In this document: positions 1 to 64,000 of the stretch, piece by piece | How the letters are laid out: every line of letters begins with the position of its first letter | How positions within the stretch are numbered: position 1 is the stretch's first letter | Virus record (IMG/VR): IMGVR_UViG_3300027509_000001 | Span: 64,001-128,000 of that record | From: a virus | Reading direction: 5' to 3' (one strand) | DNA length: 64,000 bases | Position numbers and translations under genes: made by a program | Notes under the pieces: generated by a model | Told to the model about the DNA's origin: nothing | Database searches by the model: none | What the model saw: the letters and a program-made list of their open reading frames with translations, nothing else

Positions 1-811
1 GTACCGGTTTATATAATTTTTCAGTGAATGCTTTTACATCTAACCTGTGAGGTTCGTATAAATTATTCCAATGCATGCCTACATATCTATGAGCACATCC
101 CATACATTTTCCACATGGTAGTTTAGTGTAATCAGTAATATAATGACAACTGACGGTAGAATGAAGCTCGTTAAGTGGATATTCTTGCGATATATACCAA
201 TGTATAATCTCTCCTTTAGTTAACTCTTTAAACGGGCTCGTAATACGAATTCTCTTATCAGTTAAATTAGACAAATGTTTGCTTCCTTCACTAAAAAATA
301 ATTCAGATTTGTCGCCCCATAATTCTTTTACTTCTCCACCTATTGCAGCCATCCAAATTTCTCCTCGATCTGTTATATATTGAGATGCAATAATACTAAG
401 GATCCAGTTCCTACCGGGAAATATTTCTCCCCATTTTTCTTCTCCTGCCTGTTGCTTACTTTTTAAGTAAGAATAATCTTCAAAAATTACTGGAGTTTCA
501 AACTTAAGGTTGTTAATTGCTTCCTTTTCTACCGATGCATATGGATATCCATAATCAATATAAATAGCTTTAACGTTATCAAATTTTGTTAGAGCATATT
601 TATACGCGATATAGCTATCTATGCCTCCAGACATTAGTACTACAACTTCATAATCTTTTTTCGGTAAAAATATTGGTGCTTCTGGATGATTATAAGAATA
701 ATATATTAGATCATTTAATTCGGGAAACGAAGAATCTGACATTTCTCCTTTGTAATAAGATGCTTGAATGTCCAAGGCGTCAAATAATACTTTTCTTGTT
801 TTAGAATTCAT
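1..811 (-). CDS. queC: QueC-like 7-cyano-7-deazaguanine (preQ0) synthase, 3' end cut by window edge
   Basis: QueC converts 7-carboxy-7-deazaguanine to preQ0 using ATP and ammonia. The frame opens with ATG at 811 and runs off the left edge with about 270 codons visible, so it is nearly complete. The PP-loop motif SGGIDS lies near residues 58-64. Near residues 231-240 is the cysteine cluster CGKCMGC, the zinc site expected near the C terminus of QueC. The start overlaps the end of the HAD-like gene by 11 bp, so the two are probably co-transcribed. FolE and QueE of the same pathway lie within 9 kb on the same strand. The gene could feed queuosine in tRNA, but in a phage preQ0-type modification of DNA is more likely (inference). 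Confidence 0.88.
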   Translation of the reverse strand, partial: MNSKTRKVLFDALDIQASYYKGEMSDSSFPELNDLIYYSYNHPEAPIFLPKKDYEVVVLMSGGIDSYIAYKYALTKFDNVKAIYIDYGYPYASVEKEAINNLKFETPVIFEDYSYLKSKQQAGEEKWGEIFPGRNWILSIIASQYITDRGEIWMAAIGGEVKELWGDKSELFFSEGSKHLSNLTDKRIRITSPFKELTKGEIIHWYISQEYPLNELHSTVSCHYITDYTKLPCGKCMGCAHRYVGMHWNNLYEPHRLDVKAFTEKLYKPV

Positions 812-1178
812 GTCGTACGTTTTCTTTTTCAGTTAATTCGTGATTAATATGGACAACTTCTACCCACGGACACGCTTTGTTGATTTCTAATATTTGAATT
901 GGGTCATCTTCAAAAAATCTTTTGACTTCTATTCCCATCCCAAATAGAGTTTTTATAGTTCTAGCCTTATGCTCTCCGGACGATTTTCTCGTTTTTTTAA
1001 AAAATGGTCGTGAATTAAAGAAGATTTGGTTATGTATTCCTCTTGACTCTAAATATTTTAATGTTTCTGGCATTTCTTCATATGATCTGCCTGTAATAAT
1101 TACCGCATTGTTAGGAGGATTTATCCCGACGGTAATTACACCGTCGCAATCATATCCATGAATTATCCTTCGCTCCAT
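801..1178 (-). CDS. HAD-like hydrolase/phosphatase
   Basis: A 125-residue protein with the motifs of the haloacid dehalogenase superfamily. Motif I is YDCDGV near residues 8-13 (nucleophile Asp plus the general acid/base Asp two residues on). Motif II is VIITGRS around residues 26-32, a Lys-rich stretch follows in the middle, and motif IV is FFEDDP near residue 88. Its ATG overlaps the stop codon of the inositol-phosphate synthase gene (TAATG), so translation of the two is probably coupled. The protein could therefore act on an inositol phosphate, but nucleotide or polynucleotide 3'-phosphatase roles are equally typical of small phage HAD proteins. The substrate cannot be read from sequence. 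Confidence 0.7.
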   Translation of the reverse strand: MERRIIHGYDCDGVITVGINPPNNAVIITGRSYEEMPETLKYLESRGIHNQIFFNSRPFFKKTRKSSGEHKARTIKTLFGMGIEVKRFFEDDPIQILEINKACPWVEVVHINHELTEKENVRHEF

Positions 1179-2302
1179 TAATTTATTTTTTGTTCTACTG
1201 TAATATCTGTTAACTGCCTATTAGCTAAGGATTCGCATTCAGATTTTGCATCCATTGAAGACATTTGCAATGGCGGAGTTTTCTGCGTCCATGCTGACGG
1301 TCCTCTTAAGGATCCAACTATACCCATCTCTTGAGCAGTTTTCAAATATCTAATTGCATCAATAACCACTCCTGCCGAATTTGGAGAATCTTGTACACTT
1401 AATTTAGCGTCTAGAGTTACTGGCGCACCTCCGAATCCTTCCATTTCAATTCTAAAATTAGCAATTTTATTATCTTTATAATATGCAATGTAATCACTTG
1501 GTCCAGCGAATAAAAATGCTTCGTCTTTAATGTCGTGAATATCGTTCTGCGATCTAATTACATTTTCTTTACTAATCTTCTTTGATTGCAATCTGTCATT
1601 GTCAGTCATATTTAAGAAATCTGTGTTTCCACCAAAATTCTGTTGAATATGACAATTAACTTTATGGCCTCTCGAAAATGCTAATTCTTGCAGTACCTGT
1701 GATAAGATACTTGCTCCAAACTGAGATTTCATATCGTCACCAATAAGTGGTATACCAGCTTCAATAAACCGCTTTTCCCAAACTGGATTAGATGCAATAA
1801 ATACTGGTATACAGTTTAAGAACGGTATCTTCAATTCAATACATAATTCTGCATAGAATTCGGTTGCCTTTTGCGAACCTACTGGTAAATAATTAATTAA
1901 CATGTCTGGTTGGGCTTTTCTTATTGCCTCTTTTACTGCAATAGATAAGGCTGGATGATCTTCAGCTGCCCTAAATGCTTCATCTTCTGGATAATTTGCC
2001 ATTACGTCAGTTATACCATCCAATCTAGGACCTTGCACTACTTTAAAATCCCATGGTAAGTCTTTTTGAAATACCATTGTACAATTAGGCTTGGCCCAAA
2101 TTGCTTCATTTACTGGCTTATTAACTTTTCTCGAATCAACATCAATTGCTAATACTGGCTCTATGTCTGTCATTGTGTAACCACCTATATCTGGTGACAT
2201 GATACCTTCTGGTGAAGGATTGTGTTTGTAGTATTCAATGCCTTGCAATAATGACGATGCACAATTACCTAAGCCAATGATACCAATTCTAATTTTTTTC
2301 AT
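1178..2302 (-). CDS. ino1: myo-inositol-1-phosphate synthase-like protein
   Basis: This enzyme makes inositol-3-phosphate from glucose-6-phosphate in an NAD-dependent isomerisation. The 374-residue length fits the short bacterial/archaeal form. The N terminus carries the Rossmann motif IGLGNCASSLLQG (residues about 9-21). Downstream are segments typical of the family: INYLPVGSQKATEFYA around residue 136, GDDMKSQFGASIL around residue 190, QNFGGNTDFLNM around residue 222, and SPNSAGVVIDA around residue 308. The core looks intact. There is no clear Shine-Dalgarno sequence before ATG 2302. The HAD-like gene follows with a 1-nt overlap. An inositol synthase is unusual in a phage; it may feed inositol lipids of the host or a modification pathway (inference). 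Confidence 0.85.
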   Translation of the reverse strand: MKKIRIGIIGLGNCASSLLQGIEYYKHNPSPEGIMSPDIGGYTMTDIEPVLAIDVDSRKVNKPVNEAIWAKPNCTMVFQKDLPWDFKVVQGPRLDGITDVMANYPEDEAFRAAEDHPALSIAVKEAIRKAQPDMLINYLPVGSQKATEFYAELCIELKIPFLNCIPVFIASNPVWEKRFIEAGIPLIGDDMKSQFGASILSQVLQELAFSRGHKVNCHIQQNFGGNTDFLNMTDNDRLQSKKISKENVIRSQNDIHDIKDEAFLFAGPSDYIAYYKDNKIANFRIEMEGFGGAPVTLDAKLSVQDSPNSAGVVIDAIRYLKTAQEMGIVGSLRGPSAWTQKTPPLQMSSMDAKSECESLANRQLTDITVEQKIN

Positions 2303-2363
2303 AAAATTCTTAAATTTATTGATGGTCGGGTATTTTTACGTATAGCCGTTAATACGATTTAAT

Positions 2364-2993
2364 TTATTTCAAATTGTTTATGCAATTAAAAAATTCGTTT
2401 CTAGTGTCAATATTCTCCTTGAATCCCCCAGACAATTTAGATGTCATCATTGTGGAGTTATGCTTTATGCCTCTCACACATGCACACAAATGGTTGGCGG
2501 ATATTTTTACTGCTACTCCACCATTCCCTTCGCAAATATCGTTTATATAATTGTGTATTTGCATCGTAAGATTTTCTTGGACTTGTGGCCTTCGAGCGAA
2601 GTAATCTACAACTCTATTTAATTTAGATAATCCAATTACCTTTTTTCCTGGTAAATACGCAACATGAGCATGTCCTAAAAAAGAGAGGTGATGGTGAGAA
2701 CAGAAAGAGTGTACTGTGATTTTTCCTTGAAAGACCATGCCGTCGTAGCCATCTAGATTATCAAATGCTGTAATTTTTGGGGGTTCGTTATAACACCCCT
2801 TTGCCAAATCGTTAACAAATGATTTTGCTACCCTTCTTGGTGTATCTGATGAATTTGGGTCGTCTCGCCAATTAATTTTCAAAGCATCCATAAAACCTTC
2901 ATAGGCTTTTGCTGCTTCTTTTATCATTTTGGCTTGATCATCTTTAGAAAGGATTATATTGGAATTAGCGTATTCTAATAGTTTATTAGACAT
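2364..2993 (-). CDS. folE: GTP cyclohydrolase I
   Basis: FolE converts GTP to dihydroneopterin triphosphate, the first step of folate and of 7-deazaguanine (queuosine/preQ0) synthesis. The zinc site is visible: Cys followed by HHH in FCSHHHLSFLGHAHVAYLP (from about residue 96) and the second Cys in HLCACVRGIKH (about residue 170). The substrate loop GLSKLNRVVDYFARRPQVQE is intact. ATG 2993 is preferred: the frame extends to 3044 upstream, but that extension is AT-rich and non-conserved, and a promoter-like element lies at 3016-3036. Product 209 residues, normal for the family. It probably serves the QueE/QueC pathway in this cluster. Confidence 0.93.
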   Translation of the reverse strand: MSNKLLEYANSNIILSKDDQAKMIKEAAKAYEGFMDALKINWRDDPNSSDTPRRVAKSFVNDLAKGCYNEPPKITAFDNLDGYDGMVFQGKITVHSFCSHHHLSFLGHAHVAYLPGKKVIGLSKLNRVVDYFARRPQVQENLTMQIHNYINDICEGNGGVAVKISANHLCACVRGIKHNSTMMTSKLSGGFKENIDTRNEFFNCINNLK

Positions 2994-3015
2994 ATAGTTA
3001 TTTTTGTTGATTATA

Positions 3016-3036
3016 AATATAATAAAAATATTTGAC
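3016..3036 (-). promoter_or_regulatory. promoter-like element upstream of folE
   Basis: On the minus strand GTCAA is followed after exactly 10 nt by TATATT. The same arrangement with GTGAA occurs upstream of the 9781-10080 gene and of the gp32-like gene. It sits 23-43 nt before the folE ATG, in a short intergenic gap. Confidence 0.4.
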
Positions 3037-3047
3037 AATACCAAATA

Positions 3048-3521
3048 TTACACATTATTTAATTCAGATAATTTCATGTTTTCAATAAATTCAGATATGT
3101 TAGGTATTACTTCTCTTCCATATCTATAATAGCCTTGCCCAGGTTGCCCCTTTAATCGTGTTGTTAGCCTACTTTCTATTCTAGCTCTAATTAGTTCACT
3201 GTCTGCATTAGATGGGCTCCAATCATTTAAATAAGACTGTGGGGCTGCTTCTAATACATCATCTAGAGATGTACCAGGATTAAATCCACGTCTAGTCATT
3301 TCTGTATTAACTTCTTTCAATCTTTTGCTTAAATAGATTAATTTATTTTTAAAGAAAGTCATGTGTCCTTTGCCAGTAGGGAAAACTTTAGGTATATCAC
3401 TTTTAATTTGCCAGTTATGTTGTTTTAACTGCCCGGTAATCATTGTTATTTCAACAGATTCTGCAATAAGATGCTGATCAGCTAAAAATTGGGGATGTAT
3501 TCCTACGTTTACGCGAGCCAT
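3048..3521 (-). CDS. denV: pyrimidine-dimer DNA glycosylase/AP lyase (T4 endonuclease V, DenV)
   Basis: This repair enzyme flips and cuts at UV-induced cyclobutane pyrimidine dimers. The 157-residue protein aligns with T4 endonuclease V along most of its length: MARVN, LADQHLIAE, GKGHMTFFKNKL, RGFNPG and GYYRYGREVI correspond to conserved T4 blocks. The catalytic Glu (T4 Glu23) matches Glu24 here, and Arg3 is kept. The T4 N-terminal nucleophile is the amino group of Thr2; here residue 2 is Ala, which still leaves a free alpha-amine after Met removal. The gene follows a 58-residue basic ORF by 2 nt and precedes folE. Confidence 0.93.
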   Translation of the reverse strand: MARVNVGIHPQFLADQHLIAESVEITMITGQLKQHNWQIKSDIPKVFPTGKGHMTFFKNKLIYLSKRLKEVNTEMTRRGFNPGTSLDDVLEAAPQSYLNDWSPSNADSELIRARIESRLTTRLKGQPGQGYYRYGREVIPNISEFIENMKLSELNNV

Positions 3522-3523
3522 AA

Positions 3524-3700
3524 TTAAATTTTGTCTAGATTATAATTTTTAAGTAAAGCTCTTCGTTTCTTCCCGTAAAATTTCTTAAAAAATCTTTTGC
3601 TTTTCCCAATAAAATTTTTATCAGTACTAAAGGAACCAGACATTTTGTCTGCTCTGCTAGTAGAACTTTCACTATGATGATTATTTAAATGCTTTGCCAT
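3524..3700 (-). CDS. small basic hypothetical protein (58 residues)
   Basis: A short frame from ATG 3700 to TAA at 3524-3526, ending 2 nt before the denV start codon, so it is spaced like a real operon member. The predicted protein is strongly basic in its second half (GKSKRFFKKFYGKKRRALLKN) and Ser/His-rich in the first, suggesting nucleic-acid binding. No family is recognised. Confidence 0.5.
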   Translation of the reverse strand: MAKHLNNHHSESSTSRADKMSGSFSTDKNFIGKSKRFFKKFYGKKRRALLKNYNLDKI

Positions 3701-3750
3701 TTTGCTAATTTATATCCGTAATATAAAAGAAAGTTTTCTCTTTTCAAAAT

Positions 3751-4191
3751 TTAGAGTATAAAATTAATCATATTTTTAACAAATCGTCTCCACACTTTCT
3801 TATCTTCTCGAGTTTCTCCATATTCATAAAAACTTTCAAAATATATTAAAAATGAATCCGATTCATATGGAGATGGATGAATATTATTATTATTTAAATT
3901 TCGCAATTTGTTGATAATTGCCGCATCAGTATATCCTATGTTTCTGAACTCGGCAACTGCCTCTGATGCAAACGCCTGTATTTCCATTTTATCAATTAAA
4001 TATCCTCTTTCACTATTATGTTTCCACTTAGCTTTATTCAATATAGATGTTGCACCATATCGACCAACCTTTGCTCTTAATTTTGCGAATTGTATTACAT
4101 GCACCATTTCATGGTTTAGTAGCTTTTTAATGACATTGAGAAATGTATTATAAATTTCTTCATCTACTGCAATTTCATAGAAATAATCCAA
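3751..4191 (-). CDS. HExxH metallopeptidase-like protein, probably truncated at its 5' end
   Basis: The frame holds a zinc-protease-like motif, NHEMVHVIQFA, near residues 26-36, with a possible third ligand in MEIQAFASE about 40 residues later. The only start at this position is TTG 4191, without a Shine-Dalgarno sequence. The same frame is open upstream to a TAG at 4255-4257 and encodes natural-looking protein (GISSAST...SISFHYLDYFYE) that overlaps the end of the sirtuin fragment in another frame. This suggests the original N terminus was lost by deletion and the remainder was joined to a sirtuin gene. It may be non-functional, or made from TTG. Function unproven. Confidence 0.5.
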   Translation of the reverse strand: MDYFYEIAVDEEIYNTFLNVIKKLLNHEMVHVIQFAKLRAKVGRYGATSILNKAKWKHNSERGYLIDKMEIQAFASEAVAEFRNIGYTDAAIINKLRNLNNNNIHPSPYESDSFLIYFESFYEYGETREDKKVWRRFVKNMINFIL

Positions 4192-4213
4192 ATAATGAAA
4201 ACTAATAGATCCA

Positions 4214-4360
4214 TCAATTGATGTTGACGCTGACGAGATGCCTACTTGTTGTTGCTACATCTTCAATCTTTACGTTATTCCAAGTCCCGCTGGACCCTCG
4301 AAATGTTTCAATGCCAGATTCCTTTGATGTTCCAGCACCTGATAAAACTACTATTTTCAT
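4214..4360 (-). pseudogene. truncated sirtuin (Sir2-family) N terminus
   Basis: From ATG 4360 the product begins [20 protein letters not shown] and continues RGSSGTW...IEDVATT. This matches the NAD-binding start of Sir2 deacylases (GAGxSxxSGIxxFRG). After VATT the similarity stops and the frame ends after 48 residues, whereas complete bacterial sirtuins are about 230 residues. The NAD-binding core, catalytic His and zinc module are missing. ATG 4360 lies 2 nt after the upstream gene, normal operon spacing, so the start was once real. The breakpoint is near 4245-4255, where the metallopeptidase-like frame takes over. Read as a deletion or recombination scar. Confidence 0.7.
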
Positions 4361-4362
4361 GA

Positions 4363-4689
4363 TTATGTATTTTTGGTAAAATTTGAAATAATTTCTTGGC
4401 ATGCATCTTTAAATGCATTTTTATTGAAAGGATTTCCCATTTCCCCCAAATATTTCCTAGGGGATAATTTCCGAAAATTCATACAGTTCTTCCTAAAATT
4501 TTTAGTTCTTAAATTTAAACCAAATAACCTAACATGATCTGGTTTATTTTTATTCTCTTCTAGGGAATTCATATGCCCTTCAACAAAATGATTATGTGCA
4601 GACAATGCTAAGAGTGCTAAATAACATTCTTCATGAGTTGGTATTATACCATCTTTAGCATCAACTATTATATCAATATATCTTCTCAT
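4363..4689 (-). CDS. hypothetical protein
   Basis: A 108-residue protein of unknown family. The N terminus ([14 protein letters not shown]) is followed by a His/Glu-bearing helical segment ([18 protein letters not shown]) and a basic C-terminal half. It ends 2 nt before the sirtuin fragment and starts 3 nt after the SLOG gene, so it belongs to the same operon. No catalytic signature is seen. Confidence 0.6.
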
Positions 4690-4692
4690 AAC

Positions 4693-5115
4693 TTAAAAGT
4701 TTGTTTCTATTCTACCTGAAGGGTATATAATTATCAATTTTTTAGATTGTTTTTTTGCCTTTCTTAATGTCGCCCAAGTCCCACTTCTTAATAATTCAGA
4801 TTCTGTATTTGGTAATCCAATTAATATTTCACATTCGTCGATAATGTCTTGGTTTCTAACCATAAAAGGTTTGGCGTCATATTCAATATCAACTTTAAAA
4901 GAATTTGCTTGATTTGTAGAACCTGGTCTCCCTATTGTCTTATAACCCAAATCTCTAGCCATATTATTTGCCGTTTCATCTGCGCCACTACACATACCAG
5001 TTACCAACCATTTAAAATCTTCAGTTTCATAAAAATTAATTAACAATTCTTTTAACTCTTTTACCTGTTTTATTGTTAAAGATTTTCGCGTACCAGTTAT
5101 TCCTAATGTTTTCAT
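4693..5115 (-). CDS. SLOG-superfamily nucleotide-binding protein (YpsA/DprA-like fold)
   Basis: A 140-residue protein with the arrangement of single-domain SLOG proteins: N-terminal GITGTRKSLT, then VTGMCSGADETANNMARD around residues 38-55, GRPGST, VRNQDIIDECEILIGLP around residue 87, and SGTWATLRKAKK with an IIIYPSG strand near the end. SLOG domains bind nucleotides or NAD/ADP-ribose derivatives and are common in phage-host conflict systems and base-processing enzymes. The neighbouring sirtuin remnant also concerns NAD, but a shared pathway is only an inference. A TTTG/TATATTTG pair upstream of ATG 5115 resembles a flavobacterial promoter. Confidence 0.7.
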   Translation of the reverse strand: MKTLGITGTRKSLTIKQVKELKELLINFYETEDFKWLVTGMCSGADETANNMARDLGYKTIGRPGSTNQANSFKVDIEYDAKPFMVRNQDIIDECEILIGLPNTESELLRSGTWATLRKAKKQSKKLIIIYPSGRIETNF

Positions 5116-5165
5116 AAAGTGTATTTAATTACAAATATAACATTTTAAATTAGAAAAAGCAAATT

Positions 5166-5396
5166 TTAAATAACAATATCATAAGTTTCTAATATTTGGC
5201 CTGCTGTTAATATTTTATGATGAGTAAAATGAGGGTCTTCATATATAACATGATACTCTTCTGGACTAATTGAATGCCCTGTCGACCTTATCATTATAAT
5301 AAATGAATTGTCTTCTGGAGAAAAATAATCAAATTTAATTTGATTTCTTTTTGTTAATTGCGGTCTATACAATCTTTGCGAAATTTCATCTGTCAT
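5166..5396 (-). CDS. hypothetical protein
   Basis: A 76-residue acidic/neutral protein (MTDEISQRLYRPQLTKRNQ at the start). It has no recognised motif, no signal peptide and no membrane segment. It starts 3 nt downstream of the HNH gene stop, so it is co-transcribed with it. Confidence 0.55.
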   Translation of the reverse strand: MTDEISQRLYRPQLTKRNQIKFDYFSPEDNSFIIMIRSTGHSISPEEYHVIYEDPHFTHHKILTAGQILETYDIVI

Positions 5397-5399
5397 TAT

Positions 5400-5687
5400 C
5401 TATCTATTATAATATTGCCACATAACACAATTGCATCTGGCATGAACTGCTCCTTCTGTTAATCCAGTAGAGTGATCATGCTGCAAATGAATTGGGTATT
5501 TAAGCATATTTGGTGGAAAAAGATTTAAATTAATTTCTGTACTTTGAATGTTAATTGGTGGTGGTAATTTTAATGATTCTTTACACCAAAAGCAATTACC
5601 ATCTTGTAATTTAATGTATTCTTCTCTAACTCGTATTTTTTGCAATCGAGTTAATTTATTATATATTGCTGGAAGTGTTACAGACAT
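5400..5687 (-). CDS. HNH endonuclease, recombination endonuclease VII-like
   Basis: A 95-residue protein with the endonuclease VII type of HNH/zinc site. CFWCK (near residues 32-36) gives the first Cys pair. LQHDHSTGLTEGAVHARCNC (residues about 68-87) holds the His-Asp-His catalytic core, a conserved Asn-equivalent position and the closing Cys. T4 endonuclease VII resolves branched DNA before packaging; this shorter version could do the same or act as a general HNH nuclease. Its start overlaps the end of the next upstream gene by 10 bp. Confidence 0.75.
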   Translation of the reverse strand: MSVTLPAIYNKLTRLQKIRVREEYIKLQDGNCFWCKESLKLPPPINIQSTEINLNLFPPNMLKYPIHLQHDHSTGLTEGAVHARCNCVMWQYYNR

Positions 5688-5944
5688 AATCTTAATGATT
5701 CTATATATTTCGGAGTATTAAATTTCTTTTTTAGCTTAAAATTATTTTCTACCAATTCGACGTAAGTATTACCAGTTACCAATTCACTTTCTGGATTTGG
5801 TATTTCCGCAAAATAAGTAAGTGCTAAAAATGTATCTTGGAATTGGATTTCCCGTATAACTTTAATACTATTACCATCAAATTTATTTATATATAAAATT
5901 CCCCTAGTTTCAGTATTAATTGTTTCCCCCAATAACGTTTTCAT
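5678..5944 (-). CDS. hypothetical protein
   Basis: An 88-residue protein of mixed composition with predicted beta-strands (GILYINKFDGNSIKVIREI). It overlaps the HNH gene start by 10 bp and follows the lipoprotein gene by 4 nt. No known family is recognised. Confidence 0.55.
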   Translation of the reverse strand: MKTLLGETINTETRGILYINKFDGNSIKVIREIQFQDTFLALTYFAEIPNPESELVTGNTYVELVENNFKLKKKFNTPKYIESLRLCL

Positions 5945-5948
5945 TCCT

Positions 5949-6431
5949 TTATTTTTTGTTTATAAATAACGTGTCTCCAAATTCAAATATAAATTGATCT
6001 GTTGCTTTGATTTCGATTGCAAAGGCAAATACTCTAGAATTAATATACTTGTCACATACTCCATTATTATTGAATACGCCTTTATATGTTTCTCTTCCTT
6101 GCAAAAAATGATAAGTATTAATACTATCCATTTCAATTGAATCCATTACGTAAAATGCGTTTCCTATTTCTGGTTCAATTCCTAATGTCAATGTATCTGT
6201 TACTGTCAGAGAATCACAATCATATAAAAATTTTAAATTGCAATTCTTTACTCCGTTGTCTGCATAAAAATACCAACAAACATCATTTTCCATTGGTGCA
6301 AAGTCATCGTATACCCAATAATAAGTAGACAAGGCTTCTGTTTGAGTAGGTGGTGCCACTCTAGCTTGTGGTGTATCATTAGTGCATGAATTCAATACAA
6401 ATGCTAATAATATTATAATAAAATATCTCAT
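5949..6431 (-). CDS. predicted lipoprotein
   Basis: Starting from ATG 6431 (the frame reaches 6479, but this ATG begins the signal sequence), the protein opens with MRYFIIILLAFVLNSC, a short signal peptide ending in a lipobox Cys at residue 16. A Thr/Pro linker follows, then a beta-rich domain with YYWVYDDFAPMENDVCW. Product 160 residues, presumably anchored in a host membrane. Phage lipoproteins often block superinfection, but nothing in the sequence proves that here. Confidence 0.65.
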   Translation of the reverse strand: MRYFIIILLAFVLNSCTNDTPQARVAPPTQTEALSTYYWVYDDFAPMENDVCWYFYADNGVKNCNLKFLYDCDSLTVTDTLTLGIEPEIGNAFYVMDSIEMDSINTYHFLQGRETYKGVFNNNGVCDKYINSRVFAFAIEIKATDQFIFEFGDTLFINKK

Positions 6432-6488
6432 AATTAAAACCCTTTTATTTATAAGTATCAAATTATTGCCAAAGTTCACCGTAATGAT

Positions 6489-6722
6489 TTACGACTGAGT
6501 CTTCTCTTCTGAAGTAATTGGTCTCCAGGCACCAAAATCAAATGTAGAAAAATCAAATTGATCTTTTTTTATATCAATATAATCTTCACTAATAACTTCG
6601 CCAGCAATCTCTAACCGAATTACAGAATGAGATCCATTAAAACCATATCCCTCTTCACTAACTGTTAAAGTCATATTTTCTTTTAACCATTTTTTAATTT
6701 CAATTATCTCTGGCTTATCCAT
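6489..6722 (-). CDS. hypothetical protein
   Basis: A 77-residue protein (MDKPEIIEIKKWLKENMT...) with a helical start and a beta-rich middle containing NGSHSVIRLEIAGEVISEDY. It resembles small phage proteins of unknown role and lies between queE and the lipoprotein gene in the same direction. Confidence 0.55.
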   Translation of the reverse strand: MDKPEIIEIKKWLKENMTLTVSEEGYGFNGSHSVIRLEIAGEVISEDYIDIKKDQFDFSTFDFGAWRPITSEEKTQS

Positions 6723-6735
6723 ACTGTTTTTTTAA

Positions 6736-8592
6736 TCAAACCCCTCTTAAATTATCGTATGCGATTATATGAGGCCTGCCTGTAAAATTATATCCTTCTC
6801 GAATACACATCTCAATAGTTGCTGGATATGTAAACAATAAAGATTGTCTATTATCTCCGGCCGGCATGACGTATGTTTTACTTTTTGGAATATTAAACTC
6901 TACCCTAAAGTCTTCTATTTCCTTTAATGCCTGTTCGCTTCCATCCCAGACTGGCTTGTAATGATAATCCTTAGATTGATAACCAGATATATTATGAAGA
7001 ATTGCTTCTTTATTCAACCGATATTTATTATGTTGTTTAATCATTTTCTCATCTACAATCTTTCCTTTAGGTGTTTTAATGCCTAACTTTGGTATTGTAT
7101 TTGAAAATTTAGGACTTAAACTATATAATCCTATTCTGCGGTCCAGTTCTAATTTATGGGAGCCTTCACTTTCAATTGTCATTACAATGCTGTTGGCAAT
7201 ACAGAAGTTATTTAATTCATTTACAATTTTCATATGCATTGTAGGCGAACCACCTGTTAGCATCATTTCTTTAATATATGGATATTTTTTGTATTCGTCA
7301 TATACATTCTGAATGCTAAATTTTCCTTTCTCTGGATGAATTGAAGTATACCAAGAATCGCAAAATCCGCCCTTTTCTCCGAACCAACAATTGTGAGAAA
7401 CTATAGATTGATGCCTACCAACTCTAACTAAATAATTATTGTATTCATTACAATGAAAATTATATGATTTATATAAAGACTTAGTTTTAATTCTCTTAAT
7501 AGATTCAATTTTAATACCATTTGTTAAAAATGTATTAACTTTCTTCAAAATAGTTTCATCATCGTGAGCAGCCATATTGATTGCCAAATATTTTGTATTT
7601 GGTAGACTTGATTTGGAATATATTTCATTTAATTCTTTATCATAATCATTCCAATTTGGTCTAAATGTTGAAACTTCTTCGCCTACTTCAATAAATTTAT
7701 TTTCGCCGTGAACCTTGAAATCTGGTACCTTTATTTTTCCCTTGCATTTCAAACTAAATTCTCCATCACCAGTAAACCATATTTGATCGTTCAGTCCTGC
7801 GGCTTTAATAATGTTCCAAAACCTCTTTTCGGGTCCGGACATGCCCTGTCCCATTTTCCATCCTAATCCATACCCGTTTTTATTTCTAGTTGAAATTGCT
7901 TTTTGAACAGTATTTGGGTTGAACATTGGATTATTCGCTTTCATATTGTCGGATATCCTGTCATATTTGTCTTTTATTTCAGTTTCCGATAATAAACCAT
8001 CCGGGTGTAACGTTCCTCTTTTTTCTAATCGTCTTTCATGCGTTAATTCCAATAATCCAGATTCGTCCCCAAAATGTCTCGTATTTGGATGCGAATGCGT
8101 TTTTTTAGCAATATCCGAATTAAACATTGGATTATATTTTCGCATGCGTCGAGAATTTCGCATTTTTCCAGAACAATGTACTAATTCATCAGTTTCTAGT
8201 AAATTTGCAGCCATTTTCCATCCACGAGTTGTAAGTACTGGATGCTCTGGTGTTACATTGAAATGTTGGTGGCCATTTTTTAATTTAACTACTACATATT
8301 CGCTTATGTCATTTATTTCTATGTCATTTATAGTGGTTTCTTGAATAGACGATGATAATTCATCCCAAGCTAAGATTCGATCTCCTACTTTTACATCCCA
8401 CATTTTTATACCTTTACCATTAGCATTAAATACTATTGGGTCCGCCCTGCCAGGAACTTTCACATGGCATCTATGTGTACATCCGGAAGTCCGAACTACG
8501 ATTGTGGGCATTCCTGCGCGGCTTCCTTCTCCCTGTACGGCTGGGTAAATTTCAACTATTGGCTGTATCTTGTTTAAATCCATTTTTTTCAT
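6736..8592 (-). CDS. queE: QueE-like 7-carboxy-7-deazaguanine synthase, interrupted by an intein
   Basis: QueE is a radical-SAM enzyme that turns 6-carboxytetrahydropterin into 7-carboxy-7-deazaguanine. The extein starts VEIYPAVQGEGSRAGMPT, then GCTHR. After the intein comes CWFGEKGGFCDSWYT, then MMLTGGSP (SAM-binding GGxP) and a C-terminal half ending in GYNFTGRPHI. Removing the 360-residue intein leaves 258 residues, close to normal. The spliced cluster reads C-x3-C-x8-C rather than the usual C-x3-C-x2-C. The alternative start is ATG 8583; the first 41 bp overlap the upstream gene. The intein must splice for the enzyme to work, since its +1 Cys is a predicted iron-sulfur ligand. Confidence 0.9.
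   Translation of the reverse strand: MKKMDLNKIQPIVEIYPAVQGEGSRAGMPTIVVRTSGCTHRCHVKVPGRADPIVFNANGKGIKMWDVKVGDRILAWDELSSSIQETTINDIEINDISEYVVVKLKNGHQHFNVTPEHPVLTTRGWKMAANLLETDELVHCSGKMRNSRRMRKYNPMFNSDIAKKTHSHPNTRHFGDESGLLELTHERRLEKRGTLHPDGLLSETEIKDKYDRISDNMKANNPMFNPNTVQKAISTRNKNGYGLGWKMGQGMSGPEKRFWNIIKAAGLNDQIWFTGDGEFSLKCKGKIKVPDFKVHGENKFIEVGEEVSTFRPNWNDYDKELNEIYSKSSLPNTKYLAINMAAHDDETILKKVNTFLTNGIKIESIKRIKTKSLYKSYNFHCNEYNNYLVRVGRHQSIVSHNCWFGEKGGFCDSWYTSIHPEKGKFSIQNVYDEYKKYPYIKEMMLTGGSPTMHMKIVNELNNFCIANSIVMTIESEGSHKLELDRRIGLYSLSPKFSNTIPKLGIKTPKGKIVDEKMIKQHNKYRLNKEAILHNISGYQSKDYHYKPVWDGSEQALKEIEDFRVEFNIPKSKTYVMPAGDNRQSLLFTYPATIEMCIREGYNFTGRPHIIAYDNLRGV
7390..8469 (-). other. intein in QueE with Vsr-like homing endonuclease domain
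   Basis: 360 codons from Cys42 (CHVKVPGR...) to the terminal His-Asn before Cys+1. Block A/B-like features are the splicing Cys1, VKVGDRILAW and VTPEHPVLTT (block B T-x-x-H type). The C-terminal block is NYLVRVGRHQSIVSHN. Between them are two NPMFN repeats (NUMOD3-like DNA-binding motifs) and a PD-(D/E)XK/Vsr-like nuclease region: GPEKRFWNII, then VPDFKV and KFIEVGEE. It therefore looks like a full, mobile intein. It sits just before the second Cys of the radical-SAM cluster. Confidence 0.9.
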
Positions 8593-9187
8593 TTATAAGT
8601 GTCATTAATTTGTCCATAGATTCAGTTGCATTTTTCTTATCGATATTGCAAACTAATTGATCTATTTTTTCTCTTAAAGATAATGATTTACATACATCAT
8701 CAAATGATTCTACTAAATATGCTTGATATTGACTATTGCATTCTTGAGTTTCTTTGTCAAATGCAATAGTAATATTCTTTACCGCAATATATGCAGATGG
8801 TGGTATCATAAAATAAAAATACTTACCAGAAAATGGATTATAACAAATTACACGAAGTACTCCAATTTTTTTGTGACAATGTTTTACAACTGCTTGATAT
8901 CTTGGTACTCTTTCTTTTGTTTTTTTGCCATTTTTAACTCTAAAAAAAGACTTTTTCTGAACAGTAATTGTCTTTACATCTGTATCGTCAACTAAGTCTC
9001 GATAAATACCTTCGGGGCACAAATCAATTCCCGATTTTCTAGATATTGCAACCTCTGCTAAATTTGAGCCTGCTATTAATCCATCTCTAATTAAATCTTC
9101 AATTGTAGGTCCCTCCTTTCCATAGGCCTCTTTTAAGAGGTCCTGTACCAATCTATCGTTATGATGTTGGTCTTTTGCTAAATGCAT
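8552..9187 (-). CDS. hypothetical protein
   Basis: A 211-residue soluble protein. The N terminus is helical (DRLVQDLLKEAYGKEGPTIE). A segment reading SGIDLCPEGIYRDLVDDTD followed by VKTITV resembles the Asp...Asp-x-Lys arrangement of some restriction-type nucleases, but this is weak. A basic stretch (RVKNGKKTKERVPRYQAVVK) follows. The gene overlaps the queE start by 41 bp, so the two are probably translated together. Function unknown. Confidence 0.6.
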   Translation of the reverse strand: MHLAKDQHHNDRLVQDLLKEAYGKEGPTIEDLIRDGLIAGSNLAEVAISRKSGIDLCPEGIYRDLVDDTDVKTITVQKKSFFRVKNGKKTKERVPRYQAVVKHCHKKIGVLRVICYNPFSGKYFYFMIPPSAYIAVKNITIAFDKETQECNSQYQAYLVESFDDVCKSLSLREKIDQLVCNIDKKNATESMDKLMTLINEKNGFKQDTANS

Positions 9188-9207
9188 AAGTTAAGTTATT
9201 TTGTTGG

Positions 9208-9243
9208 AAAAGTTGCTAGGAATCAACCTAAAAAACAACTTTT
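9208..9243 (-). terminator. possible terminator hairpin after the 9275-9766 gene
   Basis: An 8-bp stem (AAAAGTTG/CAACTTTT) encloses a nested TAGG/CCTA stem. It sits in the 87-bp gap just downstream of the gene ending at 9275. Confidence 0.4.
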
Positions 9244-9274
9244 AAAAGAAGACTTTCTCCTCTATGTAATTGAC

Positions 9275-9766
9275 TTAAAAATAAGTTATCTTAGTCTTTT
9301 TATTGCCTTCTACGTGAACAAATGTATTGCCGGATCCAGCTCGGTTTCCTTTTTGGACTTCCAATGCAACTGTTTTTCCGTCAGCCGATGTTCCAAATAT
9401 TGCTAATCCAAATTGCAATTTATTGCTTGCTCTGAAACCATTGCCCAATTGAATTATTGGTAATACATATATGTCTTTCCATTTTACATTTAACCTGCCA
9501 GAAATTGTTGCTAGGTTTTTTGTAGTTCTAGTAGAAAGTATACTTTGAGCCGCTGAATATTTTAGTTTATATCCTTTAGTTGTTTTTGGTCTCGCCGTTG
9601 GTGGAAATGGTATTGTAATAGATGGTAGTGAAGCTTCTAGTTCATCCCTTGCATCGCCGCCATTTTTTAATATTTCGGGAGTATACTTATTTCTAAGTTT
9701 TTGAAGTGCAGAAGTGCTTTCGTATAATCTTTCCTGCTTTACTTCGTTCCAAATTTTCTTGTCCAT
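9275..9766 (-). CDS. hypothetical protein with putative capsid-targeting leader (MDKKIWNEV)
   Basis: A 163-residue protein whose first nine residues, MDKKIWNEV, match the leader shared by the small-protein cluster at 34329-37973 (MNKKIWNEA/V). By analogy with T4 internal proteins, the predicted protease cut is after Glu8. The rest is basic and Pro/Thr-rich, with a beta-rich C-terminal half (LGNGFRASNKLQFGLAIFG, ADGKTVALEVQKGNRAGSG). The AAAAAAGGAATTTAAA sequence before ATG 9766 gives a Shine-Dalgarno-like AAGGA. It is the only such leader seen among the non-structural genes. It may be an internal head protein injected with DNA (inference). Confidence 0.65.
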   Translation of the reverse strand: MDKKIWNEVKQERLYESTSALQKLRNKYTPEILKNGGDARDELEASLPSITIPFPPTARPKTTKGYKLKYSAAQSILSTRTTKNLATISGRLNVKWKDIYVLPIIQLGNGFRASNKLQFGLAIFGTSADGKTVALEVQKGNRAGSGNTFVHVEGNKKTKITYF

Positions 9767-9780
9767 TTTAAATTCCTTTT

Positions 9781-10080
9781 TTAATAAATAGTCGTACTTA
9801 AAACAAGTTCACTATCTAATTGTTGAAGTATTATAGTTTCTATTAGATCGTTAGTAACATCGTTAGTATTTTCAACTTGTCTAAATTTCATCAAACCTTG
9901 TTTAGATAAATAATTGAAAATATCAAATGTTGGATCATTTTCAGATATTAATATTACGCCATTAAGTCCATCTATGGCCTCATCTAATTCTGGATTTGTT
10001 TTTTCTAATACAATCTTGCAGGATTTTAATATAACCGGTTTGTCTACGTCTTTATAACCAAATACTATTGTCGTTTCCAT
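9781..10080 (-). CDS. hypothetical protein
   Basis: A 99-residue acidic protein (METTIVFGYKDVDKPVILKS...) with alternating strands and helices and no known motif. It follows the ribonucleotide reductase genes and has its own promoter-like element at 10104-10132. Confidence 0.55.
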   Translation of the reverse strand: METTIVFGYKDVDKPVILKSCKIVLEKTNPELDEAIDGLNGVILISENDPTFDIFNYLSKQGLMKFRQVENTNDVTNDLIETIILQQLDSELVLSTTIY

Positions 10081-10103
10081 TTAATATTATTTTTAAGTTT
10101 TAA

Positions 10104-10132
10104 CGAATATAAGTAAAATAATTCACTTATCC
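10104..10132 (-). promoter_or_regulatory. promoter-like element GRATAAGTGAA-N10-TATATT
   Basis: On the minus strand GGATAAGTGAA is followed after 10 nt by TATATTCG, 24 nt before ATG 10080. An almost identical element with the same spacing (GAATAAGTGAA, 10 nt, TATATT) stands before the gp32-like gene at 18863-18889. Confidence 0.45.
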
Positions 10133-10143
10133 AAATTTATTTT

Positions 10144-11883
10144 TTAGCCATCACATGCAGAGCATTCCAATAAACTTCTATTAAATATTTGGGCACCATT
10201 AGTACTATGTTGATAATATAAAGTCTTTATCCCTTCTTCATGTGCCAATTTAATTAAATTGTGAATATCATTTGCAGTTGCGTGTGGCGATATCATTAAA
10301 TTTAGGGACTGGCCCTGATCGATAAATTTTTGCCTTTGCGCTGCCAATTTAATTATATCTACTTGCGAAACCTCTTCATATGTTTTAAACACATCCTTTT
10401 CATGCTTCGTCAATTGTGTTATATGCTGAACGCTTCCATTATTTTCTAAAATACTTTGCCATATAGCTCGATGATTTAAATCTTTTTTAGTTAACAATTC
10501 GACTAATAATGGATTTTTATAGGTTGTTTGATTTTTTGCGTTCGCCTTTTCATGGTAATTGCTCTTTATAACCCCAATTCCTTGCGATACGCCGCCCATT
10601 ATTTCCCCTGACGACTTGTTTGGTGCCACGGCCAATCTACTTGTAAAACGCTCTCCATAGCCTTTAAGAATTTCTGGTTCTCCTAGTTCTTTAGCTAGTT
10701 CTTTAGATGCTTTTAAAGATTCTACATCCATTCTTTTAAAAATTTTATGGTTTACTTGATAAGATTCTATCGACCCCCATGAAATCATATTTTTTTGCAA
10801 ATAACTATGAAATCCTAATAAGCCCAAACCTACTGCGCGGTGTTTATTTGCAAAATTCATAGCCTTTTTAAACCCTGGTAAATTTGTGGCTAATTTAATA
10901 TATTCTTCCATTACTGCATCTAACATAATCATTCCCAACCAAACTAAATCTTTTGGCCAATCGTCATAATGCAATGCATTCAAAGATAATAAAGCACATG
11001 CAAATTCAGTGTCCTTGTCACAATACTCTATTACTTCTGTACAGATATTACTGGTGAAGATATGCATGTTGTTGTCTTTATAAACTTGAGCCTTGCCCTT
11101 ATTGCAATTATCTTCAAATAAAATATAAGGAAATCCCTTTTCAGATCTGCGTTTTATTAATTTTGCATATGCCGACATAAGTTTTGTATCGTCAGCAGTC
11201 CATTCATTAGGTGATATCATTTTCAATTCTTCCATTCTTTCCATAACTCCAGCTGGAATTGTAACACCAGTTGTAATATTTTGAATTGAATATCCTATAT
11301 CTTCTTTAGGATCACCGTCCATTCCAATGTTTAAAAAACTATCTATGTCCGCATGAAGTATTGAATTCCAAGCTGTTAAAAACCCACGTCTCATTCCACC
11401 TTGTGACATCTTTGCTATTTTAGAAGCGTAACTTTGGATCCAACTAACTTGACCAGGCGATGTACCAGATTTATCTTTGCCATATTTTTCACCAAGACCT
11501 CTAATAGGTGTAAAATTTTTGGCTGTGCCTGCACCGTTCTTTGCTAACATCGACATTTCATATTCACCATAAGCGATATCGTTCATCGTATCTTCTACCA
11601 CTCCAAAATTACAAGATATTGGCAATCCTTTATTTGTTCCAAAATTACAAGATATTGGCAATCCTTTATTTGTTCCAAAATTACTTAATATTGGAGATGA
11701 AAACGATATTAAATTTCGACTACAATAGTCGTATATTTTATCAGATATTCCCTTTCTTTTTGTTACTGTTTCAAAATGATCTGCTATTTGCCTATACCTC
11801 TGCTCTACAGTTATTTCATTTCCTATATATCCACGAGACAATGTTGTTCGTATATCGTCTGTTACCCAATAAAATTTTTTCAC
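10144..11883 (-). CDS. nrdA: class I ribonucleoside-diphosphate reductase large subunit, with a tandem duplication at the active site
   Basis: NrdA reduces ribonucleotides to deoxyribonucleotides together with NrdB. Active-site elements are visible: the redox Cys in GLPISC, the thiyl-radical region SNICTEVIEY (N-x-C-x-E), the second redox Cys in FACALLS, the radical-transfer tyrosines in KTLYYQ, and a C-terminal CSACDG pair for re-reduction. At 579 residues it is short and lacks an N-terminal ATP cone. The 12-residue block NFGTNKGLPISC occurs twice in tandem, so the redox cysteine appears at both residue 79 and residue 91. The start is GTG 11883. It follows nrdB by 5 nt. Confidence 0.92.
   Translation of the reverse strand: MKKFYWVTDDIRTTLSRGYIGNEITVEQRYRQIADHFETVTKRKGISDKIYDYCSRNLISFSSPILSNFGTNKGLPISCNFGTNKGLPISCNFGVVEDTMNDIAYGEYEMSMLAKNGAGTAKNFTPIRGLGEKYGKDKSGTSPGQVSWIQSYASKIAKMSQGGMRRGFLTAWNSILHADIDSFLNIGMDGDPKEDIGYSIQNITTGVTIPAGVMERMEELKMISPNEWTADDTKLMSAYAKLIKRRSEKGFPYILFEDNCNKGKAQVYKDNNMHIFTSNICTEVIEYCDKDTEFACALLSLNALHYDDWPKDLVWLGMIMLDAVMEEYIKLATNLPGFKKAMNFANKHRAVGLGLLGFHSYLQKNMISWGSIESYQVNHKIFKRMDVESLKASKELAKELGEPEILKGYGERFTSRLAVAPNKSSGEIMGGVSQGIGVIKSNYHEKANAKNQTTYKNPLLVELLTKKDLNHRAIWQSILENNGSVQHITQLTKHEKDVFKTYEEVSQVDIIKLAAQRQKFIDQGQSLNLMISPHATANDIHNLIKLAHEEGIKTLYYQHSTNGAQIFNRSLLECSACDG
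11611..11682. repeat. perfect 36-bp tandem duplication inside nrdA
   Basis: Two identical 36-bp units (11611-11646 and 11647-11682), preceded by a 9-bp partial unit (11602-11610). The unit is a multiple of three and keeps the frame, repeating 12 residues that include the redox-active cysteine. Confidence 0.97.
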
Positions 11884-11888
11884 TTATA

Positions 11889-12887
11889 TTATACCTTTTT
11901 TATGTTAATGTTAAAAACCGCTTCTATACTACAATCTCTTCCAGTTGAATAATCTGACAACCGTTGATCGAAGAAGTCTGCATCCATAGTTGATTTTAAT
12001 TTGATGTCCAAAAATTCTGATTTTTTAAGTAATTTTTCATCTAGGTCATACTCTGGATCGTATCCCATTAAACCTAAACTGTCATTCAATCGCAGTTTTA
12101 AATATTCTGCAATTTCATTCCTTGTCAAGAAATCTAATTCTCCATTCTCAAAAATCCAATCTAGTACTTTCATTTCTGCTCGATATGATTTCCTAATACC
12201 ACGTCTTATCTTTGCTTCCATTTCATCATCAAACCAATCAGGATTTTCTTTTTTTATGATACCAACTAATGTCGCTCCAAATTTACCATGAAGTATTTCT
12301 TCTCTAGCTGTAGAGTCTATTATTCTACTTATTGTTTTTAATGAATTTTTATATTTTGTAAATGACGATATAATTAAAAATTGACTGAAAAGAGATACAT
12401 TCTCCACTAATAAGGTAAATAGTATTAATGACTTAGTAAATTCTTTATTTGATCGAGATGACATTCCACTAATGTATCTCTTAAGATATTTTGTTCTGTC
12501 TGCAATTGCTGGTATATTCATTAACTTAGCAAACTCGCCCTCTAGTCCTAAAAATGATAATAGTTCAGAATATGCAAATGAATGAACCACTTCATTGCCA
12601 GCAAATGTTGATCCTACAAATGCCACCTCTGGTTTAGGCATTCTCATATCTATTCTTCCCCAGAATGTTTTAACTGAATTTTCAACGTGCGATATAGCTA
12701 ACATCGTCTTTTGAATTACCTCCTTCTCAAGATCAGTTAATATTGTTTTAAATTCAAGTTCATCTGCCTTTAAAGAAACCATATGTTCTTCAACAGTCCA
12801 TGGGGTATGTTGTATAGCTTTTGAAAATGGTATAAGCTCTGGATATTCGTATGGCTTTACTGTATCTCTTGGTTCAAATATATTCAT
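11889..12887 (-). CDS. nrdB: class I ribonucleoside-diphosphate reductase small subunit
   Basis: NrdB holds the di-metal centre and the radical that starts catalysis. Ligand motifs are present: Glu in SHVENS, GNEVVHSFAYSE with Glu-x-x-His and a Tyr seven residues after the Glu (the radical tyrosine position), and ARE-EILHGKF for the second Glu-x-x-His. Length 332 residues is normal. AAGGAC lies upstream of ATG 12887. The gene is followed by nrdA after 5 nt and preceded by a terminator hairpin, so nrdBA is its own unit with the downstream accessory genes. Confidence 0.93.
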   Translation of the reverse strand: MNIFEPRDTVKPYEYPELIPFSKAIQHTPWTVEEHMVSLKADELEFKTILTDLEKEVIQKTMLAISHVENSVKTFWGRIDMRMPKPEVAFVGSTFAGNEVVHSFAYSELLSFLGLEGEFAKLMNIPAIADRTKYLKRYISGMSSRSNKEFTKSLILFTLLVENVSLFSQFLIISSFTKYKNSLKTISRIIDSTAREEILHGKFGATLVGIIKKENPDWFDDEMEAKIRRGIRKSYRAEMKVLDWIFENGELDFLTRNEIAEYLKLRLNDSLGLMGYDPEYDLDEKLLKKSEFLDIKLKSTMDADFFDQRLSDYSTGRDCSIEAVFNINIKKV

Positions 12888-12915
12888 AGGTATGTAGTCC
12901 TTAATAATTTACAAA

Positions 12916-12940
12916 AAAAGAGACCTAAATGATCTCTTTT
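12916..12940 (-). terminator. rho-independent terminator (bidirectional look)
   Basis: An 8-bp stem AAAAGAGA/TCTCTTTT with a 9-nt loop, followed on the minus strand by a run of T residues. It lies 28 nt after the stop of the 12968-13528 gene and before nrdB. Confidence 0.75.
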
Positions 12941-12967
12941 AAATTAATTCATTAAAAAATCTTTTTC

Positions 12968-13528
12968 TTATTTAGATTTTTCTGCTTCGATAGCAACTAT
13001 AATGTCAGCTTTAGTGCGATAGTCATCTTCATCGAGACCTAATTTCTTAGCTACATCATTTAGTTCGCTTCGTTTCATTTCGTCTAGTGGCTTTTCGTCA
13101 ACAACTGGAACACTGTCTTCATCAGGTGTTGGGTTATCAACAGTTGGTGGAATGTCGTCTGCTGGAATAGAAGTGTCTGCTGGAGGAATAACATCTATTG
13201 TATCATCGACTAATTCTATTTTCTTATCTGCAATTGCTTCTGCAACAATGGCTTCGTCAACTTGAATAGATTCTACATCGATTGTAGAAATGAATGTTGG
13301 ATTCTTAATGTTTGCCGCATGTAATAATGACATTGCATTATTCATAGATTCTTTAACTCCATATTTTTTAAATGGAATTGTTATTACACTTTTACTTCCA
13401 TCTTCTGCTTCTTCTATTTCGAATTTATTTAATGGGTCCAATTGAGACTTTGCATTTTTCTTTATTCCAAAATATGGGCTATAATAAAATTTATTATTTT
13501 TTAAATTAATCGTTTTTAGTATGTGCAT
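12968..13528 (-). CDS. hypothetical protein with C-terminal SAP/HeH-like helix-extended-helix motif
   Basis: A 186-residue protein. The N terminus (MHILKTINLKNNKFYYSPYF, then DPLNKFE) parallels that of the upstream neighbour (MQVLKIRNLSTGEYYFTRVE, then DPLNKFD), so the two are paralogues over about 40 residues. A Pro/Asp-rich linker follows. The last 35 residues (LDEMKRSELNDVAKKLGLDE, then a KADIIVAIE helix) look like a SAP/HeH/Rho-N DNA- or RNA-binding fold. It ends at a strong terminator. Role unknown; structural or DNA-binding. Confidence 0.6.
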   Translation of the reverse strand: MHILKTINLKNNKFYYSPYFGIKKNAKSQLDPLNKFEIEEAEDGSKSVITIPFKKYGVKESMNNAMSLLHAANIKNPTFISTIDVESIQVDEAIVAEAIADKKIELVDDTIDVIPPADTSIPADDIPPTVDNPTPDEDSVPVVDEKPLDEMKRSELNDVAKKLGLDEDDYRTKADIIVAIEAEKSK

Positions 13529-13943
13529 CTTTTTTTGATTTTGATTTTTGAAATGGTTTTTTTGCTTCTTTAGGGGAAGTTTCTTTTTTTACTGGTTGAG
13601 TTGTTTCTTTTTTTGCTTCTTTAGGGGTAGGTGTAGAAGTTTCTTTTTTAACTTCTGCTTCTTTAGGTTTTTCAGTGACTTTTGCTTTTTGAGCCGTTGG
13701 CGTTGTATCTATGTGCTTTGGGTCTAATTTTGCTGCTAGCCTGGATTTGATTAAAATTGCTGCCGATCTTGGCATGCTCAGATTTCTTCCTATTACAGTT
13801 CTATCCACATTTGACATAGTTCCTCTGCCATTACTAACCAAGGCGTCGAATTTATTTAATGGGTCTCTTTTCCTATCCGAGTCTTCTACTCGAGTAAAAT
13901 AATATTCTCCAGTAGATAAATTTCTGATTTTAAGTACTTGCAT
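13506..13943 (-). CDS. hypothetical protein with Lys/Glu/Pro-rich tail, paralogous N terminus
   Basis: A 145-residue protein. The N-terminal 40 residues are related to those of the next gene downstream (shared DPLNKF motif). The middle mentions GRNLSMPRSAAILIKSRLAA, and the C-terminal half is a low-complexity Lys/Glu/Thr/Pro tail with repeated KEAKKE units, probably unstructured. It overlaps the downstream gene by 23 bp. AAAAAGGAAAATAA before ATG 13943 is a good Shine-Dalgarno match, with TATTTATAAAA further upstream. Function unknown. Confidence 0.6.
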   Translation of the reverse strand: MQVLKIRNLSTGEYYFTRVEDSDRKRDPLNKFDALVSNGRGTMSNVDRTVIGRNLSMPRSAAILIKSRLAAKLDPKHIDTTPTAQKAKVTEKPKEAEVKKETSTPTPKEAKKETTQPVKKETSPKEAKKPFQKSKSKKDAHTKND

Positions 13944-13971
13944 TTATTTTCCTTTTTGTTTTTATAAATAG

Positions 13972-15345
13972 TTAAAATGATTTCTTATCACTAGAATCTT
14001 TAACATTCATTGCAAAATATTTATCTTTTAATATTTGCTTGTTATAACCTTCGTTGACAACCATTTGTTTTTTCTGTTCGTTCCCTTCCTTTGTTGTGGG
14101 TTCAAATACCTTAAGTATGCCACGGTTTGTATCCATTTTCATTGGCAAAGTCATACCATCTGGTCCCATCCTGTTTTTTATTATGTGCATCCTACCGGTT
14201 TGTGCTGCTTTGTCTGCATCTTTTCTTGATAAAGACATTACAAAATCACATGTAAATATCTTACCATACGATGCAGAAATTTTATCTGCACCAATTACAT
14301 TTTCTTCAAGGCCACTTCTATTTGCTTGAGATGCTGACCAGACTGGAATCATTAATTCGCCGGACATTCCTCTAATCTCTTCGTATAATTCTGCTAGAAC
14401 TTCGTGCTTATCTCTATTATTTGAATATTTTAATAAATCAACATAATCAATGATTATTAAATCTGGTTCAAAGTTTACTATTTTTAATTTATTAATATAA
14501 GCTATTAATCCTGACAGCGATATCGATTTTGTTGGAAACCATTTGATTCTTAATTTACCCTTTAATTTATCCAATGTAGTTTCTAATTCAGACATTGAAT
14601 TTTTTAGCATTTCACTAGACATACCAGTTATAATACTGTCATACCTTAAACCAGTATAGGCCTCAGATAATTCCAATGTCACATGTAATACATTTTTACC
14701 AGACTTTAATGCATTGGCTCCTAGGGCGCCAAGAACCCAACTTTTTCCAACCCCTGATGGTGCAACTACTATTCCAAGCTCTCCTGCTGACAGCCCTCCT
14801 GACATTAATTCGTCCAAAACTTCCCAACCTGTACTGACTGGGTTTCTAGTTTCTTCTTCATATCTGGAGGCAATGTCTTCTGTATAATCTAGGCCCAAAT
14901 CTGTATTAAGTCCTACATTCATGGCTTTATTGATGACTTCTCGAATTTCATCGAATTTTCCAAACTGCAAATGATCCACTGATTGCATTATTGCAATTTT
15001 AATTTCTTGCTTTTTACAAAAATCTAAAATTTGATCTTTTATGAAATCTAGATCATTTGCATCTGTTTGAATTACTGCCTTTTTAAGAGACTGTTTAATT
15101 TCAGTTCTAGTAACTTCGTCGTCAATTCTAGTAACAAGAACTTTGAATATATCTAAAGTTGGAACTTTCCGCTTTTCTTCAAAATATTTCAATATTTGTT
15201 TTACTATCCATTGAACTGACTCTGATTCAAAGTATTCTACTTTAAGTATATCATACACTTGCCCAACAAATGTTGAGTCCGAAAGCATTGCAGATACTGA
15301 CTTAATTTGAAAATTACTTCCAAAATCAGCGAAGTTTTTTAACAT
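13972..15345 (-). CDS. replicative DNA helicase, DnaB/gp41 family
   Basis: A hexameric 5'-3' helicase that unwinds the fork and recruits primase. The RecA-like domain has Walker A APSGVGKSWVLG around residue 196, ELSEAYTGLRYD, Walker B DLIIIDYVDLL around residue 294, and the Gln/Arg motif SASQANRSG (motif H3/H4 region). The N-terminal about 150 residues form the helical collar region. Length 457 residues matches T4 gp41 (475). Its start overlaps the 5'-nuclease gene by 20 bp, and together with SSB, UvsX and polymerase it forms the replication block. Confidence 0.9.
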   Translation of the reverse strand: MLKNFADFGSNFQIKSVSAMLSDSTFVGQVYDILKVEYFESESVQWIVKQILKYFEEKRKVPTLDIFKVLVTRIDDEVTRTEIKQSLKKAVIQTDANDLDFIKDQILDFCKKQEIKIAIMQSVDHLQFGKFDEIREVINKAMNVGLNTDLGLDYTEDIASRYEEETRNPVSTGWEVLDELMSGGLSAGELGIVVAPSGVGKSWVLGALGANALKSGKNVLHVTLELSEAYTGLRYDSIITGMSSEMLKNSMSELETTLDKLKGKLRIKWFPTKSISLSGLIAYINKLKIVNFEPDLIIIDYVDLLKYSNNRDKHEVLAELYEEIRGMSGELMIPVWSASQANRSGLEENVIGADKISASYGKIFTCDFVMSLSRKDADKAAQTGRMHIIKNRMGPDGMTLPMKMDTNRGILKVFEPTTKEGNEQKKQMVVNEGYNKQILKDKYFAMNVKDSSDKKSF

Positions 15346-16384
15346 ACGAATTTAATTTAGTGAAAGTATTAAATAACCATCTATCAACATCCTTTATAAT
15401 CGTATACAATTTATCTTGCATAAACATTTTTTTAAATGCTACTATATCAAGAGTTTCTATTGGTCCATTTAATTTATTAATTATCTGCATTTTCTGATCT
15501 GCTGATATATCAACGTCTTCAAGTTGCATTAATTTATTATTCAATATTAAAGTTTCTTCGGCTGCTACCATATCTTTGTAAACTTTAATATTGGAGCCAT
15601 TATCTATTTCCTTTTTTGCATACTCTAGTAAATTTGTAATCTCAATATTCTTGTCATTGATAGTTGGAAATCTTTTTTGTAATGTTTTTAGTCCAACTCC
15701 CTTCACGCCAGGAATATTGTCAGAAGAATCTCCATCAATAACTCTATATAATAAATAATTTTTTGGATGCAATCCCCACTCCTTAACAATTCTATCTGGA
15801 GTATATAACTTCTTTTTAACTGGGCTCCAAATCCTTACTTGGTTATTGGCTAATTGTATAAAATCTCGATCAGATGAAACAATAGTAATTTTATTATCTA
15901 CTCCTTCATAATACTGCCTGGCAATATATGCAATAGTATCATCTGCCTCAATGTTGTCTAATGCAATAAAAGTGACTGGCAATACATTAATGTATTCTAA
16001 TATTCTTACTATTTGCCGACTCATTGAAGCTCTTTCATCTTCTAGATTTTTAAATTCGTCGTGCCTATTAAGGCTTTTTCTTACTTTTCTATTTGCTTTA
16101 TAGTCAGGATACAGTTTTCTTCTTCTTGCAGATCCACCTTTTCCATCAAATACAACAATACACCTAGTCGATGCAAATTGCCTAATATTAGCGCCTATAG
16201 AGCGTAGAAATCCTACGGTGCCTCCTACATGTTGCCCATCATCGTTTAATGCTGGTACAACTGCAAAAACCCGTATAAATGTATTCAAACCATCGATAAT
16301 AAGGACATGAGAGTCCCTATTATCTTCAGTTTTTCGGTCTGATATAAATGAACTAAAAAGATCTTGTATCGTTCTAGTTATCAT
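15326..16384 (-). CDS. 5'-3' exonuclease / flap endonuclease (FEN, RNase H-like)
   Basis: Removes RNA primers and flaps during lagging-strand synthesis. The conserved acidic clusters of the FEN/PIN fold are all visible: LIIDGLNTF near residue 29, VVFDGKGG with RRKLYPDYKANR around residues 98-115, LDNIEADDTIAYIA around residue 148, VSSDRDFIQLA around residue 168, and DGDSSDNIPGVKGVG (helix-hairpin-helix region) around residue 215. 352 residues; T4 RNase H is 305. It overlaps uvsX by 4 bp and the helicase by 20 bp. Confidence 0.9.
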   Translation of the reverse strand: MITRTIQDLFSSFISDRKTEDNRDSHVLIIDGLNTFIRVFAVVPALNDDGQHVGGTVGFLRSIGANIRQFASTRCIVVFDGKGGSARRRKLYPDYKANRKVRKSLNRHDEFKNLEDERASMSRQIVRILEYINVLPVTFIALDNIEADDTIAYIARQYYEGVDNKITIVSSDRDFIQLANNQVRIWSPVKKKLYTPDRIVKEWGLHPKNYLLYRVIDGDSSDNIPGVKGVGLKTLQKRFPTINDKNIEITNLLEYAKKEIDNGSNIKVYKDMVAAEETLILNNKLMQLEDVDISADQKMQIINKLNGPIETLDIVAFKKMFMQDKLYTIIKDVDRWLFNTFTKLNSYVKKLR

Positions 16385-18021
16385 CCTTCTTCGTTAATTG
16401 CTTCTTCATCAATAACAATATCGTCAATACCATAATCCTTATTAATTTCGTATTTCATAATATATTTTTCATGTACAATGTCAAGTATCTGCGATTTAAG
16501 CTCTGGGTTTCTATCGACGATTGTTGCAAAGTCTTTAGATTGAAATTTAAGCTCTAATTGCCCTTCTGTGACTTCTCCTTCTTCGTCAATAATGTCTAGT
16601 GGTGAAGATAACTTGTAAGTATACCACGCTCCAGAAGATTTGACAATCTTGTAATCCTTTAGTATACTAAGCCACGATCCATAATTATCAATTCCACTTG
16701 AATAATAAATGTCATATTTAACTTTTTTCATTGGAGGGCCCAACCTATTCTTGACAACGCTGCATTCAGTTTTTACCCCTACGATATTATCAATGCCATT
16801 CGATTTGACTTTAATTTTGCCCATAGATTTCAATCTAACTCGTACTGATGAGTGAAATGGTAATCCCTTTCCGCCAGATGTCGTGTTATGATTTAATCTA
16901 CCATTAGCTAAATACGTATGTGCATCAGCTACCTCAATGTCAACTACTGGCATTTTCTTCTCGACCCGCTTGAAATCTGGATGGTTTTGTAATTCGATTT
17001 GCTTTCCATCTTCTATAATTATATGATTGGCAGTTCCTTTTAATTTACCATCAGTATAATAATAATCTACTGGAGTTTTAATAATAAAATTAATAATCGG
17101 TTTATATACAAGTTCGCCATTAACAGAAGTTTCTATTTCTATATTTTCCGAAGTCAAATCGGCTATAATATATGGTTCTCCTTCCATTGCTGTCAAGTCT
17201 CCAGACTTTATTTCTTTGTATACGGATATCAAATCTGGAAGTCTAGTACTCATTAAATTAAATAAAGACTCTGTCCAAATATGTCCGGCAGTATTTCTCA
17301 ATTTTACTTCAGTTGTATGTGGATCAACACAATATTTGTCTCCAAACATTACTCCCATTCTAACCCGCAATTGATTTGTAAATATTAAACAAATCTTTTG
17401 TCTGGCTATTTTGTTTGTAATTTTTCGCAATGCTTTAGAAATGATAATTGCTTTAGCTGTTGCATATCCATCTTTACCATGTTCCGAAGCCTGTTCAACT
17501 TTTGTTGTGGCGCCCATCACTGAATCAACTACTATTGTAACTAACCTGTCTTTGTCCTTTTTTCGAACTTTTTCAATTATAATATCTATTGTCGTAAAGG
17601 CGTCTTCAATTGCTTCCAATGGAACATATAATAGTCTTTTTATGTCTACTCCAATTGCCTCTAAATATGCTTTTGATACTGCTGCTTCTGTATCAATGTA
17701 TACGGCTACTCCGCCTTTTTTCTGGGTATTTTTTAGAGCATAAGCTGCTAATAATGATTTACCCGATGCTTCCAATCCTGTAATTTCAGTTATTCTACCT
17801 ACTGGCCACCCGCCGTTTGGTCGGTTAGCAATTGCTAAATCCAGTATGTCTAATCCTGTTGGTACAAAATCTGTAACGTTGCTAACGTCATCTTCTGATA
17901 AAAAATAAGCTGATTTAAATTCGGTTGCTTTAAATTCTTTATCTAACGAGCTGGCAATATCCGCTGCCAGCTCTAAGATGTTATCAGTCTTTGCTTTAGT
18001 TTTTCTTTTGACTTTACTCAC
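16381..18021 (-). CDS. uvsX: UvsX/RecA-family recombinase interrupted by a mini-intein
   Basis: UvsX forms filaments on ssDNA and performs strand exchange for recombination-dependent replication. Walker A is GLEASGKS (residues 82-89); YIDTEAA follows, then Walker B-like VTIVVDSVMG and the L2-loop region IFTNQLRVRMGVMFGDKY. An intein begins here and the extein resumes TTSGGKGLPFHSSVRVRL, which matches RecA loop 2. Without the intein the protein is 397 residues, nearly identical to T4 UvsX (391). The C terminus is acidic. It follows the gp32-like gene by 3 nt. Confidence 0.93.
   Translation of the reverse strand: MSKVKRKTKAKTDNILELAADIASSLDKEFKATEFKSAYFLSEDDVSNVTDFVPTGLDILDLAIANRPNGGWPVGRITEITGLEASGKSLLAAYALKNTQKKGGVAVYIDTEAAVSKAYLEAIGVDIKRLLYVPLEAIEDAFTTIDIIIEKVRKKDKDRLVTIVVDSVMGATTKVEQASEHGKDGYATAKAIIISKALRKITNKIARQKICLIFTNQLRVRMGVMFGDKYCVDPHTTEVKLRNTAGHIWTESLFNLMSTRLPDLISVYKEIKSGDLTAMEGEPYIIADLTSENIEIETSVNGELVYKPIINFIIKTPVDYYYTDGKLKGTANHIIIEDGKQIELQNHPDFKRVEKKMPVVDIEVADAHTYLANGRLNHNTTSGGKGLPFHSSVRVRLKSMGKIKVKSNGIDNIVGVKTECSVVKNRLGPPMKKVKYDIYYSSGIDNYGSWLSILKDYKIVKSSGAWYTYKLSSPLDIIDEEGEVTEGQLELKFQSKDFATIVDRNPELKSQILDIVHEKYIMKYEINKDYGIDDIVIDEEAINEEG
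16885..17331 (-). other. mini-intein in UvsX
   Basis: 149 codons from Cys231 (CVDPHTTEVKL) to His-Asn before Thr+1. The splicing blocks are recognisable: Cys1; GTANHIIIEDGKQIELQNH near the block B/F region; and VVDIEVADAHTYLANGRLNHN at the end (block F/G). There is no room for an endonuclease, and no LAGLIDADG, HNH or Vsr-like motif is seen. It interrupts the DNA-binding loop 2 of the recombinase. Confidence 0.9.
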
Positions 18022-18024
18022 AAA

Positions 18025-18822
18025 TTAGTCGTTGAATATGTCGTCAAAATCGTCAGAAATTGTTTCAGTAGTTGTTGGAGTTTCACTCACTGCCTCTTGC
18101 TTTTCAGCAAATAGGTCGTCAACTGCACCAGCTGGGTCAGATTTAGAATCTGTTGGGGCTGCTGTTTCCGCTTCTGCTTCTTTTTCATTATTCATAAAGC
18201 TCATTAATGATGCTTCTAATGATTCGTAAGTTGGTGCTTGCCATATTTCTTCAACAGTTGGCATTTCTTTGATTAATCCCAAAACCTCTTTGTCAGATGT
18301 AACAACCGTTGGATTTGGCTTGACTCTGATAGTAGTTTTTGGATATCCACCTGCTTCTGCTTTTTTGTACTCGACGGTAATATCTCTTCCAGTTTTTGGA
18401 TTAGTAATATCACCATAATCATCATCAGACATTGTCGTTAACAATTCTTCATAAACTGTTTTACCAAAGCCCCATAATTTTACTCCTTCGCTTTCTTCTC
18501 CCCTTACTAAGATAGGAACATATGTTCTCATTTTAGGTTCAAGAGTTTTAGCTAATTTGTAACTTTCTGTGGTGCCTTCGTTTCTAAGTTGCTGTGAAAA
18601 TTCGTAAATTGGGTCTGGATCATTATTCGTTATCGGTGATAACGTCGTCTTTTTGGTAACGTCGTAGTAAAAATACAGTTCTAAAAAAGGATTTTCTGGT
18701 CTGTGTTTGTACGGAAGAATTCTGATTATCGAAGATCCCGGTTTTGGTTTCCATAATAAATTCTTTCTTTTGGTTTGCCCTTGGAGCTGAGCTAGCTTGT
18801 TTTTAATTAGATTAATATCCAT
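18025..18822 (-). CDS. gp32: single-stranded DNA-binding protein, gp32-like
   Basis: Coats ssDNA during replication and recombination. The 265-residue protein has the gp32 layout: a basic N terminus (NKLAQLQGQTKRKNLLWKP), an OB-type core with IIRILPYKHRPENPFLELYF near residues 32-51, VPILVRGEESEGVKLWGFGK around residue 109, and a long acidic C-terminal tail ending DDFDDIFND, which recruits partner proteins. Zinc-binding cysteines of T4 gp32 are not seen. A promoter-like element stands upstream and no Shine-Dalgarno is obvious. It is followed by uvsX. Confidence 0.85.
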   Translation of the reverse strand: MDINLIKNKLAQLQGQTKRKNLLWKPKPGSSIIRILPYKHRPENPFLELYFYYDVTKKTTLSPITNNDPDPIYEFSQQLRNEGTTESYKLAKTLEPKMRTYVPILVRGEESEGVKLWGFGKTVYEELLTTMSDDDYGDITNPKTGRDITVEYKKAEAGGYPKTTIRVKPNPTVVTSDKEVLGLIKEMPTVEEIWQAPTYESLEASLMSFMNNEKEAEAETAAPTDSKSDPAGAVDDLFAEKQEAVSETPTTTETISDDFDDIFND

Positions 18823-18862
18823 TAGTTAAACTTTGTTTAAGTTATTAAATTGTTGAATTGTA

Positions 18863-18889
18863 AATATAATAAACTTTCTTCACTTATTC
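18863..18889 (-). promoter_or_regulatory. promoter-like element GRATAAGTGAA-N10-TATATT
   Basis: On the minus strand GAATAAGTGAA, 10 nt, TATATTTAC, lying 41-67 nt before ATG 18822. It shares its 11-nt box and exact spacing with the element at 10104-10132. Confidence 0.45.
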
Positions 18890-18898
18890 AAATGATTT

Positions 18899-19273
18899 CT
18901 AGTTTAATTTTAATTTTTCTTTAAGATAAATGTTAATTCTGGAAACTTTCCTTTCCTTATATATAAGTATCATATTAGAATATAAATTCCAATCTAATTT
19001 AAACTTTTTATCTAAAATACCATTATTAATGTTCATTATAATTTGATTCATTGCATTGATGGTATAAAATGTATTAGTTTTAGATTTTTTATGTACTATA
19101 ATTGTTTTGGGAATCTGAATTTTTTGCTTTTCGATAATATATGCTAACATTAATTCATTATGATTGTCTGTTGTATATAGTATCACGTCTTTTACATTAT
19201 TATTCGATATTTTTTCTAAAGTTTGTTTCTTTGTCTTTTCTGTACAAAATGTACATGCTATTCGTTTTTTCAA
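18899..19273 (-). CDS. hypothetical protein
   Basis: A 124-residue basic protein starting MKKRIACTFCTEKTKKQ, with one Cys-x-x-Cys pair near the start and many Lys/Ile/Asn residues. It is sandwiched between the polymerase (5 nt after it) and the gp32-like gene, so a replication accessory role is possible. No family is recognised. Confidence 0.55.
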   Translation of the reverse strand: MKKRIACTFCTEKTKKQTLEKISNNNVKDVILYTTDNHNELMLAYIIEKQKIQIPKTIIVHKKSKTNTFYTINAMNQIIMNINNGILDKKFKLDWNLYSNMILIYKERKVSRINIYLKEKLKLN

Positions 19274-19278
19274 GTGTA

Positions 19279-20580
19279 TTAATTTCCCATACTTTTCATT
19301 TCGTGGTAATTCTTTCCATGTTTAGTACTAGTACTCATATTTCCCTGATTCATTATTTTCTTTATACCATTTAAAACATTAGTGGCTTCTTCTTTTTTCA
19401 AATGTATTAAGAATGAATCGTAGGTGAATAGTATTAAATTACTAACATACTCGTATATATAGTCTTGAATTTGTCGTAACATTAAAGAATTATACTCGGT
19501 TTCATACGCTTGTAAAATATAATTGAACAATTTAGTAGCAGACATTTTACCCAAATTTCCTTTTAACATGCGCCTCTTATATATTGGAGTTTCTATAAAA
19601 CTATCTGCTAAATATTTTTCGTATATTTTTTTTCTATAACTGTTTACCTTTGCAAAGAAATCAATGTGTTCATATTCTTCTTTAATCTGACCATATAACA
19701 TTTGAAAGCTAATTATCTTAGATTTTTCATAATCTTCATTATTTAGAAATGGAGTTTTAAAATACTGTCTACCAAAATAGTCATGCAGATTTCCTTTTGG
19801 CAATTGATAATCAATTAAATTAGCAATTAATCGTAAATGATAAGCATCAAAATCAAATTCAACCAATCTAAATCCATCATCTGCCTTTATTATTTTTCTA
19901 GATTCGTCTACTTTGTTCAATGCTGCTAAATTTATTCCAGAAAATGCATTAGATGGTCGTCCAGTTGACGTATATAACCTATAATTAGATTTTAGGGACA
20001 AACCCTTATATTCTAGATCTAATAGACTTTTATCCGTTGGTATATAATTACGCTCTAATCTTTTAAATTCTTTAAATACGTCGGTGCAATACCGCTTAAA
20101 TACGATTATATCTACAGATCCGTAGATTCCTATAAATTTATTTTTTATTTCTCTTGCATAATCAATATGAATTGCGAGTGGAATTGAATTTCCTACATTT
20201 GATATTCCTAAAAAATTTCTTTCATAGAAATTATATACTGATGGGTAATTAATTTCCAATTGATCATTAATTGCAAACCAATAATATAATTCCAAATCCA
20301 AAGATTGGCTTAAATATTTATCTAAATATTCTTGCCCATATACAAAATGATTGCCTAGATTTTTTGCAGATTTCAAACTGTTTAAATTAAAACGTTGCGC
20401 ATCATTGTGACATTGATTTAATATAAATTCTGATTTAGTCGATATATCATATAAATATAATACAGATATATCTGTATCAGTGTGATGCTTAGAAACATCT
20501 TGAGCTATCGGAATAATGACTAAATCTTTAGCCAGAATATCTTTTAATATTGTTAAGTTGTTAGAATTTATAAAAATCAC
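19279..20580 (-). CDS. compact family A DNA polymerase-like protein
   Basis: The C-terminal two thirds carry the palm/fingers signature of Pol I-type polymerases: STGRPSNAFSGINLAAL, motif A VEFDFDAYHLRLIANL near residue 245, motif B region KSKIISFQMLYG near residue 290, and motif C FTYDSF near residue 387. Motif C is Tyr-Asp-Ser instead of the usual His-Asp-Glu, but the catalytic Asp is kept. At about 433 residues there is little room for a proofreading domain, and the N-terminal 150 residues show no exonuclease motifs I can recognise. The start is uncertain: GTG 20580 or TTG 20595. T4 itself uses a family B enzyme. Confidence 0.75.
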   Translation of the reverse strand: MIFINSNNLTILKDILAKDLVIIPIAQDVSKHHTDTDISVLYLYDISTKSEFILNQCHNDAQRFNLNSLKSAKNLGNHFVYGQEYLDKYLSQSLDLELYYWFAINDQLEINYPSVYNFYERNFLGISNVGNSIPLAIHIDYAREIKNKFIGIYGSVDIIVFKRYCTDVFKEFKRLERNYIPTDKSLLDLEYKGLSLKSNYRLYTSTGRPSNAFSGINLAALNKVDESRKIIKADDGFRLVEFDFDAYHLRLIANLIDYQLPKGNLHDYFGRQYFKTPFLNNEDYEKSKIISFQMLYGQIKEEYEHIDFFAKVNSYRKKIYEKYLADSFIETPIYKRRMLKGNLGKMSATKLFNYILQAYETEYNSLMLRQIQDYIYEYVSNLILFTYDSFLIHLKKEEATNVLNGIKKIMNQGNMSTSTKHGKNYHEMKSMGN

Positions 20581-20598
20581 TAAGACAATATACAAATA

Positions 20599-21147
20599 TT
20601 ATTTCGTATATTCTAGAAAATTTGACAAATAATTTAAAATACCTGGAATTTTTTTACTTGCTTTATGAGTGGCCTGTTTGTTTTTGATTGGCGCCAAGTC
20701 TTTTGATAAATACCAAGTAACTAAAACTGGAATCCATAATAAACCATCTAGACCTAGGATATTTCTTATATTTATAGATTGATATTGTTCGATGTCTATT
20801 TCTATTATTATACTTGTACCAGTTTTTTGTACAAAATACCGTTCGATCGTGTCATACGAATAATCAATTTCAGAAATATTTATTTTATAAGGAACTGGAC
20901 TTATATAATTAGATTTTTTATTTTTAATGCCCCTTTTAAATCTAGCTACCTCTGGACTATATTCAAAGTCATCTTTTTTATATAAAAATTTAGATTTAGT
21001 TGTTTGAGTCGACCCCGTCCAATATGTCGAGTCTGGAAGTATATGATATTGCCCAACATAGTTGTTTCCATTCTCAAGAGTATATTCACCTCCCGAAGTA
21101 TATTGGCTGGTAATTATTTGCGCTTGTCTGTAATATCGTTTTCTCAT
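20599..21147 (-). CDS. probable baseplate-associated protein
   Basis: A 182-residue protein overlapping the hub-like gene by 4 bp. The N-terminal part contains YTLENGNNYVGQYHILPDS and YWTGS, a pattern I associate with small baseplate-region proteins of myoviruses (Y-x-G-x-Y-H followed by Y-x-TG). The middle is basic and the C terminus has a hydrophobic strand (LLWIPVLVTWYL). It is the last gene of the tail block before the polymerase. Function inferred from position. Confidence 0.5.
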   Translation of the reverse strand: MRKRYYRQAQIITSQYTSGGEYTLENGNNYVGQYHILPDSTYWTGSTQTTKSKFLYKKDDFEYSPEVARFKRGIKNKKSNYISPVPYKINISEIDYSYDTIERYFVQKTGTSIIIEIDIEQYQSINIRNILGLDGLLWIPVLVTWYLSKDLAPIKNKQATHKASKKIPGILNYLSNFLEYTK

Positions 21148-23138
21148 AATTTAATATAATTAGCATCTGCATAATAACAAAGTATTCCGGACAGGCTTGT
21201 TTCCCAGTCAGAGCCTTCTGCATTAAATTCGTGGGTCACACTTCTTACCATAAAATATGCCTTATTCCTTTCGTAGTTTTCTGGCAAATGTATAGATGAT
21301 ATTCCATTACCAACATGAAATCCATAAGTTCCATCTAACGTAACTGACAATTCTAGTCCTGGATATGTAGGCAAATCAAATCTACTAGTATGATCATTAG
21401 ACTTATTTTGATTTATTTGTGTTATAGCCGTTCTTAAAGATTCTTCTTGAGTATGATTGAATTTAGACTTTATCAAACTGGCTGGAGAATTAATCAACGT
21501 AAATATATTATCTTGTGCCTCGACGTATTTTGAATTTCTGTTGGAATCTATTTCTCCCATTTTTCCAGATAGATTATGAACGGCGTCTCCTTGCTTAGTT
21601 TGGCCAGCCATTATAGATGAAGCCATTTCTGGAGACCCAGCTCTGGATGCCAGGCTTAGAGTTCTAGTAGATCCATCTCCATCTATACTGTTAAATGATA
21701 TTACATTAAATTTATCTTTAGCTAAACCATTATTTTGATCTATTATTACTAATGAGTTTGGATTGTTTGGATTTTGAGAAAAGCCCAAAGTAATGGCATT
21801 TCCAGTAGCTTCCTTTATTACCTTGAAAATTTGCTTTAAAAATTCTAAAATATTTACTGATTCTTCTGTTTCGCTTTTATCATTAGTTTTGTCAGCATTG
21901 CTTACATCTTTATTTGCTGATTTTTCCATTGCGTCCAGTATTACAGATCTTTCTAACAATATATTGCCAATATCTACTTCGGATGTAACTGCACCTTGAT
22001 TTAATGCATATATTTCTGATAATCCAGCACCTCCTACATTTTCAAAATCTATTCCTAAATCATCATCTGAGCCATAAGTGCCTTTATAATTGCCCATCTG
22101 GCTTCCTGCAAGGACTACTTGAGTCGGAATTCCAGAACGTATATTTGAATCTATGTAACTTTTACTTAATACAGGATCTATATCAATTGTCAAAGGAGAA
22201 AAATGTTTTGTGTCTGTAATTTTTGTTGTATATGACAAGTGACATTGTCCCATTATAAGGCGATTTACTACATAACCTAAACTATAATAAACGGTATTAA
22301 CCGAAGATGTGGTTGAGTTTGCCCAATTAAATTTTTCCTTTATTCCTTGCCATGCCTTTGATATTCTACCAGAAAACATTGTTAAATGACTTGACTTATA
22401 AACAACCACAGCGCCTGGATCTTTTTTTATATCATGTTTGCTATTTGGTTTAAAAACCCAACCATCATTACCAGATAAATCTATATCATCAATTGCCGTT
22501 TGTCCATTATTCTGGGCATCGTGTGTCATTAATTCAACTAACCCTGTAACAGTTAATTGATCATCTCCTGACCTATATGGCAGTCCCTTTGCATGTATTC
22601 CTCCAAACAATTCTAATTTCTTTAGTGCCTCGGTTGCTCTAACTGCTGTTCCTTCAACCACCCAATATCCTTCTGAAGTCGTATTAAACGCAAATGAACA
22701 TAAAATAAAATTTGATAATGTTATGGATGATTGCTGTTGGACTTCTGACCAAGCATTTGGGTATCCAAATGTAACAGTGACATCAGACCCATGACGACAA
22801 GCTGCTGCTTCTACTGCTTTAAAATCCGATCTATTGTAACATTCTATAACCCAAGATACAGTTTCTTTGGAGCCATATTCTGTGCCATCTTCGCTTATTG
22901 TCAGAGACTTTAAACTTGGATTAGTTTTAAATGTACTCAACTGCCTAGATTGTAGGGTATCTTTATGATTAGGTAATGTTACGGACCCACCTGATCCTGA
23001 AATTGTTATCCTAGCATAAGATGGATTGGTCGTAGCCGCTTTATAGTGGGGTCCGTTTCTATATAGGCTTTTTCTTGCCTGTAATAAACCAATTGCATTA
23101 TGCGTTGGATTGTTTCTATATATATTTTTTACTGCCAT
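21144..23138 (-). CDS. baseplate hub-like protein
   Basis: A 664-residue protein. The N-terminal 200 residues (VSWVIECYNRSDFKAVEAA, DVTVTFGYPNAW, EGYWVVEGTAVRATEALKKL) resemble the beta-barrel hub domains of gpD/gp27-type tail proteins, which form the trimeric ring below the tube. The C-terminal 90 residues (PTYPGLELSVTLDGTYGFHV, YFMVRSVTHEF) look like the closing hub domain. It lies directly after the LysM-like protein (3 nt) in the baseplate block. No lysozyme motif is seen. The exact T4 equivalent is uncertain. Confidence 0.6.
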   Translation of the reverse strand: MAVKNIYRNNPTHNAIGLLQARKSLYRNGPHYKAATTNPSYARITISGSGGSVTLPNHKDTLQSRQLSTFKTNPSLKSLTISEDGTEYGSKETVSWVIECYNRSDFKAVEAAACRHGSDVTVTFGYPNAWSEVQQQSSITLSNFILCSFAFNTTSEGYWVVEGTAVRATEALKKLELFGGIHAKGLPYRSGDDQLTVTGLVELMTHDAQNNGQTAIDDIDLSGNDGWVFKPNSKHDIKKDPGAVVVYKSSHLTMFSGRISKAWQGIKEKFNWANSTTSSVNTVYYSLGYVVNRLIMGQCHLSYTTKITDTKHFSPLTIDIDPVLSKSYIDSNIRSGIPTQVVLAGSQMGNYKGTYGSDDDLGIDFENVGGAGLSEIYALNQGAVTSEVDIGNILLERSVILDAMEKSANKDVSNADKTNDKSETEESVNILEFLKQIFKVIKEATGNAITLGFSQNPNNPNSLVIIDQNNGLAKDKFNVISFNSIDGDGSTRTLSLASRAGSPEMASSIMAGQTKQGDAVHNLSGKMGEIDSNRNSKYVEAQDNIFTLINSPASLIKSKFNHTQEESLRTAITQINQNKSNDHTSRFDLPTYPGLELSVTLDGTYGFHVGNGISSIHLPENYERNKAYFMVRSVTHEFNAEGSDWETSLSGILCYYADANYIKL

Positions 23139-23141
23139 TAA

Positions 23142-23441
23142 TTATTGTTGAGCTTCTATGATCTTATTTTGTATTTCATATATTATCTGTGGGTCTGGTA
23201 TTCTTATTCTAGTTCCAGCTGGAATTACTAATGTCCCGTTAGATAAATTGTTCGCCGTAGCAATTACAAACCAAAGGGTCTGATCATTATAATATTCATA
23301 CGCTAATAAATCTAATCTATCACCTTGCTTAGATATAATATATTGATCAGTATCCAATACTGTCATCACAGGATAATAAACAGTTTCCAAATATCTATTA
23401 TCTCCATCCGAAATTTGATTTACATTGTTATATCTTCTCAT
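23142..23441 (-). CDS. LysM-like baseplate wedge/tail protein (gp53/gpX-like)
   Basis: A 99-residue protein with a LysM-type sequence: SKQGDRLDLLAYEYYNDQTL, then WFVIATANNLSNGTLVIPAG and RIRIPDP. Such domains occur in T4 gp53 and P2 gpX, where they link tail tip components. The gene overlaps the upstream 178-residue baseplate gene by 4 bp. Confidence 0.7.
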   Translation of the reverse strand: MRRYNNVNQISDGDNRYLETVYYPVMTVLDTDQYIISKQGDRLDLLAYEYYNDQTLWFVIATANNLSNGTLVIPAGTRIRIPDPQIIYEIQNKIIEAQQ

Positions 23442-23974
23442 GATCCTGTTCCTTGTCCAAACCCTTTATAGTTGAATACTCGATTACCATTTCTATAATC
23501 TGGCTTCTTATTATCTAATACTTTAAAAGATACTGACACCTGGATTACCACTGGTACATCTTTTATCCATGGAGTTTCATTATCTATACTATATGAAACT
23601 GATGACAATATTCCATAAACGTCCAAGATTTGTCCAAGTTTCATATGACAAAATACACCATTATATCCCAATCCTCTTTTATATACAGGTTTTGTCATCT
23701 CTGCTAATGTATTTATTGCTTCCATCCACAAATCTTCTTCTCCAGGATTTAATGCAGCGGTTTTAAATGATAATGAAATAGTCCTGGAATACGAACTATA
23801 TAACATTTTGGGGTCTGCTCTTCCTATGTCGTTATTTTCTGACCAATTTGGAGATGAATCGTCAGACAAAGAATCTAATAAAGCTCTGAATTTAACTGTT
23901 GGTCCACTTCCTGTAGGTGGTACCATTGCTCTAAATGAGAAATTGGTTCCTCCCGGTCTAAATGTTGCACTCAT
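23438..23974 (-). CDS. baseplate tube-initiator-like protein (gp48/gp54 type)
   Basis: A 178-residue protein with the layout of tail-tube-fold baseplate proteins: PNWSENNDIGRADPKMLYSS, RTISLSFKTAALN, KPVYKRGLGYNG, LGQILDVYGILSSVSYSID and PWIKDVPVVIQVSVSFKVLD. Proteins of this type start tube polymerisation on top of the hub. It starts 1 nt into the tape-measure stop region (overlapping ends at 23974). The call is by pattern and position. Confidence 0.6.
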   Translation of the reverse strand: MSATFRPGGTNFSFRAMVPPTGSGPTVKFRALLDSLSDDSSPNWSENNDIGRADPKMLYSSYSRTISLSFKTAALNPGEEDLWMEAINTLAEMTKPVYKRGLGYNGVFCHMKLGQILDVYGILSSVSYSIDNETPWIKDVPVVIQVSVSFKVLDNKKPDYRNGNRVFNYKGFGQGTGS

Positions 23975-26900
23975 TAATTATTATTATTCCTTTTAATTTG
24001 CTTTCCGAGTTCTTTTACTGCCTTGTTCCCAATTACAACTGGAGCAGGATTATTTCCATATTTATGAATAGCATTTAATATATCCAAAACCAATTTCTCC
24101 ATTTTGCCATCAGATGCATTATTATATATACTAGATTTATTTGAACTAGAATTATAAGTTTCATTGTTATTATTTATTTTCGATATTGCTGCTTCATTTG
24201 CTGCTGCCGCTATTTTTAGACCAGCAGATTCTATTTTAGTTTCAAGCGATGAAGTAGACTTAATATTAGCATTGGAAGTGCTTGAAGTCTTAGATACTTC
24301 TGACATATTCCTTCTAATATTAACATCAGATAAACCTTTTATGTCTGATAACTTATTTAGTTGTCCAATATTTAAATCAGATAACGTCGATTTTAATTCT
24401 ATTAACGAATCAGATAACATTGACATTGATACTGCTAATAAATTTATCATTGGAGCGGTACTTGCTAAGGCTAAAATTTTAGCCAATGGATTACCAGCAA
24501 ATAATGCCATGATTCCACCTGCGCCGGCGGCAATTGTCATGGTTGCTAAACCTGTTCCAATAGCTGTTAGCCCAGCGGCGATTCCTATTAATTGCATTGG
24601 ACTTATTTCTTTTAAATCCCCAAGAGTTGTTAATATTTTAGTTCCAACATCTGCTAATTTATCTACTCCAATTGCAGTCATGGCAATACCTGCCCCAAAT
24701 ACTATTAATGATGCTCCAAGAGCTGCGATTGCCATCGAACCAACTAAAATTAATGGAGCAATGAATGATAGGCCTGCTGCGGCTGCTGCTAATCCAATTA
24801 GTGCCACTGCCGCCTTAGCTAATGAGCTCCACTCTACGTCGTTGAACATATTTAAAGCATATGCCGCAGGTATTAATGCAGCGCCCAATATTCCTATGGC
24901 TAACGCCCCTAATAACATTTGAGGAACCGCGGATCCCATTAACATAGCTATTCCAGCTAATCCAATTAAAGACACACCTGCCTTAGCTACTGATTCCCAC
25001 TCTACGTCGTTGAAATTCTGAAGTGCTTTCGATGTTATCCACAGAGCTCCAGATAATATTATTAAAGCTCCGGCTCCTATTAACGCTTTTGGTGAAAATT
25101 TACTTAATCCCTTTCCTAAAGAGCCAACTAAAGATTCAATCATTGATCCAACACCCGAAGCTACCTTTTTAAGTGGTTCCATTATTGCGTCTGCAATTCC
25201 TGTTCCTACGTCTTTTATAAATGTTAGACCAGATTTAATTGATTCTCCTAATGATTTTAAACCAGATTTAATTGCTTTAGATATTGATCCAAATCCTTTA
25301 CTGACTTTATCTTGCATTGATTTAAAATCGAAACCTTTAGTATCTACATTCGATGTTGCTGTAGTTGACGTCGTCGTGTTTTGTTTTTTAAATACACTAG
25401 ATATTTTTTCTTTAGAACTAGTGAATTTTTCTTTAACTTTATTTAATATAGTATTTGTTTTTTTACTATCGATTGAATTTCCAATTCCACCCATACCAGC
25501 TAGCTTTCCCATACCAGTAAATTTTTCAAATACCGAACCCAAGGCGCTCGTCCATTGTTTCTTAAATACTAAAGCCAATAGTCCAAGGCTTACAAATTGT
25601 CCGCCCAAACCTGAAAATGAACTTGTCAACTTTGCAACTACACCATTACCTTCAGTTAAACCACCTAGGAAATCGTCAAGTTTTTCGGTTAACCACTGGA
25701 TAACATCTCCAATACCAACTAAAACCGATGATATTAATTTTAATCCTGGTATAAATGGTTTTAAAGCTAAACCTATTAACTTAAATCCTAACCCTATGAT
25801 ATCCAATATTGGACTAATACCAACTAAAATATCACTGAATACTTCAACTAATGGCAATAAGGCCCTGGTAAATGTGGTTTTTATTTTTGTCCACGCCATA
25901 TTCATTGCGTCTGCTGCTGCGAATTCTTTTGCTCTAGATTTTAATGCTTCCTTACTCATTCCACTAATGTCTCCCATCGTGGACAAATTTTCATTTAATA
26001 ACTTTTGTTCTTCAGCAGTTAAATTTAATGATTCTTCGTTCAATTTCATCATATTAGCTATCTGTGTAACTGACATTCCCAAGGTGTCTGCTAACTTTGA
26101 TTTAGCTTGTGGCATTAAATCATTAAAATAATCTAACGAGCCAATTGAATCAACCAACGCTTTTTGGGTCTTAACCATGTCGCCAGAAATTCCTGCATCA
26201 AATACTGGTGACAGATCTATTCCTGTCAACGACCCCAGCTCAGCCATATCTCCCATGAAGCTTTCTACACTCCATGTCTTTTTCATAAGTTCGCCAACGT
26301 CCTTAACATTGCTACCCATTCTTCGAACTTCTATTGCCGCTTTTGCTGCTGCTTCTGGCATATTTCCGAAGAATGTAGCTACATCTTCTGCGCCATCTAT
26401 TAAGTCTTGGGCTATTATGTCTGGAGCTATATTAGCTAATGTTGCCGCTTCTAATACCGATGCTGCTAAATTATTTGCCAGTGCATCATCTGCCCCTAAC
26501 TCTTGAAATATATCTATTAATTCATACCCAGATTTAACGCCCACTCCATATACATTTTCAATTAAAGAAGCATATTCAGATAATTCTTTTCCAGATTTCT
26601 TTGTTAAATCTAATAATTGTCCCGAATCTTGCAATGAGGCTTCTTGAATCGATAATAATTTCCCTTGAGTCAATGTTAGATTTCCTGCGGCTCCTTGCAT
26701 TTTTAACATTGACTCATATAATTCAGATGATTGACTTTTTGCTATTCCAAGTTGAGAACTAAATTCTTTAATATTAGAAGATGCACTATATGCCATTGCT
26801 CCAATTGCCACAACAGATGCTAGAATTATAGTAAGAGGAGATATTGCTGCAATTAACGTTGAAGAAAATGTTTGAGCGTATGCTGCCAGTCCTTCAAGAG

Positions 26901-28425
26901 TTGAAGCTCCATTTGCAATAGAATCTTTAAATGTATCAAAAGATGCACTAAAGGCAGTTGATAACTCATCTTCTAATTGGTCCATTCCTGTTATATTTTT
27001 TATCCAATCTGGCATTTCTATTAATGCTGATGATACGGTACTTTGTATACTTTTTCCAATTCCATCAACTGCAATTAATGCTTCCTTATATTTTTTCATT
27101 GCCGCTAGCTCTTTTAGCCTAACTGACATTGCATATTCTTGGGTTCTTAACGTGGATATGGCAGCTGCATCTATTGCCATGATAAGTTTGTGCTTGTCTG
27201 ACAGAGTACTAACGTAAGATCTAGCCATTTCGGACTCAGAATCTAAATAACCGAGGAGTTCTTCTTTAGATTTTAAAGAATTTTCATTTAGCCTTCCTTC
27301 TGTAACATGTGCGGCATGCAATTTCTGCGCTAATTGTAATCTACGTTCCTCGTGAACTCCAATATTTTTTGTCTTAGTCAAATTTATGGCATTTAATTCT
27401 CCAATTAAATTGAAATAATCTGCCATTTTTTTGGTTTTTGTTAGAATTTTAGTTTCTACAGACCCCGAGATCCTATTAAACCCATCTTCTGTTAACTTAT
27501 ATAATTCCGCTAATCCAGAGTCTCCTATTTCTATTTTATAACCCGATACGTCTAATAGCCTCTGATATACATCATTTTGCAAATCTTCCATTGACTTGCC
27601 AATTAAATTCTTTTCTGTTTCAAAAGCAGACGATAATTTAGTAAATGCTTTATCAAATGAAACATCTTCCAAATCAAAGATGCTAAATTTAGCATCCCCA
27701 AAAGACCCTCTTAATTTTTCCGCTTCTCTAAGTACATTGTCAGCCGATTCTGATGGTATTATAGCGCTTGATAAAATATCACTATATTGACTAGCCAATA
27801 TCATTGTTTCTGCTAACATTGCTTTATTATCTGAGAAACCTAGGCTGCTAATATCTTGCAAATGATTATGATTTTCATATTCTTTGCCTAAAGATTCTAA
27901 CTGCCTATTAAATTCAGACATTCGACTTAAAGTTTCGTCGTATTTTTCTAGGGATTCGTCTAAATAATTTAACTGTTCTTTATATTCATCGGTAACTTTT
28001 AATTGATTTAGCCGAATTTCTTCTAAAGTTTTAAATAAATCTTGATATTCAGTAGAACCTTCCAACTGAACTTTAAAATCTCCACTTAAATCCGAATCAA
28101 ATGATTTCTTAAATTCTTCAATTTGGTCTTCAGTACTTTTAATTAATACTTTATTATCAGTCAGTACTTTTAAAATAGCATCTGAATTAGATGATGTTAA
28201 ATCGGAAAGATTTATTAGTACTGACTCCAGCTTTGTTCTGGACATGTTAGATTTTACTAGCCCCGATTGAAAAGCCTTTATTAATCCAACGAAATTTTTA
28301 GACGAATCTTCTACATTCGATTTGAATCCTTGCAATGATTCTGCTAATTTATCTCTTTCAGAAGATTTCATAGCTATTATTGCATCTTTTATTTCATCTA
28401 TAATCTTAGCAGTATACTCATTCAT
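23974..28425 (-). CDS. tail tape-measure protein
   Basis: The largest protein in the window (1483 residues) sets tail length and probably helps DNA cross the host membrane. The first about 450 residues are predicted coiled coil. Hydrophobic, Ala/Gly/Ile-rich blocks follow around residues 510-560 and from about 1110 to 1390. Within the latter, a unit with NDVEW followed by a hydrophobic run ending IGLAG/IGLAA occurs twice. It ends with a Ser/Asn-rich stretch and NKAVKELGKQIKRNNNN. It sits where tape measures normally do, after the tube and chaperone genes and before the hub genes. Confidence 0.85.
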   Translation of the reverse strand: MNEYTAKIIDEIKDAIIAMKSSERDKLAESLQGFKSNVEDSSKNFVGLIKAFQSGLVKSNMSRTKLESVLINLSDLTSSNSDAILKVLTDNKVLIKSTEDQIEEFKKSFDSDLSGDFKVQLEGSTEYQDLFKTLEEIRLNQLKVTDEYKEQLNYLDESLEKYDETLSRMSEFNRQLESLGKEYENHNHLQDISSLGFSDNKAMLAETMILASQYSDILSSAIIPSESADNVLREAEKLRGSFGDAKFSIFDLEDVSFDKAFTKLSSAFETEKNLIGKSMEDLQNDVYQRLLDVSGYKIEIGDSGLAELYKLTEDGFNRISGSVETKILTKTKKMADYFNLIGELNAINLTKTKNIGVHEERRLQLAQKLHAAHVTEGRLNENSLKSKEELLGYLDSESEMARSYVSTLSDKHKLIMAIDAAAISTLRTQEYAMSVRLKELAAMKKYKEALIAVDGIGKSIQSTVSSALIEMPDWIKNITGMDQLEDELSTAFSASFDTFKDSIANGASTLEGLAAYAQTFSSTLIAAISPLTIILASVVAIGAMAYSASSNIKEFSSQLGIAKSQSSELYESMLKMQGAAGNLTLTQGKLLSIQEASLQDSGQLLDLTKKSGKELSEYASLIENVYGVGVKSGYELIDIFQELGADDALANNLAASVLEAATLANIAPDIIAQDLIDGAEDVATFFGNMPEAAAKAAIEVRRMGSNVKDVGELMKKTWSVESFMGDMAELGSLTGIDLSPVFDAGISGDMVKTQKALVDSIGSLDYFNDLMPQAKSKLADTLGMSVTQIANMMKLNEESLNLTAEEQKLLNENLSTMGDISGMSKEALKSRAKEFAAADAMNMAWTKIKTTFTRALLPLVEVFSDILVGISPILDIIGLGFKLIGLALKPFIPGLKLISSVLVGIGDVIQWLTEKLDDFLGGLTEGNGVVAKLTSSFSGLGGQFVSLGLLALVFKKQWTSALGSVFEKFTGMGKLAGMGGIGNSIDSKKTNTILNKVKEKFTSSKEKISSVFKKQNTTTSTTATSNVDTKGFDFKSMQDKVSKGFGSISKAIKSGLKSLGESIKSGLTFIKDVGTGIADAIMEPLKKVASGVGSMIESLVGSLGKGLSKFSPKALIGAGALIILSGALWITSKALQNFNDVEWESVAKAGVSLIGLAGIAMLMGSAVPQMLLGALAIGILGAALIPAAYALNMFNDVEWSSLAKAAVALIGLAAAAAGLSFIAPLILVGSMAIAALGASLIVFGAGIAMTAIGVDKLADVGTKILTTLGDLKEISPMQLIGIAAGLTAIGTGLATMTIAAGAGGIMALFAGNPLAKILALASTAPMINLLAVSMSMLSDSLIELKSTLSDLNIGQLNKLSDIKGLSDVNIRRNMSEVSKTSSTSNANIKSTSSLETKIESAGLKIAAAANEAAISKINNNNETYNSSSNKSSIYNNASDGKMEKLVLDILNAIHKYGNNPAPVVIGNKAVKELGKQIKRNNNN

Positions 28426-28430
28426 TTAGC

Positions 28431-28652
28431 TTAGTACTTCATTTTCTTTGGAGATCTGCATAGTGGAGAATCTGGCCACATCTTGCAATAAACTTCTAGC
28501 TCGGATTCTAATTGATCATAAGCTACTTCTAAGTCACCAGTTAATTTTTCTAATGTTGGGGCATCATTTTTAAACTTCTCTTTGACTTTTCTAATTTCTT
28601 TTTTTGTTTTAGATATTGCTAATTTTTTCAATATCGCTTGCATTACATTCAT
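28431..28652 (-). CDS. small coiled-coil hypothetical protein
   Basis: A 73-residue, highly charged helical protein (KKLAISKTKKEIRKVKEKF), ending 5 nt before the tape-measure ATG. It has a TATTTATAAAC element 19 nt upstream. By position it might help tail assembly, but no family is recognised. Confidence 0.55.
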   Translation of the reverse strand: MNVMQAILKKLAISKTKKEIRKVKEKFKNDAPTLEKLTGDLEVAYDQLESELEVYCKMWPDSPLCRSPKKMKY

Positions 28653-28670
28653 AATATCCTTACTAATTAC

Positions 28671-28681
28671 GTTTATAAATA
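28671..28681 (-). promoter_or_regulatory. TATTTATAAAC element
   Basis: Identical 11-nt motif found upstream of the genes starting at 28652, 34836 and 58765; near matches precede other genes. It resembles the T4 late promoter core TATAAATA but is not proven. Confidence 0.35.
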
Positions 28682-28700
28682 TAACAAAAGGCCACTTATT

Positions 28701-29012
28701 TTATCGTGACCTTCTGGATTTAGTTGCTTGAGCTGCTTTTTTTTCTTCTTCTAAATGATATAATAACCTCTTTATATAAAATGTCCTTAAAGCTATGGGC
28801 ATGTTGTATATATCTGAATGATTAAAAGATCCCTTAGAACAATAAAGCAAATCAAAAATTTCAGTATGTAACTTTTGTTTATATTCTGCAGTTATTCCGA
28901 AAAATTTATAATTTAATGGAATATAAATACCATTATTTCGTGGATTTAAAGTCTGGATAAAATAAGTCAATTCCGATTGAAATCTTACCACGAAAGGGAT
29001 CAGCAAATTCAT
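28701..29012 (-). CDS. probable tail assembly chaperone/baseplate hub assembly protein, second frame (gp51-like position)
   Basis: A 103-residue frame that starts inside the end of the gp26-like gene (80-bp overlap, different frame). The C-terminal part reads SDIYNMPIALRTFYIKRLLY, a helix seen in small phage assembly catalysts. ATG 29012 has GGAGG immediately before it, too close for ideal use. Read from the upstream frame, a +1 or -2 shift near the gp26-like stop would fuse the two, as in tail chaperones of other phages placed just before the tape measure. Whether it is a separate protein or an extension is open. Confidence 0.6.
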   Translation of the reverse strand: MNLLIPFVVRFQSELTYFIQTLNPRNNGIYIPLNYKFFGITAEYKQKLHTEIFDLLYCSKGSFNHSDIYNMPIALRTFYIKRLLYHLEEEKKAAQATKSRRSR

Positions 29013-29802
29013 CCTCCAATTCCATGTTTAAGTCCAAATCGGGTTGAATTTCTCCTATATAAGATCTAAAGGCCCTGGAATCTCTAGATAGCATATTATC
29101 GACATATTTTTTAATCACTCCTGCTTCAGCTGAACCATTTACCGATGTTATCATATATCTTAAACGAGTGGTCATTTGTTTATCCATCCCATTTTTTATT
29201 TTCTGATAACCTTTTAATGCCTTTTCTAAGTCATTAAACCTTCCAATTGTCAATAGGCTAAATGTTATACTATCTTTACCGATTGGCGTAGTAAATTCGA
29301 ATTCGTTTTTGCCTGATGTAATTTTTGTTTCATCAATTTCAGTATATCCAATCTTAGATAAATCTACCGTTATGTTATTAGTGTCGCCGTTTTCTCTAGT
29401 AACAGTAGTTTCATATTCATCTCCATATCCATACCTCCTTGCTGCTATCATAATGGCGTTTTTATCTCCTAATAAAATAGTACCATAGTCCACATCGGGA
29501 ACGATTAATGATTGCAATAGTTTATCTAGGACAATTCCTTTTTGCATGTAACTTTTTGTAGATAAAATATCTTCCTCTTTAGCTGTCATGTATTTTATTT
29601 CAACCGATCCAATTGAGAATGGATGATCTTTTGGATACAGTAAACCTTTAGATGGCAATTCGACAATTTCAGTTGGAAATGTCTTTGCTTCCTTTACTGG
29701 AACTGGATTTGGAGGCAATGATGGAATTGGTTTATTCTTTAATTCCCCTTTATTAATTGGAGCTTCTTTAGCGTCCGATGGTTTTACTATTATTGGATCC
29801 AT
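28933..29802 (-). CDS. baseplate hub assembly protein, T4 gp26-like
   Basis: A 289-residue protein. After a Pro-rich N-terminal tail it has VELPSKGLLYPKDHPFSIGS, then VEIKYMTAKEEDIL, the block I associate with the T4 gp26 baseplate family. YGYGDEYETTV and a predominantly helical C terminus follow. It lies between tail tube and tape measure, the place of tail assembly chaperones, and overlaps the next frame by 80 bp. The upstream hairpin at 29873-29894 probably separates it from the abundant tube message. Confidence 0.7.
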   Translation of the reverse strand: MDPIIVKPSDAKEAPINKGELKNKPIPSLPPNPVPVKEAKTFPTEIVELPSKGLLYPKDHPFSIGSVEIKYMTAKEEDILSTKSYMQKGIVLDKLLQSLIVPDVDYGTILLGDKNAIMIAARRYGYGDEYETTVTRENGDTNNITVDLSKIGYTEIDETKITSGKNEFEFTTPIGKDSITFSLLTIGRFNDLEKALKGYQKIKNGMDKQMTTRLRYMITSVNGSAEAGVIKKYVDNMLSRDSRAFRSYIGEIQPDLDLNMELEDEFADPFRGKISIGIDLFYPDFKSTK

Positions 29803-29872
29803 TTATAACTTTTTAATTTAAAAATTTGTTTTTCTATTAATATATATCTATAGATATTGTATTTTCATAAGA

Positions 29873-29894
29873 AAAGGGAGCCTAAACTCCCTTT
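29873..29894 (-). terminator. terminator hairpin after the tail tube gene
   Basis: 8-bp stem AAAGGGAG/CTCCCTTT with a 6-nt loop and T-rich flank on the minus strand, 24 nt after the tube gene stop. Confidence 0.65.
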
Positions 29895-29917
29895 GCCTCT
29901 ATTTTCTAAATTAAAGT

Positions 29918-30379
29918 TTATCCTAAAACCGCGTAGTCATAAGATAATGTTACTTCAATTTGCTTCGCTTCGTCACTTGACCAATCCATTTGTCCAAAAT
30001 TGGAATCTTTAACATAAGCACCGTATAATGTCCAAATTTCAACCGGAGCTGTTTTTGGATCTAGTGCTTCAAATGTAATGTCTTTTTTGTATCCAGAGAA
30101 TGCATAACCATCAATACCTGACTCTGAGTTATGATGGTCTAGTAACCAATTGTGTACCGCTTTTGCTGAATCTGGCTCAATACCATCGTATAATGTAATA
30201 GAGATATCTTGCCATCTACTTTTACCTTTTACTTTGAAATCGGTATTTATGTGATCAATTACAATCTGCGAATTATCTACCACTGGCATTGCTGCTGCTT
30301 TGATTACATATGATGGAATCCCATCAATTATCATTTGAAATCTAAAAGCTACTTTTGGTTCGAATGGTGTAAATATCAT
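29918..30379 (-). CDS. gp19: tail tube protein, gp19-like
   Basis: A 153-residue protein of the size and pattern of myovirus tube subunits. The first strand is PFEPKVAFRFQMIIDGIPSY; ITLYDGIEPDSAKAVHNWL and IEVTLSYDYAVLG follow at the end. Subunits stack as hexameric rings inside the sheath. The gene directly follows the sheath gene, has AAAGGAAG before ATG 30379, and ends before a terminator hairpin, which fits high-level expression. Confidence 0.9.
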   Translation of the reverse strand: MIFTPFEPKVAFRFQMIIDGIPSYVIKAAAMPVVDNSQIVIDHINTDFKVKGKSRWQDISITLYDGIEPDSAKAVHNWLLDHHNSESGIDGYAFSGYKKDITFEALDPKTAPVEIWTLYGAYVKDSNFGQMDWSSDEAKQIEVTLSYDYAVLG

Positions 30380-30432
30380 TTTATTTTCTTCCTTTAAATC
30401 TTTTTATAGTAATATATATTATCTAAAATAGA

Positions 30433-32862
30433 TTATCCTTGTGGATTACCTGTTTCATTACTATTTTCAACCGGGAATACTGCACCAGTAGGTAACACCA
30501 TAAAGTCAACAATTATAAATTCAGCTGTCTTAGCTGGTTTTAAGTATATTTGTGCTCGCATTTCATTTCTATCAATTACATCTGGAGTATTATTGTCCAT
30601 ATCAATTTTAATTCTGAAATCGTATATACCTTGCTTTCTTCTAGCATCCTCAAACCATGGTCGAGTTATGTTAATAAATCTTGTTCTTGTTTCTCTTGTA
30701 TTTTGCTCAAACACTAAATATTTAGAAGTTGTAGCTACATGTCTTTTTGCTGCAATTAACAATCTTCTTACATTAATTCTATCTAATGCAGATCTTTTCT
30801 TCTGTAAAGTTTTTTGTCCCCAAACAACTACGCCCTCTCTAGGAAAAGTTGCAATTGGATTTACATTCTTTCTATATAAACTATCTCTGTCATTTTGCGT
30901 CATGATTCTTTCAGTTTGTATAGCTAAGTCTAGCCCACCTCTATTTAAACCTGCTGGAGCATTCCATTTTTCTCCAACTGCATCATTAAAAGCAAATGCT
31001 CCTGTAATTACTGCTGATGGTGGCAACCAAACATTTTCACCTAAATCTGGGTCTTGTACTTGTATCCATGGGTAATATATACCAGCATGGTTTGAATTCC
31101 TTGCTTCTGCGGCTCTTTCTGCATCCCCTACTGATTTTCCAAATTCTGTTGGATCAATAATGTAAAATGCATCCCCTCTTTCTTCTACCATACTAATTGC
31201 CTGCGTGATAATTTTTGCATGGTCTGGTAATTGGTCAACTAGTCCAGGTGTAACTAACAAATCATAGTCAAATTCATCTTTATTAGAAAGCATGTCAATA
31301 GCATCTAAATAATTAGATTTACCATAATCATCAACTGAAAGATTTAATCCTTGAGTATTTGATTCCCAAATATTGTCATACATTGCTCTTGGATGCGCCA
31401 CGTTTCCGTCGCTACCAAATGCAAAGATGCCTTCTAAATTACTTGCAACGGTTCCTGATATATCAGTTATGTTCAAGAAATGATCTACATTTGTTGATTC
31501 TCCACTAGTAGTGGTTATCAATTGTACAACTGCCCCAGTTATGTCTTCGTCTGCGGAATTATCAGATACTACTAAATTAGTATCGTCTGCAATAGAAAGT
31601 ACTTGATAAACATGCGATGATATTGTAATAAAATCACCTGCAGTCAATTCGGTTGTAAATGCTGTTCCTGTGCCAACTACCGCGCCAGTCGCCTGTGTTA
31701 AAGCAACGGTTCCAGTGACAGCTGATGTGTCAAGTGAGCTTAATGCAGTTAAACCAGCTTCATTATAATTTCCAGCAAATGTAGAAGTAAATGCTCCAGG
31801 AAGTTTTGCTATCTGTGAATAATCTCTAACAAACCCGTCATTAGTTAAATAGTTTATAGTTTTTTTATGAACTTTACATCTAACAAATCTTGATCTATTT
31901 GGATATGTCCCTATTTTTTGTAAATATGGAACTCCACTTGAATCCGCTCTTAATGCATAATATTGATTTCCAATTACCTTTTCTATATAATTAGAAGCTC
32001 TTGGGTCTAAAGTTACTCCAGTAAATGATTCTAGTATTATTTTTCTAGTATTAGAATCGTCTCCTCTTCTAATGTATAAATCAAATGTTCCTCGCTTTGG
32101 ATCTACGTTTGCAACTTCCCATCTAATATTATATCGACTACCGTCTCTTAATTCTCCTGTACCCTCGATATCTCCAGTTGGATTACTAATTGCATTGTAT
32201 TCTGTAGAAAAACCTTTTAATGCAGATGTTTTATTACCTGAGTTTGCTGCTTCTCCGTCTGTTAATGTAATTAACTCGAAAGACATTTCATCTATTACAG
32301 ATTCAAAAGCTGTTGCCCAAGCGGCATCGAATAATACATCTACAATTTCATTTATTGCACTGAACTCTTCTGCTGTTAATGCATTGACGTCATCACTTAA
32401 CATTGTATCATAGTCTGCGCGAGTATGTGTAGTTGTATTTTCAGTATTATACTGAGTAATTGCATCGTCAATATAATCTTCTTTTTCTTGACCTGCTGGT
32501 GGAGTTGCACTTGAAGTGTCTCCAGCTTGTGATATTACAGTAGATTTTGCTGGAGAATATCTATTCCCCAAAATTCTAGTTACTGTACACATCTCTCCCC
32601 ATCTTAAATATTCTTGTACTGCATATGTTGTCATGTACTTGAATTCTTGCTCATTTCCATCTGATCCTGAAACGAATATGTCTCCAAACCATCTAGTATA
32701 TTCTCTATATGATGATACTGGCGTAGGAACTAATCCAGGCCCTCTTACTGTTGGACCAACAACTGCTAATCCTACCGCTGGAAACGGTTCAGTTAAAAAT
32801 GATAAATCGAATTCACGAGTGTACACACCTGCTGACAAGAAAGTATTCTTTACGTTTGGCAT
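30433..32862 (-). CDS. gp18: tail sheath protein, gp18-like
   Basis: Forms the contractile sheath. The N terminus SAGVYTREFDLS is typical of sheath proteins. The C-terminal 250 residues hold the conserved attachment core (AWRTHAPAGLNRG-type GEKWNAPAGLNRGGLD, DSLYRKNVNPIATF, GVVVWGQKTLQ, LDRINVRRLLIAAKRHVA, TAEFIIVDFMVLPTG). At 809 residues it is longer than T4 gp18 (659). The extra length lies in the middle, including a Thr/Val-rich beta insertion around residues 375-440 that may form a surface domain. AAAGGAAA precedes ATG 32862. Confidence 0.93.
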   Translation of the reverse strand: MPNVKNTFLSAGVYTREFDLSFLTEPFPAVGLAVVGPTVRGPGLVPTPVSSYREYTRWFGDIFVSGSDGNEQEFKYMTTYAVQEYLRWGEMCTVTRILGNRYSPAKSTVISQAGDTSSATPPAGQEKEDYIDDAITQYNTENTTTHTRADYDTMLSDDVNALTAEEFSAINEIVDVLFDAAWATAFESVIDEMSFELITLTDGEAANSGNKTSALKGFSTEYNAISNPTGDIEGTGELRDGSRYNIRWEVANVDPKRGTFDLYIRRGDDSNTRKIILESFTGVTLDPRASNYIEKVIGNQYYALRADSSGVPYLQKIGTYPNRSRFVRCKVHKKTINYLTNDGFVRDYSQIAKLPGAFTSTFAGNYNEAGLTALSSLDTSAVTGTVALTQATGAVVGTGTAFTTELTAGDFITISSHVYQVLSIADDTNLVVSDNSADEDITGAVVQLITTTSGESTNVDHFLNITDISGTVASNLEGIFAFGSDGNVAHPRAMYDNIWESNTQGLNLSVDDYGKSNYLDAIDMLSNKDEFDYDLLVTPGLVDQLPDHAKIITQAISMVEERGDAFYIIDPTEFGKSVGDAERAAEARNSNHAGIYYPWIQVQDPDLGENVWLPPSAVITGAFAFNDAVGEKWNAPAGLNRGGLDLAIQTERIMTQNDRDSLYRKNVNPIATFPREGVVVWGQKTLQKKRSALDRINVRRLLIAAKRHVATTSKYLVFEQNTRETRTRFINITRPWFEDARRKQGIYDFRIKIDMDNNTPDVIDRNEMRAQIYLKPAKTAEFIIVDFMVLPTGAVFPVENSNETGNPQG

Positions 32863-32961
32863 TTATATGTTTCCTTTAAAATTATCGTGTATTACAAAAT
32901 TTTTTGTATATTATTAAATAGTAGGTAAAATCCCGAAACATGAATTATAAATATCTATTTT

Positions 32962-33798
32962 CTATAATTTATGTACTGGTTTAATTTTTCTATTTCTAAG
33001 TTTGATTATTTTTGGCATATAATCGACTATTATTTCGGGCTCTTCATATGCATTTTTAAAATCTACTCTTTTAATTCCAAACGCCTTGGTAACGTCTGCT
33101 TTGTCAACTGTATGTTCATTTCTTAGCATACCATCTACAGTTAATGTCGTCGTGGCCCTTACTACTCTATCGTCTCCTACTGAATTAAGTGTTTCAAATG
33201 CCCATGGGCCAATAACAGTATTGAATTGAAATTGATCTCCCCAAACTTCGTTGTCAAATGGTTGAATTTGTTCTACTAAATGATTCATCTGTGTTTGCAA
33301 ATTTGTCCATAACAATAATTCATATTCTACCTTTACAGGAACTGGAATTACCGACACTAATATTTCATTTGACTGATTGACATTTTGGGCAGTATTTAAA
33401 TTGTTAAATCGATCTGCATTATTTCTTGGAGCAATATATACTAACTTTTGCCCAATTGGTCCGTCTAAAGCTGCAAATCTACTATCTCTTTCCATAGAGG
33501 TTCTTTTGATAACGATAACTGGAGCTGTCAATTGTCTGGATTTTCCTCTTAGTGCACCATATCGTTGTATTTGCGCCCACTTTTCAGCGTTCGCAATAAC
33601 TACTGGCACTTCAATCGAGTTTCCACTTTGGTCGATTCGCAATTTGAAACCCTTTTGCAATTGCCATAAAATAGCATAATCAATATCATATATTTTTATT
33701 GCTGGTATTAATTTAGTATCACCATTTTCATCCTTAATATCAAGAGCTCGATTTGTTGGAGTGGATTCTCTAAATTGAAATGATTTATCATCTTTCAA
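32962..33798 (-). CDS. gp15: tail terminator/sheath stabiliser, gp15-like
   Basis: Completes the top of the tail and joins it to the neck. The 278-residue protein parallels T4 gp15 in size and in key blocks: IEVPVVIANAEKWAQIQRYG, QLTAPVIVIKRTS, and VKVEYELLLWTNLQTQMNHL followed by VEQIQPF, comparable to the T4 segment with ...YELSIF...IVEQILPYF. It lies between gp14-like and sheath genes, as expected. Confidence 0.82.
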   Translation of the reverse strand: MKDDKSFQFRESTPTNRALDIKDENGDTKLIPAIKIYDIDYAILWQLQKGFKLRIDQSGNSIEVPVVIANAEKWAQIQRYGALRGKSRQLTAPVIVIKRTSMERDSRFAALDGPIGQKLVYIAPRNNADRFNNLNTAQNVNQSNEILVSVIPVPVKVEYELLLWTNLQTQMNHLVEQIQPFDNEVWGDQFQFNTVIGPWAFETLNSVGDDRVVRATTTLTVDGMLRNEHTVDKADVTKAFGIKRVDFKNAYEEPEIIVDYMPKIIKLRNRKIKPVHKL

Positions 33799-33803
33799 AA
33801 CTT

Positions 33804-34328
33804 TTACTCCTTGCTAGTTGATTTAATATCTAATAGTTCAAAACTATTTCTATCGGGTAAAAAATCTGGTGTATTTGTTTGATGGGCTTGTGCTTCTATG
33901 CTATAATCATACCCATATAAAGAGCTATTGGTTAAACCTAAATGATTTGGGTTTCTTCCTGACCAATAATTAGTGTCTGAAACTTGGTCTACTTCAAAGT
34001 ATTTATTATCATAATAAATGAAGTCTCCTTCTTCAACTGCAATTTCTTTTTCTTCTAACTCTTGCTTTATAAATGAAAATTTAAAAGTTTTAGTATACTC
34101 TATAATATCCATGTCAGTATTTGATTGTTTATCTCCAGGTCTAATTACACAATACAATCGAACTGGTTGATAGAATACTTTTTTCTCGGTTTCACCATAT
34201 ATGCTGGTTTGAGTTTCTTCTATTGAAATTTTAAACAATGCAACTTCCATTGAAATTATCTTTTGGACAATTTCTTTATTAATCCCCTTAAGGAAACCTG
34301 AATCTTTATGTGTATTAAATAATGCCAT
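33804..34328 (-). CDS. gp14: neck protein, gp14-like
   Basis: A 174-residue head-completion protein by similarity to T4 gp14: EIVQKIISMEVALFKI, VFYQPVRLYCVI, and VEEGDFIYYDNKYFEVDQVS, followed by SDTNYWSGRNPNHLG (T4 has ...EGDLIYFPMDNSLFEI... then a Gly/Gln-rich segment). It is shorter than T4 gp14 (256), lacking the C-terminal region. It follows the small-protein cluster by 1 nt and precedes gp15. Confidence 0.78.
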   Translation of the reverse strand: MALFNTHKDSGFLKGINKEIVQKIISMEVALFKISIEETQTSIYGETEKKVFYQPVRLYCVIRPGDKQSNTDMDIIEYTKTFKFSFIKQELEEKEIAVEEGDFIYYDNKYFEVDQVSDTNYWSGRNPNHLGLTNSSLYGYDYSIEAQAHQTNTPDFLPDRNSFELLDIKSTSKE

Positions 34329-34547
34329 TTAGTTAAATCCAGATGCTACCTCGAACTTTGAGCCTTTATATTTAATTTTTACAATTAACTCTTCACCTTC
34401 GTCTAATAGATCTTCATTTTTTCGTACTTGATTGGCTACGAATTTTCCCAACTTATCAAAGTCAGAAAATTTACCTATATCCCAGAAACCTTCTGTAATA
34501 ATCTTTGATAGCCCAACCTTTGCTTCATTCCAAATTTTCTTATTCAT
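34329..34547 (-). CDS. small protein with capsid-targeting-like leader MNKKIWNEA
   Basis: A 72-residue protein. The leader MNKKIWNEA is shared nearly letter for letter with five other genes. Predicted cleavage after Glu8 would leave AKVGLSKIITEG... and a small helical/beta protein ending KYKGSKFEVASGFN. AAGGAATAAA precedes the ATG. It is the last member before gp14. Function of the mature part unknown. Confidence 0.7.
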   Translation of the reverse strand: MNKKIWNEAKVGLSKIITEGFWDIGKFSDFDKLGKFVANQVRKNEDLLDEGEELIVKIKYKGSKFEVASGFN

Positions 34548-34560
34548 TTTATTCCTTTAT
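34521..34560. repeat. 40-bp dispersed repeat covering RBS and leader codons
   Basis: Identical over 40 bp to 35018-35057; covers the ribosome binding site, ATG and the first nine codons (MNKKIWNEA). A 37-bp near copy is at 37949-37985. Confidence 0.95.
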
Positions 34561-34578
34561 ATTTTTCATAGTGATTCC

Positions 34579-34836
34579 TTAAAATATGTTTCTTACTGCA
34601 TATGCTATTAAATCCCATGACGCAACCTCAACTGTCAATTTCTTTTCATCTACATGAACAGTATTGGTCTTCAAAGCTCGTTTAACCCATGCTTCTACTT
34701 TCTTCGGGTTATTCTTTGCTTCTGATCCTACGTTTATCGTCACGTATTTTCCATCAACTTTAAATGAGCTATTTTCATTTAATGATTTTGCGACCGCTTC
34801 GTGTATTATATTCTTTAATTGCATATTATTATCCAT
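34579..34836 (-). CDS. small protein with leader-like N terminus (LKNIIHEA)
   Basis: An 85-residue protein beginning MDNNMQLKNIIHEAVAKSL. The sequence IIHE-A could be a cleavage site of the same type as ILNE-A in its neighbours. The mature part is basic (SEAKNNPKKVEAWVKRALKT) with short strands. Its ATG lies 4 nt after a TATTTATAAAC element, and it overlaps the next gene upstream by 8 bp. Function unknown. Confidence 0.6.
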   Translation of the reverse strand: MDNNMQLKNIIHEAVAKSLNENSSFKVDGKYVTINVGSEAKNNPKKVEAWVKRALKTNTVHVDEKKLTVEVASWDLIAYAVRNIF

Positions 34837-35044
34837 GTTTGTTTATAAATAAATCTACTTTAACTTCGATGTAATCGACTATGTCCTTTTCATCGAATCC
34901 TTCGCTTTCAAATGTTTTAAATATCCCTTTAATTGAATTGTCAAGGCCTGCCAAATCTTTACTGCTGACCATTCCATTCATTCTACTAATAACATTCATC
35001 GAAACTTCTGTAGTTAATGCTTCATTCCAAATTTTCTTATTCAT
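34829..35044 (-). CDS. small protein with capsid-targeting-like leader MNKKIWNEA
   Basis: A 71-residue protein with the MNKKIWNEA leader followed by LTTEVSMNVISRMNGMVSSK and an acidic helical C terminus (FDEKDIVDYIEVKVDLFINK). It shares a 40-bp identical start region with the 34329-34547 gene. It overlaps the downstream gene by 8 bp. Mature function unknown. Confidence 0.68.
   Translation of the reverse strand: MNKKIWNEALTTEVSMNVISRMNGMVSSKDLAGLDNSIKGIFKTFESEGFDEKDIVDYIEVKVDLFINKHG
34841..34851 (-). promoter_or_regulatory. TATTTATAAAC element
   Basis: Same 11-nt motif as at 28671-28681 and 58777-58787, only 4 nt before ATG 34836 and partly inside the upstream gene end. If it is a -10 box the transcript would be nearly leaderless. 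Confidence 0.3.
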
Positions 35045-35057
35045 TTTATTCCTTTAT
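35018..35057. repeat. 40-bp dispersed repeat covering RBS and leader codons
   Basis: Second identical copy of 34521-34560. Both copies encode MNKKIWNEA with the same upstream AAAGGAATAAA. Confidence 0.95.
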
Positions 35058-35266
35058 TTTCTAAAATTCCAAGTCACTTCTGTTTTCATTTCAATTAAGC
35101 GATCTCTTATGGTTCTAAGTTCATTTTCTATCTTTCTATCCTCTTTACTGCTAGTTAATGAAAATGGCGCTTGTCTGTGAGCTGCGGAGAGGGCCTTTAT
35201 TGCTTCATTGATTTTTTGAATTGGATATGGTTCTGCTGCTTCGTTTAAAATGTCTATTAATTTCAT
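35054..35266 (-). CDS. small protein with capsid-targeting-like leader MKLIDILNEA
   Basis: A 70-residue protein. The MKLIDILNEA leader is shared with the next upstream gene (MKLIDILNES) and matches the presumed cleavage site in the major capsid protein (QILNE-A). The mature part AEPYPIQKINEAIKALSAAH and the following charged helices suggest a small helical protein. Function unknown. Confidence 0.68.
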   Translation of the reverse strand: MKLIDILNEAAEPYPIQKINEAIKALSAAHRQAPFSLTSSKEDRKIENELRTIRDRLIEMKTEVTWNFRK

Positions 35267-35275
35267 TATTTATTC

Positions 35276-35563
35276 CTATTTTTTTTCAAATCTATCAGCA
35301 TTTACGCTAAATGAATCTGTATTTTTGTTTCCACCTTTTGGATACACTCTTGCGTTTGACCCATAATAGTTTTGAAATATATATATTTCACTCTCAGAGT
35401 TTCTTGTTAGATATGGAAGACTAGATCCATAATGTTCTTTTCCAGTAGATCTCATTTTTTTAATTTCAGCCCGAGTTGCTTTATTGAATACTAATTCAGT
35501 ACCTGGCTCATAATCATATTTATGTTCATTAATACTTTCGTTTAAAATATCTATTAATTTCAT
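35276..35563 (-). CDS. small protein with capsid-targeting-like leader MKLIDILNES
   Basis: A 95-residue protein. The MKLIDILNES leader is followed by a basic, Tyr/Ser-rich beta-type domain (ELVFNKATRAEIKKMRSTGK, SEIYIFQNYYGSNARVYPKG). It lies 3 nt after gp13. Basic character fits packaging with DNA. Function unknown. Confidence 0.68.
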   Translation of the reverse strand: MKLIDILNESINEHKYDYEPGTELVFNKATRAEIKKMRSTGKEHYGSSLPYLTRNSESEIYIFQNYYGSNARVYPKGGNKNTDSFSVNADRFEKK

Positions 35564-35566
35564 AAT

Positions 35567-36721
35567 TTACTTTATATACATTTTCATTGGTACTCCAGCC
35601 AAATGCTGTTCTAAATATTCAGCTTCTGCTGCTTTCTTTTCGAGTTGGGCTTTTGAACCAAATGAGTCTAAAAATTCTTTTATTTCTTCAATTAACGATT
35701 CTTGTTCTGCGGCTGCCTGTGTTAACAGATCGTCCGAATTCAATGTTATTTCTGTATCGGGAATTGGTATTTGCGAATATTTGCCCCGTACAAAACCTAA
35801 CATCTCTTTACAAAGTGCTAAGGCATATCTTTGCATCCAATTTCTAGCGATTGAATTCGTTGCACTATATTTTAAATTATCATATGGTATATTGCTAATA
35901 TCAGAAATCAATGATTCGCTTTGGTCAATATTAATATCTTCTGATTCTAATGTGTAATCGAAGTATATTTTTGTTGCATGAGTTGGAACTGGAAAAATTC
36001 GTATTTTATCTCCAGTTAATTTAAAACCATAATGACTTTTTCTTATCTGATCGTTTAATTCAACCGCTTGAATTCGTTGCACATCACTATTTAATGGCGT
36101 CAATAAGTAATCAGAACCTACTCCATTCATTCCAAATTCATCTATTAGAGCTTGATTGGTGCCTGCGCCTGCTGCTTGGGTTATATATCTACTTGAGGCT
36201 GGACTTGGAGAATGATATACTTTTCTTATTGTAAATTCGTCAGATGTTGGATCACCAAGTTCTAATTCAGTATCTGTGTCATCAGTTAAATTATAAACTT
36301 GCTTACCAGCTGTGGTGTTTATAAATCCCTGATATTGATTTTGGGAACCGCCTGATGGAGCTGCTACTCCATATTGTTCTGCTACTTTAAAAACCCCAGA
36401 TAAACTTGCCTGTACATAATTACCTGTAAAGTTTAAAGCTCCAATTGGAGACCCTTGAACGTCCATTAGTAGATCTCTCGCTGCATACATATGAAGATAA
36501 TATCCATACTTCATAACAGACTCTTCATAAGCTGCATAAAAATTATCAGATATCAATTCTACATCAACTATTGGATATCCTAATCTTCTAGCTGCCCACT
36601 TGGAAAACTTATCTATGTCAGTTGCAAAATCACCGTCAGCGTCAAAATGCCCATATGGTGTTTCTCCAGCTGCGAATGTACTTGATCCTGTCCATGTATT
36701 TATTACTGGTTCATCTGCCAT
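35567..36721 (-). CDS. gp13: neck protein, gp13-like
   Basis: A 384-residue head-completion protein. The N-terminal half has FSKWAARRLGYPIVDVELIS, then DNFYAAYEESVMKYGYYLHM, comparable to the T4 gp13 start (YP...VEL...Y.AFEEAV). RIFPVPTHATKIYFDYTLES and NWMQRYALALCKEMLGFVRG follow further on. It is longer than T4 gp13 (309). Position next to the gp14- and gp15-like genes supports the call, although small leader-bearing genes separate them. Confidence 0.85.
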   Translation of the reverse strand: MADEPVINTWTGSSTFAAGETPYGHFDADGDFATDIDKFSKWAARRLGYPIVDVELISDNFYAAYEESVMKYGYYLHMYAARDLLMDVQGSPIGALNFTGNYVQASLSGVFKVAEQYGVAAPSGGSQNQYQGFINTTAGKQVYNLTDDTDTELELGDPTSDEFTIRKVYHSPSPASSRYITQAAGAGTNQALIDEFGMNGVGSDYLLTPLNSDVQRIQAVELNDQIRKSHYGFKLTGDKIRIFPVPTHATKIYFDYTLESEDINIDQSESLISDISNIPYDNLKYSATNSIARNWMQRYALALCKEMLGFVRGKYSQIPIPDTEITLNSDDLLTQAAAEQESLIEEIKEFLDSFGSKAQLEKKAAEAEYLEQHLAGVPMKMYIK

Positions 36722-37086
36722 TAGTAGTTTAACCTAATTTCAATCTTTTTAATTGCCACCTGTGTTTTTTCAATTGACATGTTTACTTTGTTTAGTTTTT
36801 CGCCGTAATTATTTGCATCGTTGTCTGTCCATTCTAAACCCTTTTGACCAGATTCTGAGTCCATATCTGAGAATATTTCTCTTTTTTCTATATATAAGTT
36901 TTTTAGTTGGCGTTGCATGTTCCACAAGTTGTTTTCTAAAGACTCCCTCTGTTTACCATACACTCTTTTCTTAAGGTTGGAATTCGATTGAGATTTTAAT
37001 TTATCATGGACCATTTGTCTGGCGCGAACCCTTATAAGGACAGGGTCATTTGCATGTAAAGCTTCGTTCCAAATTTGTCTGTTCAT
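36721..37086 (-). CDS. small coiled-coil protein with leader MNRQIWNEA
   Basis: A 121-residue protein. The MNRQIWNEA leader is a variant of MNKKIWNEA. The rest is highly charged and helical (LENNLWNMQRQLKNLYIEKR and a second helix near the end), predicting a coiled-coil hairpin. The stop overlaps the gp13 ATG by 1 nt. Function unknown. Confidence 0.68.
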   Translation of the reverse strand: MNRQIWNEALHANDPVLIRVRARQMVHDKLKSQSNSNLKKRVYGKQRESLENNLWNMQRQLKNLYIEKREIFSDMDSESGQKGLEWTDNDANNYGEKLNKVNMSIEKTQVAIKKIEIRLNY

Positions 37087-37398
37087 TTAGCCCATATCCT
37101 TCATGTCCTCTTCAACTTCCATCATATTATTTAATACTTTATCAATAGTAACATCAAAGTCTCTACCAGATTGCTTAGTAAGTAAATTTCTTACGATTCT
37201 ATAACAATTTTCAGTATCATTAGTAAACATTTTATATTTACCTGTTTCTCTAGATAATGTACGTAAATCACTTTCAGCACTTTCTAAAGTCTTTTGAATT
37301 TTCTCTAAAGATTTAATCCATGTTTGTAATGTCGAAAGTTTAAGATCGTTGCGCTCATTTAATCTTTGAGCTGCTTCTTTTAATTCTATTAATTTCAT
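37087..37398 (-). CDS. small helical protein with leader-like start MKLIELKEA
   Basis: From ATG 37398 the product begins MKLIELKEA, related to MKLIDILNEA. A 103-residue, mainly helical acidic/basic protein follows (LSTLQTWIKSLEKIQKTLES, VEEDMKDMG end). The frame is open to 37416, but ATG 37398 aligns with the leader family. It ends 1 nt before the next gene. Function unknown. Confidence 0.62.
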   Translation of the reverse strand: MKLIELKEAAQRLNERNDLKLSTLQTWIKSLEKIQKTLESAESDLRTLSRETGKYKMFTNDTENCYRIVRNLLTKQSGRDFDVTIDKVLNNMMEVEEDMKDMG

Positions 37399-37399
37399 T

Positions 37400-37645
37400 T
37401 TAAGTCCTTTTTCCATGATCCCACAATAAAGTAGAAATTATATCTAATAATTTTTTATCTGAAGGAGATGATTTAACATTCATGATTCCAGATCCGCCTA
37501 CTGTGAAACTGGCTATTTGTTTTGTTCCCTCATAAAACCCACCTTCGTTTGTGTTAACGTCTACTTTCATTACATACTTTCCTAATTTAGTATTCTGAAC
37601 GTTTTCGCTATCTTTTAAGGCTTGATTCCATATCTTACTATTCAT
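37400..37645 (-). CDS. small protein with leader MNSKIWNQA
   Basis: From ATG 37645 (with AAAAGGAAAAATAAA upstream) the product begins MNSKIWNQA, a leader variant in which the Glu of the presumed cleavage site is Gln, so it may not be cut. The 81-residue protein has a Gly-rich beta-type middle (NEGGFYEGTKQIASFTVGGS). FYEGT also occurs as FYKGT in the neighbouring 37659-37973 product, suggesting related mature domains. Confidence 0.65.
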   Translation of the reverse strand: MNSKIWNQALKDSENVQNTKLGKYVMKVDVNTNEGGFYEGTKQIASFTVGGSGIMNVKSSPSDKKLLDIISTLLWDHGKRT

Positions 37646-37658
37646 TTTATTTTTCCTT

Positions 37659-37973
37659 TTATAATTTAAATGCAATATAGGAATCGTCTCCGTCTCCGTT
37701 TAATTCATCCCAGAAATATTCTGCTGCTTCTTCTGGGGTGTCGTAATCTTCAATTGAACCATCTTTAGTAACCTTTCGGATAACCATTTGTTTTAATTGC
37801 TTACCAGTTCCTTTATAAAATTCTTCTTGGCCCTGATATTTGCTAATAAATAGCATATACTTAGTTCCGTCTTTAAGGTCTTTCCATTGGTAATTTTTAT
37901 CATTCAATGATTGCATTGATTCTAATATTACATTTGATTCGTTTAGAACTTCATTCCAAATTTTCTTATTCAT
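37659..37973 (-). CDS. small acidic protein with leader MNKKIWNEV
   Basis: A 104-residue protein. The MNKKIWNEV leader is followed by LNESNVILESMQSLNDKNYQ, then WKDLKDGTKYMLFISKYQGQ and a very acidic end (AAEYFWDELNGDGDDSYIAF). The acidic, compact character is reminiscent of DNA-mimic or inhibitor proteins, but this is only an impression. Good Shine-Dalgarno AAAGGAAA. Confidence 0.68.
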   Translation of the reverse strand: MNKKIWNEVLNESNVILESMQSLNDKNYQWKDLKDGTKYMLFISKYQGQEEFYKGTGKQLKQMVIRKVTKDGSIEDYDTPEEAAEYFWDELNGDGDDSYIAFKL

Positions 37974-37985
37974 TTTATTTCCTTT
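37949..37985. repeat. near copy of the 40-bp leader repeat
   Basis: 37 bp almost identical to 34521-34560 and 35018-35057, again covering RBS, ATG and leader codons. Confidence 0.85.
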
Positions 37986-38314
37986 TAAATATCTTTAAAT
38001 TCAATATTAGCTAATTTTTCAGTTTTTTTAAGAGCTTCATATGCTGATTTCCATGGGGACTCTTTTTCATTGTGATCGAAAAATATTCCAAACTGATTTA
38101 TTGGTCTTGCATTTGCTTTTCTAGCTTCGTGATCTGCATATATAAATACAAACGCCACATTTTCATTAGTCGTCTCAATAACAGTTTCTTGATGCCCGTC
38201 CGGTCTATCTATTAATTTATCATCATCTGACCTAGCTAATGTTATTTTTTTGATTCGATAGTATGCATTTTCTATGATATCATTTTGAAATGTATAATTT
38301 GCTATTATTGCCAT
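37985..38314 (-). CDS. hypothetical (probable virion) protein
   Basis: A 109-residue protein (MAIIANYTFQNDIIENAYYR, then IKKITLARSDDD...) without the cluster leader. The alternating hydrophobic pattern and NVAFVFIYADHEARKANARP suggest a beta-sandwich, as in small head or tail decoration proteins. Function unknown. Confidence 0.55.
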   Translation of the reverse strand: MAIIANYTFQNDIIENAYYRIKKITLARSDDDKLIDRPDGHQETVIETTNENVAFVFIYADHEARKANARPINQFGIFFDHNEKESPWKSAYEALKKTEKLANIEFKDI

Positions 38315-38408
38315 ATTAAAATATTAGATTTAACGTAATTTAAATTAGATGTAAGCGACTTTATGTCGTTATGTATATAAGTATGCCAGATGATTTAAAT
38401 TGCTTAAA

Positions 38409-38639
38409 TTAAATGCTTCTTTGCAAGTCCTTTAATATCATCCTATATATTGTGTTTTGATCACTTTGGGAAACATCTTCTATGTTTAGGCCTGCATCAT
38501 CCAGTGCCGTTTCCCAATTATCGTCTATAAGATTATAAATACTTATCGAATCTACAATAGTTTTCATTTCAGCCTTAGATAATTTGCCCGGTTGCGATTC
38601 GTTTATACCAGCTATTTTTAATTGTTGCTCGTTTAACAT
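38409..38639 (-). CDS. small acidic protein with leader MLNEQQLKIAGINES
   Basis: From ATG 38639 (AAAGGAAATAAA upstream) the 76-residue product begins MLNEQQLKIAGINES. The motif LKIAGINES resembles both the leaders of the neighbouring genes (INE-S) and the scaffold C terminus (MKIAGITPLNG). The mature part is acidic and helical (LIDDNWETALDDAGLNIEDV). The open frame reaches 38711, but the leader family supports 38639. Function unknown. Confidence 0.62.
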   Translation of the reverse strand: MLNEQQLKIAGINESQPGKLSKAEMKTIVDSISIYNLIDDNWETALDDAGLNIEDVSQSDQNTIYRMILKDLQRSI

Positions 38640-38671
38640 TTTATTTCCTTTGTTGTGTTTATAATTAGCAA

Positions 38672-40180
38672 TTAAATATTCATTTCGTATTTTAAACTTC
38701 CGCAATCCCAAATTCTATCATAACCCAAATTTAACATGTTCTGATATTCAGTTAATTCTTTATTTGCAGTTGGAAATTTTTGTAAAATATTTGACTTAGT
38801 AAAATTAAATCTATGCCGTCTAGTTTTATGATCTAATATATACCAATAATTTGGAGCTCCATCTGATATTTTAGTAAATCCTATCTGTTCATATAAATTT
38901 CCATTACTATATCTTCTATCAGCATACGAGATGATTTTTTCTGGAGAGTAACAACGAATAAAATAGTTTAATAATTTTGATGCTCCTCCGATTACACTAC
39001 AATTTATCTTATTACAAAATCTTAATAATTCCCATTGAGGATTGTTCGATCCAGTAATTTTTCTTTTAGTAAAATTCATAACTGAAACTAATTCATTATT
39101 ATAATACAATCCAATGTGAACTTTTGCTCCAATACTGCCCTGTAAATGATTTAATTTTAAGAATTGCATGGAATCTTTAGAGTTAAGCAATTTAATTTGA
39201 CATTTCCTAGCATATATTCTAGTCTTTACGTCTCCTAGCATCGAATCAATTCTGGACAAAACTATATTTTTATGGTTTAACCATTCATCCTCAAATATAT
39301 GAATCAATTGTATATTATTTTTAATTGCAAGATTTGTTTTGTCCAAATGGTAATTTTTATGTTTTCCAGATCCTTCTTTGTGCCAATATAAACCATTATA
39401 TTCAATCGCAATATTTTTTATAGGAATATAAAGATCGAATTCAGTTCCTAATTTTCTATAATTTGGAATTACTTCTAGATTTTTTCTAGATATATAAGAT
39501 TCAAGTTCTAATTCTGGTTTTGATCTCCATGTGTTTTTTTGCAATTCAATATTTTCATGCCATAACTTACTTAATTTATCACTGGTTTTATTTGACACTA
39601 TTGGCCCATATAATTCTTTATAAGTAGCCTGTGTCATATTATGCTTCTTAAGATGACTATTCGTTATAGTTTTAAGTCGGTCTCCACAAATTTGACATTC
39701 AACTCCACCAGATTCTGTATTAATTAATGACGTTCTCGTTGATTCTCTATTATGCATTACGTATAATGGTTTGAATTCTGGAAAATTAGAAATTATATCA
39801 GTTACAGATTTTCCATGTTTCTTTTTACAATGAGATGTAAACATTCCTGATTTATTATTGACGTCAATTGTTGTCCAGTTACAATATGGGCATTTAATAG
39901 TTGGTCTCGTATCTTTTGGTTTATCGATAATTTCCCAGTCATCCCAATTCAATTCGTAACCTAAAACATTTCTGCTATATTTTCCTAGAGCCCCGGATTT
40001 ATTTAAAATGTCTGTAGAAGTTTTTCCTGTCGCAACATGTTTAATTAATTTATCTTTGGGGTTTTTAATATTAGATTGGCGTTTGGCGTTTAATTCTTTG
40101 TCATTGAATTTACATTCATTCGAACAATAGTATTTACCAGTTTTTAAAATTTCATTTCCACAAATTTTACAAATTTTCAT
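38672..40180 (-). CDS. free-standing homing endonuclease, Vsr-like/EDxHD type with zinc fingers
   Basis: A 502-residue protein. The N-terminal half has three Cys/His zinc-finger-like blocks (KICKICGNEI with YCSNEC; CPYCNWTT with HCKKKHG; CQICGDR with HLKKHNM) for DNA binding. The nuclease core is SKPELELESYIS, then GTEFDLYIPIKNIAIEYNGL directly followed by YWH, then HIFEDEW, fitting the Glu-Asp-x-His-Asp arrangement. A C-terminal domain of about 170 residues (GLYYNNELVSVMNFTKR, ISYADRRYSNGNLYEQIGF) looks GNAT-like. It lies between the capsid gene and the small-protein cluster, typical of a gene-to-gene homing element. Confidence 0.85.
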   Translation of the reverse strand: MKICKICGNEILKTGKYYCSNECKFNDKELNAKRQSNIKNPKDKLIKHVATGKTSTDILNKSGALGKYSRNVLGYELNWDDWEIIDKPKDTRPTIKCPYCNWTTIDVNNKSGMFTSHCKKKHGKSVTDIISNFPEFKPLYVMHNRESTRTSLINTESGGVECQICGDRLKTITNSHLKKHNMTQATYKELYGPIVSNKTSDKLSKLWHENIELQKNTWRSKPELELESYISRKNLEVIPNYRKLGTEFDLYIPIKNIAIEYNGLYWHKEGSGKHKNYHLDKTNLAIKNNIQLIHIFEDEWLNHKNIVLSRIDSMLGDVKTRIYARKCQIKLLNSKDSMQFLKLNHLQGSIGAKVHIGLYYNNELVSVMNFTKRKITGSNNPQWELLRFCNKINCSVIGGASKLLNYFIRCYSPEKIISYADRRYSNGNLYEQIGFTKISDGAPNYWYILDHKTRRHRFNFTKSNILQKFPTANKELTEYQNMLNLGYDRIWDCGSLKYEMNI

Positions 40181-40261
40181 AGTTTTTAATTTTACTCCTA
40201 TTAAAGGTCTGCTATTATAACTATTAACGCAAAAGATCGGAATATAGTTTAATCAAAAAAA

Positions 40262-40283
40262 GAGTGGATATTTCTACCCACTC
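40262..40283 (-). terminator. rho-independent terminator after the major capsid gene
   Basis: Stem GAGTGG/CCACTC with a 10-nt loop followed on the minus strand by seven T residues, 33 nt after the capsid gene stop. Confidence 0.8.
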
Positions 40284-40315
40284 AATCATTACTTTAAAAT
40301 ATAAATTTTAGAATC

Positions 40316-41944
40316 TTATACTGTATCCAAACCGTCAATTTGAATAGTACCATAAAATTCAGGTCTTAATATCTTCTTAGCATATCTTGTCATTACGCCT
40401 TTACGTGGTGTAAAGTTGTCTGGATCAAGTACTAGAGGAGTCGTAATCAATGGAATATATGGAGCATATACTGCACCTGTTTCCAAATACTCAGAACCTC
40501 TGTATCCCATAAGAATTAAATTCTCTGTCATGTAAGGATTTTTATAAACAGTAAATCTGTTATTTAAAGCCCCTACCTTTCTAACACCCATTGCAAATTG
40601 TGACTTGTCACCATCTGTACTAGCTGCATAACCAGGAATTGATTCAATGATTGTAGCTACTTCTGGGCTAGTTACCATAAAGTTTGCACCACCTCTCATT
40701 GTCAATTTGTTAATTTGATTCGATACACTTTGCAATTTAGTACCTAACGTTTGGAACCATGTTCCTTGGTTATAAGCACTTGCATTTGCAGAAGTTTGTG
40801 AGAATTGTTTTGTCCCTGCATCATATTCAAAACCAATTTTTGCAGACCATCTGTTTGTAGTTTGCGCATTAGTAATTAACATGTCCAATAATTCAAAATC
40901 AATTTCCTGAGAAATATATTCACCTAACATTGCAGTTAATTCTGCTTCTGCATCAATTGAATGATATGCATTAATGTCTTGGCTAAATTCTGGAGTCCAG
41001 ATTGCTTTTAACTTTCTTGTCTTAGCAACAATAGTCTCTTGTCTCATTTGTAGATCTAAAGTAGGAATATCTAACGGATCTTCTCCAGTCTTTCCTTCTT
41101 CAAAATCACCTCTAGTAATATCTGTTGGTTGCTTGTGATAAGCTACGGTTGGAGTAGCTGCTGCCATGTTAGTAGCATTTGTTCCACTTTCTCCTACAAT
41201 AATAAATGTAATCTCAGTTTGGTCAGATGATACTCTAGTATACTGGCTCAATTGAGTTTTAATTAATGGATCTGTGATTGTAAACGCTCTTACACCTTCT
41301 AGGTCTGGAGTAGTTAAGTCTGCTACTGGAACAACTACTTTAAGTACTCTATCTGCGGTAATATCTGCGTCTAATAACGCTAATACTTCACTGTTGTATT
41401 GTAAATCAAATTCTTTAGTTGCTTGAACTGAAGTCGCTGAATCTACACTTGCTACAACATCTACATCGTTTACTGAATATCCAAATCTACCAACACCATA
41501 TAATCCACCAGTACCAACTGCATCTCCACGTCTTGCGTCTGTAACACCAAATACACTATCTTCTTGAGAGTCTCTAGCTGAGCCTGTTTTATAACCTGCT
41601 TGTCCAGTTGCGTATTTATGTTCTAGCCAGAATACTAAACCGTTAGGTAAGTTCATTGGTTGAGTAGAAACAAATTCTTTAGAAGATATACTTGAAAAGA
41701 TTCTTCTAATTAATGGTAATGCAATTCCTGCCCACTCTTCTGCGCCTTTTTCAGTTGAAGTTGAGTTTGCTTCATTTAAAATTTGACCTGCTTGATTTTC
41801 TAACAAGCGAGCCAATTGATTTGCTTCTGATTCATTTAAACCAGTTAACAATTTAGTTGGTGCCCATTTTTCTACCAACCTTTTCATTTCCGCTGCTCTA
41901 TCTGCTCTTTTATTTGCAGTCGGGAATAATGATTTAACGTTCAT
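40316..41944 (-). CDS. gp23: major capsid protein, gp23-like
   Basis: A 542-residue T4-type capsid protein. The N-terminal prodomain (about 58 residues) ends in AGQILNE-ANSTS, matching the expected prohead protease cut (T4 gp23 is cut after residue 65). The mature part has GIALPLIRRIFSSISSKEFV, HKYATGQAG, and RKLKAIWTPEFSQDINAYHS, followed by ELTAMLGEYISQEIDFELLD, then GVMTRYAKKILRPEFYGTIQ near the end. AAGGAAAATAAAC precedes ATG 41944, and a strong terminator follows. Confidence 0.95.
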   Translation of the reverse strand: MNVKSLFPTANKRADRAAEMKRLVEKWAPTKLLTGLNESEANQLARLLENQAGQILNEANSTSTEKGAEEWAGIALPLIRRIFSSISSKEFVSTQPMNLPNGLVFWLEHKYATGQAGYKTGSARDSQEDSVFGVTDARRGDAVGTGGLYGVGRFGYSVNDVDVVASVDSATSVQATKEFDLQYNSEVLALLDADITADRVLKVVVPVADLTTPDLEGVRAFTITDPLIKTQLSQYTRVSSDQTEITFIIVGESGTNATNMAAATPTVAYHKQPTDITRGDFEEGKTGEDPLDIPTLDLQMRQETIVAKTRKLKAIWTPEFSQDINAYHSIDAEAELTAMLGEYISQEIDFELLDMLITNAQTTNRWSAKIGFEYDAGTKQFSQTSANASAYNQGTWFQTLGTKLQSVSNQINKLTMRGGANFMVTSPEVATIIESIPGYAASTDGDKSQFAMGVRKVGALNNRFTVYKNPYMTENLILMGYRGSEYLETGAVYAPYIPLITTPLVLDPDNFTPRKGVMTRYAKKILRPEFYGTIQIDGLDTV

Positions 41945-41987
41945 GTTTATTTTCCTTGTAATCTTTTTTAATTAATAATGAATGATT

Positions 41988-42932
41988 TTATCCATTCAAT
42001 GGTGTAATACCAGCAATTTTCATCATTCTTTCTGAAACAATGTCTTTAACTGGGTCGGCTGTTTTAGCTCCAATGGCTTTTATATCCTGTGAAGCAGTTT
42101 CTGCTAATCTAGCTTTTGCTTTTGATCCAGAATTTTGTAATGTTTCTGCGATTGTTGCATATACTAATTTAGCATCTTTAACAGTAGAAGTTCTGTCAAA
42201 CGCTTCTAAAACTTTAAGTTTTGCTGATTCGCTTAATTCAAAATTCTTAATCAATTTATGTGAATACATTAATTTTGCATTTAGCAAGTTAACTTCCCCA
42301 TTAGTTTCTCTAAGAGTTTGAATTGCTTTATAAGCTTCTTTAAGGTCTGCTGTCATTTTCTCATTTGCTCTACTTTCGTTAGACTGAATGATTTGATAAG
42401 CTTCTTTAAGGTCTGCTTTTAATTCCGCAATTTCTTTTTTCATGTCTTCTTCAGTTTCATCCTCAACACTTTCATCAACATCTTCGCCTTTTTTCTTAGC
42501 GATTGCTTTTTTAAGTGCTGGTGGTAATTCACCTTCTTGCATGTCTTCTTCGTCTTCCATTTCCATTTCTTTAGTAACTTCAGAAATAATTTCATCTAAA
42601 TCGCTTTCAGTAATCTCTTTATCATCGTCCTTTAAATCGGATTCTAATTCAGCAATTACAGCTTCTAGATTTAAATCATCTTCATCTTCAGAAGATTCTT
42701 CTTTTAATTTTTCATCGTCACATCCCTCACCTTCTTTCATGTCACTTGCTGGAGTTGCGTCTTTACCGTCGTCCATATAGTCTTCGTCAGCCGCTTCTGT
42801 TGCTAGTTTTGCTTCGATCATTGTTTTAATCGTTGGTTGAAATGTTTCGTTGATTGTATCCATTGCATTTTTGTAAGCTGTTTCTTTTAAAAGTTTAGCT
42901 TCTGCAATAACATCTTTCAATAAGTTGTCCAT
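41988..42932 (-). CDS. gp22: prohead scaffold/core protein, gp22-like
   Basis: A 314-residue, very acidic, coiled-coil-rich protein placed immediately before the capsid gene, as T4 gp22. It starts MDNLLKDVIAEAKLL, has long Glu/Asp runs at residues about 50-170 and a helical C-terminal third ending ERMMKIAGITPLNG. Several I/L-x-E sites (VIAE-A, AVIAE-L) would allow degradation by the gp21-type protease. AAAGGAC lies upstream of ATG 42932. Confidence 0.88.
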   Translation of the reverse strand: MDNLLKDVIAEAKLLKETAYKNAMDTINETFQPTIKTMIEAKLATEAADEDYMDDGKDATPASDMKEGEGCDDEKLKEESSEDEDDLNLEAVIAELESDLKDDDKEITESDLDEIISEVTKEMEMEDEEDMQEGELPPALKKAIAKKKGEDVDESVEDETEEDMKKEIAELKADLKEAYQIIQSNESRANEKMTADLKEAYKAIQTLRETNGEVNLLNAKLMYSHKLIKNFELSESAKLKVLEAFDRTSTVKDAKLVYATIAETLQNSGSKAKARLAETASQDIKAIGAKTADPVKDIVSERMMKIAGITPLNG

Positions 42933-43030
42933 AACAAATATTGTCCTTTTGTATCTAAGATTATTTGAATCTTAATGTCTTATGTTTTAATTGAATTTAA
43001 ATAAGGATTTAGTATTGAGCACTAAATAAA

Positions 43031-43050
43031 CACATGTAGAAATTCATGTG
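43031..43050 (-). terminator. possible terminator hairpin after the bS21 homologue
   Basis: 6-bp stem CACATG/CATGTG with an 8-nt loop and TTTATTT downstream on the minus strand, in the 161-bp gap between the bS21-like and scaffold genes. That gap otherwise holds AT-rich sequence with no gene. Confidence 0.45.
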
Positions 43051-43093
43051 AGTTACCTATATATAGTAAGATTATATATAAAACAGTATAAAT

Positions 43094-43309
43094 CTAGGAA
43101 AATTGTTGGCGATATCTCGCTGATTCTACTGTTTTCCTACGCTTTACTGATTTTTTTGTAAAATGCCTATTTTCGAAAATTGTTTTTAATTTTCCAGATT
43201 TACTTACTTCTTCTTTCCATGTTTTTATGGCAAGTCGCAAATCTTTGTCTATAACTTTGGCACCTGTACCTTGGATTGTGCCTAAAAACTGTTTATCTTT
43301 TTTTCGCAT
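43094..43309 (-). CDS. ribosomal protein bS21 homologue
   Basis: A 71-residue basic protein. From about residue 22 the sequence LRLAIKTWKEEVSKSGKLK, then a basic segment, then FTKKSVKRRKTVESARYRQQ follows the bS21 pattern (A-L/I-K-x-F/W-K, K-S/T-G, F-x-K-x-S-V-x-x-R, A-x-Y-x-Q) and is closest in style to Bacteroidota bS21. bS21 sits on the 30S platform near the anti-Shine-Dalgarno sequence. It is encoded between prohead protease and scaffold genes, so it is probably made late. ATG 43309 has no Shine-Dalgarno. The N-terminal 20 residues are unlike cellular bS21. Confidence 0.7.
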   Translation of the reverse strand: MRKKDKQFLGTIQGTGAKVIDKDLRLAIKTWKEEVSKSGKLKTIFENRHFTKKSVKRRKTVESARYRQQFS

Positions 43310-43342
43310 ATAAAATATATATCTGAAATATTTGGATTTAAT

Positions 43343-44305
43343 TTATTTTTTTGTTAAAATGGCATTAATCGTTGTCATTATAGTTTGATAGTATCTAACT
43401 AGATTTCGAAAGTGGTAATCGATTTGTTTGCCATCATTATAATCTTTTATTGCGCTCGATAATTCATCTACTACGTTAATATATGTTGGAAGTAATTCTT
43501 TAGGACCTTTGCTCCAAGAAAAAAGTTCTGGGTTATCTAGCATATATTTAAAAGCCTTATCAGTTTGTGCCTTAAGGTTATGAACTTTTACAACATATTT
43601 TGCCAACTTAGGATCCATTTTACCTTTCCTCTTTTCTTTCTTCATTTGAGCAATTTTTTTGGCATAATTCAAATGCTTATCTCTTAAAATATCCCAATCA
43701 CTTCTTACAGAGTTTGCAAAATCTTTATTGTGCTCTTTAGAGACATTAACATCAGAATTTGATTTTATAACATACGCCGTGTATTTATTGGACATTAAAT
43801 CAGAATTTTTAATAACTGAAATCGATGATATTCCTGTTTTATTTGATTTTGCATTGCCTCTTCCAGTACTTACGTATACGTTATTCTGCTTTCCTATGCT
43901 TTTTCCTTTAGATGTACCATAACTATGCCTCGAACCAGACATATGGACATGCTTTCCACCTCTCATTATTCCCGCTATTTCTTTGTATCGTTCATCAACA
44001 AAAATGACCACATCTAATTTATTTTGAGTCATATGACTCTTGGCCTTGTCGCCTGGAATTATTAATATCATATCATCAGTTACATCCGATGATTTAATGC
44101 CCAATTTCGAGAGTCCATTGAACATATTAAATGCAGATCTTCGGTTCCAACCAGAATTTGCATCATTAGATGTATATACGTTGTATTTAGATATTTTTTG
44201 CATTTTAGATGATTTAAATGCTTCCTTTATTAAATACCTATTAATTGCTTCTTTTACAATTCTTTTAACTTGTGGTTTTGTATACGTTTTCATTTGCATT
44301 TGCAT
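43343..44305 (-). CDS. hypothetical head-operon protein
   Basis: A 320-residue basic protein between protease and bS21 genes. ATG 44305 overlaps the protease stop (TAATG), arguing for this start; the frame is open to 44338, and ATGs at 44299 and 44293 are alternatives. The N terminus (YTKPQVKRIVKEAINRYLIK, then EAF) is amphipathic helix. The middle contains DVVIFVDERYKEIAGIMRGG, then a Gly/Ser/Lys-rich segment with GSRHSYGTSKGKSIGKQ. The end is helical. It may be a prohead core or packaged protein; no family is recognised. Confidence 0.6.
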   Translation of the reverse strand: MQMQMKTYTKPQVKRIVKEAINRYLIKEAFKSSKMQKISKYNVYTSNDANSGWNRRSAFNMFNGLSKLGIKSSDVTDDMILIIPGDKAKSHMTQNKLDVVIFVDERYKEIAGIMRGGKHVHMSGSRHSYGTSKGKSIGKQNNVYVSTGRGNAKSNKTGISSISVIKNSDLMSNKYTAYVIKSNSDVNVSKEHNKDFANSVRSDWDILRDKHLNYAKKIAQMKKEKRKGKMDPKLAKYVVKVHNLKAQTDKAFKYMLDNPELFSWSKGPKELLPTYINVVDELSSAIKDYNDGKQIDYHFRNLVRYYQTIMTTINAILTKK

Positions 44306-44949
44306 TATTTTAAACAACAATTTCCTGCCAATTCGCAAATAATATCTCTAATTATTATTTCAGCATATTGTTCTTGTGTTAATTCATTTTTATTGACCGA
44401 TTCGCTTATAGGAGCTAAGAATGCTTGATGTGTAGATGGATTAGAAACAAAATCCCAACAAACCAAATTATAATCTTCTGATACTGCGACTGTTTCTTCG
44501 TCTACTTGTGTTACCGATCCCATTCCCCTTGAACTTATACCAACTGTCAAACCAGCTAATATTAATTCCTTTAATATATTTCCAGAAGGCGTATTCAATA
44601 TTTCGACAGTTCCAACAACATCATTTCCTTCCCACCATATTTTTCTTATTACGTGCGATACGTTTCTGAAATTTACTACACTTGAATCTGGATGATCTAA
44701 TTCTCCATATGCTCTATTTTCTGCTATAAAAACCTTTTCATAGTTTTTAACTTCTCTTTCTAAAATATTTCTTGGATAAATTCGTTTATTTTGATTCTTA
44801 GCTTCAGCTCTTTGTAATACTCCAGTTACTAATAAACTACCACCATTCTTTTTGATAGATTCTTCTAGCCTAGTTCTGACTTGTGATGGATTTAAACCCT
44901 TTATTTCATTAATAAGAAATGGCTGAGATGTTAATATTGGTTGTTTCAT
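44305..44949 (-). CDS. gp21: prohead protease, gp21-like
   Basis: This serine protease of the herpesvirus-assemblin fold matures the prohead by cutting scaffold, capsid and internal proteins after short I/L-x-Glu motifs. The 214-residue protein has KRIYPRNILEREV, the catalytic His in GELDHPDS (His86), then GISSRGMGSV with Ser140, and a DYNLVCWDFVSNPSTHQAFL motif. It starts 1 nt after the 144-residue gene. Its target sites are visible in this window: ILNE-A in the capsid protein and the NE-A/S/V leaders of the small proteins. Confidence 0.92.
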   Translation of the reverse strand: MKQPILTSQPFLINEIKGLNPSQVRTRLEESIKKNGGSLLVTGVLQRAEAKNQNKRIYPRNILEREVKNYEKVFIAENRAYGELDHPDSSVVNFRNVSHVIRKIWWEGNDVVGTVEILNTPSGNILKELILAGLTVGISSRGMGSVTQVDEETVAVSEDYNLVCWDFVSNPSTHQAFLAPISESVNKNELTQEQYAEIIIRDIICELAGNCCLK

Positions 44950-45383
44950 TATTTCATTTGCCTTAATTGTTTGCTAATGGTAAGCAACCTCTTTTCTATT
45001 TTTGTAAATTTATCAAATGTTCCTTTCCAGTAAAATACGTCTTGTTTACTATTCGATTTTAATTTCAAACAATGTTTTAACGCTCTTTCCATTGAAATTA
45101 AATCTGAATTTATTTCTTTGATTTTAATATTAATTGTTTGTCGATCGTTTTTTGTCGGGTCATTGGTAAAATCTTTATATGTAGCTTCCGACATAAGCGA
45201 AGGATCTACTTTATTCATTGTCCTAATAAACATCTCTTCCATCTTATCTTCATAAGGTGTAGATTCTTTGCTAGGCTCTGTTTCCTCATCGCTAAAGGCT
45301 TTTTTACTAGATTCGAAGTCATTATTGCCCGTGTCATTATTTTCTAGTAACAAGGCATCTATTTGATTAAATAACTTGTTCAT
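44949..45383 (-). CDS. hypothetical head-operon protein
   Basis: A 144-residue protein: acidic N-terminal half (LLLENNDTGNNDFESSKKAF) and a helical basic C-terminal half (LISMERALKHCLKLKSNSKQ, KRLLTISKQLRQMK). Overlaps the upstream gene by 4 bp and touches the protease start. The T4 position would be that of small prohead core proteins (gp67/gp68), but sequence similarity is not visible. Confidence 0.6.
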   Translation of the reverse strand: MNKLFNQIDALLLENNDTGNNDFESSKKAFSDEETEPSKESTPYEDKMEEMFIRTMNKVDPSLMSEATYKDFTNDPTKNDRQTINIKIKEINSDLISMERALKHCLKLKSNSKQDVFYWKGTFDKFTKIEKRLLTISKQLRQMK

Positions 45384-46210
45384 TTATTACTTTTTAAAAC
45401 ATCCAACAATTCATAATATTTTAACATTGACGAAACATGATTTTCTTTAATAATATTACTTGTCAGAATTAATTTTGTCATAGACGATATTTCGTTTAAT
45501 TTAATTTCTAACGATTTATTTTTCGAGGTATCAATTTTATCAATATTATTTTTAATATTAGCGACTTCACTATAAATATATTCTTTAAAAGAAGTAGACT
45601 GGGTGTTTTCGTTTATATATTTACTAAGTAGAGTTTTTTGCTTAGTATTTAGATTTTTATATTTGTTATTAAATTTTTCAATTAATAACTTTAACGCAAT
45701 TTTCTTGACTGCTGGATCTTGACTTTCCCAAAGTTGGTCTGATTTTTCATCTCCCGAAGTAGTATTTTTTATTTGTTCCACTAAAGTTGCATGGCATTCT
45801 GCATATAATACTGGGGCTTTACTGCTATTATTTTCAAATAGTTTATATATATTGCCCAATTTTTTATATGAAGATATTCTATTACTAAAGAAGGAATCGT
45901 CGTAATTCTCTTTAATTTCTTTAATTAAGTTGTACTTCTCATGGCTTAATTTTCTATTATTAATTGTAGCTCTTTCCGCTAAAACAATATCGATTAGCTT
46001 TCCTACTGCATTATGGGCTAAATTGGTAGTTTCTGCTAATGCCTTGTACAAACTTAATTCTTTATGCAATAATGTATTCTTATTAAAATACTTTTTAATA
46101 AAATTGGCGCTGTGGGCTGTTTTATTTTCTACAACATCTGTCACTAATTGTCTAGACAATAGTTCAAATATTAATCCAGTATTTTTATACTTAGAGTTTT
46201 TTAATTTCAT
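45380..46210 (-). CDS. hypothetical head-operon protein
   Basis: A 276-residue, Lys/Asn/Leu-rich helical protein (MKLKNSKYKNTGLIFELLSR at the start). It lies between portal and protease and overlaps the next gene by 4 bp, indicating coupled translation. By position it may be a prohead core component. No conserved motif is recognised. Confidence 0.62.
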   Translation of the reverse strand: MKLKNSKYKNTGLIFELLSRQLVTDVVENKTAHSANFIKKYFNKNTLLHKELSLYKALAETTNLAHNAVGKLIDIVLAERATINNRKLSHEKYNLIKEIKENYDDSFFSNRISSYKKLGNIYKLFENNSSKAPVLYAECHATLVEQIKNTTSGDEKSDQLWESQDPAVKKIALKLLIEKFNNKYKNLNTKQKTLLSKYINENTQSTSFKEYIYSEVANIKNNIDKIDTSKNKSLEIKLNEISSMTKLILTSNIIKENHVSSMLKYYELLDVLKSNK

Positions 46211-46244
46211 GTATTACCGATTCCTGTTTAAAGAAAGTATAATA

Positions 46245-49200
46245 TTATATATCAGTGTCGTCGGATAAAACCAAAGATTCTTCATTTAACATACTTATTC
46301 CATGCAAATCTTTTAATGGAGTTTCAGTAATAAATGTAGATTTAATTGCATTTGATTTTGCAGATACGTATGTTTGTGGTATCGATTTAATGGCTTCCTT
46401 TTTCATTTTCAATCCACGTTGTAGTGTTTTGGAACCATCTGGATCTTCTCCGTTTATATCGTCTTGCTTTCTTCCAAATTTAGTTTTTTTAGTTGGACGT
46501 CCTGGATTATCTTCTCTTTTATCTCCTTTGTATAAATTCTTAATATTACTCGGATCGTGGGGTTTTGCCAATTTATCTACATCTCCTTTTTGAGCGTCCT
46601 TTTTTGCTTCTTCGTTTTCTTTATTCTCTTGACCCTGAGTCCAGGCTGCATATGCCATGTCGTGTGGTGTTCCGAAGGATCTACCTGTTTTTTCTGGATC
46701 ATTCCCTTCGGCTTCAATTTGCGCTTCTCTAAATCCGCGTTTAAGATCTTCTATTACTGCACTTTCTTCTTTTTCAATTTCTTCTGGATCCAGACTAAAT
46801 AAGTTAGTATAGACATATTCTCTAGAGAATAATTTACTTTCTAACATTTGGGTTACTAATGACATTTTCTCATTAAGCATATCTATTTTCTGTCTTTCAT
46901 AGATTATGCTAGGCGGGGTTAATGATATAGTAAAACTTAATAAATCTTCGTCTTTAAATCCTTGAGTATATAAATGTACATATGCCATCTTATATAACTC
47001 TCCAACAATCACTTTTTGAATTCTTTCTACTGTTCTAGCGAACCTAATATCTTCTGCTGCGAGAACTGAATTATGTATTATAACTCCAGCTGACGTTCCG
47101 AAGTTATGATATTTGTCAACAGTTATATCGCATGTATCAATTGAATTCGACTGCCATTCAACTCTAACCACTTTATGATTTAAATATCTTGGCTCGTATT
47201 TTCTGTAATTTTGCATAAATGCTTTATTCTCTAATGCCAATGGCATGCAATTGAATATGAATTCAATTTTATCTACATTTAAATAATTCCATAATTTATT
47301 TAATACATTTCGAGTAATTCCTAATGATTTCTCTAAATGAGAAAATGAATTACAAGATTCGGCTGTTTCAATTAATTGTTTATAGCTTATATTTTTATAC
47401 TTTGATTTACTTGGAGTTTGGTACGACTCCGGATGATTTTTCTGATATTCAATTCTACATGACGATGTGCAAAATCGTGTTATATCTTTACGATAATGAT
47501 GAATTTGGTAGTTAATTGAACAATTATCACATGTAGAAAATAGATCCGGTTTTTTATTGGCTGGTCCGTTGTCTTTTACCCATTGACCAAGTTTAGGACC
47601 AGATATCTTTCCACCGATTAATCCACCCATTCTACAATGTATCTTCTTTAATGGAGATTTATTATATGCGATCATGTTTGGATTTTTCTGCATATCAGCA
47701 GCATGAGTGGCATGAAATTGTCTATGCTCCCAAAAAGACATTGTACCATCTAAATTTTCTGGATTGTTGTTTCTGCCATTGTAATCAATATGGTGGAGTA
47801 CATTTGTTCCCTCCTTTATATTAAATTGATCTCCTACAATTCGATGTACTAATTTATATTTTCCATCGCATGGTTGATAAACTGTCGTGTAATGGTCTTT
47901 ATAACCGCCATTACTTAGATATAAGGGCATCAATGATAGATTTGGAGTTAAGTTTTGCGCTTCTACCCAAAGTCCATCACGGGTAAGGAATTTGTGGTCT
48001 GGTGTACATTCTATAAACTTATCATTATCTAACCAAACCTTTACAGTTTGAGTATTCATTCTAGTGAAGCCAGCCCATGTTATTTTGCCCGCTTTAATTG
48101 TATTATCTGATTCGTCAAGTGAGTAAGTGTAGTTAATTATTCCATTTTTATAATCTTCAATTAACTCTCGTACCGTTTTAGTTTCTCCACTAATTAACGG
48201 TATTTCAGTATCCGGGCTTATACATTTCCCTTCCACATCGGCATCGTATCCGAGGTATGCTTTTGGTATTTTAAGATACGCCATCATTTTATTTCGAAGA
48301 TACTCAATATCGGTTATTGCACCATCATTACTTAATCCATCTAATGTATTTATTTCTGTACTCGATTTTCCACCTCTAACCGGCAAATAAAAATCTTCCA
48401 TTGCATTCATTAGATTATATCTTAAGTTATACGATCCATCGTCATTAACATGTGGTATTTTTTTATTAGCATTAATTATTTCTTCGATGTGAGAGTCTAC
48501 TTCTTCTGGTGGAATAAGCCCTACGTCAATCTTAAATACCCTTCGTTCTGGCGCTCTCATTATTCTATGTAATAACATTGCATCTTCCATTAATAATAAC
48601 TGCTTAAATGTTTTCCTAGAACCTTCTACCATTGATTTACCATAAGGCAAATAATTAGTATCACTTAATAATCTAAAATGTGAAACTTCGTATCTTTCAA
48701 AAATATTTTTATTTAACTGAGTATATCCTTCGCCCTCATACACAAATACAGTTCGCAGATCTTCTCCGTGATTCTCTCTTCTTCTCATTAAAGATGGATG
48801 GACTGGTAACGCATCCACTAATCCAACTTTTGGTTGAACATCATGCAATAAAAACATGTCTCCGTTTTTACATAAAGCTCTTGCCCAATGCCATAAATTA
48901 AATTCAATATTAAGTACGTCGTAAAATAAGTTATTGAGTATTTTCTTTATATTTTCATTCTTAGTAGTAATACTCAATAATTCCCCATGAACATTCTTAG
49001 TAGTGGATTCATCTGCATATACATCTAATGCACCAGATAGAATTGCATCAGAGTCCATTAATTCATAATCAGAATACAATTGCATTCTAACTGCCTCTAT
49101 ATGCTCTTGAGTAGAATTTATAGAAGACCATCCAGATTGATTGTATGCTTTTCTTAAGCGTCGATATCTACTATATCGGGTTTGCTTATTACCGACAGCC

Positions 49201-49301
49201 TGTGTTTTGTCTAGGTCAATAAGTTTTAATCGATTTCCAGATGTCTTTGTTAATACAAGTTTTCTAGAAAACAAATTTATTAAAGTGTCGCGTAATGCCA
49301 T
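46245..49301 (-). CDS. gp20: portal vertex protein, gp20-like, interrupted by an intein
   Basis: Dodecameric portal through which DNA enters the head and leaves into the tail. The extein begins with NLFSRKLVLTKTSG and has SGWSSINSTQEHIEAVRMQL, YDLMDSDAI-like YELMDSDAILSGALDVYADE, LLLMEDAMLLHRIMRAPERR, VFKIDVGLIPPEEVDSHIEE and NKMMAYLKIPKAYLGYDADV; after the intein it resumes SVLAAEDIRFARTVERIQKV. Removing the 385-residue intein gives 633 residues (T4 gp20 is 524), with an extended charged C terminus. It follows the terminase gene by 26 nt. Confidence 0.93.
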   Translation of the reverse strand: MALRDTLINLFSRKLVLTKTSGNRLKLIDLDKTQAVGNKQTRYSRYRRLRKAYNQSGWSSINSTQEHIEAVRMQLYSDYELMDSDAILSGALDVYADESTTKNVHGELLSITTKNENIKKILNNLFYDVLNIEFNLWHWARALCKNGDMFLLHDVQPKVGLVDALPVHPSLMRRRENHGEDLRTVFVYEGEGYTQLNKNIFERYEVSHFRLLSDTNYLPYGKSMVEGSRKTFKQLLLMEDAMLLHRIMRAPERRVFKIDVGLIPPEEVDSHIEEIINANKKIPHVNDDGSYNLRYNLMNAMEDFYLPVRGGKSSTEINTLDGLSNDGAITDIEYLRNKMMAYLKIPKAYLGYDADVEGKCISPDTEIPLISGETKTVRELIEDYKNGIINYTYSLDESDNTIKAGKITWAGFTRMNTQTVKVWLDNDKFIECTPDHKFLTRDGLWVEAQNLTPNLSLMPLYLSNGGYKDHYTTVYQPCDGKYKLVHRIVGDQFNIKEGTNVLHHIDYNGRNNNPENLDGTMSFWEHRQFHATHAADMQKNPNMIAYNKSPLKKIHCRMGGLIGGKISGPKLGQWVKDNGPANKKPDLFSTCDNCSINYQIHHYRKDITRFCTSSCRIEYQKNHPESYQTPSKSKYKNISYKQLIETAESCNSFSHLEKSLGITRNVLNKLWNYLNVDKIEFIFNCMPLALENKAFMQNYRKYEPRYLNHKVVRVEWQSNSIDTCDITVDKYHNFGTSAGVIIHNSVLAAEDIRFARTVERIQKVIVGELYKMAYVHLYTQGFKDEDLLSFTISLTPPSIIYERQKIDMLNEKMSLVTQMLESKLFSREYVYTNLFSLDPEEIEKEESAVIEDLKRGFREAQIEAEGNDPEKTGRSFGTPHDMAYAAWTQGQENKENEEAKKDAQKGDVDKLAKPHDPSNIKNLYKGDKREDNPGRPTKKTKFGRKQDDINGEDPDGSKTLQRGLKMKKEAIKSIPQTYVSAKSNAIKSTFITETPLKDLHGISMLNEESLVLSDDTDI
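47070..48224 (-). other. intein in the portal protein with HNH homing endonuclease
   Basis: 385 codons from Cys360 (CISPDTEIPLISGETKTV) to His-Asn before Ser+1. Splicing blocks: Cys1, ECTPDHKFLTRDG (block B), and VDKYHNFGTSAGVIIHN (block F/G). The endonuclease is of the HNH type: VLHHIDYNGRNNNPENLDGT, then EHRQFHATHA. A Cys-rich zinc-finger-like segment follows (FSTCDNCSINYQ with FCTSSCR). It appears complete and potentially mobile. Confidence 0.92.
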
Positions 49302-49327
49302 AGATTAATGTTTCTTTTATACTATAA

Positions 49328-50917
49328 TTATAATAGCCAACGGAAAGAAACGGTTTCTTTGCCTACTTTTCTTGAATATGGGTCGTTTTTAATTGAATTA
49401 GGCTTATGAACGCCTTTAAATGTTTTCCGTAACGTCTTTCGATGTACATCTATTCCTATTTGCCTTAAACGCAATGCCGTATCTTTAATAAACAAAAATA
49501 TACCCAATGCCATAACTAAATCATCATTATATCCTGGTGAAGCTTGAGCTTTTCCATTTCTCCATTTAAATACAAATAACTCTCCAATAGTTCTAGAAGA
49601 TTTAATTATTACTGCTCTGTCTCGCATATGTATTTCTATCTTGGATATCATAATTGGACGGGTTCTGCTATTTGTACTAAATCCAGGGATCATGTCTTCT
49701 TTAGATTTTAGATCATACATTTTAGCTAAATGAATATTGGAATCTAAGAAAGGATCTAATCTATAACTATAATATAAATTATCATAACCAGAGTCAAGTA
49801 CCGTTTGAACTGTGCTCCAGCCTATATTTAAATTTTCTATTACTAATAATGCATTATTCCATTCAGTGGCGGCTGCTACTAACATTTTACCAAATACGTC
49901 TGTTGGTACCTTTCCTTTATATTCTGCAACTTGCTCTAGTTTTTCAACATCAAATACATGAAATGTAGAATAATCAGTTCCGTCTCCCCTTGATACATCT
50001 GCCACAATTACGTAACTTATTGAATAATCTGGATAATTCCACATCCAATAATTATTATCTATACCCCGCATTTCCTTTGGAGGTTCTACCATATTAGTTT
50101 TATAATATTTAAGGATATCTCCTTCTACGACAGTATGTCCAGATGAAATGAAGTCACAATCGCATTCCTGGGCTGCTTGTTTTTCTCCCAATAACACCGT
50201 CTGCTGGTTTCTCCACGTTTGATCTCTGTCAGGATGTAGGTCCCATTTAAGGTTTATTGGATTGAATACTTCTAGACCTTCTGGAGCTTCTTGAGATTCT
50301 GCTTGTTCCCATAACTTATGAAACAAATTACCTACACCATTTGGAGTAGACAATACTATTGCGGATCCACCTGTTGAAAGTGTCATTTGCGCACCTGTCC
50401 AAATATGATCTATATTATCGACGAAAGCTGCTTCATCTATTATTAACAATGAAAGTGCCTCAGAACGTCCAGCTGTTTTTGATGCAGATACTGCTTTTAT
50501 TGAAGACCCGTTTGCAAATGAAATTGACATCTCATTATTTTTAACCAATTCAGTTGTTTCTTTTAACCAACTTGGTAAATTGGCAAACATTACTTTAACC
50601 TTTTGTACCAAGTTAATTGCCACTGATTGGTTGGTTGCAATTACAAGTATTTTAAAATTTTCAGCCGAAAGCATTTTATATAAAGAATATCCAGCAGTTA
50701 AGGTTGATATACCCATTTGTCTAGATTTTAAGATTATATTAAATCGATTATCTAGAAATTCAGACAAGGTACGTTCTTGAAATGGATATAAATTAAAATT
50801 AATCTTACCTTTCATTGGATGTTCAATTTTACAATACTTCTTCATAAAATGAACTGGGTCAGTCATTGATCTTGACTTTTCTGCCCTTATAATATCCTTA
50901 ATGCTTTTTTGTGCCAC
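49328..50917 (-). CDS. gp17: terminase large subunit, gp17-like
   Basis: ATP-driven packaging motor and headful nuclease. The ATPase domain has a variant Walker A, LKSRQMGIST (residues 63-72), Walker B LLIIDEAAF around residue 162, and coupling motif LSTPNG around residue 190. The nuclease domain has VIVADVSRGDGTDYSTF around residue 305, LLVIENLNIGW around residue 357, and the last acidic cluster YNDDLVMALGIF around residue 469. 529 residues (T4: 610). The start is GTG 50917. No small terminase (gp16) was recognised with confidence, although the gene at 51553-52161 is in a suitable place. Confidence 0.94.
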   Translation of the reverse strand: MAQKSIKDIIRAEKSRSMTDPVHFMKKYCKIEHPMKGKINFNLYPFQERTLSEFLDNRFNIILKSRQMGISTLTAGYSLYKMLSAENFKILVIATNQSVAINLVQKVKVMFANLPSWLKETTELVKNNEMSISFANGSSIKAVSASKTAGRSEALSLLIIDEAAFVDNIDHIWTGAQMTLSTGGSAIVLSTPNGVGNLFHKLWEQAESQEAPEGLEVFNPINLKWDLHPDRDQTWRNQQTVLLGEKQAAQECDCDFISSGHTVVEGDILKYYKTNMVEPPKEMRGIDNNYWMWNYPDYSISYVIVADVSRGDGTDYSTFHVFDVEKLEQVAEYKGKVPTDVFGKMLVAAATEWNNALLVIENLNIGWSTVQTVLDSGYDNLYYSYRLDPFLDSNIHLAKMYDLKSKEDMIPGFSTNSRTRPIMISKIEIHMRDRAVIIKSSRTIGELFVFKWRNGKAQASPGYNDDLVMALGIFLFIKDTALRLRQIGIDVHRKTLRKTFKGVHKPNSIKNDPYSRKVGKETVSFRWLL

Positions 50918-50925
50918 CTAAACCC

Positions 50926-51273
50926 CTACCTAATATTACCTAAGGCAAAACCTAATCCCAAAAAGAACCATGGCTGCTCGTAGAATTTTTTATTGCCATT
51001 TATATTTAATGATTTGAGATCTAATGCAATGCCTTTGTACATTTCCAATTGCCTCTCTTTGAGAAATTCTATTTTATCTCGCTGATCTCCTAATAGTATA
51101 TAATTTTGTATTTGCCGTTCTTGAGAAGATATAATTTCAGATTGCAATTTAGATTTCTTCTCTAAATAAATAATATATTGCGCTGCAAACCTTATATCTC
51201 TGTCTGATAATGGTTGTGAATTAATATATAATGGGATCAGAAATAATAATATTAATATTACTATCCTTTTCAT
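50926..51273 (-). CDS. membrane/exported protein, possible spanin-like partner
   Basis: A 115-residue protein with a signal peptide (MKRIVILILLFLIPLYINSQ), a charged coiled coil (residues about 30-85) and a hydrophobic, Trp/Phe-rich end (EQPWFFLGLGFALGNIR). There is no lipobox Cys. The gene starts inside the 3' end of the next upstream gene (53-bp overlap in another frame), an arrangement reminiscent of Rz/Rz1 spanins. It lies just before the terminase gene. Lysis function is inferred, not shown. Confidence 0.5.
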   Translation of the reverse strand: MKRIVILILLFLIPLYINSQPLSDRDIRFAAQYIIYLEKKSKLQSEIISSQERQIQNYILLGDQRDKIEFLKERQLEMYKGIALDLKSLNINGNKKFYEQPWFFLGLGFALGNIR

Positions 51274-51556
51274 ATTGTTGTGCCCTTCTTTTTATTATCT
51301 GTATTGCTTCATCTAAAGGTAACGAGTCGATGCCGATCGAATTCATGCTATCCTTTAAAATCTGAATATTTTCTTTTTGTTGTTCAATTTTATCTAATGT
51401 TATAATTAGATTATTTTCATTATTTTTTATGACAGGTGACAATTCTTCTGCTTTGTCTATATCAGCTTGAATTCTTTTTGCATTCATCTTTTGCCATATA
51501 GTGTAAACTGAAAGGGCAATTAATAAACCAAATAAAAACATTATAATATATTTCAT
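51221..51556 (-). CDS. membrane-anchored coiled-coil protein, possible i-spanin-like
   Basis: A 111-residue protein: one N-terminal transmembrane helix (MKYIIMFLFGLLIALSVYTI) followed by a charged coiled coil (AEELSPVIKNNENNLIITLD, KIEQQKENIQILKDSMNS). This is the topology of inner-membrane spanins. It overlaps the upstream gene by 4 bp and the next by 53 bp. Confidence 0.5.
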   Translation of the reverse strand: MKYIIMFLFGLLIALSVYTIWQKMNAKRIQADIDKAEELSPVIKNNENNLIITLDKIEQQKENIQILKDSMNSIGIDSLPLDEAIQIIKRRAQQYEKDSNINIIISDPIIY

Positions 51557-52161
51557 AAATTTTCTAATTCCTCGAATACGTATTCTTTGTATTCTTTGTA
51601 TTCTTTGATTATCTTTTTAGCTAATATTTCATTGCCAGCCCAATCTTCGGTTACTCCAGCTTTTCCACTATACGTCGTTTTAGTAGAAATATCCTTTTCT
51701 AATTCCGCTATATACTCGTCCGATTCTTTAAAAAATGAAATTGCGTTGTCTGTTAAAGATGTTTTTTGAAAATCATCCCAAGTTCCATTCAATTTCATTA
51801 GATCTTCTTGTTCAATAGAACATTGATGACACATGCCCCTATAGGCTCTAAATTTCCTATCAATCCACGTTTTCTTTTTTAACTTACATGTGGGTTTACA
51901 ATTTGGATATGAATTAAGAAATTCTCTGGCCTTGTCTATTGCCGCATAGTTTGGAGAGCGTTTGACCCGATATCCCTGCCTTTGTTCCCAGATTGCAGTC
52001 ACCTTTCCGTCTGCATCTTTCTGTTCCCATTTTTCTCCTACTTCTCTAACTTTGCTTTTTTCGGCTGCATCTTCTACACCTTGGTAACTAATAGATGTTT
52101 TATTTTGCGATACGTGCTTTCCAGACTTTATTTTTTGTAATCTTTCTAAATTAAATCCCAT
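51553..52161 (-). CDS. hypothetical zinc-binding-like protein next to terminase
   Basis: A 202-residue charged protein. Residues about 93-120 contain two cysteine pairs, CKPTC and CHQC, separated by a basic segment (WIDRKFRAYRGM), which could bind zinc. A helical C-terminal third ends KEYKEYVFEELENL. Position near the large terminase would suit a packaging role, but no small-terminase signature is recognised. No known family. Confidence 0.55.
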   Translation of the reverse strand: MGFNLERLQKIKSGKHVSQNKTSISYQGVEDAAEKSKVREVGEKWEQKDADGKVTAIWEQRQGYRVKRSPNYAAIDKAREFLNSYPNCKPTCKLKKKTWIDRKFRAYRGMCHQCSIEQEDLMKLNGTWDDFQKTSLTDNAISFFKESDEYIAELEKDISTKTTYSGKAGVTEDWAGNEILAKKIIKEYKEYKEYVFEELENL

Positions 52162-52203
52162 ATAAAATTCTTTGTTATATATAGGATTCTTTAAAGGAAT
52201 TTA

Positions 52204-55023
52204 TTAATTTCTTGAGTATCTGTCATATCCCAAGATGAAATTAACAGGGGCAAATAATCCAGTATATTTATATAAATTATTATTCCATTCAAATACTACT
52301 CCTTCAGTTGGTTGCATATTTTGTGGTCCGCCTATTGTATTTATTCTGGCTATTTCCCTTTGGATTTTAGGATCAGAAGTGTCTTCGCTTAAGCGATTTA
52401 TATTATCCATAACATTTTGTTTAGAACCTTCTCCAAACGCCCCTAGGAACCCTGTACAATTTGATAAATATTCATTGGCTAATTCTAAAAATATTGGTTC
52501 AATTGAATCTTTTAATTTATGCATTATAGCACTAATCATCGTTTTATCCATTTCCGATATTAATGGGGTATATTCTCCAAAATTCTTATTAGTTAATCTC
52601 GTTGATTTATCTTCGTATACCCATCTATTAACCAATGCCTGTTTAAGCATGTTATTAAGAGGTTTGAGCGATTCTTCTACTACTGCCTTCATATAGTATT
52701 CATAATATTCTCCAAGTGTATTAGAGTCGCTTAAATTAGCGTCTTTCATTTTAGAATTTACTAAAGATTCATAATATGATAATCTTTCAGTTAAATTATC
52801 TGGGGTAATATATTCAATAACATTTGGAGTAATAATTTCATAATGCATTCCAAGTGAATTATATTTCGGTATTTGAATTGGAGTATTTGATATCATATTC
52901 CATGATGCATCATACTCTACTAAACCTAAAGCCACTATATATGGTTTGGTATATTCAATAACGTTTTGCGTTGAAGGATTTAATATTTCGACATTTAAAT
53001 ATTTACTGCCATTCTCAAATAGATTACTATCTTTAAAAGCATGTTCAAGTTGAAGTGCTGCGCTTTTAAATGAGTTTTGCAACCAGTCCCTATCTGAAAA
53101 TTTGTCTGCTAACTCTTCTATTGTCATGGGGGTTTTCAAAGTACTTTTATTTCTGGCTGCATATAATTTATTCTCTTTAATCGTTACCATTAAATTCTGT
53201 CCATCTAGTTTTTCGTACGTCTTTGCTTCTAAGTTACCAGACAAAGAACTAGAAAACAATTCTTTAATTTTACCAAAAGTTAATGATAAATTATTATATG
53301 GATGATTTAATCTTCCAAATGCTCCTCCCATGAGTAATAGATTTTGACTGTTATTAATATTTTCTTTAAATTCAACGTTTGGGTATGTATTGCACAAAGT
53401 TAACAATTTTTTAATCAACAAACTAATTTTTAACACTTTTATTTTATCTGTAGGGCTTTTGTCTTGTCTAGCTACTACTCGGTGATGACCATCCAAAATA
53501 TAATAATCTTTGGAGCATATAATAGGTTTATTAAACACATCGTTGCCAGAATCTGAGATTGATACTACCTTATCAACATTAATTTCTTTTTGTGTTAATT
53601 TTAATTGACTTATTTCTATTTCTTCTATTTTATATTCTATTTTTTCAGTGTCTAACCACTCTTTAAATTTATCTAAATCTTCAATTTGAGGCATTTTAAT
53701 TCTTTTAATACCAAGAGATTGTTTGACATTAATAGTATCTTCTACATAAATCTTAGGCGTTGCTGAACTAAAATTCTTTTTTCGCATTATAGTTTTCGCA
53801 ATTAAATCATATTCCAATGTATTTGGGTCCCATTCAATTACAAATGGTATATTTAATGCACTAGATTTATCAACTAAAACTGCTTCGTCGCCGGGGTCTA
53901 ACCTGTCTAATTGACCTTTTTTGTTTTTTAAAGCCTTTTTAAATAAATTTCGAATTTCCTCTATATCTATTTCTGGAGTATTTCGGTTATCGTTTGACCT
54001 ATCTAAAAAATGTGTCTTCATAAGGTTAATGTCAAGTCCTATGCTCCCATATATTTGATCTAAATATTTTTCAACATTATAAAGTTGACTTCTTGATATC
54101 TTTTCAACAAGTTGATATCCACTGTTATTGGATAATTTAGTAACATGATCTGACCATTTTAGTTCCGAATCAATTTTTGATACAAATTTGTCATAATCAG
54201 TACCCGATCCTGTATTATTATCTCCAGTTGGAAAGTAAGATGTTGTTGTTGGTGGGCCATGAGGATAATCAGTTTCTGGGGCATGCGCTTCTATAGAATC
54301 TATATCCCCTATTAACCAATTCATAACTTTCCAATTTGCGACATTTTTTGATTTATTGTCAATCGATATGTAATACGATTTTAAATCATTGTAAAATGCC
54401 CTTGGTCCGTCATCTGGCGCTGTATAATTTCCTTCTACTATATTCCTAGCTATTTTTTCTTGTATAGCAAATTTTTTTTTAATTATATTATGTGCTAATT
54501 CTTCGTACCAACCAAATATTTCTAAAAATTTATCTTTAGTAATTCCAGGCAAATTTTCCCTAATATAAGTTCCTGAATAATTTTCTACTGATTCTATTTG
54601 TATATGAGGAGCCACAATAACGTATCCATGTTTGTCGTAAGATTCCAATTTAATATCTTCTGAATATGGCTGGAAATAAGACAATGAACCATCTGCCTTT
54701 GTCCATTTGAATCGAGAAGAGTCTTTTTCTCCTATCATAAAAATAGCAGATATATTTGGATCATATTTTTCTAAAAATGTTGGACGATATGGAATCCTCT
54801 CTTCTTTTATATAATTTGAATTAATTCCGTATCCATTCATGAATACTGCTTTTTCTTCGAATGCAAATGGAGAATTTGGAAATTCAATTTTATTTGACGT
54901 AACTAAGTACGAATTTTCTTTTCCAAATTTATTCTGCATCCATTTAAATGCCTCATTATGATGTTTACCAAACAATTGGAAACGTCCTGGATATATAGCG
55001 ACTATTTTATTATTTTTATTCAT
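52204..55023 (-). CDS. three-part protein: nucleotidyltransferase-like domain, ParB-like motif, polynucleotide-ligase-like domain
   Basis: A 939-residue protein from ATG 55023 (frame open to 55032). Part one (residues about 5-190) resembles cytidylyl/NMN adenylyltransferases: IVAIYPGRFQLFGKHHNEAF (GRFxxxxxxH) and YSGTYIREN (the S/T-x-x-I-R motif). Part two has YYILDGHHRVVARQ near residue 510, the ParB/sulfiredoxin-type motif. Part three (about 580-940) carries ligase nucleotidyltransferase motifs: YEKLDGQNLMVTI (KxDG) near residue 605, YAARNKSTL, YLNVEILNPST, and TEGVVFEWNNNLYKYTG near the C terminus. It sits in the virion region between fibre and terminase. Substrate unknown; RNA/DNA repair or NAD-related chemistry are possible. 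Confidence 0.7.
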   Translation of the reverse strand: MNKNNKIVAIYPGRFQLFGKHHNEAFKWMQNKFGKENSYLVTSNKIEFPNSPFAFEEKAVFMNGYGINSNYIKEERIPYRPTFLEKYDPNISAIFMIGEKDSSRFKWTKADGSLSYFQPYSEDIKLESYDKHGYVIVAPHIQIESVENYSGTYIRENLPGITKDKFLEIFGWYEELAHNIIKKKFAIQEKIARNIVEGNYTAPDDGPRAFYNDLKSYYISIDNKSKNVANWKVMNWLIGDIDSIEAHAPETDYPHGPPTTTSYFPTGDNNTGSGTDYDKFVSKIDSELKWSDHVTKLSNNSGYQLVEKISRSQLYNVEKYLDQIYGSIGLDINLMKTHFLDRSNDNRNTPEIDIEEIRNLFKKALKNKKGQLDRLDPGDEAVLVDKSSALNIPFVIEWDPNTLEYDLIAKTIMRKKNFSSATPKIYVEDTINVKQSLGIKRIKMPQIEDLDKFKEWLDTEKIEYKIEEIEISQLKLTQKEINVDKVVSISDSGNDVFNKPIICSKDYYILDGHHRVVARQDKSPTDKIKVLKISLLIKKLLTLCNTYPNVEFKENINNSQNLLLMGGAFGRLNHPYNNLSLTFGKIKELFSSSLSGNLEAKTYEKLDGQNLMVTIKENKLYAARNKSTLKTPMTIEELADKFSDRDWLQNSFKSAALQLEHAFKDSNLFENGSKYLNVEILNPSTQNVIEYTKPYIVALGLVEYDASWNMISNTPIQIPKYNSLGMHYEIITPNVIEYITPDNLTERLSYYESLVNSKMKDANLSDSNTLGEYYEYYMKAVVEESLKPLNNMLKQALVNRWVYEDKSTRLTNKNFGEYTPLISEMDKTMISAIMHKLKDSIEPIFLELANEYLSNCTGFLGAFGEGSKQNVMDNINRLSEDTSDPKIQREIARINTIGGPQNMQPTEGVVFEWNNNLYKYTGLFAPVNFILGYDRYSRN

Positions 55024-55063
55024 TAGGTACAATTTAATTTTTTTTATTTAAAAATCCAAACTC

Positions 55064-58000
55064 TTAAGAAGTTTTTATTATTGTTAATCCACCACCATTC
55101 TCTGCGGATCCTGAAATGGTGTCAGCGGTTGAACCCGACCAAGTTATTTTTATTTCGTCTTCAGCTGATAATTCCACCATATGCTTTAATTTCATATATT
55201 TTGATCCATTGATAGAATCGGCCGATTTAATTGTTGTAAAACCTGCGCCAGTGTCTACTTTTATGTTGTATGTAGTATCTCCTAAAAATGTTCCGAATGC
55301 ATCAAAGTCAATTAAATAATCGCCATCAAATGGAACTACATGAACATCTCCATTTAAAAATGATATATTTGCTTCTGTTCCAGTTGATGATTGCGATGAC
55401 GTATCGTACCCATCATTAAATAAAGATGATCCTACAATTCTAAGAATAGATGGCTCTCTAACATATAACCTATTTTGTCCCAGTCCAGTCCAATTCCAAA
55501 CGGTTATGGCGGCCCATACGGCTGTAGAAGTTGGAGTATAAGTATATGTATGTATTTCCCAATCTGTGTCTACTGCGCCATTTTCATACCAATTTGTTTT
55601 AACTCTTGTATACCCTTGCACTTCCACTGGCTTATCTCCATTACCAAGTCCAACTTTATTTGCCGGAAGCTCAGAGTCATATTCTGCCATTCTTAAATAA
55701 ACACCATTTCCAGAGGTTATATTTGATTTTATTGCGATTGATATTTTCCATGAATTGACACTATCTTCGTTAACTCTAAATACTGGAAATGATGCACAAT
55801 GTTTATTATCAGTGGAACCATTAATTGTTAATGCCCTTTCATTTACATCGTAATATACATTCGTATATACAGTGGTTTGAAATGGTAAAACATCATATGG
55901 CAATGTAATAAGTCCAATTGGCGCTCTAGAGAACGAGAACGTAACTGGATTATTTGCTGTAGTGGGTATAGTTGAATTAAAATCTTCTACAAAATTAATT
56001 AACTCTAAACCCCATGTGTATTTATTGACTCCTTGATTAACTACTTCATCTATCTTATATTTATACCATCTGTCTTCAGATACTTTGAACATTATTTCGT
56101 CACCTTCTTGAACTTGATGATAATAATTTGATCTATTGACGCCATCTGTATCATTTACATATAAAAGTAATCCATCGGCTAATGAAAAATTATTTGCGTC
56201 ACCACTAGTAGTGACAGTCCTGTCTGTCAATAATGCATATCTTCCTTCCCCAGAGGCTTCGCCAGTTGTATCTAAATCGTCGTATGTAAACGAAATACTA
56301 AATCCGCTAATAGCGTCAGGACCCGAGCTTCCATCTGCTCCGTTAGTTCCATTTATACCGTCGGTTCCGTCCTCTCCTACAAATTTTGACCATTCATAAT
56401 CAGCGGCAGTTGTTCCTTCAGTACCAGTAGATTTATTATATGCTATTCCTATATATTTTCTTGTTCCTGGATCTCCGGTTGTGAAATTTGTTGCACCTGC
56501 TATGTCGTCTGCATATGCTATCCATGTATATTTTTCTGGGGCGTCGGCACCGTCGTTTCCATCCGTTCCATTAGTGCCATCTGTTCCGTCTGACCCTTTG
56601 ATTAATTTCCACGTATAGTCTGCTTCAGTTGATGACTCAGTTAATCCAACATATACACCAAGATAATCTCCTGGTGTTGATCCATTGCTTGAAGTGAAAT
56701 TTGCTCCATTGTCATCTGAATATCTAATCCATATACTATTTCCATCGGCGCCATCGTTTCCATCATTACCCTCGTCTCCAGCCAACGAAGCAACCCATTG
56801 TTCTTCAGTACCAACAAATCCATTTAGAACCGCCAATTCATACGCGGATTTTCCTGCTGTTTGTACGTCATCTAATGCAATGTCACCATTAAAATTTAAC
56901 CCATATATCTGAGATTCTTGTGTGGCCTTTTTATTATTTTCATTTAAATAATTTATTTGGAGCGACAATTCGTTGTCCTTTTTAAACGAACTAATTGGTA
57001 TTTTTAAATTAACATGATTTGAAGAATATCCCAATTCATTACGAGGACTTAATCTTAAATTAGAAAGTGACCAATTACTAGTATTTCTGGATTGGAATTT
57101 AATTTTAATATTTGCATCTTCTAATAATTTAAAATACAATTTAATATTTTTTAACAATGCACCCGTCGAATGTTGAATAGAACCTATATAAGTCCAGCCC
57201 GCTATTTTTAAAGGAGCTACCATATTCCTAGGATATTCAATATCAACTTGTACATCAGTCGATGAAACATATACATCAACTTGAGATGTTTTTGGATTTG
57301 GGTCTAGATCATATGCATCGAATTCTATTTTATATTCTGTATTTTTATGTCCCTCAATGGCAAATTGGTCTTTTAATGAAAGAGTCCAAGAATCTAATGC
57401 CTTTTCTTCTGTATTTTTAAATGTAACACCAGTAGGAAATTTTTCTGACATTACATGGCTTGAATTGGATTCATGGGCTATATCCCAATAAGTATTATAA
57501 TCTTCAATTGTTGCTAGATCCCATAAGGGCTTTTCTTCTATTTGCAATTTAGTCGATATAAGACTTTGAGGATCGACTAATAAATTTTGCGAAGGTATTT
57601 TAAATTTTCCTAAATTTACAGATTCTCCAAATGAACCATATAATTTATATGACAATTCAACTTGAGTGACATTACCAGCTAATGGTTCAATGTCTAATAA
57701 ATCAATTTCTATAAAGGACTCTTCCGATCTTTCTTCTAGTGTTACATCTGATCTGTAATACGTTATTTCGTAACTTCCATGGGTTAGCTTTGAATAATTT
57801 CGAGTCGATTTTTCTCCACGAGTATTTATGTATTCTAGCTCATATGTAAAAGGCTTATCTAATATAAAAGTTTTAGTATCTAAAATATCTATAACTCCAG
57901 CTTCAAAAACAATTCCAGTTGGTGATATATAATCTGGATGAAAATCTGGAAACTCCAACGACTGTTCAATGTTACTTAATGATATCCTTGCACCTATCCA

Positions 58001-58765
58001 ATCCTTCGTAACAGTATGACCAACAATTTGAACGGTTGTTCTAGCAGATGTAGAAGAGCTAGATGTTGATTTTACTTTAAGTCCATCAATTATTGGATCG
58101 ATTATTACCTTTGGACTAGAATCTAATTCGTATTTATCTTTATTATTATTATAATTAATTAAATTAGTAGTAGATAACGAAATTGTATTGGAACTGGAAG
58201 ACTCTGTAATAGTATTTATCCTATTTTGGTTTTCTGCAATTTTCGAGTATTTTTCGGTTCTCTCTTGAATTATAATAGATGGTTCTCTCTCAAATATTAT
58301 TTCATTGTTATTTACTTCATTTGGAATAATATTTATTTCATGTTTCCACATTACATTTGGAATGTCTAGATTATCCCAACCACCCTTTTTAATACTATAT
58401 TGGATATTTTGAGCAGTCTTAGTATTATAACTCATTCTACCAGCAATATAAATCGTAGCAATACCTGGAGGTGTGTTTGCATAGATATTGGCAACTATTA
58501 ATCTAGATCTGTCTTTTCCTATTATCGAAGATATTTCATGATATATTGGATTTCCATTTGCATCGATAATATCAATGTATATAGTAGAACCAGAGACTAA
58601 ATTTTTATTATTTGCATTTAATCTGATGCTATTTTTTCCTAATAGGAATTTATCTGGTAGATTATATATCCTAAAATAAGATTGAGAGTTTCTAGAAGTA
58701 TCGTGTAACTGTATATACTTTTGGAATTCTTGCAATCCAGTATCAAATCTAAAATTTTGTAACAT
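55064..58765 (-). CDS. tail fibre/adhesin with collagen-like stalk and C1q-like tip
   Basis: A 1233-residue structural protein. The N-terminal 600 residues are beta-rich and probably attach to the baseplate. From about residue 645 three Gly-x-y collagen-like segments (GDEGNDGNDGADGN; GTDGTNGTDGNDGADA; GTDGINGTNGADGSSG) alternate with related W-x-x-Y-A/S-D modules, suggesting a trimeric stalk. The last 110 residues (DGDYLIDFDAFGTFLGDTTY, then LKHMVELSAEDEIKITWSG) resemble a C1q/TNF-like knob that could bind a host receptor. TATTTATAAAC lies just upstream of ATG 58765. Confidence 0.72.
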   Translation of the reverse strand: MLQNFRFDTGLQEFQKYIQLHDTSRNSQSYFRIYNLPDKFLLGKNSIRLNANNKNLVSGSTIYIDIIDANGNPIYHEISSIIGKDRSRLIVANIYANTPPGIATIYIAGRMSYNTKTAQNIQYSIKKGGWDNLDIPNVMWKHEINIIPNEVNNNEIIFEREPSIIIQERTEKYSKIAENQNRINTITESSSSNTISLSTTNLINYNNNKDKYELDSSPKVIIDPIIDGLKVKSTSSSSTSARTTVQIVGHTVTKDWIGARISLSNIEQSLEFPDFHPDYISPTGIVFEAGVIDILDTKTFILDKPFTYELEYINTRGEKSTRNYSKLTHGSYEITYYRSDVTLEERSEESFIEIDLLDIEPLAGNVTQVELSYKLYGSFGESVNLGKFKIPSQNLLVDPQSLISTKLQIEEKPLWDLATIEDYNTYWDIAHESNSSHVMSEKFPTGVTFKNTEEKALDSWTLSLKDQFAIEGHKNTEYKIEFDAYDLDPNPKTSQVDVYVSSTDVQVDIEYPRNMVAPLKIAGWTYIGSIQHSTGALLKNIKLYFKLLEDANIKIKFQSRNTSNWSLSNLRLSPRNELGYSSNHVNLKIPISSFKKDNELSLQINYLNENNKKATQESQIYGLNFNGDIALDDVQTAGKSAYELAVLNGFVGTEEQWVASLAGDEGNDGNDGADGNSIWIRYSDDNGANFTSSNGSTPGDYLGVYVGLTESSTEADYTWKLIKGSDGTDGTNGTDGNDGADAPEKYTWIAYADDIAGATNFTTGDPGTRKYIGIAYNKSTGTEGTTAADYEWSKFVGEDGTDGINGTNGADGSSGPDAISGFSISFTYDDLDTTGEASGEGRYALLTDRTVTTSGDANNFSLADGLLLYVNDTDGVNRSNYYHQVQEGDEIMFKVSEDRWYKYKIDEVVNQGVNKYTWGLELINFVEDFNSTIPTTANNPVTFSFSRAPIGLITLPYDVLPFQTTVYTNVYYDVNERALTINGSTDNKHCASFPVFRVNEDSVNSWKISIAIKSNITSGNGVYLRMAEYDSELPANKVGLGNGDKPVEVQGYTRVKTNWYENGAVDTDWEIHTYTYTPTSTAVWAAITVWNWTGLGQNRLYVREPSILRIVGSSLFNDGYDTSSQSSTGTEANISFLNGDVHVVPFDGDYLIDFDAFGTFLGDTTYNIKVDTGAGFTTIKSADSINGSKYMKLKHMVELSAEDEIKITWSGSTADTISGSAENGGGLTIIKTS

Positions 58766-58776
58766 TTAAGGACCCT

Positions 58777-58787
58777 GTTTATAAATA
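58777..58787 (-). promoter_or_regulatory. TATTTATAAAC element
   Basis: Same 11-nt motif as at 28671-28681 and 34841-34851; 11 nt before the fibre ATG. Confidence 0.35.
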
Positions 58788-58793
58788 AGTATT

Positions 58794-61700
58794 CTATTGA
58801 ATGTTATTTACATAAGAGAAATCTTTTCCCTTTCTAGATATTTCTATTTTCGAATCTGCTAAATCTTTTAATGTATTTAGGTGTGTAATACACAAAATAA
58901 AATCAAATTTAGTTTTAATCTTATTAAATAATAAGTATATGTTATTTACATTATCTGCGTCTAATACTCCAAATCCTTCGTCTATAGCTATGAAATTTGG
59001 TCTAGGTAGTGAAGTAACTTCTACTAAAGAAGATCTAATAGCTAAAGAAGTTATAAATTTCTCCATTCCGGACGCCAGTTCTATTGGCCAGGATTTACCA
59101 TCATTATAATTTATATAACATAATATATTATGTTTTTCATCTGTCTTTAATTCTACATTAAAATCGACTATATCTAATAATAGTTTATTAACTTCAGATT
59201 CGAGTACTGGTAATATCTTTGTCAATAGCATATATGGTATACCTTTTGGTGAAATTGTTTTCACATATAATTGATATACTTCATACTCTGCAATTAACTT
59301 ATTTAAAGATTCTTTCCTTAAATTTAATTGTTCAATATTATTAGTTACTACTATTAAAGATGTCTCACTATCTTTTAATAATACTAACGTCGAATCTAAT
59401 GATTTTATAACATCCCTTCCTAAAGCCTTTAGGTTTTTTACCTTTTCATCTATATTATTATTCTCTAATAGAATTGTTTTATATTCCTCTAGTGAATCTT
59501 TCTCAGATGCAAGATCTTTTAGTTTAGAATGGCATTCATTAAATTTTAATTTTTGTACTTCAATTTTTTGCAATATACCATCTATAACTAATTTATATCT
59601 TACGATATTATTTTCTATTTCTTGAGATTTTAAATAACGATTATATATTAACTGCAATTCTTGGACTTTGATATTTAACGTCTTCCTAAATAACTTGTCT
59701 TCTTCTAGTGCCTTTATATAGAAAGATATTTGACCAACTTCTCTATTTGCAGTTTTTACAATTTCATTATCTACACAATATTTGCATTCTGGGTCATATT
59801 CGTATGATTCTAATAGCTTTTCTTTTGTTCTTGCATTAATTAATAAATTCTCTCTTTTATTTATTTTATTGTTTAATTCAGTTAATTCTAATTTAAATTT
59901 CTTAAGTTCAGATTCTAATTCGATTGAATTAAAATTTTCTTCAGATATATTATTTTTTGCTTCTTCATATTGATCTTTAGCAGTTTGCATTTCATTTTTT
60001 AATTGATTAGCAGATGCTATAATTTTTTTCAAATTTAAATTATTACTTTCTATATCACCTTCTATAATAGATAATGGCCGCATTACTGGAATTCGCTGCT
60101 TCGATTCTATTAAATTGGATATTTCAGTAGCCAATTCTGTTTGTTGTATTTTATAATGATCGACAGTTCCTTTATATTGCGTTATCAGTGCCTGTAATGC
60201 CCGCTGCTGCTCGTAATATTCAGACTCGTTAACTTGGTTAATACTTTCGGTAGAAGCCTTAATTACTGCCTTCTTTTCCTTTAATTTTATTTTACCATAA
60301 TTCCATAATTGAGTAAACAATGAAATGTCTAGAAATGAATATAATAAGTCCTTTCGTTCTCGTTGAGTTTTAAATACAAAGTTTCTATTGTCATTCTGAG
60401 TACTTAATGCAGTTAATAAGAAATCGTCATATGTTCCAATATATTCTCGAATATGCTTGTTTGTAGTATCTCTATCCTTGCCCTTTAAAGATTCGACCTT
60501 TTTGCCATTTTCTTGCCTATAGAAATCAACTTCAACTCTTACATGGCCATGTTTATCTGCTTTTCCATTTCTAACAACTACATATTCTTCTCCCGCCATT
60601 TGAAATACAAACTTTGATTTAAATAAAGTCTTATGTATATTAAGTACTTCAGAAGCTTTCCATGTCCTAGAGCATTTATCAAATAGACAATATGTTAACG
60701 CATCTAACAACGTTGACTTGCCAGCTGCATTTGGAGCAAACAAGCCTTGTAAACCATGCAATTCTAAATTAAATTTATTATTAGGTCCATATGAAAACAT
60801 ATTAGAAAATTCTAGTTGTATTGGTTTCCATATAACATTTCTAACAACCTTTTTATTTGAATTTACTTCGCTGTTTGCCATTCTATTCATGTGTCGGATT
60901 TGATCAACTACCTTTTCACTTGGCAAGTCTATCTGCTTTAAATATTGCTCAATTAATGTGTTTTGGTACTCTATATCTCTTACGTCGCCTATTGTCATGT
61001 CTGCATTTGATATATTGTAATCTAATGCATTTGATCTTATTGCAATGTATTCCTTAAATACGTGCTTTTGTTTCAATGTTTTAACATATGATTCTATGAC
61101 TTCTTTGTCAGTTGCCTCATGCTTAATTCGCAACCTCAAATATTTTGGTAATTGCTCAATATAGCTTTTGGGTGTCATTAATTGATTTTGCTTAAATGAT
61201 AGAGTTGCATATGCTATATCATTTTTTATAGGGACAAATTCATGTGTTTCATTTTCTAGATCCCAAACCACTAAGCCATGATTGTCTACTGATTCTCCGT
61301 AATTTTGTTGAATTAAAGATGAAGCGTAGCATATTCTCTTTTTTTCATCTAAATATTGAAATTTATGAATGTCTCCCAATAAAGCGTAATCATATCCTCT
61401 GAAAATACTAGATTTTACATGATCATTTGTAATCTGATAGTTTAATTCAGTCGTGGCTCCGGTAACTGCGCCATGGTGAAATGCAATTTTTATATCGTTA
61501 TTTTTGATATCTTTAGCTGGTATCCAGTCTTCTGGAGATCCAAATACTGAAAATACTGAATAACTAACGTTATCTTCTGGATGTATTTTATACACTCCTG
61601 TATCTTTCCAGTAGTATATATTATCATGGTCCAATGCATTTATAATAGGGCTTAATGCATCTAGTCTAGAATTATTATTTAAATTAGTATCATGATTTCC

Positions 61701-61952
61701 AGTTATAACAATTGTTGGTAATAGATCTGCGCAAGATTTAAACAACCAACTAGTTAACTCTATCAATTCCGGAGTCATGTCGGTTTTCTGGTGAACTATA
61801 TCTCCTGCCAAATAAATAACTGAATTTTTAGTTTTTACCGATTTAATATATTTTAGCATTTTTTTGAATACTGCTCGGTATTCAGAGTGCCTTTTATAAT
61901 TCCTAATATGTATATCGGCAACATGAAAAATTTTGTCTGTTTTATATTCCAT
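58794..61952 (-). CDS. single-chain Mre11-Rad50 (gp47-gp46, SbcD-SbcC) recombination nuclease
   Basis: One 1052-residue chain joins two normally separate proteins. Residues 1 to about 350 are the Mre11/gp47 phosphodiesterase: HVADIHI (residues 10-16), LAGDIVH near 50, ITGNHDTN near 87, FHHGAV and LLGDIHK. Residues from about 375 are the Rad50/gp46 ATPase: Walker A FAPNAAGKSTLL near 410, long coiled coil with zinc hook ECKYC near 722, signature ELASGMEKF near 960, Walker B FIAIDEGFGVLD near 989. No stop or frameshift separates them. It should process DNA ends for recombination and replication start. AAGAGGA precedes ATG 61952. Confidence 0.93.
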   Translation of the reverse strand: MEYKTDKIFHVADIHIRNYKRHSEYRAVFKKMLKYIKSVKTKNSVIYLAGDIVHQKTDMTPELIELTSWLFKSCADLLPTIVITGNHDTNLNNNSRLDALSPIINALDHDNIYYWKDTGVYKIHPEDNVSYSVFSVFGSPEDWIPAKDIKNNDIKIAFHHGAVTGATTELNYQITNDHVKSSIFRGYDYALLGDIHKFQYLDEKKRICYASSLIQQNYGESVDNHGLVVWDLENETHEFVPIKNDIAYATLSFKQNQLMTPKSYIEQLPKYLRLRIKHEATDKEVIESYVKTLKQKHVFKEYIAIRSNALDYNISNADMTIGDVRDIEYQNTLIEQYLKQIDLPSEKVVDQIRHMNRMANSEVNSNKKVVRNVIWKPIQLEFSNMFSYGPNNKFNLELHGLQGLFAPNAAGKSTLLDALTYCLFDKCSRTWKASEVLNIHKTLFKSKFVFQMAGEEYVVVRNGKADKHGHVRVEVDFYRQENGKKVESLKGKDRDTTNKHIREYIGTYDDFLLTALSTQNDNRNFVFKTQRERKDLLYSFLDISLFTQLWNYGKIKLKEKKAVIKASTESINQVNESEYYEQQRALQALITQYKGTVDHYKIQQTELATEISNLIESKQRIPVMRPLSIIEGDIESNNLNLKKIIASANQLKNEMQTAKDQYEEAKNNISEENFNSIELESELKKFKLELTELNNKINKRENLLINARTKEKLLESYEYDPECKYCVDNEIVKTANREVGQISFYIKALEEDKLFRKTLNIKVQELQLIYNRYLKSQEIENNIVRYKLVIDGILQKIEVQKLKFNECHSKLKDLASEKDSLEEYKTILLENNNIDEKVKNLKALGRDVIKSLDSTLVLLKDSETSLIVVTNNIEQLNLRKESLNKLIAEYEVYQLYVKTISPKGIPYMLLTKILPVLESEVNKLLLDIVDFNVELKTDEKHNILCYINYNDGKSWPIELASGMEKFITSLAIRSSLVEVTSLPRPNFIAIDEGFGVLDADNVNNIYLLFNKIKTKFDFILCITHLNTLKDLADSKIEISRKGKDFSYVNNIQ

Positions 61953-62883
61953 TTAATCCTCTTTGTATTTCTAATTCAAAAAATGAATTTTCATTCATTG
62001 GTAAAGTCGAGTTTATTAAATCCCAACTAAGTTTATATCCTAATTTATTTACATCACTATTTTCTGGGTATTTTACGTGGTATACTTTTATACCTAAACC
62101 AAGTAAATATTTAATATATTTCATCTGTTGTTTAAGTGCATCTGGATCTAGGCATAGATATATCTCAGATACTTCATTTTCTAAAATTGCAAGTTTTAAT
62201 GATTTGGACATGGTTTTACCATACATTGGAGTCGAATTAATTCTTAATGTAATTGCATCTAATGCCGACTCGCATATTAATAATGGTAAATTCCAATTCA
62301 ATTGCATTTCAAAGCCTATTACATTTCTATCATATGGTGCATTAACGAATTTAGTGCTTGACCCATTCATAAATGATCTAGTTGTATAAAAATTTAAATT
62401 ACCATTCTGATCGTAATTTGGAAAGATTAATAAATTTTTATATTGTCCAGAATCCGAATAACCAATATTATATTTTATAATATCTAGTTCTGTACATCCT
62501 CTTTGTGTTATTAAGTATTCGTGGGCTTTGTCATAGAAAAATCCAGATTGTTTATAATAAAGAGGAATGAATGATTCAGGTAGCTCAATTTTTTGAGTTA
62601 TAGATTGGCTTGTATTTTTTAATAGATATTTAGTGCGATCGTCTTTAGGATATACTTCTTTTAATTTCTCAAAATACCTAGGAGCGGCTTTCATTTTTCG
62701 AAGAAGGGAATATATAGATTTACCTTTTACGTCGCATACCCAACAATGATAGGTTTGATTAGTTGGATGTATTTCAAGTTTACGTTTCCGATGATTACAA
62801 AACGGGCAATGAAAAGCAATGTTAGTTTTACTTTTTTCATATCCAATACCTAAAAAAGATTCTAAGAATTCTTTAACCACCAA
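61942..62883 (-). CDS. DNA primase, DnaG/gp61 superfamily
   Basis: Makes RNA primers at the fork. Zinc-ribbon at residues about 25-52: HCPFCNHRKRK followed by YHCWVCDVKGKS. The TOPRIM fold follows: LLICESALDAIT around residue 208 (the Glu motif), then EIYLCLDPDA around residue 247 (D-x-D) and VYHVKYPENSDVNKLG. 313 residues; T4 gp61 is 342. The only starts are TTG 62883 or GTG 62880. It overlaps the Mre11-Rad50 gene by 11 bp. Upstream, TTTG, 20 nt, TATATTAG on the minus strand resembles a flavobacterial promoter. Confidence 0.88.
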   Translation of the reverse strand: MVVKEFLESFLGIGYEKSKTNIAFHCPFCNHRKRKLEIHPTNQTYHCWVCDVKGKSIYSLLRKMKAAPRYFEKLKEVYPKDDRTKYLLKNTSQSITQKIELPESFIPLYYKQSGFFYDKAHEYLITQRGCTELDIIKYNIGYSDSGQYKNLLIFPNYDQNGNLNFYTTRSFMNGSSTKFVNAPYDRNVIGFEMQLNWNLPLLICESALDAITLRINSTPMYGKTMSKSLKLAILENEVSEIYLCLDPDALKQQMKYIKYLLGLGIKVYHVKYPENSDVNKLGYKLSWDLINSTLPMNENSFFELEIQRGLNGI

Positions 62884-62940
62884 GTTAGTTGTTTGTTGAG
62901 TTAAGCTAATATAATAAAAAAATAGCGAATATCCAAATTT

Positions 62941-63525
62941 TTACAAAGATAAAATAATATTGATGTACATCCTATTATGTCGCAATTCTACATAAAAATG
63001 ATAATCATTATACGATCCAAACATTGAATTGCACATTTCTCCTATTGTTTCTAAATTATATTTCAGTGATTCGGAAATATAAATTTCTATTTGACTGGTA
63101 AGGGTTTCTTTGATTTTATTTTTTAAAAATATATTAGCAATTTGGTATTTTAATTTAGTAGATTCTAACTGTATATCTGTATCAGTGAATAATATTTCAT
63201 TATTATAGCTATAAAAATATGTTTTAAATTTAACTCTTCCTTTGAACATTCCATCTACATGCACTGTTCCGAGAATATTACTATTTTGTATAGAAACTTC
63301 TATTGAGTCAATTTGTACATAATCATCTTTAATTGCATACCTTAAATCATCAAGGGATAACGAATTGAAATAGTATGATACTATTGATTGCAATTGATTA
63401 GAGTTCAATAATACATTAAAATTTATAAAAGTTTCTTTATTATTTTGATTATTCGTGTGAATTACATTTGTGGTGGTTCTAGAACAACTTAACAAGCAAA
63501 AAATAAATATAAAGATAAATCTCAT
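62941..63525 (-). CDS. predicted lipoprotein
   Basis: A 194-residue protein with signal peptide and lipobox (MRFIFIFIFCLLSCSRTTTN; lipid-modified Cys14), an Asn-rich linker and a beta-rich domain (VQIDSIEVSIQNSNILGTVH, VDGMFKGRVKFKTYFYS). Probably anchored in a host membrane; possibly a superinfection-exclusion protein, but no direct evidence. The start overlaps the upstream gene by 4 bp. Confidence 0.65.
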   Translation of the reverse strand: MRFIFIFIFCLLSCSRTTTNVIHTNNQNNKETFINFNVLLNSNQLQSIVSYYFNSLSLDDLRYAIKDDYVQIDSIEVSIQNSNILGTVHVDGMFKGRVKFKTYFYSYNNEILFTDTDIQLESTKLKYQIANIFLKNKIKETLTSQIEIYISESLKYNLETIGEMCNSMFGSYNDYHFYVELRHNRMYINIILSL

Positions 63526-63992
63526 ATTATTACTTCCTTTAATGATTTCAAGAAAGCTTCGCTAGTTTTCACATTTCTAAATTTTCCACTTCCAACTGCA
63601 TCATTATAATACTGTGTATTTAATATTACATTTTCAGTCATTTGGAAATATTCTTCAATATAATTGCATTGTCCTTTAGTTTTTCCAAATATTAAAATCT
63701 CAAATTTGAATTTATCTTTACCACTCTTTTTAATATCCGCATTTACTTCTTTTGAGGATGATGTGTATGTTTTCCAATTTGATTCTGAGTATACAACTGT
63801 TCTTCTTTTTCTACCTGCTTTTTTTTGTGCTTTGGTTAATGCTTTTCTCCTACGTGATCCTAATTGCTTTTTCCCAATATATTTCATATCAGTTTCAATA
63901 TTAGTAATCATGTACACAAACCCAAACATTCCTTTTGGTAAATCTTCAATTGAATTTATCTGCTTCCCTTTATATGTCCAATGACTAGTCAT
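63522..63992 (-). CDS. GIY-YIG-like endonuclease superfamily protein
   Basis: A 156-residue protein. MFGFVYMITNIETDMKYIGK (residues about 22-41) gives the G-x-V-Y ... Y-I-G form of the GIY-YIG motif. A very basic segment (GSRRRKALTKAQKKAGRKRR) and SNWKTYTSSSKE follow, and an acidic helix CNYIEEYFQMTEN includes the likely catalytic Glu. Proteins of this pattern are common in T4-like phages; it may be a homing-type or repair nuclease. Confidence 0.72.
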   Translation of the reverse strand: MTSHWTYKGKQINSIEDLPKGMFGFVYMITNIETDMKYIGKKQLGSRRRKALTKAQKKAGRKRRTVVYSESNWKTYTSSSKEVNADIKKSGKDKFKFEILIFGKTKGQCNYIEEYFQMTENVILNTQYYNDAVGSGKFRNVKTSEAFLKSLKEVII

Positions 63993-64000
63993 AATTATTT

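Follow-up and report, generated by a model that had tools for sequence, protein, structure and literature searches.

The window analysed here is a stretch of 64,000 nucleotides (positions 64,001 to 128,000) of the virus record IMGVR_UViG_3300027509_000001, which spans 188,518 bases. At 6736–8592 of the window, a single open frame of 618 codons, with neither stop nor frameshift, encodes a 618-residue precursor that is recognized by QueE profiles and contains an intein. The gene and all of its parts described below lie on the minus strand. Removal of the intein leaves a 258-residue QueE. The N-extein, delimited by alignment with 68 intein-free homologs, comprises codons 1–41 (8470–8592) and ends in RTSGCTHR. 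The C-extein comprises codons 402–618 (6739–7389), starts with CWFGEKGGFC, and is 56% identical to the QueE of Flavobacterium phage immuto.

Identification of the host protein as QueE is supported by profiles and by the modelled fold of a homolog. The profile phrog_2076, described as QueE-like radical SAM, matches the precursor at E 2e-37, and TIGR03365 matches it at E 3e-10, a score below the cut-off of that model with the insert in place. A profile built from 40 homologs and searched with hmmsearch matches the solved QueE structures 5TGS (E 1e-11), 6NHL (E 3e-7), and 4NJG (E 5e-4). The top Foldseek matches in the PDB to an AlphaFold2 model of an intein-free homolog (pLDDT 85) are the B. subtilis and E. 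coli QueE enzymes. PDB matches to Tako8 were set aside as WD-repeat look-alikes of the stretch GIKMWDVKVGD.

Anatomy of the intein and its splice site

The intein occupies precursor residues 42–401 in frame (7390–8469), and runs for 360 residues from CHVKVPGRAD to QSIVSHN. These limits agree to the base with those of the preliminary description, and exact excision restores QueE. All of the residues of class 1 splicing are present. Cys1 (precursor Cys42, 8467–8469) is the splicing nucleophile, block B reads TPEH (Thr73 to His76, 8242–8253), and the intein closes with His359–Asn360 directly before Cys402, the +1 residue. The Hint fold is recognized in two parts. The N-terminal half covers about residues 1–98 (8176–8469), and the C-terminal half (7390–7497) holds block F (LYKSYNFHC, with a cysteine at position 340) and block G (VSHN). 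Searched against the full-length precursor, the Pfam model PT-HINT exceeds its cut-off (E 8e-8), and with the two halves joined it aligns over 123 of 137 model positions (E 3e-10). Three general models of inteins, PF14890, TIGR01445, and TIGR01443, are silent on the precursor, so the intein is divergent. Its closest N-terminal relatives found, at 28–32% identity, are the helicase inteins of Vibrio phages K391 and CP-T1 and of Pseudomonas phage MR14; these occupy a different host protein and site (DE/C...HN/CHHV, with slashes marking junctions here and below) and lack a similar nuclease region. Block F of class 1 inteins usually carries an aspartate. In our motif reading, asparagine stands at that position, which counts against a homing intein, whereas a codon usage close to that of the phage itself (cosine 0.956) counts for one. 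A single-sequence AlphaFold2 prediction of the intein alone was uninformative (pLDDT 34).

The insertion falls between Arg41 and the following cysteine, where conservation of the protein is highest. Excision joins Arg41 to Cys402 and restores the radical-SAM motif GCTHR/CWFG. This motif is uninterrupted at the splice site in all 68 homologs fetched from IMG/VR that cover it. In the numbering of the excised protein, His40, Arg41, and Cys42 are invariant among these 68, and in 69 of 69 sequences when the excised window protein is included. In the alignment of the 40-homolog profile with 5TGS, GCTHRC pairs with GCDYSC, and the third cysteine of the homologs pairs with that of WCDS. Cys38 (8479–8481), invariant in the homolog alignment and at position −4 from the splice site, is thus the first cluster ligand, Cys402 (7387–7389) the second, and Cys411 (7360–7362) the third. 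Because of this alignment and the QueE fold of the homolog, the +1 splicing cysteine doubles as an iron–sulfur ligand, as first proposed. The spliced protein would carry CX3CX8C and its homologs carry CX3CX7C, both longer-looped than the CX3CX2C enzymes. The extra residue is a lysine; within 7360–7389, next to the splice site, the C-extein carries this lysine and reads GGF where nearly all homologs have GE-GGW. The further proposal that unspliced QueE is unable to assemble its cluster follows by inference, because its ligands lie 360 residues apart.

The middle of the intein is likely a homing endonuclease, judged from its position and context. A putative nuclease insert at about residues 205–318 (7516–7857) contains the motifs PEKRFW, VPDF, FIEVGE, and NWND, by which it resembles a Vsr-type fold. 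It had been described as Vsr-like with NPMFN repeats. The repeats stand: NPMFN occurs twice, at residues 113–117 (8119–8133) and 180–184 (7918–7932). The first resembles NUMOD3 by eye only, and the Pfam NUMOD3 model has no match in the intein. The Vsr class fares less well. Profile libraries leave the insert unmatched at E ≤ 10, including by Vsr/DUF559 and EDxHD models, and the class is weakly suggested by a marginal Smith–Waterman alignment (Z 3.4, with 1 of 500 shuffles scoring as well) to a Vsr-like homing endonuclease gene of the same phage, itself weakly matched by DUF559. In that alignment, Glu214, Asp250, Glu261, and Asp275 can be placed, and Asn274 stands where the other enzyme has histidine. 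EDxHD/Vsr-like homing endonucleases such as I-Bth0305I, together with the same-phage gene, share with the insert the order of a glutamate, a PDF-like aspartate, a second acidic strand, and W-x-D. In contrast to them, the insert is internal to an intein, matches no profile, and has asparagine for the expected histidine; the latter two features count against a homing intein. Searches for relatives of the nuclease region in viral contigs, genome contigs, phages, and plasmids returned nothing informative.

Distribution, pathway genes, and other mobile elements

Intein-free queE alleles, which the preliminary description had proposed looking for, exist: the 68 site-covering homologs all lack the insert. 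Among named phages, immuto and Cellulophaga phage phiST encode the same enzyme without an intein, 52–57% identical over the extein, with queE in queD–queE–folE neighbourhoods. Among the fetched homologs the intein recurs only in contig IMGVR_UViG_3300005647_000013, whose sequence does not differ from that of the window over 7854 bases. This contig may represent the same virus assembled a second time, and the two are perhaps not independent samples. Apart from it, searches of viral contigs, genome contigs, phage records, and plasmids turned up no relative of the intein as a whole, and this counts against a homing intein. Pattern scans of viral contigs gave no other QueE intein ending in HN before the first or second motif cysteine. 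The preliminary description knew of no described QueE intein, and this agrees with a non-exhaustive search of the open-access literature, 50,697 phage records, and viral contigs. An RNA intron was rejected, as the window has no Rfam match within it and the frame reads through. One contig, IMGVR_UViG_3300009433_003150 (L008:1-20), starts in its queE, 7 bases ahead of the codon for the homologous second cysteine; an assembly break caused by a mixed population was considered, but the position is probably coincidental because the first bases of the contig encode the N-extein (HR).

The phage encodes the surrounding pathway, which bears out the proposed tie of the host gene to DNA modification, firmly for FolE, QueD, QueE, and QueC and weakly for the DpdA-like step. 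FolE, a GTP cyclohydrolase I, lies at 2364–3044 of the window on the minus strand (PF01227, E 2e-49). QueC lies at 2–811 on the same strand, its frame open at the window edge (PF06508, E 6e-18). QueD is a clear match at 54190–54648 of the virus record. A TGT/DpdA-like protein of 422 residues at 62690–63958 of the record (L076:18690-19958) has a DSGGFQ motif and matches the NCBIfam DpdA model NF041059 at E 7e-4, with PF23859 and PF01702 silent. It is possibly a divergent type of DpdA, and its nearest relatives, at 30%, are proteins without annotation from Pseudomonas jumbo phages of the PA5oct type. Elsewhere in the window, at 11602–11684, the gene for the ribonucleotide reductase large subunit contains a perfect 36-bp tandem repeat in 2.3 copies, which duplicates in frame a Cys-containing segment, NFGTNKGLPISC.

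At least three further inteins, unremarked previously, reside in the same phage, in clamp-loader, portal, and UvsX/RecA-like genes. The clamp-loader (gp44/RFC-like) gene, on the minus strand at 50519–52877 of the record (L076:6519-8877), is fractured by a split intein. The N-terminal half ends CLLEGTLV...TAEHKW..., the C-terminal half starts MELEQIKIKS...THN/CDFL, and a TnsA/NUMOD3-type endonuclease frame sits between them. The portal-like protein (window 46245–49301, minus strand) has an intein of several hundred residues (K/CISPDTEIPL...IIHN/SVLAAED) with an HNH-like stretch, HHIDYNGRNNNPENL. The UvsX/RecA-like recombinase (window 16381–18021, minus strand) has a short one with no obvious nuclease (KY/CVDPHTTEV...LNHN/TTSGGKG). 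DNA polymerase B, on the minus strand at 56930–62336 of the record (L076:12930-18336), is broken before its YTDTDS motif into two frames. Between them lie a GIY-YIG/NUMOD3 homing endonuclease gene and a Vsr-like (DUF559) one, and no clear intein ends were seen there. Given the other inteins of the phage, one more in its QueE comes as no surprise, and the reading as mobile DNA is strong.

Splicing and its possible control

The best explanation, held at a probability of about 85%, is a class 1 intein that splices in cis and entered by homing a phage queE gene whose spliced product is functional. Splicing would be carried out post-translationally by the Hint domain. An N–S acyl shift would begin at Cys1, the N-extein would be passed on to Cys402, and cyclization of Asn360 would yield QueE with an intact cysteine motif. 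The precursor itself, with its ligands split, is expected to have no catalytic activity. The nuclease in the middle of the intein, active or decaying, would probably spread the element into empty queE alleles, for which the invariant GCTHRC codons would offer a stable homing target. Mobility is anticipated along with splicing, and splicing in a reducing cytoplasm would be effectively constitutive. A homing intein with constitutive splicing is the most likely form of this account.

Conditional splicing is unlikely, yet of the alternatives it deserves the most weight. In the precursor, Cys38 and intein Cys1 (Cys42) re-create a CX3C motif (C38-THR-C42) that had gone unremarked. A Cys38–Cys1 disulfide or a metal bound at this pre-splicing CX3C would disable the first step, so that QueE would become active, and the DNA modified with 7-deazaguanine, only in reducing, iron-replete cells. 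The additional Cys340 in block F is in keeping with such control. MoaA, too, is a radical-SAM protein. According to reviews, splicing of the Pyrococcus abyssi MoaA intein is stopped by a Cys(−3)–Cys1 disulfide (PMC3922620, PMC10663303), and in the mycobacterial DnaBi1 intein a different, internal disulfide controls splicing (PMC6195587). The MoaA intein resembles that of QueE in having an oxygen-sensitive host enzyme and an N-extein cysteine near Cys1, and a redox gate has been proposed for it (PMC10663303, PMC3922620). It differs in that the partner cysteine is at −3 and the host gene archaeal, while the phage QueE intein would have its partner cysteine at −4, one residue away from the described position. 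With this precedent, redox control here would be no new principle. The radical-SAM inteins of NF038136 likewise have a cysteine at −3, preceding the third motif cysteine. Cys38 gives no evidence of selected control, however, because the enzyme itself requires it. Sibling inteins that would allow a test of conservation are lacking, and the cytoplasm of a phage-infected cell is normally reducing. The stronger proposal, that the intein at the second radical-SAM cysteine forms a metal or redox checkpoint through its nucleophile completing CX3C, delaying QueE and timing hypermodification of the phage DNA, is distinctly doubtful.

Degeneration of the intein is improbable. Such an element would splice poorly or only cleave, leaving the phage with little QueE of its own and reliant on the queuosine-pathway enzymes of the host. 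The replacement of the usual block F aspartate, an orphan nuclease without its histidine, and the extra lysine and GGF beside the site, in place of a near-invariant GGW, would all suit this reading. The 618-codon frame has nevertheless stayed open, the splice-junction residues are all kept, the remaining conserved QueE positions are largely kept, and the phage retains the complete pathway. An assembly or annotation artefact, such as a chimeric insert or a chance fusion of frames, has practically no likelihood; although a single population carries the insert and the intein has no close relatives, the insert is in frame, its exact junctions at either end fall on splice residues of an intein and within a conserved stretch, 68 homologs are empty, and an identical insert is found in another assembly.

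The closest parallel to a cis-splicing, homing-acquired intein at this site is the family NF038136, an intein-containing radical-SAM protein of the Rv2578c family. Its intein also splits the cysteine motif, with the +1 cysteine a cluster ligand, and its profile shows weak similarity across the QueE-intein junction (E 9e-5). Mapping through intein-free mycobacterial alleles places the NF038136 site before the third motif cysteine (GCSHACRY/CFARP), whereas the QueE intein precedes the second. The element in QueE is real but of an ordinary mobile kind, at a new position and in a host gene for which the searches gave no earlier report. QueE joins the genes known as intein hosts, and the second cysteine becomes a second intein position that splits a radical-SAM cluster motif. 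The phage provides a test case for whether inteins in iron–sulfur motifs are sensors of redox or metal state or merely target conserved codons, with an easy readout in the 7-deazaguanine content of the DNA and its protection from restriction. For the phage, the intein might render the activation of QueE sensitive to oxidation.

What the first reader, a model, noticed from the sequence alone, without database searches (positions are those of the whole stretch)
34329..38639. A cluster of small proteins with shared cleavable-looking leaders: a likely set of packaged, injected proteins
Seen: ten small genes begin with one of a few short leaders: MNKKIWNEA/V and its variants, MKLIDILNEA/S and a variant, LKNIIHEA, and LKIAGINES. 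The leaders end in a Glu before a small residue. The sequence after the leader is different in each gene. An eleventh (MDKKIWNEV) lies at 9275-9766. Known: T4 internal proteins carry about 10-residue capsid-targeting sequences cut by gp21 after I/L-x-Glu, and T4 IPI is injected to block a host restriction enzyme. Inference: this phage loads about eleven different proteins into its head, so the cluster could be an anti-defence arsenal.
Basis: partly seen in the sequence, partly recalled or inferred. Interest (0 to 1): 0.9.

Follow-up and report, generated by a model that had tools for sequence, protein, structure and literature searches.

The report
Phage head-cargo proteins with address labels
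A large uncultured phage seems to tag about 18 otherwise unrelated proteins with short removable address labels that send them inside its own head, probably to be injected into the host with the DNA, and related phages do the same with different labels, so such proteins can be read from sequence alone.

Summary
In detail: ten small minus-strand genes at 34329-38639, plus one at 9275-9766, begin with a few short shared leaders and carry unrelated bodies. The 188.5-kb contig holds about 18 leader genes in all. The best explanation is a T4-type capsid-targeting system. The contig encodes a gp21-type prohead protease (37% identical to T4 gp21, catalytic His and Ser kept), and the capsid protein's own cleavage column reads ILNE|A, the same letters as the leader MKLIDILNE|A. 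Two refinements. (1) Most leaders carry a second I/L/V-x-E site at residues 11-20 (14 of 19, against 34 of 226 other small genes), which fits T4 gp21 better than WNE|A. (2) MLNEQQLKIAGINE|S resembles the scaffold's conserved C-terminal motif (RMxKIAGI) with a cut site added; in 21 of 21 N-terminal cases elsewhere RMQKLAGI is followed directly by IxE. Relatives use other leaders: a kinase related to one cargo has 53 of 53 Glu at P1 and 53 of 53 Leu/Ile at P3 behind variable leaders. Packaging and cleavage were not shown here; the anti-defence role is untested. In phage CBB the bare motif did not predict virion proteins.

The parts
34329..34547 (-). leader gene, 72 aa: MNKKIWNE|AKVGLSKIITE|GFWD...; candidate leader codons 34491-34547
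34579..34836 (-). leader gene, 81 aa from the ATG at 34824: MQLKNIIHE|AVAKSLNE|N...
34829..35044 (-). leader gene, 71 aa: MNKKIWNE|ALTTE...; no clear second site; leader DNA and 16 of 18 upstream bases shared with the gene at 34547
35054..35266 (-). leader gene, 70 aa: MKLIDILNE|AAEPYPIQKINE|A...
35276..35563 (-). leader gene, 95 aa: MKLIDILNE|SINE|H...
36721..37086 (-). leader gene, 121 aa: MNRQIWNE|ALHAND...; no second site
37087..37398 (-). leader gene, 103 aa: MKLIELKE|AAQRLNE|R...
37400..37645 (-). leader gene, 81 aa: MNSKIWNQALKDSEN...; Gln at the cut position, so no Glu to cut there
37659..37973 (-). leader gene, 104 aa: MNKKIWNE|VLNE|SNVILE|S...
   Evidence: low-confidence model
38409..38639 (-). 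leader gene, 76 aa: MLNEQQLKIAGINE|SQPG..., leader resembling the scaffold C-terminus
9275..9766 (-). leader gene, 163 aa: MDKKIWNE|VKQERLYE|STSA...
   Evidence: no relative in annotated phages
44305..44949 (-). gp21-type prohead protease; His (GELDHP) and Ser (GISSRG) kept; own N-terminus has FLINE|I
   Evidence: phrog_207 1.4e-56; 37% identical to T4 gp21; PDB 5jbl
40316..41944 (-). gp23-type major capsid protein; predicted propeptide residues 1-58 (41771-41944) ending QILNE|A
   Evidence: phrog_138 1.7e-68; alignment with about 100 relatives
41988..42932 (-). scaffold (gp22-like); N-terminus LLKDVIAE|A, C-terminus ..RMMKIAGITPLNG (41988-42029)
   Evidence: position, composition and conserved C-terminal motif; no PHROG hit
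43343..44338 (-). gene next to the protease, probable prohead-core protein; likely start at 44293, MKTYTKPQVKRIVKEAINRYLIKE|AFKSS, a type C-like leader
35567..36721 (-). gp13-like neck protein inside the cluster, no leader
   Evidence: phrog_211 6e-13

Best explanation
The leaders are capsid-targeting sequences of a T4-type head. Each small protein is made with an 8-21 residue N-terminal address that docks it onto the scaffold core of the prohead. During maturation the phage's gp21 protease cuts after I/L-x-Glu, frees the body inside the shell, and the freed proteins stay with the packaged DNA, most likely to leave with it into the next host cell. The phage uses at least three address types: MNKKIWNE[AV]...LxE, MKLIDILNE, and one resembling the scaffold's own C-terminus, LKIAGI plus NE. 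Shown here: the leaders, their restriction to the N-terminus, unrelated bodies, the protease, the matching capsid site, the scaffold motif, and leader replacement on a conserved cargo in relatives. Inferred: docking, cutting, packaging and injection. My estimates: targeting to the prohead with gp21 processing 0.83; presence in mature virions 0.75; injection of most of them 0.6; mainly anti-defence 0.35.
For: Protease present with its catalytic residues. The capsid cleavage column is I/L/V-x-E followed by A or S in nearly all of about 100 relatives, and this phage's ILNE|A equals its leader ILNE|A. Second I/L/V-x-E site at residues 11-20 in 14 of 19 leader proteins, against 34 of 226 other small genes (p=1.2e-7; the site rule was chosen after seeing the leaders) and 6.6% of internal windows. 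Peptide-level conservation. Scaffold C-terminal motif RMxKLAGI found C-terminal 80 times and N-terminal 21 times of 106, and all 21 N-terminal copies run straight into IIxE. A kinase related to one leader protein (contig 31026-31715): P1 Glu 53/53, P3 Leu/Ile 53/53, P2 nine different residues, leader identity 25% against 69% for the body. In relatives the genes just after gp21 often start MIKLxxLLxE or with type C leaders. T4 precedent: CTSs of 10-19 residues, core affinity, gp21 removal, varied cargo (PMC9026906; PMC3012670; T4 sequences).
Against: No virion data for this phage. WNE|A has Trp, not Ile/Leu, at P3, and three type A members (starts 35044, 37086, 37645) lack a consensus site; one has Gln at P1. 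The exact MN-K-x-IWNE DNA pattern occurs in no other IMG/VR contig, so the main leader type cannot be tested by comparison. In phage CBB, a gp21/gp23 phage with published virion MS, the bare motif I/L/V-x-E near the N-terminus did not mark virion proteins (7/31 against 40/127, p=0.39): the motif alone is weak and only shared leaders carry weight. The scaffold gene was identified by position and motif, not by a family hit.
Confidence: 0.83

Rival explanations
1. The proteins do go into the prohead core and are cut, but they are morphogenetic core or filler proteins (head size, DNA condensation), not injected effectors.
For: T4 IPIII affects head assembly and copurifies with gp22 (PMC9026906). 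In relatives similar leaders sit on genes between gp21 and the scaffold. Ten genes lie in the capsid-neck region.
Against: Bodies are mutually unrelated and three searched window bodies have no relative in annotated phages, unlike core morphogenesis genes. A related leader-bearing cargo is a zeta-toxin-like kinase, an enzyme. Three type A genes lie in the tRNA cluster far from the head genes.
Confidence: 0.3
2. The leaders are docking tags to some other partner (polymerase, tail, membrane) or degrons; the Glu motif is incidental.
For: Short N-terminal tags can serve many ends; one member lacks the Glu (start 37645), and the bare motif is not predictive in CBB.
Against: A Glu at the leader/body border with L/I at P3 is invariant in 53 kinase relatives while the leader changes; the scaffold-type leader always ends in IxE; the capsid site has the same letters.
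Confidence: 0.08
3. A 5' DNA or RNA element (translation enhancer, promoter, recombination cassette) is conserved, and the peptide is a by-product.
For: Two neighbouring genes share the leader DNA and 16 of 18 upstream bases, as after a recent cassette copy; early AT-rich codons favour translation.
Against: Synonymous changes are common within the leader while residues 5, 6 and 8 hardly change; upstream DNA is otherwise not conserved; different peptides serve in relatives.
Confidence: 0.04
4. The genes are fast-evolving paralogues of one family that only look unrelated; the leader is the remnant of a shared domain.
For: In Atu_ph07 ten tandem genes with a common leader M[KR]W..L[TN]E share similar bodies in part. 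A leader and a family can coincide.
Against: No body-to-body similarity below E=0.1 here, lengths 70-229 aa, no Pfam match above cut-off in the window cargos.
Confidence: 0.07

Closest known systems
T4 internal proteins IPI, IPII, IPIII with capsid-targeting sequence (CTS)
   Same: Short N-terminal leader shared by proteins with different bodies; (I/L)-x-Glu cut by gp21; leader lengths 10-19 (IPI MKTFKEFTSTTTPVSTITE|A, IPII and IPIII MKTYQEFIAE|A); T4 ipI lies beside a tRNA cluster (PMC9026906).
   Different: About 18 genes instead of a handful; several address types in one genome; one address resembles the scaffold C-terminus; PHROGs scans tied no window cargo to a known internal-protein family.
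T4 Alt and other head-packaged ADP-ribosyltransferases
   Same: Enzyme cargo with a gp21-removed N-terminal propeptide (PMC9026906). Packaging of phage ARTs has been inferred from gene context (PMC9503650).
   Different: No ART found among the leader genes here; Atu_ph07 gp53-62, with M[KR]W..L[TN]E leaders, look ART-like by my reading of the sequence (not searched).
Inner-head/ejection proteins of phiKZ and SPN3US
   Same: Many head proteins cleaved after Glu by a prohead protease, including ejected ones (PMC5694885, PMC7411985: abstracts only; PMC9026906 figure legend).
   Different: Those phages have diverged proteases and capsids; here protease and capsid are T4-type.
Phage P1 DarA/Hdf head-associated antirestriction proteins
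   Same: Head-associated proteins that act against restriction (PMC12810830, abstract only).
   Different: Few, larger proteins; no small leader family known to me.

Membership tests
T4 capsid-targeting sequence (CTS) proteins | short N-terminal leader shared by proteins with unrelated bodies | tested here: met
T4 capsid-targeting sequence (CTS) proteins | phage encodes a gp21-type prohead protease with catalytic His and Ser | tested here: met
T4 capsid-targeting sequence (CTS) proteins | gp21 consensus I/L-x-Glu at the leader end | tested here: inconclusive
   present in most members as a second site (14/19 with I/L/V); the first site of type A is W-N-E; three type A members lack the consensus
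T4 capsid-targeting sequence (CTS) proteins | leader binds the gp22 core and is enough for packaging | not testable with these tools
   indirect: one leader type resembles the scaffold C-terminal motif
T4 capsid-targeting sequence (CTS) proteins | mature protein present in the virion head, leader removed | not testable with these tools
   needs virion mass spectrometry
T4 capsid-targeting sequence (CTS) proteins | injected into the host | not testable with these tools
   needs infection experiments
T4 IPI (GmrSD restriction inhibitor) family | sequence relation of the body to IPI | not tested
   no direct comparison made; PHROGs scan of ten window cargos gave no functional family
anti-defence proteins | match to a known anti-defence family | tested here: inconclusive
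   Pfam and PADLOC scans of the window cargos gave no credible hit; PADLOC models mostly describe defence, not anti-defence, so the test is weak

The most novel reading that the evidence does not exclude
Removable head-address leaders are a general, sequence-readable code for the internal cargo of gp21/gp23-type phages. Each lineage has its own dialects, some derived from the scaffold's own C-terminus with a protease site added. The widespread marine leader MKITxxQLxxIIxE, on many small proteins of phages of up to 290 kb, is one dialect, so the head-loaded and probably injected proteome of uncultured phages can be listed from genomes.
Probability: 0.55. Interest if true: 0.85.

Novelty: new variant of a known kind. 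Interest (0 to 1): 0.72.

Why it matters
Injected proteins are the first phage products to meet host defences, yet outside T4 they are known mostly from virion proteomics of a few phages. A leader code readable from sequence would turn many 'hypothetical' small genes of uncultured phages into candidate head cargo. The scaffold-like leader suggests a simple way that cargo could be recruited: copy a docking motif of the scaffold and append the maturation protease's cut site. Both are directly testable in cultured relatives (Flavobacterium phage immuto, Pelagibacter phage HTVC008M).

Tried and rejected
Same leader elsewhere: exact MN-K-x-IWNE DNA pattern, 0 hits in IMG/VR. Near DNA relatives in annotated phages: none. 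Cargo identification: PHROGs, Pfam and PADLOC gave only sub-threshold hits for the window cargos (the PADLOC HORMA hit of 6e-5 to the protein at 37087 covers 30 residues of a coiled-coil-like stretch and was not believed); three cargos had no tblastn hit in annotated phages. Single-sequence AlphaFold2 models of two cargos had mean pLDDT 43-45 and were not used. Virion data as a test: in phage CBB (Table 4 of PMC5259590) the bare I/L/V-x-E motif did not predict MS-detected proteins (7/31 against 40/127). For Atu_ph07 the list of MS-detected proteins is in a supplement I could not read; only the regional statement (29 products of CDS 31-76 found in virions, PMC6102473) was available. Chance, 5' DNA element and paralogy were considered and rejected as main explanations. 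The literature library prints none of the leader strings searched, but it holds only open-licence papers, and it does not print the T4 strings either.
Full report
Setting. The window is bases 64001-128000 of a 188.5-kb IMG/VR virus contig. It carries a T4-type head region on the minus strand: gp21-type protease (44305-44949), scaffold-like gene (41988-42932), gp23-type capsid protein (40316-41944), a homing endonuclease (38672-40180), the leader cluster, a gp13-like neck gene inside it, and a gp15-like gene after it. The closest named relatives by capsid protein are Microcystis phage Mel-JY01 (55%), Flavobacterium phage immuto (51%) and Rhodothermus phage RM378 (34%).

Observation. All eleven leader genes exist as described. 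Scanning the rest of the contig adds five MNKKIWNE-type genes and two or three of the MKL/MSL type, about 18 in all. The four-residue string IW[NK][EQ] is found 9 times at residue 5 of called genes and once elsewhere in 54,784 positions. Leader codons vary synonymously while the peptide holds (93 synonymous, 107 non-synonymous pair differences, against 16 and 465 in codons 21-29). The bodies show no similarity to each other.

Protease and site. The protease is 37% identical to T4 gp21 over 163 residues and matches the solved T4 protease 5jbl, in which two residues that differ (GELNAP, GVASRG) lie where this protein keeps GELDHP and GISSRG. That these are the catalytic His and Ser, changed in the crystal construct, is from my knowledge. 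In the capsid protein the propeptide ends ...QILNE|ANSTS at residue 58; the same column reads I/L/V-x-E followed by A, S or rarely another residue in nearly all of about 100 relatives, RM378 being the exception. This phage alone in that set has Asn at P2, and Asn is also P2 in most of its leaders and in the protease's own FLINE. With one phage this is suggestive only; an AT-rich genome favours Asn.

Where is the cut? Most leader proteins have a second I/L/V-x-E with Glu at residue 11-20: MNKKIWNEALNE|S, MNKKIWNEAKRLNE|S, MDKKIWNEVKQERLYE|S, MNKQIWKEAKVKLKE|S, MKLIELKEAAQRLNE|R and others; 14 of 19 against 34 of 226 other small genes. The rule was formed after looking at the leaders, so the p-value of 1.2e-7 is optimistic. 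T4 offers both patterns: IPII and IPIII are cut at residue 10, IPI at residue 19 (sequences; propeptides of 10-19 residues, PMC9026906). Either or both sites may be used. The WNQ member lacks Glu; in T4 a change at that residue blocks cutting but not targeting (PMC9026906), so it may be carried uncut.

Scaffold-like leader. The scaffold of this phage ends RMMKIAGITPLNG, and scaffolds of relatives end R[FM]xKLAGI(IK). The leader MLNEQQLKIAGINE|S carries the same core. A pattern search for MQKLAGII in IMG/VR, without any condition on position, gave 106 distinct cases: 80 at the C-terminus, 21 at the N-terminus, 5 other. All 21 N-terminal cases read MQKLAGII-x-E, that is, the docking motif followed by a gp21 site; the listed C-terminal ones end just after LAGII. 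The simplest reading is that cargo is recruited by wearing the scaffold's end with a cut site added.

Leader replacement. One leader gene outside the window (contig 31026-31715) encodes a zeta-toxin-like P-loop kinase (PF06414, 5.5e-12). Of this kinase and its relatives, 53 distinct ones have a readable border: P1 is Glu in 53, P3 is Leu or Ile in 53, P2 takes nine residues, the leader has 8 to 20 residues in 51 cases, and leader identity is 25% where the body is 69%. The border was found from the conserved start G[VLI]YD, so the Glu was not assumed. The homologue in Agrobacterium phage Atu_ph07 is fused in a 778-aa protein with leader MKWNDLNE; the next nine genes share M[KR]W..L[TN]E or close variants. 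They lie in CDS 31-76, of which 29 products were found in virions (PMC6102473), but I could not read which ones.

Spread. In relatives the genes directly after gp21 often start MIKLxxLLxE or with a longer type, MKxxxxLRxIIREE...LxE. A strict pattern of the latter, MKITxxQLxxIIxE, fills the 120-stretch limit of a scan. With the ATG left out of the pattern, 171 of 174 distinct matches still have a start codon just before the Lys (the pool includes loci from the first, ATG-bound scan, which inflates the figure). All 17 contigs of at least 120 kb that carry it also hold a gp21-type protease. Among control contigs picked by a signal-peptide-like pattern the rate was 3 of 20, and 1 of 3 above 120 kb, so the size-matched control is thin. 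That this leader type is a head address is inference.

A negative test. Phage CBB has gp21, gp23 and a published virion proteome (PMC5259590, Table 4). In 158 of its proteins the bare motif near the N-terminus did not separate MS-detected from other proteins (7/31 and 40/127). The motif is too common alone, and CBB showed no obvious shared leader family in the part I read. The claim rests on shared leaders, not on the motif.

Function. Nothing here shows what the cargos do. No window cargo has a convincing family match, and the two structure models were too poor to use. Anti-defence is a reasonable guess from T4 IPI (PMC3012670), as are host takeover (as for Alt) and head morphogenesis (as for IPIII). 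I put anti-defence as the main role at about 0.35.

Known or new. That T4-like phages use a CTS to load varied proteins has been proposed (PMC9026906; PMC3012670). New here, as far as the searched literature shows, are the size of the set, several address types in one phage, the scaffold-like address, the invariant border on a conserved cargo under changing leaders, and the likely spread of such leaders among uncultured phages. I class it as a new variant of a known kind.

Noticed in passing
IMG/VR contigs, e.g. L224, L200, L194, L184: N-terminal leader MKITxxQLxxIIxE on many small, different proteins, up to seven within 3 kb, in large phages with gp21-type protease.
   Followed up: partly
contig positions 31026-31715 (L003:12026-12715, minus strand): Zeta-toxin-like kinase with a leader ending in LKE|GVYD; the Glu border is invariant in 53 distinct sequences.
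   Followed up: yes
L655 (Agrobacterium phage Atu_ph07 gp53-gp62): Ten tandem genes with leader M[KR]W..L[TN]E or close variants; several bodies look like ADP-ribosyltransferases (my reading, not searched), one fused to the kinase.
   Followed up: partly
L092 (LR756508, 484-kb uncultured phage): About 17 proteins near the capsid genes start M[KR]LxExKLRxIIxEE, plus a second group M[KRQ]LK..L.E.
   Followed up: no
L007:6088-11887 (contig 152088-157887): Cluster of 19 tRNA genes with three MNKKIWNE-type leader genes among them and a fourth just beyond, as T4 ipI lies beside its tRNAs.
   Followed up: partly
window 38672-40180: Homing endonuclease (phrog_3339, 1.4e-105) between the capsid gene and the leader cluster.
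   Followed up: no
window 37985-38314: 109-aa gene within the leader cluster without a leader and without a PHROG match.
   Followed up: no

Follow-up and report, generated by a model that had tools for sequence, protein, structure and literature searches.

Gene and Domain Organization of P0001

The window analysed here, 64,000 nucleotides in length, corresponds to bases 64001-128000 in a virus record of 188,518 bases and contains on its minus strand a gene for a protein of 939 residues, termed P0001 (Table 1). An alternative TTG start at 55032 would give an open reading frame of 52204..55032 and a product of 942 residues, three residues longer, and the plus strand over the P0001 coordinates is full of stops. 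An earlier note on this DNA had described an adenylyltransferase-like, a ParB-like and a ligase-like domain combined in one protein at these coordinates. Every motif it had quoted was found in a single uninterrupted frame: GRFQLFGKHH (residues 13-22), SGTYIR (150-155), LDGHHRVVAR, KLDG (Lys605), EIL (Glu679), EGVVF (Glu907) and YKYTG (Lys919). The presence of the three domains in one chain was borne out, and, judged from family-level profile and tblastn matches for the NTase, ParB and ligase regions, the motifs are not chance occurrences. The description as three domains only was rejected, as alignments divide the chain into five segments in the order NTase, linker, DDGP, RegB-like, ParB and ligase, of which the DDGP and the RegB/RelE-fold domains had been overlooked.

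Searches with the entire protein were of limited use. The full-length sequence as the sole query found no relative among the viral contigs, and domain alignments were required. CTP_transf_like was the only Pfam domain of note. In PHROGs, residues 422-556 matched ParB-type families, and residues 308-425 matched two families without a name. The sequence search against solved structures returned nothing meaningful, and PADLOC gave nothing credible (RT_UG33, E 0.043). Matches to eS6 (E 0.04) were discounted, as they fall on a helical insertion of the ligase domain. The DDGP stretch was without a match in Pfam and PHROG, and its alignment led to at least 207 related contigs.

Table 1. Features of P0001 and of neighbouring head genes (positions in the window; residues in P0001 unless stated otherwise).
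Feature	Position	Strand	Evidence or remark
P0001, whole gene, 939 residues	52204..55023	-	ATG at 55023, stop 52204-52206
NadM-like HIGH-superfamily nucleotidyltransferase (NTase), residues 1-165	54529..55023	-	Pfam CTP_transf_like; profile match 1f9a
IVE↓G, L/I-x-E site of the T4 gp21 type in the linker that follows the NTase, residues 195-198	54430..54441	-	Alignment
DDGP domain, undescribed, residues 202-305	54109..54420	-	Alignment
RegB/RelE (BECR)-fold domain, candidate endoribonuclease, residues 308-428	53740..54102	-	AF2 model; phrog_23027
ParB/Srx-like domain with LDGHHR, residues 436-556	53356..53718	-	phrog_2859, phrog_3041; alignment
KxDG nucleotidyltransferase (RNA-ligase-like), residues 558-939	52207..53352	-	Alignments; AF2 model
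Syntenic downstream gene	51553..52161	-	Between family gene and terminase in 55/91 loci
Terminase large subunit	49328..50917	-	Pfam Terminase_6N; in 75/91 loci
Prohead protease, T4 gp21 homologue	44305..44949	-	Peptidase_S77, E 9.7e-34
Major capsid protein gp23	40316..41944	-	Gp23, E 2.7e-70; domain starts at its residue 69

The Model of the C-Terminal KxDG Domain Best Matches RNA Ligases

The C-terminal domain bears all the motifs of covalent nucleotidyltransferases, namely motif I (KxDG), motif III (Glu), motif IV (EG) and motif V (Lys). Lys605, Asp607, Gly608, Arg624, Glu679, Glu907, Gly908 and Lys919 were invariant in 50-75 homologues, where the invariance of Lys605 and Arg624 is partly due to selection and that of Glu679, Glu907 and Lys919 constitutes independent observations, because the homologous ORFs had been picked by their KxDG and ARNK motifs. 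The loss of catalytic residues in all homologues, named beforehand as a finding that would speak against the proposed multistep enzyme, was thus not seen.

The AF2 model of the domain (pLDDT 89.1, pTM 0.87) matched T4 RNA ligase 1 (Rnl1) best in Foldseek (E 8.5e-4). In VIA-align, the first 22 rows were all RNA ligases with Z 7.8-6.9, which is below the caution level of 8, including the Naegleria ligase (7.8), T4 Rnl1 (7.7), Trl1 (7.5) and REL1 (7.3). Unrelated folds can occur in the range of Z 7.8, yet the ordering is coherent. An RNA-ligase-type fold is the best reading of the model because the fold matches agree with the motifs; a Z just under 8 would be insufficient by itself. P0001 shares with T4 Rnl1, Rnl2, Naegleria Rnl5 and Trl1 the motifs I, III, IV and V in the same order and the predicted nucleotidyltransferase fold, but it differs from the solved ligases in having no significant sequence match, a helical insertion of roughly 150 residues (model residues 188-340) preceding motif IV, and little after motif V. 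P0001 itself had no match to Pfam RNA_ligase (PF09414), which was the commonest weak match among the relatives (17/50, best E 0.0047).

These comparisons also bear on which nucleic acid would be sealed. The protein could be a DNA-end or genome-protection enzyme whose ligase closes nicks or breaks of phage DNA, incoming or packaged, while the ParB-like domain holds on to DNA and the NTase supplies the cofactor for adenylation, which we consider unlikely. In its favour, terminase and portal are neighbours of the gene, DNA is a frequent target of ParB-like domains, and some DNA ligases do appear lower in the VIA-align list (Z 6.8-4.7). However, the RNA ligases in the top 22 rows precede any DNA ligase, the recurrent weak Pfam match is RNA_ligase and not the ATP-dependent DNA ligase family, and the modules exchanged among relatives, such as a CCA-adding enzyme and the RegB-like RNase fold, are RNA enzymes.

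The NadM-Like Nucleotidyltransferase Domain

The CTP_transf_like match of the N-terminal domain exceeds the cut-off in a scan of the phage's own genome. The NTase profile matched best the archaeal NMNAT MJ0541 (1f9a, E 1.1e-6), followed by 1ej2 (E 8.6e-4), and it also matched further solved NMNATs and NadM-Nudix-type proteins. The likeness to archaeal NadM and NadM-Nudix enzymes consists of this best match and the GRFQ(P)..GH...SGTxIR signature, and the relative L025 even has a NUDIX domain (1e-14) after the NTase. Unlike archaeal NadM, P0001 reads GRFQLFGKHH and is fused to an RNA-ligase-like domain, in a record in which NadV was not found. The SxTxxR motif is intact (SGTYIR). Judging from the motifs, the NTase of P0001 may be impaired, because the first His of HxGH is replaced by Gly (GKHH) and the Pro of GRFQP is lost (GRFQL). 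A canonical HKGH, HRGH or HPGH was kept in L091, L095, L096, L100 and L107, and many other relatives have GKHH like P0001. Flavobacterium phage immuto gp088, annotated as an NMNAT, was rejected as an orthologue because it has no ligase motifs and a different layout.

Restoration of NAD+ after depletion by defence NADases could be the main role of the protein, with the ligase being secondary. Most full-length relatives have the NadM-like head, and NAD+ restoration by phages has been described (PMC9503650). We nevertheless regard this role as improbable, since the NTase is the degenerate part of P0001, whereas the ligase residues are invariant. Moreover, phage NadM was reported always to accompany NadV (PMC9503650), and NadV (PF04095) gave no match in the 188.5-kb record, which is possibly incomplete.

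The RegB/RelE-Fold and ParB-Like Domains

The RegB-like domain was matched by phrog_23027 with E 5.5e-17, and its AF2 model has a pLDDT of 91.7. T4 RegB was the top match of the model with Z 7.4 over 117/136 residues, a Z at which unrelated folds can occur, followed by RelE/HigB toxins (Z 5.5-4); the nearest unrelated fold was ClpX (4.3). Foldseek with the same model returned nothing below E 0.37, and no link to RegB was found at the sequence level. A helix His and the stretch Lys-Thr-x-Met-Arg-Lys close to the C-terminus are invariant in the alignment, and such a His/Thr pattern has been described for phage BECR RNases (PMC5512222). The domain resembles T4 RegB and RelE in its predicted fold, the conserved His and the C-terminal Thr, but differs by being embedded in a multidomain chain and by the missing sequence-level match. 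On the basis of the model, we consider it a candidate endoribonuclease. Stand-alone RegB-like versions in other phages often have N-termini such as MKTFKDFLKE, MKSYKEFIVE and similar ones, which resemble the targeting peptides of T4 internal proteins.

For the ParB-like domain, both profile and motif point to a ParB/Srx-like domain: phrog_2859 matches the region with E 2.6e-24, P0001 has the DGHHR motif, and DGxHR is retained in the four ParB sequences aligned. Fused relatives gave weak ParBc_2 matches.

Distribution of the Family and Exchange of Modules

The ligase-domain alignment led to at least 579 related IMG/VR contigs. A tblastn search of 50,697 GenBank phages yielded three records: the isolate Microcystis phage Mel-JY01 (E=9e-48), which has NTase and ligase without ParB, and two uncultured huge phages, one with the permuted order ParB-NTase-ligase and the other with a free-standing ligase. 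The domain looks viral because, among the contigs of 84,980 species genomes, it was limited to six, all of them short and from aquatic MAGs.

The commonest plan in complete relatives, which span 600-1660 residues, is NTase first and ligase last, with further modules between or before. The combination of domains described in the earlier note, for which no counterpart had been known to it, recurs: L096 and L100 have NTase, ParB, RegB-like and ligase domains, and the N-terminally cut L092 has RegB-like, ParB and ligase domains, with the order varying. Besides the NUDIX domain of L025, a PolyA_pol/CCA (tRNA nucleotidyltransferase) module occurs in L038, L091 and L095 (E 3e-31, 8e-29 and 2e-25 among relatives), an HD domain in L095, a zeta/AAA_33 kinase in L047 and a polynucleotide-kinase-like module (phrog_415) in L036. 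L091 and L095 have NTase and ParB, and the ligase motif was not found in their available stretch. When relatives were sampled by DDGP, they frequently had a different KWDG protein, DUF6267 (E 1e-100), in place of the ligase. By eye only, L311 was read as having a HAD phosphatase and L323 a polymerase-beta-like NTase.

The exchangeable CCA-adding, kinase/PNK-like, NUDIX, HD, RegB-like and ParB modules therefore point to RNA-end repair. Together with the RNA ligases leading the fold comparison, the CCA-adding, kinase, NUDIX and HD modules of the relatives are in line with the previously proposed action on nucleic-acid ends, as far as models and sequences can indicate it.

The pairing of NTase and ligase raises the question of cofactor recycling, in which the ligase would take AMP from NAD+ and release NMN, from which the NadM-like domain would remake NAD+ with ATP. 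The common NTase-first, ligase-last plan, the NTase profile being closest to NMN adenylyltransferases, and single weak DNA_ligase_aden matches (E 0.04 and 0.007) would fit such a cycle. The fold neighbours of the ligase are, however, ATP-using RNA ligases, the NMN-binding Ia domain of LigA was not identified, and L005 and L060 are stand-alone ligases whose chain has no NTase, making recycling quite improbable.

No description of the family was found in the literature, in which our coverage of subscription journals was limited. With its new ligase clade, the family is a variant on polyvalent or internal head proteins and on RNA-repair enzymes.

P0001 Lies in a Head-Gene Cassette of a T4-Like Phage

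The phage is T4-like, with a gp23-type capsid protein, a gp21-type prohead protease and a T4-type terminase. In the capsid protein, the named phages closest to it are Microcystis phage Mel-JY01 (55%) and Flavobacterium phage immuto (51%), Rhodothermus phage RM378 being more distant (34%). The place of the gene among virion genes, observed before in this window, holds for the family: terminase was found in 75/91 loci and portal in 58/91, nearly always on the same strand and downstream of the family gene. This fixed position in a head-gene cassette could suggest a structural or scaffolding head protein in which the enzyme folds have no relevant catalysis. Such a function is very improbable, because catalytic residues are strictly conserved across divergent relatives and enzyme modules are freely exchanged.

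Other genes of the phage encode a PNKP (1e-45), a separate RNA ligase and a HAD protein of the RNA-repair 'Swiss Army Knife' type, a set in keeping with the RNA-repair reading of P0001. The stand-alone PNKP and RNA ligase also count against this reading, as the function of P0001 may be redundant or different because the phage already has both enzymes.

Prohead-Protease Motifs Mark the Relatives More than P0001

T4 gp21 cleaves after L/I-X-E, and T4 internal head proteins follow the principle of a capsid-targeting N-terminal peptide (PMC9026906). The gp23 of this phage has an LNE↓A site at its residues 56-59. We counted the motif [LI]xE[AGST] at domain junctions and within domain bodies against a shuffled expectation; because the sequences are homologous, the junction and avoidance counts are not independent tests. 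The motif occurred at the N-terminus in 10/21 relatives (2.1 expected), in the linker before DDGP in 14/17 (3.0 expected) and ahead of the ligase in 31/43 (5.5 expected). Held-out relatives had it in the linker in 21/30 cases against 4.8 expected and at the N-terminus in 15/24 against 2.9, and the DUF6267 junctions in 17/17 against 1.5. In the Mel-JY01 chain, IAE precedes GGLGGHMNHPF, a candidate cleavage site.

Within the bodies, the motif was avoided: 6 were found in the ligase versus 30.6 expected, and none in NTase (5.5 expected), DDGP (2.2) and RegB-like domains (5.7). For comparison, TerL had 40 versus 42.6, without depletion, and portal 41 versus 50.6. To check specificity, 24 permutations of the motif were compared: across these four domains together, the true motif had the fewest occurrences (6; the runner-up had 31), but it ranked 15 in TerL and 6 in portal. 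Plain L/I-x-E showed a weaker depletion, which was still present (0.46, 0.37, 0.00 and 0.55 in the bodies; 1.21 in TerL), and 35 relatives with an N-terminal extension had 48 L/I-x-E in the ligase body versus 131 expected. DUF6267 bodies did not avoid the motif (14 versus 11.8 expected). This placement of the motif suggests that most relatives are packaged and processed polyproteins.

P0001 itself differs. Its N-terminus, MNKNNKIVAIYPGRF, has neither an N-terminal extension nor a capsid-targeting peptide ending in L/I-x-E, its ligase junction reads LLLM↓GG with Met in place of Glu, and its ligase body contains nine L/I-x-E versus 5.4 expected, without avoidance. Of the junction sites, only IVE↓G remains, the Glu197 of which is invariant in 14 aligned relatives; hydrophobic-x-E occupies this position in 30/30 held-out relatives. 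The suggestion that P0001 might be carried in the particle found no support, with the tag, the ligase-junction Glu and the avoidance all being absent. Since P0001 is without most of the packaging marks, the evidence from the family is not transferable to it, and its packaging appears doubtful from the sequence.

Possible Roles in Counter-Defence

We give about an even chance to P0001 being a modular enzyme of phage counter-defence with RNA-end repair at its centre, a multi-module RNA-repair/NAD protein. The ligase domain would self-adenylylate on Lys605 and then seal RNA ends, for which the likeliest substrate would be tRNA, of host or phage, that defence nucleases have cut. From NMN and ATP, the NadM-like domain would make or restore a dinucleotide of the NAD(+) type, and the RegB/RelE-fold and ParB-like domains could be accessory modules cutting RNA or binding or hydrolysing nucleotides. 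T4-like phages would express the family from their head-gene cassette. Most relatives, and P0001 not clearly, might be packed into the prohead and cleaved there to give individual enzymes, which would accompany the DNA on injection as T4 internal proteins do.

More broadly, and a little short of an even chance, aquatic T4-like phages may have widespread head-packaged polyproteins, from which the prohead protease would free an RNA-healing and -sealing kit against tRNA or NAD damage; P0001 would be a member in which the packaging signals disappeared or were never present. This kit would comprise NadM-like, kinase, CCA-adding, NUDIX, RegB-like RNase and ParB modules and the new RNA ligase clade. 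As in Alt and the internal head proteins of T4 (PMC9026906, PMC3012670), the N-terminus of the relatives is short and amphipathic with L/I-x-E at its end, similar to the T4 capsid-targeting sequence, and their putative counter-defence cargo is diverse. They differ in being multi-enzyme chains, whereas the T4 proteins have single functions, and P0001 itself has no tag. With polyvalent proteins (PMC5512222), the family shares several effector domains per chain, the vicinity of virion genes, and ParB-like and BECR-like modules; as a difference, no MPTase autopeptidase was found here, and cutting would be carried out by the T4-type prohead protease. RNA ligases are mentioned in the polyvalent-protein paper only as never associating with its 2H domains (PMC5512222).

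The ligase clade, with its IMG/VR contigs, three GenBank phage records and six MAG contigs, represents a large, almost unstudied nucleic-acid-sealing group, and its enzymes, if active, would be useful as reagents. If the relatives are packaged and processed, the principle of T4 internal proteins would extend from single inhibitors to genome-delivered repair pathways. How infecting phages survive, within the first minute, defences that cut tRNA or deplete NAD would then become directly testable. The phage described here also encodes a zeta-type kinase with a CTS-like N-terminus.

A DUF6267 domain in place of the ligase domain

In several relatives (contigs L271, L277, L283 and others), the slot of the KxDG ligase domain within the protein is taken by the functionally uncharacterised family DUF6267 (PF19782), which carries a KWDG motif. 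Because of this motif and the shared slot, DUF6267 is probably another covalent nucleotidyltransferase. In contig L163, DUF6267 stands alone, with the N-terminus MKTFRQYLTE|A (| marks the presumed prohead-protease cut). Relative L323 has an extra copy of the RegB-like domain, a candidate endoribonuclease, within its ligase domain, which could be a genuine insertion or an assembly artefact.

Other features of the window phage

Three N-termini, one belonging to a zeta-toxin/AAA_33 kinase, look like capsid-targeting peptides. Four small window proteins share the N-terminal tag M[ND]xxIWN, also found on two further proteins, and this tag is possibly the phage's own targeting peptide. By eye, the protein at 159151, beside the RNA-repair genes, resembles a macro domain, with no Pfam match for it. 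Intein-like insertions, likewise judged by eye, appear in three window proteins, and the gene set in the first row of the table suggests 7-deazaguanine chemistry.

Features by position (G000:C1, the phage's own virus record)
Feature	Position	Detail
Genes assigned by eye	window 801-9187	inositol-phosphate-synthase-like, GTP cyclohydrolase I-like, QueE-like
Protein with intein-like insertion	window 6736-8592	radical-SAM (QueE-like)
Protein with intein-like insertion	window 16381-18021	RecA-like
Protein with intein-like insertion	window 46245-49301	portal
Tagged protein	window 9275-9766	MDKKIWNEV
Tagged protein	window 36721-37086	MNRQIWNEA
Tagged protein	window 37400-37675	MNSKIWNQA
Tagged protein	window 37659-37973	MNKKIWNEV
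Tagged protein	G000:C1:152580-152894	
Tagged protein	G000:C1:155429-155773	
Protein with capsid-targeting-like N-terminus	window 35279-35563	MKLIDILNESINE
Protein with capsid-targeting-like N-terminus	G000:C1:31029-31715	MKLNDILIEEILKE (kinase)
Protein with capsid-targeting-like N-terminus	G000:C1:36456-36986	MKLRDLLSESVINE
RNA-repair cluster	G000:C1:159151-159678 and 160061-165536	HAD_SAK_2, RNA ligase, PNKP
Relative with extra RegB-like copy	L323:2636-6367	within ligase domain
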